A stretch of 39,833 nt of DNA. Source: Planctomycetota bacterium. GTDB lineage: Bacteria; Planctomycetota; Planctomycetia; Planctomycetales; Planctomycetaceae. The notes under the pieces are model-generated. The model did not search any database. It saw only the letters and a list, made by a program, of their open reading frames with translations, and was not told where the DNA came from. The stretch covers positions 1 through 39,833 of the forward strand of contig JAURQH010000036.1 of NCBI GenBank assembly GCA_030836185.1, read 5' to 3'. This document shows, piece after piece, positions 1 through 39,833 of the stretch (position 1 is its first letter; the number at the start of each line of letters is the position of its first letter). The translations under genes and the position numbers were made by a program.

Positions 1-129
1 AAAGTGGAACGCACCTTCGCCTGGTTGAAGTATCTGCGGCGATTGGGGATGCGTTGGGAGTATCATGCTTTTTTGTTTGAAGGGTTCTGGCAACTCGGCT
101 GCGTGTTCACTATTCTCAAAGGGTTATAG
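1..129 (+). pseudogene. C-terminal end of an IS5-type DDE transposase, cut by the window edge
   Basis: The frame is open from base 1 to a TAG at 127-129 and gives 42 residues beginning KVERTFAWL and continuing LRRLGMRWEY. The sequence VERTFAWL..RRL..RWE followed by a hydrophobic F.GF.QLGC segment is the usual C-terminus of IS5/IS4-family transposases, where the E of VERTF is the last residue of the DDE triad. The gene starts left of the window, so I cannot tell whether it is intact there. The stop overlaps tail-to-tail with a small minus-strand frame ending at 124. No inverted repeat marking the end of the element could be identified. Confidence 0.8.
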
Positions 130-282
130 GACAAGCTCTACCAAAAACCAGCCTAAGGCATTTTTGATCGGCTCATTGAGATAATCACGAACCGAGAAGA
201 AAATGATCATTATTGCCGCTATTACAAGTAGATAGCGTATTACATTCTTGTCGCCAGGTATTTCATTCAGCTCATAACTCAT
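124..282 (-). CDS. Possible small single-span membrane protein (52 aa)
   Basis: A short frame starts with ATG at 282 behind an AGGA at a spacing of six bases. It encodes 52 residues with one hydrophobic stretch (about residues 15-32, VIRYLLVIAAIMIIFF) and a second weakly hydrophobic tail. The same frame is open back to an ATG at 561 that overlaps the upstream stop as TGATG, giving a 145-residue alternative. That extension has no recognisable composition and the internal start has the better ribosome site. The stop touches the end of the transposase remnant, so the C-terminal codons could be insertion-sequence end DNA. No family recognised; existence uncertain. Confidence 0.3.
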   Translation of the reverse strand: MSYELNEIPGDKNVIRYLLVIAAIMIIFFSVRDYLNEPIKNALGWFLVELVL

Positions 283-560
283 TTGTGATCCTAATTTAAT
301 GCCTCTGGATAGTGTCTCACACTGATGAGATCTTATTGCGCGGTAGACCAACAATAATGGAGAACAAATCTTGGTTGCCGCTGGAACAATACAAGTCGGG
401 TGCGATGCCTTTGCTTGCGCGAGCGTGCGAATCCATATCCCAGATAGTAACATTTTGAGATGAAAGCCGGGCATTGAAAACATCAAAGATCCTTTGAGCA
501 GCAGGGCGATGCCCGCTTCCTCACCTTTTTCTGCTTTCGTCGTCGGCACTACTGTGTTCA

Positions 561-2519
561 TCAAAAGAAGAAATAACGCCAGAGGAATCGGTACTCGGCG
601 ATTGGAAACGTCGCGTCGCCAATCAGGTGCGTGGGGGCTACTTCAAAGCCGAACGAAGAATAGTCCTGGGTAATGGGAGGTAACGGCTTTTTCGGTTTTC
701 GCCCGATGGATTCCGGGACCATTCGTGTTAATCGTTGCAACGAAGCATGCACTTCGATCAATCGACGTGGTGAGGCATGTTTGGCGAAAAGCTCTCGATG
801 GACTTCAAGCTCGGGTTGGCGACTTTCTAACAGCTTCACACACTCTTCCAGAATCTTCCGATTGGAGCCCCAGAACAAGACGACTTCAGCGTTGACATGA
901 ACCAGAAGAATTTCATGACCATGCGGGCCAACGAGTTCTTCGAGTCGTTTTTCGTTGATGCTGTGATCGCCCTCCCAGACCGCCTCCAGAAGATCGGTAC
1001 GATGGCCGGCGATCTGTCTCTGGTTTTCGTAATAGATAAACTTAGGCATCGGCAAGGCGGTCAGTCCTTCTTTGAGCAGGTTCTCGGTGTGATTGGCGAC
1101 CGCTTTTTTGATGAAGGTGACGAGCCTTTTTGAGCGTCCGGCAATTTCGATATCCGTAGAAGACAATGCTTCTTCCAAATGAGGAAGTGAGCGTTCCCCC
1201 AGAAGTTTCAATCGTAAGGTCGCGGCGGCACGTTTTTTGAACTCGGTCGCCCCAAGTTCTTCGACCAGCATTTTGATGTCTTGATCGGTGATCGGTTCGG
1301 GTTCATTTTGATCGGGTTTATAGACGGTCCCTCGTGAAAATTTGATGAGTTCTGCCAGCCGTTGACTAAAGTTCTCCTGATCTTCCGGTTTGAGAATGAT
1401 CAATAAATTGGCAAGTCCGTCGAGAGTCGAGTTTTCATTTTTATAGACCGCCGAACGCGCTTCGACGATGGAGTTCCAAAGTTCGTCGATGACTCCGTAA
1501 AAGGTTTCATTTTGAGGAGACAAGTACGGCTCGACCAGTTCGACCATTGAACGATGCTTGACGGACCGCTTGAAGATCCACAACGCGATTTGTTGCAGTA
1601 ACTGGGAATTTTTGATTTCTCCCGCCGTTTTACTCATCCCAAAAATCATTTGACCATTGGGGAAGCCTTTGAGCGACGGGACTGAGGCAGGGGTTCCCCA
1701 CTGACTGAGTAACTTTTGTGAGGCTTCGGGGAGCTTTTTGTCGAGCGAGAGTTGAAATCTCAGATGCATTCCCTCGTCAATCTTCGCAGAAAAAAAAGCG
1801 TGATTGACATGCTCAATCACCTCGCGAGCATGATTGCGAACTTCGTCGGGTTGTCCCAGTAACATCGCATCCAATTCTCGACCCATTGTCTTGTCGAAAT
1901 TGTCTGGACGTAAATGGTTGACGTTCATTTGAAACAGAATGTCGGCATTGGAAAGTCGTTGTTCGGGGTCAGTAGAAACATCAGCAAGCGAAGAGTCTGA
2001 CTTCAAATAGATTTCCAATGTCTCTTTTGTGAGGCATAGCAAGACACTTTCGCCCTGCTTGCAGAGATAGAGATCTTGCCGGCCATTCATTTGTCCTTTT
2101 CCGAGATGGATGTCTCCTTCGGAAAATTGTTCAGCAGTGAGATTGAAATTCTTAGCCATCAGTTCAGTATCGCTGAACGGAATTTTCAAGACGAGATGCC
2201 GAAACACAGCATCGTCGAGAGGTTGACTTCCCCAGTCGAAGATGTATGCGGCGAAGTTACCTTTCCAGTTGATGCCTTGATTGATATTGAGATAAGAAGC
2301 CCCAAGCTGAATGATTTTTTTCAGTGGCCAGCGCCATACCGCTCGTTCTCTTTCTAAGGTATCGATTTTTTGATCGAGTGCCGTCACATTGCGCAGCGAT
2401 AGACTCACTCGGCTCTCTGCCGGGATCGACTCCAGGAACTTTTCGGGCGGCGTTTCCTCTGCGTGAAGAGACGAAGCGAGACAGAAGGCAAGCAGTGCGA
2501 GCGTGATTCGTGATTTGAT
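561..2519 (-). CDS. Secreted protein of unknown function, apparent AUC start
   Basis: A long frame (652 codons from 2519, 616 from an internal GTG at 2408) encodes a mostly soluble protein that I do not recognise. The reading frame upstream of 2408 encodes a convincing Sec signal peptide: a basic KSR, a hydrophobic core (ITLALLAFCLASSL) and a cleavage site near SLHA/EE. Between the preceding in-frame stop (about 2549-2551) and this signal peptide there is no ATG, GTG or TTG. An ATC at 2517-2519 follows GGAG at a spacing of seven bases and would give MIKSR. I therefore place the start at this non-standard codon. Alternatives are a mutated start or a sequencing error; the GTG at 2408 would discard the signal peptide. 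The protein is probably exported and may be planctomycete-specific. Confidence 0.7.
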   Translation of the reverse strand: MKSRITLALLAFCLASSLHAEETPPEKFLESIPAESRVSLSLRNVTALDQKIDTLERERAVWRWPLKKIIQLGASYLNINQGINWKGNFAAYIFDWGSQPLDDAVFRHLVLKIPFSDTELMAKNFNLTAEQFSEGDIHLGKGQMNGRQDLYLCKQGESVLLCLTKETLEIYLKSDSSLADVSTDPEQRLSNADILFQMNVNHLRPDNFDKTMGRELDAMLLGQPDEVRNHAREVIEHVNHAFFSAKIDEGMHLRFQLSLDKKLPEASQKLLSQWGTPASVPSLKGFPNGQMIFGMSKTAGEIKNSQLLQQIALWIFKRSVKHRSMVELVEPYLSPQNETFYGVIDELWNSIVEARSAVYKNENSTLDGLANLLIILKPEDQENFSQRLAELIKFSRGTVYKPDQNEPEPITDQDIKMLVEELGATEFKKRAAATLRLKLLGERSLPHLEEALSSTDIEIAGRSKRLVTFIKKAVANHTENLLKEGLTALPMPKFIYYENQRQIAGHRTDLLEAVWEGDHSINEKRLEELVGPHGHEILLVHVNAEVVLFWGSNRKILEECVKLLESRQPELEVHRELFAKHASPRRLIEVHASLQRLTRMVPESIGRKPKKPLPPITQDYSSFGFEVAPTHLIGDATFPIAEYRFLWRYFFF

Positions 2520-2721
2520 GGTGCGACTCCAGACTGAGAGAGAGGGTGCCTAAGTCGTGCTTGGGCGACAGCTACCATCAGAGTCGAAATTCAGGTGAGG
2601 ATCTCACGTAAAATCAAGAAAACCTTCAATCTCGAAGATCTTGCATGCTGAAATCTGGGACAGCATCTCGCATGCTCACGCAAGCGAGAGTATGGCACCC
2701 GGCTGAAACATGCCAGGCGAT

Positions 2722-4794
2722 TTATGACATACCCTCAGCCGTCGGAGGTTGGGAATCGTCATCACTCCCGTCTTCTTCGCTCTTCGTCTCGTTCGATTTT
2801 GTGGAGACACCGGACGTGGGGGTCTCGTCGTCGTTCTTGAAGGTTCCCGGCATGACAGACGGCCCCTTTTTGTGGGCATCGAGAATTCGTTTGATGTGCT
2901 GATCGTCCATCACTTCGACTTCGAGCAGTTCCTTCGTCATTTGCTCCAGAAGTTCTTGTCGATCTTTAAGGATCTCGGCTGCCGCGTGCATGCACTCATC
3001 AATGATCTTCTTGACTTCCAGATCGATCTCGCGAGCCGTCTGCTCACTATGGGCGTGCTCGGCGGAGCTGCTGGAATTCATCAGAAAGGGGGAGCGTTGA
3101 ACGTCACTGTAATGAACGCGACCCAGTTTGGCCGACATGCCGAACTCGGTCACCATACGGCGTGCGACATCGGTGGCTCGTTGCAAATCGTTTTGAGCGC
3201 CCGTCGAAGATTCCTGATAAATCAGATCTTCGGAGGCGATTCCTCCCAGCATGACATTGATGCGGCTGACCAGTTCGCTGCGAGTGACCAACATGCGGTC
3301 GTCTTCGGGCCGCTGCATCATGTAGCCGAGCGCTCCCATGCCGCGTGGAATGATGGAAATTTTATGGACGGGATCGGTGTTGGGTAGGCTGATGGCAACC
3401 AGGGCATGGCCGCATTCGTGATAGGCGACTCGTTGTTTTTCATCTTCGTGAATGAGACGCGTGGATTTCTCCAAGCCGGCGACAACTCGTTCAATCCCTT
3501 CTTCAAACTCCACCATCGACACCCGCGTTTTGTCATTACGTGCTGCGAGCAGGGCGGCTTCGTTGACGAGGTTGGCCAAATCGGCACCGACAAATCCCGG
3601 CGAAATTTTGGCGATCTTTTCGAGATCAACACTGTCGTCCATTTTGATCTTCGTCGCATGGACTTTCAGAATCGCATAGCGTCCTTTGAAGTCGGGACGG
3701 TCGACTAACACGTTACGGTCAAAGCGACCGGGGCGCATGAGTGCCGGATCGAGAGTTTCCGGGCGGTTGGTGGCACCGATGACGATCACACTTTGGTCCG
3801 ACGAAAAACCGTCCATCTCGACCAGCAAGGCATTCAAAGTTTGTTCACGTTCGTCATGCCCGCCCGGCATACCACTGCCACGAGTTTTACCGAGCGCATC
3901 CAGTTCATCGATGAAGATGATGGAGGGGGATCGTTGTGCCGCTTGTTGGAACATATCCCGCACACGGGCGGCACCCACACCTACGAACATTTCCACGAAG
4001 TCCGAACCGGACAGTGAGAAGAAGGGAACGCCGGCTTCTCCCGCGACGGCTTTTGCGAGAAGCGTTTTACCCGTTCCAGGAGGGCCGACAAGCAGCACAC
4101 CGCGTGGAATACGTCCGCCCAAAGATTGATACTTCTCAGGACTTTTGAGGAATCCGACGACTTCCTTCAACTCGTCGACAGCTTCTTCAATACCGGCGAC
4201 ATCTTTGAAAGTGATCTCAATGTCTTCTTGGGCGAACAATTTCCCTCGGCTACGTCCAAAAGACATCGCCGACCCGGCTCCTCCCATACGACGCATGATG
4301 AACATCATGAAGAGTAAAAACACGACGAGAAGAATGATCATTCCCATCATCTGTTTTAATTCACTCGGCGGTTTGGTGAACTCGTATTCAATCTGCCGGG
4401 CGTAAAGATCGTCCGTCAGTTCATCGATGCTTTCGTCCGAGACACCCACCGTTGGAACGTAGAAATACTTCGTTGGAGTCTCAGCATCGCTGGTTTTACC
4501 CGCTTCGACTTCTGGGTGATCCTGATAGGTGATGTAGCCGGGATTGATTTTCAGTTGGTACACATTCGAACTGTCCAGCACATTTTCTCGCAGTTCGCGT
4601 TTGAACTTGCTGAACGTCATTTCTTCGCCACGTGTGCGTGTATTGACGTATGAAAACACGAGCATCAGAACGGTCCCGCCCAAAAGAAACATCCAAAAAA
4701 GATTGCTGGAGGGGCGTTCAGATTTTTTGTCGTCCCGTTTTCGAGACGAGGAGTCGTTTTGGTCAGGCGTCTGCGAAGGGTCTTGTTTCGGCAT
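2722..4794 (-). CDS. ftsH: ATP-dependent zinc metalloprotease FtsH
   Basis: FtsH is a membrane-bound AAA+ protease that extracts and degrades membrane and short-lived soluble proteins. The 690-residue frame has the full architecture: transmembrane segments at about 32-50 and 149-167 with a small extracytoplasmic domain between, Walker A GPPGTGKT at 237-244, Walker [10 protein letters not shown] near 292-300, the second region of homology ending RPGRFDR near 354-360, and an M41 protease domain with HECGH at 459-463 and a likely third zinc ligand, Asp, near 536. The C-terminus is a long acidic, Ser-rich tail. Length is slightly above the usual 610-650 because of polar extensions at both ends. 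It stands alone, divergent from dxr. A minus-strand TATAAT at 4883-4888 could be its -10, but I see no good -35. Confidence 0.97.
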
Positions 4795-5230
4795 GGTATT
4801 TTCGAGGACCGATCAAAACTGATCGGATTTAGAGGTCTTTTTAAGAATTGGAGATCATGGTATCAATTCGATTCTGCCTCACATTATAGCGCTTTGCACG
4901 GAGAAAGGCGATGAAGTGGGCGGAAAGAGGAGATCTCGCCGGAGCCAAGAGCTCATTCTTGTAGCTGCGACGCGACGTTTTCCCCCTTGAAAACAAGACT
5001 TCCACGACCCTGTACGAGCCATGAGTTTTCGTAAACCGTGATCAACTTGCGGCATTTTTCCAGACCACCTAGAATATTGAGACGTAATCAATGTGATGCA
5101 AATCTCAGTCTCACCTGAGCTTACATCGAAATTACCAACTCGGTAGAACAATTGGAATGAGTCGCATCGTCTTTTGCAGATCAACATTCTGGACACTTAC
5201 CATCCTCGACCCCACTCACTGAATCCCGTT
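4795..5230. other. Divergent intergenic region between ftsH and dxr
   Basis: This 436-base gap must hold the promoters of ftsH (leftward) and dxr (rightward). A minus-strand TATAAT lies about 90 bases before the ftsH start. No convincing -35 partner, operator palindrome, RNA gene or repeat was found. A 105-codon minus-strand frame within it has no ribosome site and unlike composition, so I do not call it a gene. Confidence 0.5.
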
Positions 5231-6379
5231 ATGAAACAGATTGCTGTACTGGGATCAACGGGGTCAATCGGGACGAGCACTCTCGATGTCGCCGACGCAC
5301 ATCAGGATCGTTTAAAGATCTTTGGATTGGCGGCCCGGTCCAGTTGGGAGCAGTTGGCCGAGCAAACTCATCGATGCCAACCGGCCATTGCCGTTCTGAC
5401 GGACGAATCATTGTCGGGAAGCGTTGATCACTCGCGTTTTCATCCCGACACCAAACTGGTTTTCGGGGCCGAAGGAATCGAGCAACTTGTCACTGCTGCT
5501 GACGTTGATATGGTCGTTTCGGGGATTGTCGGAGCCGCCGGGTTGCAGGGAACCTGGAAAGCCATTGAAGCCGGCAAAGATATCGCCTTGGCGAATAAAG
5601 AAACAATGGTTGTTGCGGGCCCATTGATCATGCAGTTGGCCAAAGCCAACAATTGCCGCCTCATTCCCGTGGATAGCGAACATTCTGCGTTATTTCAGGC
5701 GATGTTGTGCGGTCGGCGTGAAGAGATCAAAACACTGATACTGACCGCGAGCGGTGGCCCTTTCCGCGGGAAGACGGCCAAAGAACTCGAATCAGTCACC
5801 CGGGAAGCGGCTTTGAATCATCCAACTTGGGAGATGGGACCGAAAATCACCATCGATTCCGCGACGATGATGAATAAAGCTTTGGAAGTCATCGAGGCCC
5901 GTTGGCTGTTCGATTTCCCCGCTGAAAAAATTGATGTTGTTATTCATCCACAGTCCGTGATCCATTCGTTCGTGGAGTACGTTGATGGCTCGGTCATGGC
6001 ACAGTTATCCCCTCCCGATATGAAGCTTCCCATCCAATATGCGCTGTCGTATCCCGAGCGTTGGGAGGGCGTCAGCCCTCGAATGAATTGGAAATCCGGG
6101 TTTCAGTTTGATTTTGAAACTCCCGACCGTGAAGCGTTTCCGGCGTTAGATCTTGGTTTTGAGGTCGCCGAACGAGGGGGAACCTGTGGAACCGTCCTGA
6201 ATGCCGCCAATGAGGTGGCTGTTGAGCGGTTTCTTGCAGGAGAGTTGGAATTTTGTCACATTTCACGGCTGTGCCGCGATATTCTTGAATCACACGATTA
6301 CCACCCGAGTCCTTCACTGGAGGAATTACTCACACTAGATGAGTGGACTCGCAAGGAGACATACAGTTGGAAACTTTAG
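5231..6379 (+). CDS. dxr: 1-deoxy-D-xylulose 5-phosphate reductoisomerase
   Basis: Dxr (IspC) converts 1-deoxy-D-xylulose 5-phosphate to 2-C-methyl-D-erythritol 4-phosphate with NADPH, the committed step of the MEP isoprenoid pathway, in the cytoplasm. From ATG at 5231 the protein has 382 residues, normal for the family. Visible motifs are the NADPH-binding GSTGSIG at 8-14, NKET at 122-125, the metal-site segment DSEHS at 148-152, the SGGPFRG loop at 174-180, and HPTWEMGPKIT leading to MNK.LE with the metal-binding Glu near 219. An in-frame upstream start at 5174 would add 19 residues before the Rossmann strand and is unlikely. The end overlaps rseP by 13 bases, so the two are probably co-translated, as is common in bacteria. 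Confidence 0.96.
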   Translation: MKQIAVLGSTGSIGTSTLDVADAHQDRLKIFGLAARSSWEQLAEQTHRCQPAIAVLTDESLSGSVDHSRFHPDTKLVFGAEGIEQLVTAADVDMVVSGIVGAAGLQGTWKAIEAGKDIALANKETMVVAGPLIMQLAKANNCRLIPVDSEHSALFQAMLCGRREEIKTLILTASGGPFRGKTAKELESVTREAALNHPTWEMGPKITIDSATMMNKALEVIEARWLFDFPAEKIDVVIHPQSVIHSFVEYVDGSVMAQLSPPDMKLPIQYALSYPERWEGVSPRMNWKSGFQFDFETPDREAFPALDLGFEVAERGGTCGTVLNAANEVAVERFLAGELEFCHISRLCRDILESHDYHPSPSLEELLTLDEWTRKETYSWKL

Positions 6380-8433
6380 CTGCCCTTCCTGATCTTGATT
6401 TTCTGATCAACATTTTGCGCGTCGCCGTCGGCCTCGGATTGGTCATTTTTTTCCACGAGCTCGGACACTTCGCCGTCGCCAAATGGTGCGACGTGATGGT
6501 GGAACGATTCAGTATCGGCTTTGGGCCGATCATATTTAGTCGAACGTGGGGAGAGACCGAGTATGCCTTCTCGGCAATCCCGTTTGGCGGCTATGTCAAA
6601 ATGCTGGGTCAGGACGACATGGATCCCGGTCAGATGACCGATGAAGAGGTTTCTGAAGATCCGCGATCTTATATGGCCAAAAAAGTCTGGCAACGTATGG
6701 CGATCATCTCGGCGGGAGTCATCATGAACATCATCACGGGTATGCTTTTCTTTGCCTGTTCGTACATGATGGGTGTTGATCAAGCTCCGCCCGTGGTTGG
6801 CAATACCGCCATCGGACTTCCCGCATGGGAAAGTGGATTGCAAACCGGTGATGAAGTCACCTCTATCAATGGTAAGCGAATTACGTCTTTCACAGATCTC
6901 AAACTTGCAGTGGCATTGTCGAACGGCCCCCTCGAAGTCATTGTCAAAAAAACGGATGGTGAAGATGAAATGCTGGAAATCATGCCCGATGAATCGGGCG
7001 ATCTTAGAGTGTTGGGTATCGGTCTCTCACAAGGTCTCACTATTCCCGATGAGAAACAACTTGCCGGTGCATCTTTCACGATTCCCTCTTCGGGAGCAGA
7101 ACGTGCCGAACCTCCGTTTGAACCGTCAGACATCATTCGCAAAATTGGTGATGAGGAAGTCACTCATTACCACCAGATGAAAGATATCGTCGCCCGCAGG
7201 CCGGGGGACGCATTAGATGTTTACGTTCAAAGGAAAGGTGATTCTGCCGGTGAACTGACCAAAATCGTCGTGCCGCCAACCCGTTTTTTAGAACTCGGCT
7301 TGGTGATGGACATCGGGGGAATCAAGCACATCAAGTCAAATTCACCTGCGGCGGCAGCGGGATTAAAGAAAGGCGACAAGATTGTCTTGGTCAACGAACA
7401 GCAAGTTGGTCCAGAGATTGATCCACTCCGATTATCAGAAGTTTTCTCATCTCTCGCTGGGGAAAAAGTCATCGTCTATGTCCGACGCGAATCGGGTGGC
7501 GAGCCTGCACTCTCCGACGAAAGTGAGATGCCGGAAGGTTTGGAGAATACCGAAGGATTGGTTCGCATCGAAATTACTCCGGACGATATCCCCGCATGGA
7601 CCGAGCGACCAACCAGTCCCGATGTTCCCATGACGGCTCCTTCCATTGGTATCGCGTATGAAATTACGCGGACGGTACTCTCTGTGAAAGCTGGTAGCCC
7701 GGCGGATGGTAAGATTCAAGCGGGAGATCGTGTGCAAGCCATCGAATTCAAGGCGACCAAGGCGGACGGTGATACCGAAGCTCAGGAGAGTGAGATCATT
7801 GAATTTGCCGATGCGGAAAACAAAAAGCGTCCGACTGATTGGGCCTATCCGTTCTGGGCGATTCAAAAGCTGCGTGATCGTGAAATTAAACTCACCGTGT
7901 CTCGTGCGGGGGAATCGAAGGAAGTCACTTTGGAACCTGTTGAAATTCCAGACAACGAATGGTATCTGCCCATTCGCGGTCTGGTTTTGACCATTGATAC
8001 TTACACATTGCAAACCGACGATTTTGGCGAAGCGATCTCGATGGGAATTAATCAGACTGAAAACAAGGGGATGGAAATCTTTCTGACTCTCCGTAGCTTG
8101 GTCCGCGGTGATGTCTCCGTCAAAAACTTACAAGGCCCGGTCGGTATTGCGAATGCCGCTTATCAGATTGCCAGCACAGGACTCGGGGAACTCTTGTCGT
8201 TTCTTGGCTTCCTCTCGGTCAACTTGGCGATTCTGAACTTTCTGCCGATTCCGATTCTCGATGGCGGTCACATGGTCTTCCTGATTTGGGAAGGAATCAC
8301 CGGTCAAAAACCAGGTGAAAAAGTCCTTGCGGCGGCGACTTGGGTAGGGGCGATGTTCATCCTGTCGTTGATCGCATTGGTGATGTATATGGACATTTTC
8401 GTCCGCCTCCTCGGCTGGAGCGGTGGGGAGTAA
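6367..8433 (+). CDS. rseP: RseP-type site-2 intramembrane zinc metalloprotease with four PDZ-like repeats
   Basis: RseP cleaves transmembrane substrates such as anti-sigma factors and signal-peptide remnants. I choose TTG at 6367 because AAGGAG precedes it by eight bases; a GTG at 6343 is in frame but lacks such a site. The 688-residue protein has FFHELGH (HELGH at 30-34) in the first membrane segment, and a C-terminal membrane block with NFLPIPILDGGH, whose Asp near 632 is the third zinc ligand. Between them lies a long extracytoplasmic region with four PDZ-like units, recognisable from segments such as SGLQTGDEVTSING, FEPSDIIRKIGDEEV, AAGLKKGDKIVLVN and KIQAGDRVQAIE. The E. coli enzyme is about 450 residues with two PDZ domains, so this one is much expanded. 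It overlaps dxr by 13 bases. Confidence 0.95.
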   Translation: METLAALPDLDFLINILRVAVGLGLVIFFHELGHFAVAKWCDVMVERFSIGFGPIIFSRTWGETEYAFSAIPFGGYVKMLGQDDMDPGQMTDEEVSEDPRSYMAKKVWQRMAIISAGVIMNIITGMLFFACSYMMGVDQAPPVVGNTAIGLPAWESGLQTGDEVTSINGKRITSFTDLKLAVALSNGPLEVIVKKTDGEDEMLEIMPDESGDLRVLGIGLSQGLTIPDEKQLAGASFTIPSSGAERAEPPFEPSDIIRKIGDEEVTHYHQMKDIVARRPGDALDVYVQRKGDSAGELTKIVVPPTRFLELGLVMDIGGIKHIKSNSPAAAAGLKKGDKIVLVNEQQVGPEIDPLRLSEVFSSLAGEKVIVYVRRESGGEPALSDESEMPEGLENTEGLVRIEITPDDIPAWTERPTSPDVPMTAPSIGIAYEITRTVLSVKAGSPADGKIQAGDRVQAIEFKATKADGDTEAQESEIIEFADAENKKRPTDWAYPFWAIQKLRDREIKLTVSRAGESKEVTLEPVEIPDNEWYLPIRGLVLTIDTYTLQTDDFGEAISMGINQTENKGMEIFLTLRSLVRGDVSVKNLQGPVGIANAAYQIASTGLGELLSFLGFLSVNLAILNFLPIPILDGGHMVFLIWEGITGQKPGEKVLAAATWVGAMFILSLIALVMYMDIFVRLLGWSGGE

Positions 8434-8470
8434 TTGGGAATCAAATTACCCAAGCAGTTGCGAGAAAAGT

Positions 8471-8600
8471 AGTGTAGGTCGGGTTAGTCCGAGCGTAGCG
8501 AGCCGTAACTCGACAATTTGGGTAGCACCGGTAGCTCGTTTATTGGTGTTTCGCTGACACTCTTTTTCAACCGCGGAGTTCGCAGAGAACGCCGAGCAAA
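8471..8600 (+). repeat. Dispersed composite repeat, copy 1
   Basis: About 125 bases beginning GTAGGTCGGGTTAGTCCGAG and ending in CCGCGGAGTTCGCAGAGAACGC recur in the same orientation at 22619-22745 with scattered substitutions. A second block (about 8744-8780, CTCACGCAGCGGCGCGGCGACGCAGAG) also follows in the same order at 22854-22893, and its reverse complement occurs at 16851-16885. The first block contains the imperfect palindrome GGTCGGGTTAG/GTAACTCGAC. The region is non-coding and there is no gene between 8434 and 9066. Confidence 0.75.
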
Positions 8601-8896
8601 AATTAGGTGAATGCGTGTCGGCATGTTCGATTTTGATGTGTGACTGGGGCTCTCATCTATTTTGAAAATGGAGACCGAACTCTGATTTTACATGTCGTCT
8701 TCGTCTTTCGGAACACAAGCATAGCCCCATCAAAAAAGTTGTCTCACGCAGCGGCGCGGCGACGCAGAGAAAAAGAAGTCAGCTTCACTCATTAACACAC
8801 GTCAGATAGAATTGTTCTGATCAGTGAAGATGAGCGGCGAGAAACATTCCAGATTTCTGAATCAGGAAAGCTGGTGGGCCTCGGAACAATTTATCT

Positions 8897-9045
8897 CGGT
8901 TGGCACGTCCTGAATAGGAAGTGGATCGCGCAGCGACAAGATGCTTCATCATCCGGGTGGAATCGAGTGAGACACATGGCACTAAACGATCATGACGAGT
9001 CATCTTGTGACTTCGTCACCCAGCCAAACTGGCTGGGTCACCCCG
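8897..9045 (-). repeat. Transposase-less RAYT-type repeat (both ends), reverse orientation
   Basis: Read on the minus strand, this segment carries the half-site CCAGCCAGTTTGGCTGGGTG followed by the tract GTCACAAGATGACTCGTCATG, a spacer, then CGATG..GCATCTTGTCGCTGCGCG and a degraded CCGCCCTATTCAGG-type palindrome. The same order of half-sites occurs at 15792-15953, and the same half-sites bracket the RAYT gene at 14835-15544. It begins 22 bases after the cytochrome stop codon on that gene's 3' side. Confidence 0.75.
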
Positions 9046-9066
9046 CGCTCTTTCGTCATAACAAGC

Positions 9067-9570
9067 TCACTCGCCGCTGACGAGTATGCCCTGTGTGTAT
9101 TTATGACACTCGATACATGACATGGTCGCCTTGATCCAGGTCAAGGCCGCTGGATCAATCGTTGATTTCTTGGCGTCTTTCTGAAGTTGCTGTGCGATGC
9201 GACGGAAGTCATCGCTCAATTGACGATAGATCGCGTCATTCGAGACACGCCACTCTTCCGCCTGGCTCATCTCTTCCATCTGTTTCGCCCCTTTGGCGAT
9301 CATTCCGAAGTTTTCAGTGACAAGTCCCTCCAACACCAGATTGGATGCCGAGAGCTTCTTCCGCATGAACTTGGACAGAGGTGTGACAGATTTCAGACGT
9401 TCTTCGAGCGATTTTTCTTCCTCAGCCACGGGTTTCTCTTTTGGTGTGATCTGCAACTTCGGATTCGGGGAGATCTCGGGCAGCGGACGATCTTGCGCAA
9501 CAAGACTCCATTTCCAGCCAACACATAACAGCAAACCCATCAACCCACAGCCAATAAGAACGCGAGACAT
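9067..9570 (-). CDS. Secreted c-type cytochrome with C-terminal CxxCH (cytochrome c'-like)
   Basis: From ATG at 9570, preceded by GGGAGG about nine bases upstream, the protein has 167 residues. A signal peptide (residues 1-25, core VLIGCGLMGLLLCVGW) is followed by a Pro/Lys/Glu-rich linker, a helical body, and one haem-attachment motif CIECH at 152-156 near the C-terminus. A four-helix body with the haem motif in the last helix is the arrangement of the cytochrome c'/c556 fold. The protein is probably periplasmic and binds one covalent haem; its redox partner is unknown. An upstream in-frame start at 9717 would bury the signal peptide and is rejected. It follows the ABC1-kinase gene on the same strand across a 150-base gap. 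Confidence 0.85.
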   Translation of the reverse strand: MSRVLIGCGLMGLLLCVGWKWSLVAQDRPLPEISPNPKLQITPKEKPVAEEEKSLEERLKSVTPLSKFMRKKLSASNLVLEGLVTENFGMIAKGAKQMEEMSQAEEWRVSNDAIYRQLSDDFRRIAQQLQKDAKKSTIDPAALTWIKATMSCIECHKYTQGILVSGE

Positions 9571-9720
9571 AATGTGTTTCCTCCCACAGACGGTACGAAC
9601 AAAGTTTCCAGAGACGACCTCTCTCTTCATCATAACAACTGAAGGAGAGTCTGCGGATAAATTTTTTTCATCCCGCGGCAACGACATGCTCAGTATTTGA
9701 GGACAAGCCTCTTTCAACCG

Positions 9721-11373
9721 TCACCCCAAATCGCCCGATTTGCGGATCGCGCGGAACAATCGCCACGACAAATACATCGAATACGCACACCCCAGAAAGC
9801 CGGGAACCGAGACGCCCCACAATCGTGGCGGCACTTCCATACTCAAGATCTGAGCCGAGCCGACATAGAGAGCGGCGGTCAGAATTCCCCAGGTCATGCG
9901 GTTGATGATTTTATCGAGGCGGCGGTGGTCGAGATGGACTTCAAACTTGCCCCGCTTGACCGATTGCAATAACTCGCGAGTATCGCGCGGCAGGATCTCG
10001 AATAGCTGTGTCCACTCGCGATAGGCGCGTTTGGTATGACGCCATAATCGGATCGGCGACATGCGGCGTTTGAGAATTTCGGTCCGGTACGGGGCAATCA
10101 GGCCGAGCAAAGAAAAGTCCGGCTGCAACAATCGTCCGGTTCCTTCCAGCATCACCATCACTTTGATGAGGAGTGATACTCTCGGCGGTAACAGAATGTA
10201 ATGGAGGCGAATGATCCGCATCAGATCTTCGAGCGCTCCGCTGAGATTAAAATCGTCTAACTCCAGACCGACGTATTCCTCGACAAAGTCTGTGACATCG
10301 CGGAGCAATCGATCTCGGTCAAGCGATGACGGCACCTGTCCCAGTTCGACCACGGTGCTCGTCAGCCATTCCCCATCTTTTTCGACAATCGCCATCAGAA
10401 TGTCTTCGACTTTGTCGCGCAGTTGCTCGTCAATGCGACCCACCATGCCGCAATCGAGGATCCCCACGATTCCATCAGGTAAAACCATCAGATTTCCGGG
10501 ATGCGGGTCGGCGTGAAAGAAACCGTCGCGAAAGACCATGTCGAGATAGACGTTGGCACCGTTGCGGGCGAAGCCGGGCAGGTCGTGATCCCCATCCAGT
10601 GATTTCAAATCGTCGATGCTGGTCCCTTTGAATCGTTCCATCGTCAGCACACGATCCGAACAGAATTCCCGATACGGCGTCGGGAAACGGACCTCTTCCT
10701 GGTTTTCGAAATTTGCTCGAAATCGCGTGAGGTTTCGATACTCTTGACCGTAATCGAGTTCAGCCAACAAGATTTTTCGAAAGTCGGCCACCGTTTCTAT
10801 CGGTCGATAATGGCGTAACAGTGACGAATGCTTCTCGGCAAGCTGCGCGAGAATGTCGAGGATCTCCAGGTCGCTGTTGATCCGTTGTTCGATCTGCTCG
10901 TGGCGAACCTTCACGACCACTTCAGTGCCATCTTTCAGAAAGGCCCGATGAACTTGCCCAATGGACGCCGACCCGAGCGGCTCGTGATCGAAGTCTCCAA
11001 AGATCTCTTCCGGCGTGCCGCCTAACTCTTCGGTGATAATTGCAGTAACGATCTCGTAATCATCAGCGGGAGCATGCGAGAGGAGTTTCGTCAGTTCTTC
11101 GCAGAATTCCGGTCCGACGATATCTTGACGGGTGGAGAGAATTTGTCCGAGTTTGATAAATGTTGTGCCGAGTTCGGTCAGTGCCAGTCGCACGCGGACC
11201 GGGTACGACATATCCGAGATGCGTTCTCCATTGGCCGTTGAGAGATACGACTTCAACCAATCACCGGGCACCGAATTCAGCCAGTCCGCCAGACCGTATT
11301 TCATCAGAGTGCTGACGATCTCGCGAAATCGCCCGACGTTACGAATCATCGGCACCAAACCAGGGACGCTCAT
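9721..11373 (-). CDS. ABC1/AarF/UbiB family atypical protein kinase
   Basis: The 550-residue protein has the hallmarks of the ABC1 (UbiB/ADCK) family: the KxGQ segment KLGQILSTR at 74-82, the Ala-rich loop motif ASIGQVHRA at 136-144, the VVVKV lysine at 155, HADPHPGNL at 287-295 and DCGMVG near 307-312 in place of the usual DFG. Two hydrophobic C-terminal segments (about 497-545) suggest membrane anchoring. Family members support ubiquinone or other prenyl-lipid metabolism through ATPase activity, but the substrate here is unknown and no ubiquinone gene is adjacent. The start codon overlaps the stop of the small upstream gene as ATGA, so the two are translationally coupled. Confidence 0.92.
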   Translation of the reverse strand: MSVPGLVPMIRNVGRFREIVSTLMKYGLADWLNSVPGDWLKSYLSTANGERISDMSYPVRVRLALTELGTTFIKLGQILSTRQDIVGPEFCEELTKLLSHAPADDYEIVTAIITEELGGTPEEIFGDFDHEPLGSASIGQVHRAFLKDGTEVVVKVRHEQIEQRINSDLEILDILAQLAEKHSSLLRHYRPIETVADFRKILLAELDYGQEYRNLTRFRANFENQEEVRFPTPYREFCSDRVLTMERFKGTSIDDLKSLDGDHDLPGFARNGANVYLDMVFRDGFFHADPHPGNLMVLPDGIVGILDCGMVGRIDEQLRDKVEDILMAIVEKDGEWLTSTVVELGQVPSSLDRDRLLRDVTDFVEEYVGLELDDFNLSGALEDLMRIIRLHYILLPPRVSLLIKVMVMLEGTGRLLQPDFSLLGLIAPYRTEILKRRMSPIRLWRHTKRAYREWTQLFEILPRDTRELLQSVKRGKFEVHLDHRRLDKIINRMTWGILTAALYVGSAQILSMEVPPRLWGVSVPGFLGCAYSMYLSWRLFRAIRKSGDLG

Positions 11374-11630
11374 AAAGATTTCCGAATCTTGTGAAACCCA
11401 TTCAGCATCTCTTCGCCGGCGAGCTTGAGAGCTTTGTAAACTCCTTCAGCCGTTTCGACGGCGGCGTCTTTCGTCGGTTCGTATTGCTTGTTCAGTTCGT
11501 TGATGCGATCCGAAAGTCGTTCGTATTCTTCTTTCGTCTCCATTCCGGCCAAGTGCATTTTGACCCGCAATTCGTCCCGCTGCTGTTTCAGGACAGTAAT
11601 CAGTTCTGCAAGATTTTCTTGGGTGGACAT
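11370..11630 (-). CDS. Small coiled-coil protein coupled to the ABC1 kinase
   Basis: From ATG at 11630, preceded by AGGGAG at about six bases, the frame encodes 86 residues that are charged and almost entirely helical, with heptad-like leucines (ENLAELITVLKQQRDEL) and the EYERLSDRINELNKQY segment. There is no signal peptide or membrane segment. The stop overlaps the kinase start by four bases (ATGA), so it is probably the first gene of a two-gene operon and a partner of the kinase. Small phasin-like helical proteins sit beside ABC1 kinases in other bacteria, but I cannot assign a family from the sequence. Confidence 0.8.
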   Translation of the reverse strand: MSTQENLAELITVLKQQRDELRVKMHLAGMETKEEYERLSDRINELNKQYEPTKDAAVETAEGVYKALKLAGEEMLNGFHKIRKSL

Positions 11631-11772
11631 ATTCGGCTCCCTGTTGCTGAAAATGATTGATGACCGTTCTGTTAGCTTGGAATACTTCCCCCAGTTTATC
11701 AAGCCGAATCCGAAATTCAGTTTGTCGTTCCAAGTTCTTGATTCGCAACAAGATGGGCCTTATTATCGGCTT

Positions 11773-11805
11773 CACAGCCCGCGGGCGCAAGCACGCGGGA
11801 TCTCG
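11773..11805. repeat. REP-like palindrome CCCGCGGGCGCAAGCACGCGGG
   Basis: A single hairpin with stem CCCGCG/CGCGGG and a loop containing GCGCAAGCA lies upstream of the kinase operon. Related GCAAGCACGCAGGGGA sequence occurs at 14037-14054, and a similar loop is found in the pair at 35590-35666. Confidence 0.5.
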
Positions 11806-11893
11806 TAACATGTAGAACCCGTAGCAGGCTCCCGCCTGCCAAATCAATCATCATCAATACGACACGTGTGGCATGCTGGCTTGACCAGTAGCA

Positions 11894-11955
11894 TGTAGGC
11901 TGGGACTAGTCCCAGCGAAAACACCAATCCAATGCTGGGTCACGACCCAGCCTAC
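11894..11955 (+). repeat. Facing palindrome pair, GTAGGCTGGG family, copy 1
   Basis: The unit reads GTAGGCTGGGACTAGTCCCAGC, a 25-base spacer, then GCTGGGTCACGACCCAGCCTAC, so each half is itself a palindrome and the outer GTAGGCTGGG/CCCAGCCTAC ends face each other. The inverse-orientation copy is at 34295-34369 with a different, longer spacer, and a single half lies at 17465-17486. It is placed just upstream of acsA. Confidence 0.8.
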
Positions 11956-12021
11956 AAAAACTTAACCTTTCGTACCTTTCCAACTTTTCGAACCTTTCAC
12001 ACTTTCCCACGAGACACTCCC

Positions 12022-13974
<1,953 letters not shown>

Positions 13975-14077
13975 GGGGATTGTGAGATTGGGAGTTGAGG
14001 CGATGGGGGGGGGTAAACAGCATTCGGTCCGCATGCGCAAGCACGCAGGGGACGATGGGTAGGTTACGGAGTCACAT

Positions 14078-14716
14078 ATGAAGTTCCGCGAGGCAATTCG
14101 TTTATTGTTGATCTCTCACCCGGAAGGATTAACTCCGCAAGAGATTCGTGACCTGATTAAAGCCAACTATCCAAACTTGTATGGAACCGAATCTCATCGG
14201 CGAAATGTGGACAAAGGGCACTACAACGATCTCGACCATGCTTTGCTCGCTCAGATCTATGTTGTGAAAAATAACGCGAATGATATTTATGCGGATAGAT
14301 CACAAGTCCCTATGAAATTAAGTCTGCTCGGAGCAGAGATACCTAATTCAGACGACTCAGAGCACATCGAAGATACGATTTCAACCGAGAGTCTGGAAAA
14401 GCTTGAAAGTGGCCTGGGGACGCTCTACATTCTTGGTACTCATCTCTACACACAAGATGGCAAAGAAATTGTTAAAATTGGAATTACGTCCGGGTCAGTT
14501 GAGGGACGGATCAATCAGCTCTACAACACAAGCGTTCCTTATCGCTTCCGAGTAATTCAAGAAATTGAAACAACTAATTACGCAGAGCTTGAACAAGCGA
14601 TGCACAAAATCTTTGACCCATTTCAAATCAATCGCTCTCGTGAGTTCTTTACCGAAGATTGCCTTCAGTTTGTCGAGACGCTATTGAATCTTCACCAACA
14701 GATATTGAATGCGTGA
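14078..14716 (+). CDS. GIY-YIG (T5orf172/MUG113-type) domain protein with N-terminal winged-helix-like region
   Basis: The 212-residue protein has two parts. Residues 1-75 (FREAIRLLLISHPEGLTPQE onward) resemble a small winged-helix or HARE-HTH-like domain. Residues 115-195 match the T5orf172/MUG113 branch of the GIY-YIG nuclease superfamily: LYILG for the first strand, VKIGITSG followed by R144 for the second strand and helix, then an E..MHKIF helix and the SREFFT end. These domains are predicted nucleases or DNA-binding modules in phage and mobile-element contexts. No restriction or modification gene is next to it, and its codon use is AT-richer than acsA, which suggests acquisition. A strong terminator follows 49 bases after the stop. 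The domain call is from pattern recognition; the biochemical role is unknown. Confidence 0.75.
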   Translation: MKFREAIRLLLISHPEGLTPQEIRDLIKANYPNLYGTESHRRNVDKGHYNDLDHALLAQIYVVKNNANDIYADRSQVPMKLSLLGAEIPNSDDSEHIEDTISTESLEKLESGLGTLYILGTHLYTQDGKEIVKIGITSGSVEGRINQLYNTSVPYRFRVIQEIETTNYAELEQAMHKIFDPFQINRSREFFTEDCLQFVETLLNLHQQILNA

Positions 14717-14765
14717 CTTTCATCGATCTTACGCCTACAAGCGCCAACAGACTGAACATTTTACG

Positions 14766-14792
14766 AACCGGAACGAAAGTTCCGGTTTTTTT
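14766..14792 (+). terminator. Rho-independent terminator after the GIY-YIG gene
   Basis: Perfect nine-base stem AACCGGAAC/GTTCCGGTT with a GAAA tetraloop, followed directly by a run of seven T. It separates the GIY-YIG gene from the RAYT element. Confidence 0.92.
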
Positions 14793-14834
14793 GTTGGGGA
14801 GGTGATTTGAAGAGAATAGAATGACGACTCAATG

Positions 14835-15544
14835 GGGTGACCCGACCAGTCTGATTAAGACTGGTCCTTCAGCAACAGGATGACTCATCATGCGGTTACG
14901 ATGTCGGTGAGAAGTGCCCTATGGTCAACCGAAGAGTGCACGACAACGAAAAGCACGTCCACTTCGTCACTTTCTCTTGTTTCAAGCGTCGAGAACTGCT
15001 TCAGCATGATCAATCCAAAAGGATTGTCATTGGACAACTCGGAAGTCGTCTGAAACAACATCAAGGAATCTGCACGGGATTTGTGATCATGCCGAACCAT
15101 GTGCATGCCTTGATCTGGTTTACTGAAACGAAACAACTCAGTCCGTTCATGAATAAGTGGAAAGATCAAAGCTCGCATCAAATCAAAAAGTTATATCGTG
15201 AGAAGTTTCCCAACTATTGGAGCCAACTCGATAATCATGAGCATATTTGGCAACCGAGATATTACGGTTTCAATATCTGGTCCCGACAGAAACTGGAAGA
15301 GAAACTCAATTACATCCATTTGAATCCGGTTCGAGCCGGTCTGGTGGATAGAGCCGTTGATTGGAAGTGGAGTTCGGCAAGATGGTACGAAGACGGAAAG
15401 GAAGTTGGATTGCCCATCGAGTGGCCTCCCGGCATGGAGACGGAAGATGAATTTGCCGTGGAATTGTAATGTTGAAACCGGACGATGAAACATCTTGTCA
15501 CTGCGCGACCCGCCCTATTCAGGACGGGCAACCCGAGTTGACAG
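14835..15544 (+). mobile_element. RAYT element: REP-type half-site, tyrosine transposase, second half-site
   Basis: The left end has the palindrome CCAGTCTGATTAAGACTGG followed by AGGATGACTCATCATG. The right end has GACGATGAAACATCTTGTCA followed by the palindrome CCCGCCCTATTCAGGACGGG. The same two ends, in the same order but separated by only a short spacer, form the repeats at 15792-15953 and (inverted) 8897-9045; a left end alone is at 23404-23485. The arrangement of a RAYT gene bracketed by its REP/BIME sequences is known from other bacteria. That these are the transposition ends is inferred. Confidence 0.8.
14921..15469 (+). CDS. REP-associated tyrosine transposase (Y1/IS200-like, RAYT)
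   Basis: The 182-residue protein belongs to the Y1_Tnp superfamily of single-strand HUH transposases. It has the N-terminal strand block VHFVTFSCFKRREL (13-26), the metal-binding histidine pair in VIMPNHVHALIWF (His60 and His62), and the RAYT signature YIHLNPVRAGLV (131-142) followed by WKWSSARWY. Tyr131 is the likely nucleophile by analogy with other RAYTs. RAYTs cut and join REP sequences as single-stranded DNA and are usually single-copy domesticated genes. This one lies between matching half-sites, and its 3' half-site is only ten bases beyond the stop. Start ATG at 14921 is preceded by a GAGAAG. It looks intact. Confidence 0.92.
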   Translation: MVNRRVHDNEKHVHFVTFSCFKRRELLQHDQSKRIVIGQLGSRLKQHQGICTGFVIMPNHVHALIWFTETKQLSPFMNKWKDQSSHQIKKLYREKFPNYWSQLDNHEHIWQPRYYGFNIWSRQKLEEKLNYIHLNPVRAGLVDRAVDWKWSSARWYEDGKEVGLPIEWPPGMETEDEFAVEL

Positions 15545-15791
15545 TTTGGCAGACATCCTGAAATCATCTCCCTCAACATGAAAACAACACCCGCATGAAT
15601 GCCGACGGAAATCAATATCTCGTCACCGGGGAAGACGGCATCTCGCGCTGCTGGTGGGTCGGCGATCAGGAGGATTATCGAGAGTATCACGACACGGAAT
15701 GGGGACGGCCCGTCGATGATGACTTTCGCCTGTTCGAGAAAATCTGTCTGGAAGGATTTCAGTCGGGGCTTTCGTGGTTGACGATCCTCCG
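15482..15791 (+). repeat. ~310-bp direct repeat, copy 1 (half-site plus 5' end of tag)
   Basis: This stretch, from GACGATGAAACATCTTGTC to GACGATCCTCCGCA, recurs at 15893-16202. The tag coding part differs at seven positions beyond the first few codons, five of them synonymous, and the last ~60 bases are identical. The half-site parts are more diverged. The copies are separated by about 100 bases containing the other half-site. Confidence 0.9.
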
Positions 15792-15837
15792 CAGGGTGGC
15801 CCAGCCAGTTTGGCTGGGTGACCAAGTCACAAGATGA
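15595..15837 (+). pseudogene. Truncated duplicate of tag (N-terminal third only)
   Basis: The frame begins MNADGNQYLV and runs through RCWWVGD, YHDTEWGRPV and ICLEGFQSGLSWLTIL, nearly identical to the first ~65 residues of the intact tag at 16004. Homology stops at about 15791, inside the codons for LTILR, where the repeat half-site begins, and the frame then reads through repeat sequence to a stop at 15837. The catalytic C-terminal part and the C-terminal zinc ligands are absent, so no glycosylase activity is expected. Confidence 0.88.
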
Positions 15838-15953
15838 CTCATCATGATCGTTCAATAAAATGAGCCATGTGCCTCACCCGATTCCACCCGGACGATGAAA
15901 CATCTTGTCGCTTCGCGACCCGCCCTATTCAGGGCGGGCCACCCGAGGTGACA
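15792..15953 (+). repeat. Transposase-less RAYT-type repeat (both ends) between the tag copies
   Basis: The left half has CCCAGCCAGTTTGGCTGGGTG and then AAGTCACAAGATGACTCATC. After a ~40-base spacer the right half has GACGATGAAACATCTTGTCG and the near-perfect palindrome CCCGCCCTATTCAGGGCGGG. The order equals the ends of the element at 14835-15544, with the transposase gene replaced by the spacer. The right half doubles as the start of the second copy of the 310-bp direct repeat. Confidence 0.85.
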
Positions 15954-16202
15954 GTTCGGCGGACATCCTGAAATCATCCCAGAAACATGAAAACAACCCC
16001 CGCATGAACGACGCCATAAATCAATATCTCGTCACCGGGGAAGACGGCATCCCGCGTTGCTGGTGGGTCGGCGATCATGAGGATTATCGAGAGTATCACG
16101 ACACGGAATGGGGACGGCCCGTTGATGACGACTTTCGTCTGTTTGAGAAAATCTGTCTGGAAGGATTTCAGTCGGGGCTTTCGTGGTTGACGATCCTCCG
16201 CA
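15893..16202 (+). repeat. ~310-bp direct repeat, copy 2
   Basis: Second copy of the unit at 15482-15791; here it continues into the complete tag gene, so this is the copy in its original context. Confidence 0.9.
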
Positions 16203-16648
16203 AACGGGACAACTTTCGGTCAGCGTTCGCGGACTTCAACTTCAACAAGGTGGCCACTTTCAAGGCCGCCGATGTCAAACGGTTGTTACAGGATGCGGGA
16301 ATTGTGCGTCATCGGGGCAAGATTGAGGCCACCATCAATAATGCGCAGCGGGCGATTGAAGTGGTCGACCAGTTCGGCAGCCTGGGAGCTTATCTCTGGC
16401 AATACTCACCGGCGTCTCCCGAGCCACACATTGGGAAAGGCGATCATGCACATCCAATTCCCGCCGTGACCGAGACGTCGAAGTCACTCAGTCAGGACTT
16501 GAAGCAGCGAGGCTGGAAGTTTTTCGGCCCCACGACCGCCTATGCCTTCATGCAGGCAATGGGACTCGTCAACGACCACATGCCGGGCTGCGGAGTCAGA
16601 GACGAAACCGAACGCCAACGGTCGAAGTTTCGTCGTCCAAGTCGGTGA
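16004..16648 (+). CDS. tag: DNA-3-methyladenine glycosylase I
   Basis: Tag removes 3-methyladenine from alkylated DNA as the first step of base excision repair. The 214-residue protein from ATG at 16004 has the N-terminal zinc ligands Cys in PRCWWVG and His in EYHDTEWG, the substrate-pocket segment ICLEGFQSGLSWLTIL, the helix-hairpin-helix-like DAGIVRHRGKIEA, and the C-terminal FMQAMGLVNDHMPGC, which supplies the remaining His and Cys. This is close to the E. coli protein, with short extra tails. A longer in-frame start at 15905 lies within the repeat half-site and is unlikely. The promoter region is repeat DNA, so expression may depend on the mobile sequence upstream. Confidence 0.95.
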   Translation: MNDAINQYLVTGEDGIPRCWWVGDHEDYREYHDTEWGRPVDDDFRLFEKICLEGFQSGLSWLTILRKRDNFRSAFADFNFNKVATFKAADVKRLLQDAGIVRHRGKIEATINNAQRAIEVVDQFGSLGAYLWQYSPASPEPHIGKGDHAHPIPAVTETSKSLSQDLKQRGWKFFGPTTAYAFMQAMGLVNDHMPGCGVRDETERQRSKFRRPSR

Positions 16649-16710
16649 TGCCGAGTGCCATGCCCTCGCTGGCGTGGGTATGTGAGTGACGAGACGGTCC
16701 TCTCAGTCGA

Positions 16711-16792
16711 GTAGGTTGGGTTAGCACAGCGTAACCCAACATCGAACTTATTGTTGGGTTACGACTCGTTTCACTCGGCTAACCCAACCTAC
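16711..16792. repeat. Facing palindrome pair, GTAGGTTGGGTTAG family
   Basis: GTAGGTTGGGTTAG..AGCGTAACCCAAC is followed, after about ten bases, by GTTGGGTTACG..GGCTAACCCAACCTAC, so the outer and inner ends are mutually inverted. It belongs to a widespread type of bacterial intergenic repeat. It sits 62 bases downstream of tag. Confidence 0.8.
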
Positions 16793-16850
16793 AGTTTTCA
16801 AGTTCCTCGAAAGCCATGCTTTCAGTGCCACCCGATTTGTTTTCTTTCTT

Positions 16851-16885
16851 CTTTTCCTCTGCGTCTCTGCGCCTCCGCGTGAGTG
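16851..16885 (-). repeat. Dispersed CGCAGAG-rich repeat, reverse orientation
   Basis: Read on the minus strand, CTCACGCGGAGGCGCAGAGACG matches the second block of the composite repeats near 8744-8780 and 22854-22893. Confidence 0.6.
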
Positions 16886-17008
16886 TTTTTTCACACTGGC
16901 GGACAAGCCGACCAGTGCCACCTATTATCATCTGGGTCCGTGGTTCTTTCTTGCTGATCCGGCTCAAGCTCTTTAGTTTCGGCTGATGGACGCTCCACGG
17001 GAACACGA

Positions 17009-17419
17009 TTGCCCGACGATCAGATTGAGGGAAGCGTTTGGAGTTATAAAATCGAAGCCGAAAAAGGTGGCAAGCCGGTCGAGGGGTCTTTCCGCGTCGA
17101 TGGTGACGCGATTTACGCGGTGGATCGTACGATTAAAGTGAAGCCACCCTCACCCCGAAAGATACGGAATATCATCAAAGGCAAAGAGGCAGAGATTACA
17201 CTTCCGGGGGGTGACACTTCGGCCAAGCGAATTGGTGATATTGTCAAAAAGGGGAGCAAATACCGGATCGACTTTATTGAAGAGAAGCCCTTCACCGGCA
17301 TGATGCATATTGGTCAAAAGGAAAAAGGGAGTACTGTCTGGGTTGGGTACTTCCGCGAAAAGAGTGGCAGCAAATATGGTAAGAGACAGGACGTGGAATT
17401 GCGACTCAAAGAGGATTGA
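17009..17419 (+). CDS. Unknown soluble protein, possibly lacking its 5' end
   Basis: A 136-residue frame opens with TTG at 17009 and encodes a charged beta-rich protein (EGSVWSYKIEAEKGGKPVEG, later TVWVGYFREKSGSK). There is no signal peptide, membrane segment or recognisable motif. No ribosome site precedes the TTG. The frame is open a little further upstream (SSSLVSADGRSTGTRLPDD) without any start codon before a stop, which looks like the remainder of a longer, perhaps secreted, protein whose beginning was lost next to the repeats at 16711-16885. It may be a pseudogene. Confidence 0.45.
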   Translation: MPDDQIEGSVWSYKIEAEKGGKPVEGSFRVDGDAIYAVDRTIKVKPPSPRKIRNIIKGKEAEITLPGGDTSAKRIGDIVKKGSKYRIDFIEEKPFTGMMHIGQKEKGSTVWVGYFREKSGSKYGKRQDVELRLKED

Positions 17420-17464
17420 ACGGAAGCTCCGCAGGCCTTACCGGGCCAAGCTCCCAAAACAAAA

Positions 17465-17486
17465 GCTGGGACTCGTCCCAGACTAC
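17465..17486 (+). repeat. Single half of the GTAGGCTGGG palindrome family
   Basis: GCTGGGACTCGTCCCAGACTAC is one palindromic half of the pairs at 11894-11955 and 34295-34369. It lies between the stop codons of two converging genes. Confidence 0.55.
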
Positions 17487-17523
17487 GCCTTTCGTGTCAT
17501 TCTGCAGGGTATGCTCAAGCGGC

Positions 17524-18870
17524 TCACATCAACGGTTCGATGAGCTTTCGTGTCTCGTTGACCAGTTCTTGAGCGACCGATTCTTCCGGGGCTTCGGCGA
17601 TGATGCGGACAATCGGTTCGGTATTACTCGCTCGGACTTGAACCCAACGGTCGGACCAGTCAAGGCGTAAGCCGTCCCCTTCGGTCGGAGTGGCGTCCGA
17701 GAATGTCTCTTTCATAGCCGTGATTGCTTGTGGCACGATCTCTTGGGGACAGGTGACTTTGTCTTTCAAAATGTGATAGACGGGCAAAGTCTCGACCCAC
17801 TCGGAGAGTTTGCCGCCGCGTTCGGCGAGTCCTTCCAGAATCAAAGCCATGCCGACAAAGCTGTCTCGCACATACCCGATCTTTGGGTCAATGATGCCAC
17901 CGTTCCCTTCGCCGCCGATGATCGCATTGACCTCACGCATCATGTTGACGACGTTGGCCTCACCAACAGCCGACCGATGAAACGCACAGCCGTGTTTCTC
18001 GGCGATGTCTTGATTGACGCGACTGGTGGAGCCGTTGACGACAATCGGTCCGGGTGTTTTGGCGAGAACATTATCGAGAACCAATGCGAGGGTGAGTTCT
18101 TCACCGATGTAACGGCCTTTCTCGTCGATGACAGCCAGGCGGTCGGCATCGGGATCTTGTGCGAAGCCGATGTCGGCATCGCTGTCAGCGATGAGCTGGC
18201 TGAACTCTTGCAAGTTTTCTTTGGTCGGTTCGGGCGTGTGAGCGAAGTGTCCATCGGGAATCGCACCGACGGTTGTCGTGTCACAACCGAGTTCCTGTAA
18301 CATGCGCGGACCGAGTGAGGCTCCCGAACCGTGATTGCAATCGAGCATGACGCGCGGCTGGAATGATTTGATGGCATCGATGCTGATCCGGTCGAGCACT
18401 TTTTGCAGATGGGGTTCGCCGGGATTGATGAGAGTTTCGACTTCTCCCAATTCGTTCCACGGTTTCCAGGCGAATGATTCCTGTTTGAGGTTTTTGAGTA
18501 GCTGTTGACCTTCTTCGGCGTTGAAGATGCCTCCCGTGGAAGAGAACGGTTTGAGGCCGTTCCATTCGGAGGGATTATGGCTGGCGGTGATTTGAATCGC
18601 GGCGGCTGCGTCGTGTTCGCGGACGAGGACTCCACAAGTGGGAGTGGCGGCGATGCCCGCGTCGAGAACTTTGCAGCCGACAGCAGTCAGTCCTGAGAGG
18701 ACGGCACGTCTCACCATTTCACCCGAGGCACGCCCATCGCGTGTGAGAATGACGGTGCCTCCATTGGCCCAGGTGCCGACTCCTGCGGCGAAACGAGTGA
18801 GGTAATCGGGAGTGAGTCCATCGCCGATGATGCCTCGTAGTCCAGAGATACTGAGAATCCGTTGTGTCAT
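17524..18870 (-). CDS. glmM: Phosphohexomutase, probably phosphoglucosamine mutase
   Basis: The 448-residue protein is an alpha-D-phosphohexomutase. It has the phosphoserine loop TASHNPSEWNG (Ser98), the metal-binding loop DPDADR at 239-244, the sugar-binding GEGNGG, and the C-terminal phosphate-binding RASNTEP. The length fits GlmM (glucosamine-6-P to glucosamine-1-P, on the way to UDP-GlcNAc); phosphomannomutase or phosphoglucomutase activity cannot be excluded because these subfamilies differ at few positions. An N-terminal ISGLRGIIG matches the usual GTDGIRG position with local divergence. It is transcribed alone and diverges from nrdJ. Confidence 0.82.
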   Translation of the reverse strand: MTQRILSISGLRGIIGDGLTPDYLTRFAAGVGTWANGGTVILTRDGRASGEMVRRAVLSGLTAVGCKVLDAGIAATPTCGVLVREHDAAAAIQITASHNPSEWNGLKPFSSTGGIFNAEEGQQLLKNLKQESFAWKPWNELGEVETLINPGEPHLQKVLDRISIDAIKSFQPRVMLDCNHGSGASLGPRMLQELGCDTTTVGAIPDGHFAHTPEPTKENLQEFSQLIADSDADIGFAQDPDADRLAVIDEKGRYIGEELTLALVLDNVLAKTPGPIVVNGSTSRVNQDIAEKHGCAFHRSAVGEANVVNMMREVNAIIGGEGNGGIIDPKIGYVRDSFVGMALILEGLAERGGKLSEWVETLPVYHILKDKVTCPQEIVPQAITAMKETFSDATPTEGDGLRLDWSDRWVQVRASNTEPIVRIIAEAPEESVAQELVNETRKLIEPLM

Positions 18871-19057
18871 CGAAAGTCACCTGTTCCGTGGCTGAATCAA
18901 ATCTGTCGTGTTGTGGTTTTCGTCGAGTCTATTTGATGTCTCGACAGATTATCGGAGATCGGGATGAATGTAGAGTGGGAGAGGCGAGGAAAGGCTTGTT
19001 TGACCGGAATAATCGTTAAAATCAGCGAAAACCGGAATATTAGAGGGTTTCCTTATA

Positions 19058-19073
19058 ACACAACATATTGTGG
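19058..19073. promoter_or_regulatory. NrdR-box-like palindrome
   Basis: ACACAACATATTGTGG has perfect CACAA/TTGTG arms and fits the NrdR box consensus acaCwAyATaTwGtgt. NrdR represses ribonucleotide reductase genes when dATP is high. It lies about 400 bases before nrdJ and 188 bases before glmM. Confidence 0.65.
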
Positions 19074-19236
19074 TTTTAAGAATCTACATTTTTTGGCGAG
19101 TTTCACCCTCGGGTCGTTCTTGATGAGTCTTTCTTGAAAAATTCTTCATGCTCGAAGATCCCGAGAAAAGACGCTTGGATCTTCTCTCAAAGAGATTCGA
19201 CTACTCAAAATCTTCATCAAAATTGGAAGTGAAGTA

Positions 19237-19264
19237 TTGACATACTGAGCGAGAAATTTATAGT
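19237..19264 (+). promoter_or_regulatory. Sigma-70-type promoter of nrdJ
   Basis: A consensus TTGACA at 19237-19242 and TATAGT at 19259-19264 are separated by 16 bases. This predicts a start near 19271 and a leader of about 185 bases before the nrdJ start codon. Confidence 0.65.
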
Positions 19265-19278
19265 GGGTTCTCTCAACT

Positions 19279-19319
19279 CGCACTATATGTGGGGCCGATA
19301 ACAGGAGTAAACCCCCACA
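19279..19319 (+). promoter_or_regulatory. NrdR-like half-matched box and leader stem-loop of nrdJ
   Basis: CACTATATGTGG at 19281-19292 resembles the core of an NrdR box and would overlap the first bases of the transcript. It runs into a stem-loop whose seven-base arms TGTGGGG (19288-19294) and CCCCACA (19313-19319) enclose an 18-base loop. Either could be an operator or RNA control site. Confidence 0.45.
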
Positions 19320-19359
19320 GGTTGTGGAGCGCTCTTAAAAGGGGAATTTTCAGAAAAAA

Positions 19360-19375
19360 CTATACGATTGTATAG
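19360..19375. promoter_or_regulatory. Perfect palindrome in the nrdJ leader
   Basis: CTATACGATTGTATAG has six-base arms around GATT. It lies about 80 bases before the start codon. It is too AT-rich and lacks a T-run to be a terminator, so it is more likely a protein site. No regulator can be named. Confidence 0.4.
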
Positions 19376-19457
19376 AAGTACTTCCCCGGCGTCCGATAAT
19401 TGATCGCAGAACAGCCACCATTTCCGTCGTTAATTTTTCACAAGAGGAGTGTGCACG

Positions 19458-22349
19458 ATGCACGAGACAGAACGTCTCTCGAGCGAACAGCTCTCGCAAG
19501 AAGCGAATGGATACGAAACGAACAAACCACAAGCCATGAAAGTCGCACCGTACTTTTGCCCACCAAGTGTTGATCCGTTTACAACGGTCGACTGGGAACC
19601 CCGTACGGCACATATTAAGGACGAAAATGGCGGCATCCTGTTTGAACAGGAAGATTGTCTGGTTCCGACTCAATGGTCGGCACTCGCCACCAATGTGGTG
19701 GTCAGCAAATATTTCTTTGGAGAACCGGGGACTCCCGAGCGGGAAACCAGCATTCGCCAGGTGATTCACCGCGTTGCTCGGACTATCGCCGACTGGGGAA
19801 CCCAGGATGGATACTTCGCCTCTGAAAAAGATGGCGAGAACTTCTATCGCGAACTGGCTTGGTTGTGCGTCCATCAGCATGGATCGTTCAACTCACCGGT
19901 TTGGTTCAATGTCGGTATGTATCATCAGTATGGTGTGAAGGGATGTCGGGGTAACTACAACTTCGATCCTGAAACTCGCGCCATTCATCGTCCAGACTCA
20001 CCTTACGAGTTCCCACAAGCGTCTGCCTGCTTCATTCAGTCGGTCGAAGACAACATGGAAGACATCATGCGTCTCGCGACCAGCGAAGCGATGCTCTTCA
20101 AATTCGGTTCGGGAACCGGAACAGACCTGTCAACGATTCGTTCCAGCAAAGAGAAACTTTCGGGTGGCGGTTCGCCTTCCGGTCCTCTTTCGTTCATGCG
20201 GGTGTACGATCAAATTGCAGCCGTCGTTAAATCGGGTGGGAAAACCCGTCGTGCCGCCAAGATGCAGTCTCTCAAAGACTGGCACCCCGACGTGCTGGAA
20301 TTCATTAAGTGTAAAGCCAATGAAGAGAAGAAAGCTCGCTGCCTGATTGATAGCGGCGAGTACGATTCCAACTTCAACGGCGAAGCGTATTCTTCCATCA
20401 TGTTCCAAAACGCGAATCTTTCGGTTCGTATCAGTGATGAGTTTATGTCGGCTGTTCTCGAAGGCAAGCCGTGGCAAACCAAGTTTGTCACCGATACCGT
20501 TGAGGGAGCACCAGAATACGATGCTCAAGAACTGATGGGCGAAATCGCTTACGGAACCTGGTACTGCGGCGATCCCGGAGTGCAGTATGAAACCACAATC
20601 AACAAGTGGCATACCTGCAAAAACACCGGACCGATCAACGCGTCTAACCCGTGTTCAGAATATATGTTCCTCGATGACACGGCTTGTAACCTGTCTAGTT
20701 TGAACCTCAAGAAGTATCAGGAAGCCGATGGATCGTTCAATGTTGAACGCTTCTGCCGGGCTGCTTCGATCTTCATCACGGCTCAAGAGATTCTGGTCGA
20801 TCATGCCAGCTATCCGACACCGGCGATTGCGGAAAACAGTTCACTGTTCCGTCCGTTGGGTCTCGGTTACGCCAACTTGGGCAGCATGCTGATGTCAATG
20901 GGAATTCCTTATCACAGCGAAGCGGGCAACGGTATCTGTGGTGCTTTGACGGCATTGCTGACCGGTCAGGCTTATCTGACTTCCAGCCGCATCGCCGGTC
21001 ACCTCGGAGCCTTCAGTGGCTTCGACGAAAACCGCGAGCCAATGCTCGAAGTGATGGAAATGCATCGCGACGCCACCAAAGACATCAACACCGAATGCCC
21101 GGCGTACTTGCGTCAAGCGTCTCGTGAGTTGTGGGACAAAGTGGTTGAGAGCGGCAAGAAAAACGGTTACCGCAATGCACAGGCCACTGTGTTAGCTCCG
21201 ACCGGAACCATCGCCTTCATGATGGATTGCGACACTACCGGCATCGAGCCGGACATCGCACTCGTCAAATACAAGCAACTCGCCGGCGGCGGAATGATGA
21301 AGATCATCAACCGCACCGTGCCGAAAGCTCTGGACACTCTCGGTTACTCCCCGGAAGAGATCACCGACATCTTGGCGTATATCGAAGAGAACGACACGAT
21401 TGAAGGATCGCCCAAGTTCAAAGACGAGCATCTGCCCGTCTTCGACTGTGCCTTTACTCCGGCGAACGGAACCCGTTCGATTCACTGGAAAGCACACGTC
21501 AACATGATGGCGGCTGCTCAGCCGTTCCTCTCGGGAGCGATCTCCAAGACGGTTAACATGCCGTCCGATTCGACCGTCGAAGATATTCAGGAAGCCTATG
21601 TCGAAGGTTGGCGACTCGGTCTGAAAGCTCTCGCGATTTATCGCGATGGCTCGAAACAGTCACAACCGCTGGCGACCAAAAAAGAAGGCGATCGCAAGAA
21701 AGCCGCTGCCGGAGAAGCCGGACCACTTCGCCGCCGCCTGCCGGAAACCCGTCAGTCGATCACTCACAAGTTCAATGTGGGTGGACACGAAGGATACGTC
21801 ACGGTGGGAACATTCGAAGACGGCATGCCGGGCGAATTGTTCATCACGATGGCCAAAGAAGGATCAACCATCGGTGGTTTGATGGATGTGATCGGAACGG
21901 AAACGTCGATGGCGTTGCAATACGGCGTGCCGATGCAAGCCTTGGTCGACAAGTTCAGCCACATGCGGTTTGAGCCGTCCGGTTGGACCGGTAACCCCGA
22001 CATTCCTCATGCCAAGAGTATTGTCGATTACATCTTCCGCTGGATGGGAATCCAATTCCTGCCCGGTTACCGCGAAGAGAACACTCCCAGTCGTGACGGT
22101 GATCAAGCCGCCACCACAACCGAGGAAAGCTCTCCGCAAGTCGTGAAGGAAGAGATCGAAAAGATCGTGGCTGCTCACGCGGCTGAAGCTGCCGAAGATG
22201 GGGACGGTGATTCCCCGGCATTACGATCACAGCAATTTGCTCGCTTCCAGTCAGACGCTCCGGCGTGTGACGGTTGCGGTTCGATCACTGTCCGTAACGG
22301 CAACTGTTACTTATGTCACAACTGCGGTGCCAGCATGGGCTGCAGCTAA
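19458..22349 (+). CDS. nrdJ: Vitamin B12-dependent (class II) ribonucleoside-diphosphate reductase
   Basis: NrdJ reduces ribonucleotides to deoxyribonucleotides using adenosylcobalamin, so it works with or without oxygen. ATG at 19458 is chosen over GTG at 19449 because AGAGGAG (19443-19449) ends eight bases before it; the product is 963 residues. The catalytic loop NPCSEY is at about 397-402, followed by the partner region LDDTACNLSSLNL, and the finger-loop cysteines are in the expected places. After the barrel (PTGTIAFMMD near 580) comes a linker and a C-terminal Cys-rich tail with CDGCG and CYLCHNCG that can bind zinc and pass electrons from thioredoxin. It is a single-gene unit with its own promoter and terminator. 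Confidence 0.96.
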   Translation: MHETERLSSEQLSQEANGYETNKPQAMKVAPYFCPPSVDPFTTVDWEPRTAHIKDENGGILFEQEDCLVPTQWSALATNVVVSKYFFGEPGTPERETSIRQVIHRVARTIADWGTQDGYFASEKDGENFYRELAWLCVHQHGSFNSPVWFNVGMYHQYGVKGCRGNYNFDPETRAIHRPDSPYEFPQASACFIQSVEDNMEDIMRLATSEAMLFKFGSGTGTDLSTIRSSKEKLSGGGSPSGPLSFMRVYDQIAAVVKSGGKTRRAAKMQSLKDWHPDVLEFIKCKANEEKKARCLIDSGEYDSNFNGEAYSSIMFQNANLSVRISDEFMSAVLEGKPWQTKFVTDTVEGAPEYDAQELMGEIAYGTWYCGDPGVQYETTINKWHTCKNTGPINASNPCSEYMFLDDTACNLSSLNLKKYQEADGSFNVERFCRAASIFITAQEILVDHASYPTPAIAENSSLFRPLGLGYANLGSMLMSMGIPYHSEAGNGICGALTALLTGQAYLTSSRIAGHLGAFSGFDENREPMLEVMEMHRDATKDINTECPAYLRQASRELWDKVVESGKKNGYRNAQATVLAPTGTIAFMMDCDTTGIEPDIALVKYKQLAGGGMMKIINRTVPKALDTLGYSPEEITDILAYIEENDTIEGSPKFKDEHLPVFDCAFTPANGTRSIHWKAHVNMMAAAQPFLSGAISKTVNMPSDSTVEDIQEAYVEGWRLGLKALAIYRDGSKQSQPLATKKEGDRKKAAAGEAGPLRRRLPETRQSITHKFNVGGHEGYVTVGTFEDGMPGELFITMAKEGSTIGGLMDVIGTETSMALQYGVPMQALVDKFSHMRFEPSGWTGNPDIPHAKSIVDYIFRWMGIQFLPGYREENTPSRDGDQAATTTEESSPQVVKEEIEKIVAAHAAEAAEDGDGDSPALRSQQFARFQSDAPACDGCGSITVRNGNCYLCHNCGASMGCS

Positions 22350-22507
22350 CCGTTCGCACGGCTGGGGCCGCGGGGATCATCGATCATCGATCAACAATCG
22401 AACGAATGATGCCCGCGAGCCAGAAGTCGTGAGAATAAATTGAAGAAACTTCCGCTGATACTCCTTCTTCATGGATGAGCTCGGCGGCAAGGACGCCACC
22501 AACAACG

Positions 22508-22541
22508 ACCCGGATGCGAGCAATCGCCTCCGGGTTTTTTT
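22508..22541 (+). terminator. Rho-independent terminator downstream of nrdJ
   Basis: ACCCGG and CCGGGT form the stem (with inner GCGA/TCGC), followed by seven T. It lies about 160 bases beyond the nrdJ stop, implying a long 3' untranslated region that contains no recognisable gene. Confidence 0.85.
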
Positions 22542-22618
22542 ATGGGGGGGGGAAGTTAGGAAGTAGAAATTAGCAACTGGGAATTTGCGATGAGAAACTT
22601 GAAAAGAGAATCATAGCA

Positions 22619-22893
22619 GTGTAGGTCGGGTTAGTCCGAGCGGAGCGAGCCGTAACCCGACAATTTGGGTAGCACTGATCGGTCGGCTATTGGAGTGTCG
22701 CTGGCAATCTTTTTCAACCGCGGAGTTCGCACAGAACGCGGAGAACTAACAAGATGGGTGGCTGGGGACGAACGCAGTGAGCCCCCAGAGTGTAAGAGAG
22801 AGTTTTGATCGTCGGATGCCACTGCTGACTTGACCGGCAGTGAAAGAATTATTCTCACGCAGAGACGCGGTGGCGCAGAGAACAAAAAGAACT
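22619..22893 (+). repeat. Dispersed composite repeat, copy 2
   Basis: The first block (22619-22745) matches 8471-8600 from GTAGGTCGGGTTAGTCCGAG to CCGCGGAGTTCGCACAGAACGC. The second block (22854-22893, CTCACGCAGAGACGCGGTGGCG) matches 8744-8780. The sequence between the blocks differs in length and content. The rest of 22350-23114 is non-coding; apart from this repeat and the terminator I see nothing in it. Confidence 0.75.
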
Positions 22894-23114
22894 CAGGCGA
22901 ATCTGGGTCGCACCGATCGCTCGTCTATCGGGTAGCTGGATTCGCAAGAATTCAGACGAAATGCGAGAGCTGGGTTGGTCATTCTGAACTCTTGCGAGTC
23001 CAGCTACGGACGGCGTCAATGCGGAGGGAAAGCTCCACCAAGTCGGAGCACTCTAAAGGAGCGATTGTTGAGCGATGAGCTCAGGTTTTCTGTCCCCCTC
23101 ACTAAGGCAATAAT

Positions 23115-23369
23115 TTACTTGACCCACCGTAGGTGGTATAGCATGATTTCTTGATTTTTGACCGTTCCCTCGATGCGAGCCAGGGGCCGATAAGCAGCTT
23201 CCATCCACTTGTAGTCACAATAGCGGTAGTAGAAGTTGATAGAACTGATTGGTGGCTGATACTTTGTAGTTAGCGCGAAGTAACTGCCGACGTAGATGGC
23301 CAGAAGAGAGATAGAGATCGCCACTGTTTTTATGAGAAAAGAAGGACTTTTCTCACCCGGATCGCTCAT
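23115..23369 (-). CDS. Small membrane protein of unknown function (84 aa)
   Basis: From ATG at 23369 the protein has a short polar N-terminus, one transmembrane segment (about residues 13-33, LIKTVAISISLLAIYVGSYF) and a ~50-residue Tyr/Arg-rich tail (NFYYRYCDYKWMEAAYRPL) that is probably extracytoplasmic. No family is recognised. The ribosome site is weak (AAAAGAA). The composition and the clear membrane segment favour a real gene. It lies between repeats and is not obviously part of an operon. Confidence 0.6.
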   Translation of the reverse strand: MSDPGEKSPSFLIKTVAISISLLAIYVGSYFALTTKYQPPISSINFYYRYCDYKWMEAAYRPLARIEGTVKNQEIMLYHLRWVK

Positions 23370-23403
23370 TTCTTTTTAGCTTTCTTGGCCATCTCGCTCA
23401 CAG

Positions 23404-23485
23404 GATGCCCCGACCAGATTTAATTGGTTGGGTGACAAAGTCACAAGATGACTCATCATGATCGAACAATGAAGTAAGCGATGTC
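23404..23485 (+). repeat. RAYT-type repeat, left half plus spacer
   Basis: The sequence CCGACCAG..TGGTTGGGTGAC with AAGTCACAAGATGACTCATC matches the left half-site at 15794-15850, and the following ~25 bases resemble the spacer there. The right half is missing. It lies about 60 bases beyond the stop of the UPF0173 gene. Confidence 0.75.
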
Positions 23486-23546
23486 AGACATCCGGTCAAT
23501 TCCTGTCAGAGAATATGATTCTTGGTTCGACTTGAGAATTTTGAAT

Positions 23547-24227
23547 TTAAACATCCAAAGATTCGTTTGCGGCAAGGATCACCGGTTCGGCAGATGTCTC
23601 GGCTTTCACGCTTTCTACCCACGCATTAACGTCCTGTTCAATCGGAGGCCAAGTGTTGTAGTGCATGGGGATCACGGTTTTGGGCGAGAGAAAATTGATC
23701 GCTTTGATCGAATCCGCAGGCCCCATTGTGAAATTATCACCGATGGGAAGGATGGCCACATCGATCCCTTCGTCTTCGATCAGTTTCATATCGTAGAAAA
23801 GCCCAGTGTCGCCAGCGTGATAGATTCTCTTGCCATCAATCGTGAAGAGTAACCCTGCCGGGTTACCACCATACGAACCATCTGGTAAGGCAGAGCCGTG
23901 ATGAGCAATGGTCAATTTCAGATGACCGAAGGGATGGGCGAAGCCTCCGCCCAGATGTTGCGGATGAGAGTTCTCGACGCCTTGGGCGGTCAACCAGTTC
24001 ACGATCTCAAAGTTTGAGATCACCGTGGCACCGGTTCGCTTGGCGATGGAGACCGTATCGCCCACATGATCTTCATGGCCATGCGTGACAATGATAAAAT
24101 CAGGATTCACATCTTCCGCAGAGACGGTTGCTTGCGGGTTGCCTGTCAAGAAGGGATCGATCAACAAGGTGTGATCGCCGGTCTCGATCTGAAAACAGGA
24201 ATGTCCCAAGGCAGTGATCGTGGACAT
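23547..24227 (-). CDS. UPF0173 family metal-dependent hydrolase
   Basis: The 226-residue protein is a metallo-beta-lactamase-fold hydrolase of the UPF0173/YtkL type, predicted cytoplasmic, with unknown physiological substrate. It begins MSTITALGHSCFQI, has IDPFLTGNP near 23-31, the metal-binding HGHEDH at 49-54, the conserved AHHGSALPDG segment, YHAGDTG, and a C-terminal MHYNTWPPI. The length is typical. GGAG lies ten bases before ATG at 24227; an in-frame start at 24251 adds a non-conserved octapeptide. It follows pgi by about 30 bases on the same strand, so the two are likely one operon. Confidence 0.92.
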   Translation of the reverse strand: MSTITALGHSCFQIETGDHTLLIDPFLTGNPQATVSAEDVNPDFIIVTHGHEDHVGDTVSIAKRTGATVISNFEIVNWLTAQGVENSHPQHLGGGFAHPFGHLKLTIAHHGSALPDGSYGGNPAGLLFTIDGKRIYHAGDTGLFYDMKLIEDEGIDVAILPIGDNFTMGPADSIKAINFLSPKTVIPMHYNTWPPIEQDVNAWVESVKAETSAEPVILAANESLDV

Positions 24228-24255
24228 GCAGAATCTTCTCCAGACTGACAAGTTT

Positions 24256-25662
24256 TTAAGATTCCAGAATACGATTCATATTCTGTTTGTAGGCTTCAAC
24301 GCCCGGTTGGCCGTAAGGATTCACATCCATATAACGGCCTTCGAGTGCCGTGGAAAGCATGAAGAACTGGAACAGTTCCCCGAGAGTCGTTTCGTTGAGT
24401 TCAGGGACGGTCAAATCGGCAGTGGGGCGGTTCTCTTCGGCGTAGGCCTGATTGGTTCCCTGAATCGCAGCCGACATCACTTCGTTGAGCGATTTCCCCG
24501 CGAAACGGTTCAGGTTATCTTGATCGCGGTCCGCTTCGGGAATGGTGACATCATCGGTTTGGGAACCGTTAATGATGAGATTCGTGATCAGTTTGTCGCG
24601 TTGGCCTTCCTGATGTTGTTGGCCGCGACTGTGCAAATCGCGAGTGTTCACAACCGTTAAAGGTGTGGCACCCTTTTCCTGTTTTCCGAGGCTTTCCGAG
24701 AGCAATTGGTCGTGCCAGAAACCGAACGCTTCCAACCGCAATCCCCAAGTGGAAAGCAACCGAATCGGCATGTCGTAATCATCTTCAAAGGCTTTGCAGA
24801 CGACTGTGTAATCGAAGACCGGGTTATCGCCCGGTTGGCCCGACTTGAACTTGCGAGTCATCGCGGCTGCTCCCTCGAGCATCTTGACGATATCGAGCCC
24901 CATAATGGCGGCGGGGAGAAGACCGACTGCCGTCAACACCGAAAATCGTCCGCCGATTCCATCCGGTATCGGAAACGTCACCGTATAATCATCTTTGTCG
25001 GAGAGATCGCGGAGCTTTCCTTTTTCTCCCGTCACGGGCATCACAAATTCGGTCGCTTCGTCTGAATCAGCACCGTAAAATTCTTCTAACGCTTCTCGAA
25101 ACAGTCGAAAGGCGACTGCCGTTTCGAGAGTTCCGCCTGATTTACTAATGGGCACGAGTGCCCAGCGATCATCAAAGACGGCAGGGTTATCTCCGAGGAC
25201 TTCGAGGAGTTCTAAAAGACCAGCAGTGGCATCGTTATCGACATTGTGGCCTTGAAAGCTGATGCGAGGGACGCCGTCGCGATAGTCGGCTGGCATCTCG
25301 TTGTGATGAGGATGACACATCGCCTCAAAACAGGCTCTCGCCCCCATATAAGACCCGCCAATCCCGAGGAGTACGACCCGGTCGACTTCTTCCTGTAGCA
25401 TCTCCGCGGCATCGATGATACGACCGACCAAACTGTTTTCCTGATCGGCCTGATATTCAAACAACAACTTCTGTGGCCATTCAATGAATCCCGCATCGAG
25501 GGGTTGTTTGTCGGTGGGGACTGGATCTCCAGAATTGAACAGGTCCACATCTTCAAACAATTCGGTACGTGCTGCGAGCATGTCTTCGATGAGCGTTGCG
25601 GGGTCGTAATCTCCCCACACTTTTTTGGCAGCGGTTGCATCGTATTTGACGGAGATCGTCAT
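24256..25662 (-). CDS. pgi: Glucose-6-phosphate isomerase
   Basis: Pgi interconverts glucose 6-phosphate and fructose 6-phosphate in glycolysis and gluconeogenesis. The 468-residue protein is shorter than the ~550-residue enterobacterial form and resembles the compact bacterial type. It has LLGIGGSYMGARA (100-110), the sugar-phosphate site ISKSGGTLET (172-181), the GGRFSVLTAVGLLPAA segment that corresponds to the PGI signature, and the C-terminal GQPGVEAYKQNM motif with the catalytic Lys. The ATG at 25662 follows AAAGAGACCTC. It is the first gene of a probable pair with the UPF0173 hydrolase. Confidence 0.95.
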   Translation of the reverse strand: MTISVKYDATAAKKVWGDYDPATLIEDMLAARTELFEDVDLFNSGDPVPTDKQPLDAGFIEWPQKLLFEYQADQENSLVGRIIDAAEMLQEEVDRVVLLGIGGSYMGARACFEAMCHPHHNEMPADYRDGVPRISFQGHNVDNDATAGLLELLEVLGDNPAVFDDRWALVPISKSGGTLETAVAFRLFREALEEFYGADSDEATEFVMPVTGEKGKLRDLSDKDDYTVTFPIPDGIGGRFSVLTAVGLLPAAIMGLDIVKMLEGAAAMTRKFKSGQPGDNPVFDYTVVCKAFEDDYDMPIRLLSTWGLRLEAFGFWHDQLLSESLGKQEKGATPLTVVNTRDLHSRGQQHQEGQRDKLITNLIINGSQTDDVTIPEADRDQDNLNRFAGKSLNEVMSAAIQGTNQAYAEENRPTADLTVPELNETTLGELFQFFMLSTALEGRYMDVNPYGQPGVEAYKQNMNRILES

Positions 25663-25801
25663 GAGGTCTCTTTCTGGACGTGATTTTCGTTGTATTTGTC
25701 TCTCTTGAGATTACTCAGCCGCGCGGAGCGTGTCCACAGTCAACGCTCCTGCAAGTTTTTTACGACGAGAAAAGATTCTCAAATACGAAGAGACGCCGAG
25801 T

Positions 25802-27475
25802 TCAGAAATCGGCTTGCACTGCGTTTCGTTGGTACAACGGAAGATGTCTGTAATAGACTTCGAGAGTCATGACGTTCAAGCAGGTGGAATACAAACGACC
25901 TCCCTGTTCGGGGCCGTGTCCACTTCCTGGTTTCCAGGAACCTGTGGTCGGTCCTTCTTTCGATTGTGTCTGCACCAACTGATCTCGCAGGACATTGTTC
26001 CAAGCGTCCCAGACTTCTCCCCCAAAATGATGCAATGCCTGGGTCCCGTAATAGTTGTAATATTCGTTCGATTTGGAAGGGCCTGTCTTGGCGAGCACGC
26101 CGACGCCTTTGATCAGAGAAGCAGTCTCTCTTTCCCAGCCCAAATACATTCGGCACAGCAACCCGACAGCCGTTAACGATGCGTTTTTGTGTCCACCATT
26201 CGCGAGATAAGTATACTGTGCTCCATCATCATATTGTGCATTGTTGAGAAACGCGGTGACTCCGCTGAAGACATTTCGGGGAATTTTGATGTTCGAATGA
26301 TGCGCGCTGATTAACGCCATGACTTGCCAACCGACGGCGGACGTATCCCCGGCATCGCCCGGTTTGTACCGCCAACCACCATCAGTGGGATGTTGGGCAT
26401 TCACGATAAAGGCGATTCCCCCCTGGACGGGTCGTCGCAAACGTCTGTCTTTCGTCATCCCGTACGCTTCTGCCAGAGCAATCGTACAAACTGCTTGCGA
26501 ATACATGCCTTGAGTGATTGGATCACGATAATCGACACCCGTAGGCTGAATCTTGGCGTTGTTCATGATGTACGCCAAGCCTTGTTCCACATTCTCTTTG
26601 TAAGGGCCCTCTTTGAGGTGAGTGTGGCCAGCTCCCAGGAATGCCATCAACGCCATTCCGGTCGCTCCCATGGGGGCGTTTTTATAACTCCCCGGGTTGG
26701 GACTCTCACCAATCTCTCCAAAGTTCCAGCTTCCGTCTGGTTGTTGCTGATCGGCGATCCACTTCAATGCGCGAACGACAGAGGCTTCACTTCCATCACT
26801 TCCCCCGGAAGCTTTCACGAGAGATTTTCGACCTTTGGCCGAACGCCCACCAAACTCACCTTCTTTGGCTAACTCGGCCAGCGCGCTCAATGAGTCTTCA
26901 TCTATCTCAATCGCAGGTTCGATATCACTGATGTCGATGCTGAGTGGCTGGGTCTCTTCAACGATGTCTTGGGCGACTGAAACATCGGGTTCATCTTCAA
27001 ACGCCTGATTGTAAATTTCATCCGGTTGTTTGACGTTATCAAAGACTTCTTCCGGAACTTCAACCGGCTTCTCTGCAGGTGTGGCGGAAATTTCGAAAAG
27101 GTCGTCGGCCAACTCGGGTTTGAGAATCACAAGGGCCAAGGCTAGCAAGATGACGCCATGCACGGCCACGCTGACGAAGTAGGTGATCGCGGCGATTCGT
27201 CCTTCCCGCGACGAGAGATATTCCTTCAACGTCTTTTTCGGAGGACGCACTTTTTCCAGAACAGATTTCTTCTTCTTTTTGGGTTTCGGCTGGGAAGCGG
27301 CCGAAGCTGAAGTCGCACTTGCTGCGGAATTTTTCTTGGGCTGTGCTTTTGCTGATTTTGGTTGGGCGACTCGCGCCTTATTGGTCGTCTTTTCCGACTC
27401 AAGCCGAACGGTTTCTTCGTCGGTTGATTGGAGTTTCTTCGCCAGCTTACTGTCAGAAGCCTGATCAGTCGCCAT
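25802..27475 (-). CDS. Membrane-anchored prenyltransferase/squalene-oxidase-repeat protein
   Basis: The 557-residue protein starts with a Lys/Ala/Ser-rich cytoplasmic region (1-90, including a KPKKKKK run), one transmembrane segment at about 93-118, an acidic Pro/Glu linker (to ~205), and then a helical alpha/alpha-barrel made of repeats with the pattern ALKWIADQQQPDGSWNFGE, FIVNAQHPTDGGWRY and AFLNNAQYDDGAQYTY. These are the QW-like repeats of terpene-cyclase-fold proteins. The DxDD cyclase motif is not evident, so cyclisation activity is doubtful. Similar proteins are abundant in planctomycetes with no settled function. The topology puts the barrel outside the cytoplasmic membrane. Confidence 0.85.
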   Translation of the reverse strand: MATDQASDSKLAKKLQSTDEETVRLESEKTTNKARVAQPKSAKAQPKKNSAASATSASAASQPKPKKKKKSVLEKVRPPKKTLKEYLSSREGRIAAITYFVSVAVHGVILLALALVILKPELADDLFEISATPAEKPVEVPEEVFDNVKQPDEIYNQAFEDEPDVSVAQDIVEETQPLSIDISDIEPAIEIDEDSLSALAELAKEGEFGGRSAKGRKSLVKASGGSDGSEASVVRALKWIADQQQPDGSWNFGEIGESPNPGSYKNAPMGATGMALMAFLGAGHTHLKEGPYKENVEQGLAYIMNNAKIQPTGVDYRDPITQGMYSQAVCTIALAEAYGMTKDRRLRRPVQGGIAFIVNAQHPTDGGWRYKPGDAGDTSAVGWQVMALISAHHSNIKIPRNVFSGVTAFLNNAQYDDGAQYTYLANGGHKNASLTAVGLLCRMYLGWERETASLIKGVGVLAKTGPSKSNEYYNYYGTQALHHFGGEVWDAWNNVLRDQLVQTQSKEGPTTGSWKPGSGHGPEQGGRLYSTCLNVMTLEVYYRHLPLYQRNAVQADF

Positions 27476-27684
27476 GTGTGTGAATTTCCTTCCTGGAATG
27501 GCAGGCTTGATATCGCCACCATCATCTCGCCGAACGGCAATGGAATAACTGTATAAAAAACTTATGAAGACCGAAGTTTATAATAGCGCTGGGCGACTCG
27601 GAACTCTATGGGTTTTTCGGGAAAGAAGAACGGAGATTCAAGAAAACATCGCCTGTTCAAACCAATATGTTCCGGTGCAAACTA

Positions 27685-28758
27685 CTATTCAGTAGCAGGT
27701 TGTGACTCTTGTGCTTCTTGTTTTGCCGGAATGGGTTGAGCCGGTAGGTCTGCGCGAAATCGACCTTCTTCGAGAAAACGCATGGTCGAATTGATCACAT
27801 CGGGGTGTCCCATGAGAAAAGAGTGCAGGGCAGACACGGTCATGAAATCGGCGGCGCCCGGAAGTTTTGTGTGTTCAAGTTCGACAGTTCCATCGTCGTC
27901 ACCGGGAATGAGAGGGTTAAATCCTTTTTCGGTTCCACGCGCGCCTGCCACGATTCCGAATTCAAACTCGGGGACCGGTAACTTGGAAATTAATCCTTCG
28001 GAGTCGGTCACGAGCTGTTGCCCGGCCGGTCCGTAAAGCATTTTGAACAATGGCCAGTTTTGAACTTTGTCGGCAATTCCGGCACCTTGATTGGGAACGC
28101 CCAGCATCACCATGCGTTTGATTCTGGGATCAGGCTTTTCGCAATTCATGAGATAACAGCGGACCACCAATCCGCCCATACTGTGAACGACGAAATCGAT
28201 TTCCTCAACTCCCTCAAACGTGGTCAATACACGTTCGAGATACTTACTGGCATCAGTGATCGGCACTCGTGTGCTCGGGTAATTGAAACCGAAGACCTGA
28301 TAGCCTTCTTTCACAAGTCGCTTCCGCATTTTGTCAAACGATTTGGAGGAGCGAATGATGCCATGCACCAGGATGACGGCTTTTCCCTTCATGGGCTCAA
28401 GCTTTTGTTGCTTACGGATTTCAAGGAGAGTGTCGAGGCATTCTCCGTAGGTTCCTGATGCCTTACGGACGTCATTCCCGTTGAGCAAACGGAAATGTTT
28501 TGTGAAGACATTTTGTTGAATCTTCCATTCGTGAAAGAAGTAAACATCTCCCCAAAAAAGGCGACCGCCCATTGTCTGCATATCAGGTTCCTCGAATTCA
28601 AAGGGCTCGATGCCCAGCGCGGAGAGTGGGGATTCAATGGTTTGCGCCGTTGCCGACGAAGTCACGCAGCAGAGCAGCAAGAGTGATGCGAGTCGAAGTT
28701 TCGGTTTGAAAATTTGTTGGGTCATCAACGGTTCTTTATCTCCAAACGTGTCGGCCAT
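27685..28758 (-). CDS. Secreted lipase-like alpha/beta hydrolase
   Basis: ATG at 28758 follows GAAGGAG at eight bases and gives 357 residues; ATG at 28725 is an alternative with a weaker site, and both keep the signal peptide (core LASLLLLCCVTSSATA, cleavage near ATAQ). The catalytic features of an alpha/beta hydrolase are present: an oxyanion-hole HGIIRSS, nucleophile elbow HSMGG (Ser near 193), an acidic GDDDG near 286-290 and SALHSF with His near 312. The VNPNQGAG-like block (LGVPNQGAG) is typical of bacterial lipases/esterases. The substrate is unknown. A terminator separates it from the upstream thioredoxin gene. Confidence 0.88.
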   Translation of the reverse strand: MADTFGDKEPLMTQQIFKPKLRLASLLLLCCVTSSATAQTIESPLSALGIEPFEFEEPDMQTMGGRLFWGDVYFFHEWKIQQNVFTKHFRLLNGNDVRKASGTYGECLDTLLEIRKQQKLEPMKGKAVILVHGIIRSSKSFDKMRKRLVKEGYQVFGFNYPSTRVPITDASKYLERVLTTFEGVEEIDFVVHSMGGLVVRCYLMNCEKPDPRIKRMVMLGVPNQGAGIADKVQNWPLFKMLYGPAGQQLVTDSEGLISKLPVPEFEFGIVAGARGTEKGFNPLIPGDDDGTVELEHTKLPGAADFMTVSALHSFLMGHPDVINSTMRFLEEGRFRADLPAQPIPAKQEAQESQPATE

Positions 28759-28836
28759 CACGAATTCTCCTTCTCCACTCAGGCGTGTTGCTCGGGAGAA
28801 TCTCACGTTGGTTCCATTGGATTTCAGCATACCAAT

Positions 28837-28877
28837 AAAAAAAGGCAATCGCCGCATTATTGAGTGCGACGAATGCC
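28837..28877 (-). terminator. Rho-independent terminator after the TlpA-like gene
   Basis: On the minus strand GGCATTCGTCGC and GCGGCGATTGCC form a 12-base stem with one mismatch and one G-U pair around a ten-base loop, followed by seven T. It starts 22 bases after the thioredoxin stop. Confidence 0.9.
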
Positions 28878-28898
28878 TGGTAAATCTCTCAAAAGAGA

Positions 28899-30098
28899 CT
28901 ATTTGGCAGGAGCTCCCAGTAATTCGCCCAGCAAACGTCCCAATTCAGGGCCGCGTGCCATGGTGGAAATCACCGTTCCCTCTTGGTCGACCAGAATCAC
29001 CGAGGGAATTCTCAAAATCCCGTAATACGAAGCCATCGGATGATTCCATCCGCGGGACTCCGGGTTTTCCGGGAAGATGTTGACCCACGGAATCTTGTTC
29101 TGCTCGGTAAATGCGATCAGTTTCTGTTTGTCGTCGTCGAGATTGACGCCGACCACTTCAAACCCTTTGTCGTGGTACTTGTCGTAATTTGCTTTGACGT
29201 TGGGGAGTTCCTGCAAACAGGGACCACACCAAGTGGCCCAGAAATCGACCAGCACAACTTTCCCGCGGTATTCTTCCCATTTGAAATCATTGCCGGCAAC
29301 CGTTTTGCCGAACACTTCCATTTTGCTTCCGGGAAGTTCTAATCGTCTTGCCGTCCCAATGAGCTTAGCCGAGTAATCGACGATTTGTTCATTGTCAGAC
29401 GTAGCGGCCATCTTGGCAATTCGGCGATAGACGGCGGCGGCTTCTTTGCCGGTCGCCGATTGTTCCATCGCTTCTGCGAGCCGGATGACTCCGCGTAAAT
29501 TAAAACGTGTCAGGCCCGTTTTCTCGGAGTCGGCAAGAATTTCATCAACGAGAGCTTGCCGCTCTTGTTCACTCATTCCCGCCAACATGGAAAGTTTGAG
29601 TTGCTGGGTAATGTCTTTGGCGACTGAGGCGATTTGAGCATTTTCATCATTATGATAGGTGGCGATAAACTTCATCGCTTCGGGTAATTTGGTGGCATCA
29701 CCGAGTTGTCCGAGCACGACCATGGAACGAACTCGAAACACGATAAACGGCAATTTTTCTTCCGCACTCAAGTCTTTCATCTTGAGTCCTATGTTGGCCG
29801 CTTTCAGTGATGTCTCGGAAACCTTCTTCATCAAGGCAACATATTGTGCTTGTGAAGTGGCCTGCTTTTGAGGGACCTGTTGTAAACCTTGAATAAATTC
29901 GGCCAACATCTTGGCGTCAGCACCCTCGGGAATGGCAAAAGGATCAGCGGCATCTTTGGCCGCAGAGAGATCGGGTAACGGCGGAAGAGCCTTCTCATCT
30001 TGTGCAAAGGCGTACCAACCGACCGAACCACTGACCATGACGGCAATCAACGCGATGCTGAACCAGTGAAACGGCTCCCGGAGTTTTTCCAAAAACAT
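28899..30098 (-). CDS. Membrane-tethered TlpA-like thioredoxin protein
   Basis: From ATG at 30098 the protein has 399 residues. An N-terminal signal anchor (about 12-33, WFSIALIAVMVSGSVGWYAF) is followed by a ~220-residue helical region without a known motif, then a TlpA/ResA-type thioredoxin domain with DFWATWCGPC (WCGPC at 290-294), the cis-Pro region RIPSVILVD and the typical EVVGVNLDDD strand. Such proteins reduce disulfides in the extracytoplasmic space, for example in cytochrome c maturation. The long helical region before the domain is a common planctomycete arrangement. An in-frame TTG six codons upstream is possible. A terminator follows. Confidence 0.9.
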   Translation of the reverse strand: MFLEKLREPFHWFSIALIAVMVSGSVGWYAFAQDEKALPPLPDLSAAKDAADPFAIPEGADAKMLAEFIQGLQQVPQKQATSQAQYVALMKKVSETSLKAANIGLKMKDLSAEEKLPFIVFRVRSMVVLGQLGDATKLPEAMKFIATYHNDENAQIASVAKDITQQLKLSMLAGMSEQERQALVDEILADSEKTGLTRFNLRGVIRLAEAMEQSATGKEAAAVYRRIAKMAATSDNEQIVDYSAKLIGTARRLELPGSKMEVFGKTVAGNDFKWEEYRGKVVLVDFWATWCGPCLQELPNVKANYDKYHDKGFEVVGVNLDDDKQKLIAFTEQNKIPWVNIFPENPESRGWNHPMASYYGILRIPSVILVDQEGTVISTMARGPELGRLLGELLGAPAK

Positions 30099-30405
30099 AA
30101 TATTTTCTTTTCTCAAAAATGAAGAGCAACGGTCATCCGCTGTTCGGGCGCAAAAATGTTATCACAATGCCCGAAAAAACTCATGATCAAATTGGTTTTC
30201 CGAACACCTCGCACAGGTCATATGGAATTCTCTACGCAATTGTGACATGAATTCGTTGTTATTTTCGCGGAAAACAGAAAAAACTCTGTAAAACAGTTCA
30301 CAAAATTGCATCCTGTTCGTTCTTTGCAGACTCAATATTTCTCGATGTTTTCGTTACTGTAGGCATCCTTACATCACTGACAACGCCGTTCTTGACGAGG
30401 ATTCC
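30099..30405. other. Divergent intergenic region before the M3 peptidase gene
   Basis: The 307 bases are AT-rich and must hold divergent promoters for the thioredoxin and peptidase genes. I see no clear -35/-10 pair, palindrome or RNA gene. Confidence 0.45.
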
Positions 30406-32493
30406 ATGAGCGATCAACTTTCCGACAATCCACTTTGGCAAACATCGGGGCTTCCTCGTTTCGATCTGATTGATCCGAGCCACGTGGTTCCGTCGGCACA
30501 AGCTCTCCTTGAGTATGCCGAACAAAAACTGACGGAAATCGAAGCGAACCTCGAACCGACGTGGGAGTCAATCTTCGGCAGGCTGGAAGAAATCGACATC
30601 CGCTACGAGCAAACATGGAATCCTGTCGGCCATCTTCTGTCAGTGAAAAACTCGGACGAACTTCGTCTTGCTCATGAAGAGATGCTTGCACCAATGGTGA
30701 CGTTCAGTTTACGGATGTCACAAAGCGAACCCATTTACAATGCTCTAAAAGGGTTGAGAGAGAGTGATGCTTTCGAGGGCTTGGCTTCTGCGCAACAACG
30801 CATCGTTGATAAAGCGATTCTCAATGTAGAACTTTCGGGGATAGGATTGGAAGGAGAAAAGCTGGAACGCTTCAATCAGATTGCTCAAGAGCTTTCAAAA
30901 CTTGCGACCGACTTTTCTAACAATGTGCTCGATGCCACAAAAGCGTTCGAATTGATTGTGACCGATCCCGCCGATATGGAGGGTTGCCCCAACAGTCTCA
31001 AACAGCTCAGCTCTCAGGCCTTCAACAACAGTGCTGATCAAGACGGCGTCAAAGAATCGACGCCCGAAGACGGCCCGTGGAAAATTACGCTCGACATCCC
31101 CAGCTACCTACCGTTCATGGAGCATTGCCGCAACTCAGAGTTGCGGGAACAAGTCTATCGTGCGTTCGTCAGTCGTGCTTCATCAGATAATCTCGACAAC
31201 GCCCCCTTGATCTCTCAAATTCTGAAACTGCGTCAAGAGAAAGCCTCGCTTCTCGGTTACGGCTCATTTGCCGAGTTGTCTCTCGCCACCAAGATGGCTC
31301 CCTCGGTCGAGAAGATCGAAGAGATGGAAAAACAACTGCTGGCCGCTTCCAAATCATCCGCCGAACAAGATCTCTCCGAGATTACAGCACTCGCGCAGGA
31401 AAATGGACACGCGGGAGGTTTGCATCATTGGGATGTTGCCTTCTGGGCAGAGCGACTCCGTGAGCAGAAATTTGAATACACCGACGACGAATTGCGACCG
31501 TACTTCCCGATGCCGCGCGTCTTGGATGGTCTGTATGAGGTGATTCATCGATTGTTCGACGTGACCATCAAAGAAACTGACGACGAAGTCCCCGTCTGGA
31601 ACAAGGATGTCCGGTTCTACAAAGTCTTTAACAACGCAGGCGAGCAGATTGCCGGCTTCTATCTCGATCCTTATTCGCGTCCCGAAGACAAACGGGGCGG
31701 CGCGTGGATGAATACCTGTCTTGATCGCCGTATGTCGAACGGCTACTCACAACTGCCTATCGCCTATTTGGTCTGTAATGGTACGCCGCCAGTTGGTGAC
31801 AAACCCTCTTTGATGACGTTCTCGGAAGTGGTCACTTTATTCCACGAGTTTGGACACGGCTTGCATCATATGTTGACGACCATCGATTTCGCGGATGCCG
31901 CCGGCATCAATGGAGTCGAGTGGGACGCGGTCGAGTTGCCGAGTCAATTCATGGAAAACTGGTGCTACCATCGACCAACCTTGTTGGGCATGACGGCACA
32001 TTACGAAACGGGAGAACTGTTACCGGAAGATCTGTTTGAGAAGATTTGCAAAGCGCGGACTTATCGTGCCGGCTCGCAGATGTTACGACAGATTCAATTC
32101 GGGCTGGTCGATCTCGAATTACATCATCGCTTCGATCCCGAGAGTGACGAAACCATCTTCGATGTGGAAAAACGGATCAGCCAACAGACAGCCGTCATGG
32201 AACCGCTTTCCGAGAATCGCTTCCTCTGTGCGTTCTCGCACATCTTTGCCGGTGGGTACTCAGCCGGTTACTACAGTTACAAATGGGCCGAGGTCTTGAG
32301 TGCCGATGCGTTCTCCGCGTTTGAGGATATCGGCTTGGACAATGACGATGCCGTCATGCAGACCGGTCGCAAGTTTCGCGATGAAGTTCTCGCAGTCGGC
32401 GGCAGCCGCGACCCAATGGTCAGCTTCAAATCATTCCGAGGCCGCGAACCGTCCATTGAACCGTTACTGAGGCATAACGATTTGAAGGGTTGA
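30406..32493 (+). CDS. prlC: M3 family oligopeptidase (oligopeptidase A-like)
   Basis: The 695-residue cytoplasmic zinc metallopeptidase cleaves short peptides, including signal-peptide fragments. The zinc motif FHEFGHGLHH has HEFGH at 480-484, and ELPSQFMENW about 30 residues later provides the third ligand Glu. The upstream block FYLDPYSRPEDKRGGAWM and the downstream SRFLCAFSHIFAGGYSAGYYSY-type Tyr-rich region (FAGGYSAGYYSYKWAEV) match the substrate-binding part of M3A enzymes. The length is close to E. coli oligopeptidase A. Start ATG at 30406 follows GAGG at five bases. It is a single-gene unit on the plus strand. Confidence 0.93.
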   Translation: MSDQLSDNPLWQTSGLPRFDLIDPSHVVPSAQALLEYAEQKLTEIEANLEPTWESIFGRLEEIDIRYEQTWNPVGHLLSVKNSDELRLAHEEMLAPMVTFSLRMSQSEPIYNALKGLRESDAFEGLASAQQRIVDKAILNVELSGIGLEGEKLERFNQIAQELSKLATDFSNNVLDATKAFELIVTDPADMEGCPNSLKQLSSQAFNNSADQDGVKESTPEDGPWKITLDIPSYLPFMEHCRNSELREQVYRAFVSRASSDNLDNAPLISQILKLRQEKASLLGYGSFAELSLATKMAPSVEKIEEMEKQLLAASKSSAEQDLSEITALAQENGHAGGLHHWDVAFWAERLREQKFEYTDDELRPYFPMPRVLDGLYEVIHRLFDVTIKETDDEVPVWNKDVRFYKVFNNAGEQIAGFYLDPYSRPEDKRGGAWMNTCLDRRMSNGYSQLPIAYLVCNGTPPVGDKPSLMTFSEVVTLFHEFGHGLHHMLTTIDFADAAGINGVEWDAVELPSQFMENWCYHRPTLLGMTAHYETGELLPEDLFEKICKARTYRAGSQMLRQIQFGLVDLELHHRFDPESDETIFDVEKRISQQTAVMEPLSENRFLCAFSHIFAGGYSAGYYSYKWAEVLSADAFSAFEDIGLDNDDAVMQTGRKFRDEVLAVGGSRDPMVSFKSFRGREPSIEPLLRHNDLKG

Positions 32494-32502
32494 ATTCTCA
32501 AA

Positions 32503-32729
32503 CCGGACGCTAGCGCGTTCCGACTGATACTGTCGAATTAGCATACAGCCTGAATAGATATTCTACCCAATCAGCCGATGGGCGCTAGCCCACGGTTTGT
32601 CGTAAAGTCGCCAAGACACGCGCAGGAAGAAAAATAGCCCACATGCGCGAGCATGTGGGACGCGAGCGAAATACATTCGCTGTGCAATTTGTATTGAACG
32701 CATCCCATGTGCTTGCGCACAAGGGCTAT
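32503..32729. repeat. Cluster of palindromic intergenic repeats
   Basis: The cluster starts with GACGCTAGCGCGTTCC and GGGCGCTAGCCCACGG. At 32635-32729 there is a facing pair: TAGCCCACATGCGCGAGCATGTGGGA and GCATCCCATGTGCTTGCGCACAAGGGCTA (each written here in parts, both shorter than 30 bases). The outer TAGCCC/GGGCTA ends are inverted. It fills the gap after the peptidase gene. Confidence 0.7.
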
Positions 32730-32785
32730 GTTTCGATCATGTCCGAGATCTTGAGAATGCTCTGAAACTGTTCAAGCCACATATA

Positions 32786-32992
32786 TTAATCCACGAAGAA
32801 GAAAACGCAGGCATCCCATGATGCACCACATTCATAGGTATTCTCGAAACCTCTGGAACCAGCAATACACTCATTTGGCCAAGAGTTACAGAATCCGAGA
32901 GATGCATGAGCTTGTTGTTTGGGAGAATTAACGACAACAAATGCGGTGATGAAAAAGAGGATCGCCGTTAAACGTAGAATCGATTTTTGCAT
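32786..32992 (-). CDS. Small secreted four-cysteine protein (68 aa)
   Basis: From ATG at 32992 the product has a signal peptide (MQKS, then core LRLTAILFFITAFVVV, likely cleavage after QQAHA). The mature ~37 residues have four cysteines spaced C-x6-C-x12-C-x6-C (FCNSWPNEC, YECGASWDAC). The ribosome site is poor; longer in-frame starts at 33049 or 33079 exist, the latter overlapping the end of the upstream gene, which may couple translation. No family is recognised. The neighbour at 33069-33302 has the same signal peptide plus four-cysteine plan, so the two are probably related in function. Confidence 0.6.
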   Translation of the reverse strand: MQKSILRLTAILFFITAFVVVNSPKQQAHASLGFCNSWPNECIAGSRGFENTYECGASWDACVFFFVD

Positions 32993-33068
32993 AGCAAGGA
33001 GTTTTTCGAGAGTGGAGAAGTTGAAAGGTTTCAAAGGTTGAGTTCTCATCTTGAGCTCAAAGGTCTCA

Positions 33069-33302
33069 CTAAATCCCAAATTCCCAAGTACTCACGCTAG
33101 CATAGCAACTGTGTATATCTTGCATGGCTTGTTGACGGCAGCCAATCCAGCTTTGTGTATCGAAATCGTATCGATAAGTGCATGATATTTTGTCGATTTC
33201 GTATTGAGCTTCACACCAAATCGAAAATGCTTCAGCCTTTTGTGAGGAATACAAAATGGTGGAACAGACGGCAACAATCATCAGGCAACGTGTCAATAAC
33301 AT
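33069..33302 (-). CDS. Small secreted four-cysteine protein (77 aa)
   Basis: ATG at 33302 follows GGGAG at seven bases. A signal peptide (core CLMIVAVCSTILY, cleavage after QKAEA) leaves a mature protein of about 53 residues with cysteines spaced C-x10-C-x13-C-x10-C (WCEAQYEIDKISC, GCRQQAMQDIHSC). Spacings of 11 residues place each pair on one face of a helix, so a disulfide-stapled helical hairpin is plausible. There is no membrane segment beyond the signal. It is upstream of the similar 68-residue gene on the same strand. No family is recognised. Confidence 0.7.
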   Translation of the reverse strand: MLLTRCLMIVAVCSTILYSSQKAEAFSIWCEAQYEIDKISCTYRYDFDTQSWIGCRQQAMQDIHSCYASVSTWEFGI

Positions 33303-33513
33303 GAATTATCTCCCGGAAACTCTCTGAAATAAGTGGCATTGTTTGCGAATCTGTCACACAAACCGTTATAGAGAAAACGAGTCCCACGCCAGTAAGTCAC
33401 TCGAAAAAGGAGTTTCCTTGAAAAAATTCCGGGATCAGTCTCGGCTTCAATTACGGTAGGCTTGAACTCGAAATATGTTTACGTCTGCCATTTACATCCA
33501 GGGAATCAATCAC

Positions 33514-33885
33514 ATGTCGGCTCCTGAGCACAACAAAATTAACTACGTCGAGTTTCCCGCCAGTGATTTAGCCGCCACCAAAGCATTCTTTGAGAAAGTC
33601 TTCGACTGGACGTTTACTGATTACGGCACAGAATACACGGCGTTTTCGGATGAAGGTCTCGATGGCGGGTTCTTTCAATCCGATTTGAAATCTTCGACTT
33701 CAAACGGAGGCGCGTTGATCGTTTTCTACACGCAAGATATCGAGATGACACTCGTCAAAGTCCACGATGCTGGCGGGAAAATCATCCGCCCGATCTTTTC
33801 CTTCCCCGGCGGTCGGCGGTTCCACTTCACCGAACCAAGCGGCAATGAACTCGCCGTCTGGGCAGACCGCGGCGCGGAGATGTGA
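33514..33885 (+). CDS. VOC (glyoxalase/bleomycin-resistance fold) family protein
   Basis: From ATG at 33514 the protein has 123 residues with the vicinal-oxygen-chelate pattern: INYVEFPASDLAATKAFFEK as first strand and helix, FDWTFTDYG, a second repeat VKVHDAGGKIIRPIFSFPGG, and the closing FTEPSGNELAVW with the family metal-site Glu region. The canonical first ligand position is occupied by Glu or is absent, so metal binding is uncertain. These small proteins act as isomerases, dioxygenases or resistance binding proteins; the substrate here is unknown. A start at 33475 is in frame, but the shorter form begins at the domain edge and has AGGG upstream. Confidence 0.85.
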   Translation: MSAPEHNKINYVEFPASDLAATKAFFEKVFDWTFTDYGTEYTAFSDEGLDGGFFQSDLKSSTSNGGALIVFYTQDIEMTLVKVHDAGGKIIRPIFSFPGGRRFHFTEPSGNELAVWADRGAEM

Positions 33886-33959
33886 CAGTCCCTTGAAACG
33901 CAACCACAGTTATTGGGCTTATTCACTTACCAAACCGAAATCGATCATAGCAAATAATC

Positions 33960-34262
33960 ATGCATATTATCGAAGGCGAAATTAGCTATGACTTGGTGAT
34001 GGAAGAAAACATGGATTTTGTTGAAGGGGCATATCGTCTGCCCGGAGGAGTGTGGGAAGTGTTTGTGACGCAGACTTGGCAAGTGACCGAGTTGGAAATC
34101 AAACCTTCGACTTGGGGAAGTGGGGCGACTGGAATCATCATCCAATTTCCTCTGGAAGAGCGGTCTCTCAATAAAAATGCTGTTGAAGAGTTAATGTCAG
34201 ACTATTTTGACATCCAAATTTGGAAAGAGGTCAATGGTCCCGACTCAATGCAGCTTCGATGA
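33960..34262 (+). CDS. Unknown small soluble protein (100 aa)
   Basis: The frame MHIIEGEISYDLVMEENMDF to MQLR is acidic with several Trp (GGVWEVF, STWGSG, IWKEV) and reads as an alpha/beta protein without signal or membrane segment. No ribosome site is visible before the ATG, and no family is recognised. It lies 74 bases after the VOC gene on the same strand and before a facing palindrome pair. Composition favours a real gene, but expression is unproven. Confidence 0.5.
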   Translation: MHIIEGEISYDLVMEENMDFVEGAYRLPGGVWEVFVTQTWQVTELEIKPSTWGSGATGIIIQFPLEERSLNKNAVEELMSDYFDIQIWKEVNGPDSMQLR

Positions 34263-34294
34263 ATCATCACATTGTTAGATATGGTACGAAGGTT

Positions 34295-34369
34295 GTAGGC
34301 TGGGTCGTGACCCAGCACACCAGTTCGATCTAAGCATCACAGGTCAATCTGGGACCAGTCCCAGCCTAC
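34295..34369 (-). repeat. Facing palindrome pair, GTAGGCTGGG family, copy 2 (inverted)
   Basis: GTAGGCTGGGTCGTGACCCAGC, a ~30-base spacer and CTGGGACCAGTCCCAGCCTAC. On the minus strand this matches the pair at 11894-11955 in both halves, while the spacer differs. It separates two converging genes. Confidence 0.8.
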
Positions 34370-34421
34370 AGCCACTTGAAGTCATCCCGACTGCTTGCGC
34401 AGATCGGGCTATCGGCTTCAC

Positions 34422-35537
34422 TTACTGTATCTTCCCTCTCGCAGCCGTCGGCCAGACGATTTCTAACACATCATTGCGGAAGCCGTAAAAGTTTTCGTGT
34501 AGGATTGTCGTGAAGTCGTTGTAGCCGGGATAGAGTTCGATCTTGTCGCCAATCTTCAGGTCGCAGGCGGCACCTTCCAGATCGACTTTGCAATGCTCGG
34601 CAGAGAGGGCCACGATGTTGGTTCCTTCGATTCCTTTGACCTTCGGCATGAAGATATCCGGGTAGATCGTTTTTCGTCCGGTATCGAGAATGGCCCGTTC
34701 CAACACCGGTCGGCTGACGACGCTCGCTAAAACGGTCACTGCCGATTCGAGATCGGAAACGCAGCATTCTTCAAGATAGAATGGCTCGGCAAAGATGCCG
34801 CCACCCGCTTGAAGTTCGGTCACGCAATCGACGTCTGACGTGATTTGATACGAACCGGTTCCTCCCGCGGAGACAATCTCGCAGTTCAAGCCGTGCTTGT
34901 CGAAGTCGTCTTTCGTCTTGGCGAGGATCTGCATCGCTGCGCCGATCTTGGCCTTCTTTTCGTCCTGATCTTTGATCCGTAATAAGTGTCCTTCGTAACC
35001 CATGATGCCGACCAGATCGAGACCGGGGAGCTTGTCGATGGCCTGAGCGAGTTCCAGAGTGTCAATTCCCGGTTTGATGCCGACTCGTTCGAGACCGATA
35101 TCAACTTCGAGGATCGTCCGACATTTCACACCGACTTCAACGCAGATACGAGACAACATTTCGGCTTGGGAATAATGGTCACAGGCGACAATGGGGTCGG
35201 CGATTTTGCACAGCGCGGCGATTCGGCGATGTTTCTTCTCGCCGATGATCATGTTGGCGATGAGGATATCGGTGATGCCGGCGAAGGCGAAGACTTCCGC
35301 TTCGGACACCTTCGCGCTGGTGACGCCGATGGCTCCCGCTTTGATTTGTTTCCAAGAGATGGCGGGAGTTTTATGGCATTTGACGTGCGGCCTCCACTGT
35401 TTGCCGCGAGTCGTCATGTAGGAGGCCATCTTTTCGATGTTCGACTCCATGATGTCGAGATCGATACACAGGGCAGGGGTGTCGAGATCAAACTTGTGGG
35501 AACCAACGAGTGTCTGTGTCACGGGAGGACTTTCCAT
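34422..35537 (-). CDS. PLP-dependent DSD1/D-threonine-aldolase-like enzyme (alanine racemase fold)
   Basis: The 371-residue cytoplasmic enzyme belongs to the fold-type III PLP family containing D-threonine aldolase and eukaryotic-type D-serine dehydratase. The N-terminal DLDTPALCIDLDIMESNI leads to RPHVKCHKTP, with Lys53 as the probable PLP lysine. SAGGTGSYQ binds the phosphate, and near the C-terminus SAEHCKVDL (His315, Cys316) is at the metal-site position. The likely reaction is cleavage or dehydration of a D-hydroxy amino acid; which one cannot be read from the sequence. There is no strong ribosome site before ATG at 35537. The next gene upstream is on the same strand after ~140 bases of repeat DNA. 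Confidence 0.85.
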   Translation of the reverse strand: MESPPVTQTLVGSHKFDLDTPALCIDLDIMESNIEKMASYMTTRGKQWRPHVKCHKTPAISWKQIKAGAIGVTSAKVSEAEVFAFAGITDILIANMIIGEKKHRRIAALCKIADPIVACDHYSQAEMLSRICVEVGVKCRTILEVDIGLERVGIKPGIDTLELAQAIDKLPGLDLVGIMGYEGHLLRIKDQDEKKAKIGAAMQILAKTKDDFDKHGLNCEIVSAGGTGSYQITSDVDCVTELQAGGGIFAEPFYLEECCVSDLESAVTVLASVVSRPVLERAILDTGRKTIYPDIFMPKVKGIEGTNIVALSAEHCKVDLEGAACDLKIGDKIELYPGYNDFTTILHENFYGFRNDVLEIVWPTAARGKIQ

Positions 35538-35589
35538 TCAGCAGGTGGGATGTCATGCGAGGCGGGAATTTTAGGGGTTGGATTTCTTA

Positions 35590-35666
35590 TTGAGCCGCCA
35601 GCGCAAGCTGGCCGGGGAGCTTGATTAAGATTCAGTCTCCCCTGCGTGCTTGCGCACACGGCTCAA
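35590..35666. repeat. Facing palindrome pair, TTGAGCCG family
   Basis: TTGAGCCGCCAGCGCAAGCT starts one arm and GCTTGCGCACACGGCTCAA ends the other; GGGGAG and CTCCCC are the inner ends around a ~20-base AT-rich centre. It lies directly downstream of the PhoD-like gene. Confidence 0.7.
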
Positions 35667-35676
35667 TCACTTGACT

Positions 35677-37167
35677 TTACTCCTTCACTGTTTGATGCAG
35701 CACTTTGCCGAGTTCGTCGTGCCAGGTGAATGTCAATTTGGACTCTTCGTATCCTCCAGCGATGTCGATCATCAAGAACCCACCCGAACGCGGATCTTGC
35801 GAGTAGGGTTGTTTGATCAAACCCTTAGGGTCGGTCGATTGAGGATCACCGGGGCTGCGGCCGAGTCTTGAATTCGCATCGACCAACGCACCGCAAGAGA
35901 ACTCTTCGACGCCTGACGGATGGACTGCATGATATTGCCAGTGACGGTCGCCGCAGACGACATAGAAGTTCTTCTCTAATAAGCCTTCTTTTTTGAGGAA
36001 GGTGAAGAACTCTTTCCGCTCGTGGCGAAAGCCGTTGATGTTGGTGTGATTGTCAAACTTCCGCAGGTCGTCTGGCCCCACCATCGGAGTGGGTGAGATC
36101 AGCAGCTTGAACTTGGCATCGCTGGCGGCCAGCGTTCGCTTGAGCCATTGTTTCTGTTTCTTGCCCCAGATGGTTTTCTTCGGGCCGTCTTTCATCGCAT
36201 TATCGCTGCGATACATCCGGTTCTCGGGAAACCAGATTTGCAAATCTTTGGTCACTCGATGCGTGCGGTAGGTCAATGCTTCGTCGTCATCGTGGGCCGC
36301 CACCGGCAACTGTTCCAGCATCATCGTTCGTCCTTGAGCCGGCGTGGGCAAATAATCTCCACTGTTATCGCCATCGTCGATGCGGTAGTCGTGATCGTCG
36401 ATCATCCAATAGGTCGGCACTTTGGCGAACAGATCTCGGTAGCGTGGTTGGATAAACTGCTCGTGCCATTTCTGTCGCAGTTCGGGAATTGTCTCGGCTC
36501 TCGGCTTGTCGGGCGTATCGTAATAGACGTTATCGCCTGTGCCGACAAAGAAATCGGGCTTCAACTTCAAGATGCTCGCGAGAGACGGATAGCCGAGATG
36601 CTTATCAGGACCGGCGTAAGGTTGTGGCAGTTTGGTGTTGTTCTCCTCGAGATGCTGTTTCTTGTCGATGCGATCATCGCCGTGAAACTTGGCGTAATTC
36701 ATGCCGGTGACAACGACAAATTTCACGGGAGCGGATTTCTTCGGGCCGGGGAGAGTTTTGAACTCGGCAGTCGGTCCCGGTTGCAGATTATTTTCATCGG
36801 GACCGATCTTCGTGGTGCAGGTGTATTCAGTTCCCGGCTTCAGTTTTGAGAACACAGCACGAGAGATGAAATCGTGTGCTTCAGTAGCCGGCACAAGTTG
36901 GACACTCGACGCGACATCCGATTTCTTTTTAGTTGTCAGCGTGAACTCGACGACTCCCGGCGTTCCGGGAAGATCGCGCTCGACCAGTTTGTCGGTACTC
37001 GCAAGACGAACTTGAATATAGGCCGACCGGGGAGTGACTTCTCCCACCATGATCCCCATGCTGGCCATTGGCTTATCCGCCGGAACATGGGTTGCCGTGC
37101 AATCTTCGGCAAAGGCTGTCGAAATCTGAAAGCCAAAAGTGAGTGTAAGCAGAATTAAGGAACGCAT
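35677..37167 (-). CDS. Secreted PhoD-like phosphatase (alkaline phosphatase D family)
   Basis: The 496-residue protein has a signal peptide (1-20, [17 protein letters not shown]), an N-terminal beta-sandwich domain (about 30-145, [20 protein letters not shown]...) and a metallophosphatase domain with [22 protein letters not shown] and [12 protein letters not shown], the metal-binding blocks of PhoD-type enzymes. The family hydrolyses phosphomono- or diesters and depends on Ca/Fe. Planctomycetes encode many such enzymes, often near sulfatases; none is adjacent here. The start is ATG at 37167. No Pho-box-like repeat was recognised. Confidence 0.9.
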
Positions 37168-37251
37168 GAGTGATTGGTCTCTCTTGAAGATTTCAGTCAG
37201 GCCTGGAAATGATGGAAGTCTCAGAGTAATCGGAATTTGTGAAGGAATCCA

Positions 37252-37875
37252 TCAAGGAATCTCGGAACTCGCCTGCCGGGTTGTCAACAACGCTTCCGAT
37301 TCACGGCCCATTCGTTCGCAGATGGCGGCGGTTTCGTTGAAGTCGACTTCTAATGCTGAAATCTGTTCCGGTTTGACCATCGCCACGCTGCCGTTCCATG
37401 GGTCGGGAGCACCGGGAAGAAAGACGATCACCAAGCCATCTTCGGTGCGACCCGATTCGTATCCGATCTGAATGCGGTCCTGCAATTCGATACGAACCGG
37501 TTTCAATGATGGTGTCGCCGTGTCTCCACCAATGTTGCCGGCCAGGATGTCTTTATAAATGGCATATTTGGGAAACATCATCGTGAGTTGACGTTCGACA
37601 GTTTTGGTGAAACGCCGTGCGAATGCACGACGAGCTGCGATTCCGGCGAGAAAGCAAAGGCAAATCAGAATACCCAAAGCCATCAAAAACAGGATCGCAA
37701 TGCCGCTCGCCGAGCTGACCGGAATCATCTCTTTCAGTGGTTCGTAAATGACGATCACCAGCGAGTACACATACCCGAGAATGCCTCCGATGACAGCAAG
37801 GGGCAGCAAAAACAACAAGCCACCGATGGCCGTCGTTCTCAGAAATCGCCATGATTCGTTCACCTGTTCTTTCAT
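37252..37875 (-). CDS. DUF502 family membrane protein
   Basis: The 207-residue protein has two transmembrane segments near the N-terminus (about 15-42 GGLLFLLPLAVIGGILGYVY and 56-80 ASGIAILFLMALGILICLC) followed by a soluble domain with the DUF502 blocks PKYAIYKDI, GLVIVFLPGAPDPWNGSVAMV and PEQISALEVD. The function of the family is not established. The final residues are polar. It lies 27 bases before the end of the terC-like gene upstream, so the two are likely co-transcribed. Confidence 0.88.
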   Translation of the reverse strand: MKEQVNESWRFLRTTAIGGLLFLLPLAVIGGILGYVYSLVIVIYEPLKEMIPVSSASGIAILFLMALGILICLCFLAGIAARRAFARRFTKTVERQLTMMFPKYAIYKDILAGNIGGDTATPSLKPVRIELQDRIQIGYESGRTEDGLVIVFLPGAPDPWNGSVAMVKPEQISALEVDFNETAAICERMGRESEALLTTRQASSEIP

Positions 37876-37902
37876 GATTGATCAATCAATGTCGCTGCAA
37901 TA

Positions 37903-38664
37903 TTACGACTCTGTCGCTTCTGGATTTACATCGAGCGATTCGTGAAATTTGACGGCGGCTTTTTTCGACTTTCGAATTTTGAGGTTCAGCAGTTCGACGA
38001 AGACACTGAATCCCATGGCGAAATAGATGTATCCTTTGCTGATGTGTTGCCCAAAACCGTCGGCAATCAATGTGACACCGATCAGCAATAAGAAACTCAA
38101 TGCCAGCATCTTGACGGTCGGATGCTTTTCGACAAATCTGGCAATCGGTCCCGCTGAGACCAACATCACCAAGACAGCGACAATGACTGCGGCAATCATG
38201 ACGGCAATCTCGTCCACCATCGCCACGGCGGTAATCACGGAATCCAACGAGAATACCAAGTCGAGTATGAGGATTTGGATAATGACACTGGCAAAAGTTG
38301 CGTGATCTTTGACTTCGGTACGATCTTCTCCTTCCAGCTTGTGGTGAATCTCGGTTGTACTTTTCCCGACGAGGAAAATCCCCCCGATGATTAAGATCAT
38401 ATCTTTGCCGTTAAACTCATGCCCCATCAGCGAGAACAATTCTTTGGTCAATCCCATGATCCAACTGATGGCGAGCAGTAATAAAATTCGCGTACCCATC
38501 GCCAATAGAAGACCCAAGTTGCGAGCCTTGGCCTGCTGATTTTGCGGCAGCTTGCCGGAGAGGATCGAGATGAAGACGATGTTGTCGATGCCGAGGACAA
38601 TTTCGAGACTGGTGAGCGTCAGAAAGGCGACCCAGTTTGTCGGGTTCGTCAATAATTCCATCAT
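37903..38664 (-). CDS. TerC family integral membrane protein
   Basis: The 253-residue protein has seven or more hydrophobic segments and the TerC signatures LEIVLGIDNIVFISIL near the N-terminus and LDLVFSLDSVITAVAM in the middle, each with the paired acidic residue used for metal handling. TerC proteins are implicated in manganese export or metal loading of exoproteins and tellurite resistance; no tellurite cluster is present here. A double ATG starts the frame at 38664. The next gene downstream (DUF502) follows closely. Confidence 0.92.
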   Translation of the reverse strand: MMELLTNPTNWVAFLTLTSLEIVLGIDNIVFISILSGKLPQNQQAKARNLGLLLAMGTRILLLLAISWIMGLTKELFSLMGHEFNGKDMILIIGGIFLVGKSTTEIHHKLEGEDRTEVKDHATFASVIIQILILDLVFSLDSVITAVAMVDEIAVMIAAVIVAVLVMLVSAGPIARFVEKHPTVKMLALSFLLLIGVTLIADGFGQHISKGYIYFAMGFSVFVELLNLKIRKSKKAAVKFHESLDVNPEATES

Positions 38665-38824
38665 GACAGGCGTTCTGATTCCAGAAAGAGAATTTGCGAG
38701 TGAACACAGCCAATATGATAACGAACGAATGCGAATGATTCATGCGCACAATTGACCGATACGCATGAAGAGTGGTGAAAGATCACGCGAAGTTGTAGAA
38801 AGTCATGCTATCGCCGACAATTTC

Positions 38825-39376
38825 TCACTCATCCTTCGCTGGGGATTCTGTCTCAGGTTCTTCTTGCTCGGCAACTTCTCCGCCCGGGGGAGTGCCACTT
38901 TCGGCCGGTTCCACCATGCCGTCGTCATCTTCGTCAGATTCCGGGATCATTTCCGGTTCCGGTTCTGGTGGGGGATCAGAAGTCTCCACAAACAGAAGCG
39001 TGCCATCGTCATCGAGGATCAGCTTCATTTTGTATTCTTTGGCTAGGCTGAACCATTCCAAGGTTCGTGACTTGCGGAGATTTCCCTCCGGTTGTTCTTC
39101 CGAAACCACAGGTCCAAACTTGAGATACGATTGAGCCGATTCATACGTCAAAGATTGGCTATCATTTCCTGATTCGTCGATTTCCTTCATTTTATTAGCG
39201 AGGCCGCTGAGCGTCAGGTCGTAACCCAGTTTCGCCCGCGCTTCGATTCCCACGATGATGAGCCCGATGGCGATGGCTCCCCAAACAACCAACTTTTCCA
39301 ACGGATTGCGGGACGGCTTTTCGGAATTCGGTTGGGAAGATTCGTTTGACGGTGTCGCAGAATTGTCGCTCATCAT
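38825..39376 (-). CDS. Acidic single-span membrane protein of unknown function
   Basis: The 183-residue protein has a Ser/Asn-rich N-terminus (1-27), one transmembrane segment (about 29-46, LVVWGAIAIGLIIVGIEA), a ~85-residue soluble region (YESAQSYLKFGPVV...) and a strongly acidic Pro/Glu tail. I recognise no family; similar membrane-anchored acidic proteins are typical of planctomycetes. There are two possible ATG codons at 39376 and 39373. It lies 160 bases upstream of the TerC gene on the same strand. Confidence 0.7.
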   Translation of the reverse strand: MMSDNSATPSNESSQPNSEKPSRNPLEKLVVWGAIAIGLIIVGIEARAKLGYDLTLSGLANKMKEIDESGNDSQSLTYESAQSYLKFGPVVSEEQPEGNLRKSRTLEWFSLAKEYKMKLILDDDGTLLFVETSDPPPEPEPEMIPESDEDDDGMVEPAESGTPPGGEVAEQEEPETESPAKDE

Positions 39377-39833
39377 AGTGGCCCTATTTAAATACAGGCA
39401 TGACGTTGGGAGAAAATAACCGCTCGATCATACTCCTGCGGAAGTCCTGATGCAGCAAGATTTCTCCATTCATTTGATCATTCTTCAGTCCAGTCGTTGG
39501 ATCAGATCTTGACTGCTGAGTCTGGTAATTGGAAAAGATCTGAAAATCCTGAGAAAATTTGCAGTCCAAGTGCGTTGACTTAGAACCTTATGCCGATAAA
39601 ATCTGTTCTCCCCACATGGGGAACGCTGGGAAACACTCTTTCCCCTCGCGTCATTTCAACGCGAGACACTGGCCGTTTTTCGGTTCAATGTGCGTTTTGA
39701 TCTTTGGCAATTTGGTTGGTGGATAGATTGTGTGGCCCTTACAGGCTGAACGATTTGAGGCAGCTTGCTGTCGCAAGGAATTCAGTCTGTGTTGAGTTTG
39801 TGAGGCCGGCGTGATGAGGACGGAAGGCAGCTC
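39377..39833. other. Non-coding right edge with several perfect hairpins
   Basis: No credible gene is present. From 39610 there are consecutive perfect stem-loops: CCCC/GGGG at 39610-39621, GGGAAA/TTTCCC at 39628-39644 and CTCGCGT/ACGCGAG at 39645-39665. Further right, CAGGCTGAA and TTCAGTCTG (about 39741-39791) can form a nine-base stem. A structured RNA cut by the window end is possible, but I could not match it to tmRNA, RNase P, 6S or SRP RNA. The first half (39377-39600) shows nothing. Confidence 0.4.

Follow-up and report, generated by a model that had tools for sequence, protein, structure and literature searches.

The locus analysed here raises the question of whether a RAYT gene and the inverted repeats on either side of it form a transposon that travels as one unit, or whether a resident gene is accompanied by mobile repeats. 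The window, i.e., the whole 39,833-nt stretch of DNA analysed, is contig C12 of a 5.16-Mb planctomycete genome in 107 contigs. The original prediction, made from its sequence, favoured an autonomous element with MITE-like derivatives, in which a short spacer takes the place of the gene. Coordinates are collected in Table 1.

Table 1. Features of the RAYT locus and of related repeats in the window.
Feature	Position	Strand	Basis
RAYT (TnpA_REP) gene, 182 aa	14921..15469	+	Pfam Y1_Tnp, NCBIfam NF047646, PDB 4er8, motif positions
Left half-site of RAYT unit, tag GGGTGA, 8-bp hairpin	14834..14892	+	model R1, 40.8 bits
Right half-site of RAYT unit	15481..15535	-	model R1, 63.3 bits
Left half-site, gene-less pair	15793..15846	+	model R1, 70.8 bits
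Spacer of gene-less pair, 44 nt	15847..15890	.	pair scan; similar spacers in alignment A1
Right half-site, gene-less pair	15891..15945	-	model R1, 70.9 bits
Right-type half-site, second gene-less pair	8897..8953	+	model R1, 49.1 bits
Left-type half-site, second gene-less pair	8991..9044	-	model R1, 68.1 bits
Single left-type half-site, no partner recognised	23402..23460	+	model R1, 63.9 bits
Duplication copy 1: right half-site and start of the tag gene	15478..15793	.	repeat families D1, D2; alignment
Duplication copy 2: right half-site and start of the full tag gene	15888..16202	.	repeat families D1, D2; alignment

The RAYT open reading frame has a Pfam Y1_Tnp match (E 4.4e-11), and its product passes the NCBIfam model NF047646 (REP-associated tyrosine transposase) with 109.9 bits against a cut-off of 80. 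A PDB match was obtained to E. coli TnpA_REP, 4er8 (E 3.5e-6). The catalytic motifs are intact: HVH occupies residues 60-62 and Y131 lies within YIHLNP. Y---NP is described in PMC6006769 as the class 2 RAYT signature; class 3 TnpA_Y1 was set aside for the window RAYT, as the Y----Q of that class is unlike its Y---NP motif. The locus shares with IS200/IS605 elements, as PMC6006769 describes them, the Y1 HUH transposase family and subterminal hairpins, but the IS200 model gives the protein 28.9 bits, under its cut-off of 55, and the ends here are inverted copies of one module. The RAYT protein has 13 matches in its own genome at E ≤ 0.001, some of them being two pieces of one locus, and matches six named loci, the best five of which come from planctomycete MAGs. 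In the same genome, RAYTs that are more distant, at least four of them (C23 twice, C45, C82), are bracketed, judged by eye, by other palindromes. As a separate observation, 16840-16960 contains CACTGGCGGACAAGCCGACCAGTGCCACC, much like the palindromes beside a more distant RAYT at C23.

As predicted, RAYT lies between two half-sites of opposite strand, and the same half-sites recur without the gene around the 44-nt spacer listed in Table 1 and, in the inverted second pair, around one of 37 nt. The left and right ends had been taken for two different sites, which did not hold: both are inverted copies of one ~55-nt module, read inwards. The module opens with a tag that most often reads GGGTGG or GGGTAG; two hairpins follow, of ~8 bp and of 4 bp, and then a CAAGA box. 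Judged from its sequence, each half-site is a long REP, in which the first hairpin bears a GT[AG]G tag and the second, covarying one is followed by the CAAGA box. The RAYT unit deviates from GT[AG]G in both tags, the right one being GGGTTG, while other copies have GTGG or GTAG; the second hairpin of its left half-site is damaged, being 6 nt shorter than the sister-species counterpart in the locus alignment.

Half-sites were gathered via anchors and then by profile; a regular expression had yielded few true ones. Extraction gave 43 of them, and 41, from this genome and its relatives, are the rows of alignment A2, with the copies at C27 (L027) and C24 (L014) left out. Pairing holds in 94.5% of cells for hairpin 1 and in 97.0% for hairpin 2, and 9 of their 12 pairs show both-sided changes; the third small hairpin is weaker (76.8% paired). 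Over the 16 tested pairs of the whole structure, 101 cells carry both-sided changes vs a shuffled mean of 32.2 (reached in 0 of 500 shuffles) and vs 3 to 28 in slid controls, over which the tested structure has an advantage, being derived from the 41 sequences themselves. Both-sided change affects 11 of the 16 pairs, a number equalled by 8 of 500 shuffles. Folded as single-stranded DNA, the 169-nt stretch around the 15793 repeat has a z-score of -4.73, none of 200 shuffles being as good, and the tags pair at its base. Four half-sites folded singly gave z -3.2, -4.2, -4.6 and -2.0, the weakest being the right half-site of RAYT; hairpin 2 is absent from the minimum-energy fold of 15793-15846 alone. 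An Rfam search of the window at gathering scores returned no match. In several half-sites (among L146, L147, L148, L149 and L006) an insert, GCAACTGAGGTCGCCGAGC...GAAGGCGGTAG, stands in place of the second hairpin, and a stretch related to it lies within the right half-site at L006; the insert may be another repeat of its own.

For the 15780-15975 repeat, BLAST returned 21 matches in its own genome, a count that includes itself and the right half-site of RAYT. With the covariance model, at least 38 half-sites were found there at E ≤ 0.01 (150 of 1158 candidates scored). Sixteen of them make up eight convergent pairs, tags outward, with 37-45 nt between, vs a simulated mean of 0.018 such pairs (maximum 1 in 5000 runs), as the original prediction would lead one to expect of a genome search. 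Two further half-sites bracket RAYT, and a profile scan detected partners, some degraded, for six more (C24 twice, C75, C19, C23 and C76), so that at least 24 of the 38 are paired. For 14 of the 38, no partner was recognised by model, profile or pair scans, a point against the original prediction. In the sister species G002, the 12 stretches fetched for half-site hits contain 12 pairs, with spacers of 45 nt in eight and of 39, 46, 56 and 97 nt in the remaining four; two other G002 stretches scanned contain no pair. Two inverted REPs with a spacer are therefore repeated as a unit, in the manner of a REPIN or BIME, and RAYT lies, in the manner of a REPtron, between two inverted tagged palindromes (with deviant tags in this copy) that have many counterparts genome-wide.

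A RAYT match at E ≤ 1e-20 is present in 23 of 59 related genomes, and 18 have a close RAYT, defined as E ≤ 1e-25 with at least 41% identity, a limit chosen after the RAYT and half-site counts were known; G006, with 64 matched residues, is counted among the latter. Half-sites are present in at least 27 of the 59, all such counts being lower bounds with 95 candidates scored per genome, of 792 to 3781. Among the candidates scored, half-sites occur in at least 17 of 18 genomes with a close RAYT vs at least 10 of 41 without one, and ten or more half-sites in at least 14 of 18 vs at least 4 of 41. After removal of the nine model-supplying genomes the figures are at least 8 of 9 vs at least 10 of 41, and at least 6 of 9 vs at least 4 of 41, respectively; the named loci L037 and L039 in the model may also come from one of the 59 genomes, which are non-independent samples. 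Over the 59 related genomes, these repeats accompany close RAYTs, though imperfectly. Abundance of the repeats in relatives lacking this RAYT had been named in advance as evidence against the link, and it is found in part. G004 (87% complete) has at least 50 half-sites and a RAYT merely 26% identical; with distant RAYTs only, G040, G007 and G003 have at least 33, 13 and 12 half-sites, and G032 and G036, with no RAYT match at E ≤ 0.001, at least five and two. G031 has a 51% identical RAYT and no half-site among the candidates scored.

Bracketing was scanned in 29 RAYT loci, our own choice among RAYT-like loci. Recognisable half-sites in + / - order stand on the two sides of 9 of them (7 among the 17 with 55% identity or more), and such bracketing occurs in several genera. 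Of the ten unbracketed loci at this identity, some are without the 3' region of the gene or are cut off by the end of a contig; three are flanked on both sides by half-sites that follow a different order, and a single short piece is without any.

We read the locus, with a probability of roughly 80%, as a REPtron, in which a RAYT inherited vertically is matched with cognate REP repeats and the gene-less pairs would be BIMEs/REPINs, i.e., non-autonomous units of ~155 nt. RAYT would act as an HUH/Y1 single-strand endonuclease. Once single-stranded, the unit is predicted to close at its base through pairing of the tags, GGGTGG with CCACCC, while the half-sites form hairpins. RAYT would recognise the GT[AG]G tag and the outer hairpin, and would cut and rejoin single-stranded DNA near the unit ends, so that the unit is copied elsewhere. 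The window RAYT itself would not have moved, whereas local duplication or recombination would have reshaped its right flank and copied the start of the tag gene as well. The intact catalytic motifs, the inverted half-sites with their covarying hairpins, the near-fixed spacing and the co-occurrence with close RAYTs are direct observations; that RAYT binds, cuts and moves these repeats is what we infer.

The history of the window copy can be followed in the same-genus genome G002, where the same acetyl-CoA synthetase gene stands upstream of RAYT (flanks identical to locus L038, JAQWSQ010000008.1). The two loci have 77% nucleotide identity over 771 columns, from the left flank into the right half-site, and the G002 copy is broken by a frame break and an in-frame TAG. 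Since the place is orthologous, RAYT was present there before the species split, and the window copy shows no sign of recent movement. On the right side, G002 has an inner half-site piece, then a spacer, then a left-type half-site; the window has a right-type half-site and then ~250 nt of tag sequence duplicating the stretch that ends at 16202. The two copies are 92% identical between 15478-15568 and 15888-15978, and 94% between 15575-15793 and 15984-16202. The latter segments both correspond to the 5' portion of tag, the gene for DNA-3-methyladenine glycosylase I, and the rest of the gene follows only the second. This likeness of the right sides of the RAYT unit and the 15793 repeat, ~250 nt beyond the element, had escaped the original prediction. 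Window positions 15960-16650 (tag) matched none of the candidate places scored in the two same-genus genomes, 40 out of 81 in one and 40 out of 88 in the other. The duplication ends at CCGCA, adjoining the left tip of the next repeat; as many other left-type copies likewise have GCA on the outer side of the tag, the joint may be due to microhomology or be the work of an enzyme. In G002, a gene-less pair at C90 has a left half-site with the 6-nt shortening of the window copy, and 13 of 14 flank letters match. With its right end in a duplication and a different right end in G002, the window copy has mosaic ends, for which joint movement is unnecessary. A clean empty site was not found at the two C24 sites examined: in the sister species one is occupied by other DNA and the other lies inside a larger missing segment.

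A true autonomous transposon, in which half-site, RAYT and half-site move together and gene-less pairs are internal-deletion derivatives, finds evidence in a sister lineage of RAYT within this genome. Besides C12, gene-bearing copies are found at C76, where a broken RAYT is bracketed by both ends, and at C27, where the first 46 codons follow a left end alone. Over 131 nt, the left ends at C76 and C27 show 98% identity, and their flanks differ; they share the insert replacing the second hairpin, and identity ceases within a few letters of GCAGGG. A RAYT-less copy at C23 is 93-95% identical to that 131-nt end, and another at C34 is 92-94% identical over the inner 90 nt with a different outer hairpin, which indicates that modules recombine. 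In the window, the stretch from the left half-site of RAYT to the start codon partly aligns, by eye, with gene-less spacers. The pattern at C76, C27, C23 and C34 would fit unit mobility with deletion, but module exchange could leave it too; the coding overlap of C27 and C76 is too small to show that the gene itself was copied. The original prediction is supported in part: the shared half-sites, the gene-less pairs of near-fixed spacing, the co-occurrence and the sister lineage speak for it, the orthologous position of the window RAYT and its mosaic ends argue against it for this copy, and we consider such a transposon unlikely here. The narrower proposal that RAYT moved as a unit with REPs in this genus, C76 and C27 being copies of one element with gene-less derivatives such as C23, is somewhat less doubtful and can be held tentatively; if true, the outer tagged hairpin alone would suffice for movement at the end with the replaced second hairpin. 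Surveys, as far as their accounts go, describe RAYTs as single-copy (PMC3116915, PMC8049555) and vertically inherited (PMC8049555), and as not moving their own gene.

The repeats could also be host sequences, such as terminators or cruciform-forming recombination sites, spread by homologous recombination, with RAYT there by chance. Their strong hairpins and their position among other repeat families would agree with that, but the near-fixed spacing with tags at the outer ends, the bracketing in several genera and the co-occurrence with close RAYTs make it very improbable.

The REPtron reading places the arrangement within the published RAYT/REP/BIME (REPtron/REPIN) kind, in a planctomycete lineage; the C76/C27 case is a possible departure from it. 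REPtrons are described as RAYTs with flanking inverted REPs (PMC2817692; PMC6006769), and the window agrees in having RAYT between inverted GT[AG]G-tagged palindromes, further genomic copies and co-occurrence of RAYT and repeats. The window differs from those descriptions in its longer half-sites (~55 nt), which carry a second, covarying hairpin, and in a right half-site that lies within a duplication; in a sister lineage, moreover, RAYT relics are present at two places. The gene-less pairs resemble the REPINs/BIMEs of PMC3116915 and PMC8266576 in being non-autonomous units of two inverted REPs and a spacer with tags outward, but the spacer is nearly fixed (37-45 nt in eight pairs), whereas PMC8049555 and PMC8266576 describe spacers as variable or highly diverse. 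TIRtrons/TIRYTs, as presented in PMC3733652, also have long inverted repeats, some self-complementary, on both sides of a RAYT-like gene, and the families of these repeats are of moderate abundance; their TIRs reportedly lack the GT[AG]G tag present here. The same paper already names Planctomycetes as tagged-repeat hosts, and a title-level literature search found no title naming this repeat family. The locus offers a planctomycete RAYT whose probable substrate is legible from the genome, and a two-hairpin REP with covariation across a family; it suggests which repeats go with which enzyme. It also invites the question of how a transposase that was mobile turned into a fixed gene, for which the sister RAYT lineage could be a half-way case.

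Several features of the neighbourhood were observed as well. In G002, the gene ending near 8433 directly precedes the gene at 23549; here ~15 kb (8548-23548) lie between them, with repeat clusters at both borders, and rearrangement at repeats is possible. The 216-aa ORF at 9067-9717 has no Pfam or NCBIfam match, and is missing in G002, where the neighbouring kinase and the repeat are only ~113 nt apart. A MUG113/T5orf172-domain gene (14078-14716) stands between the acetyl-CoA synthetase gene and RAYT, and is absent there in G002. Three copies of a 42-43 nt palindromic repeat (8474-8516, 16751-16792 and 22621-22663), reading GTAGGT(C/T)GGGTTAG on the other strand, represent another GTAG-tagged REP-like family, which has many copies in the loci examined.
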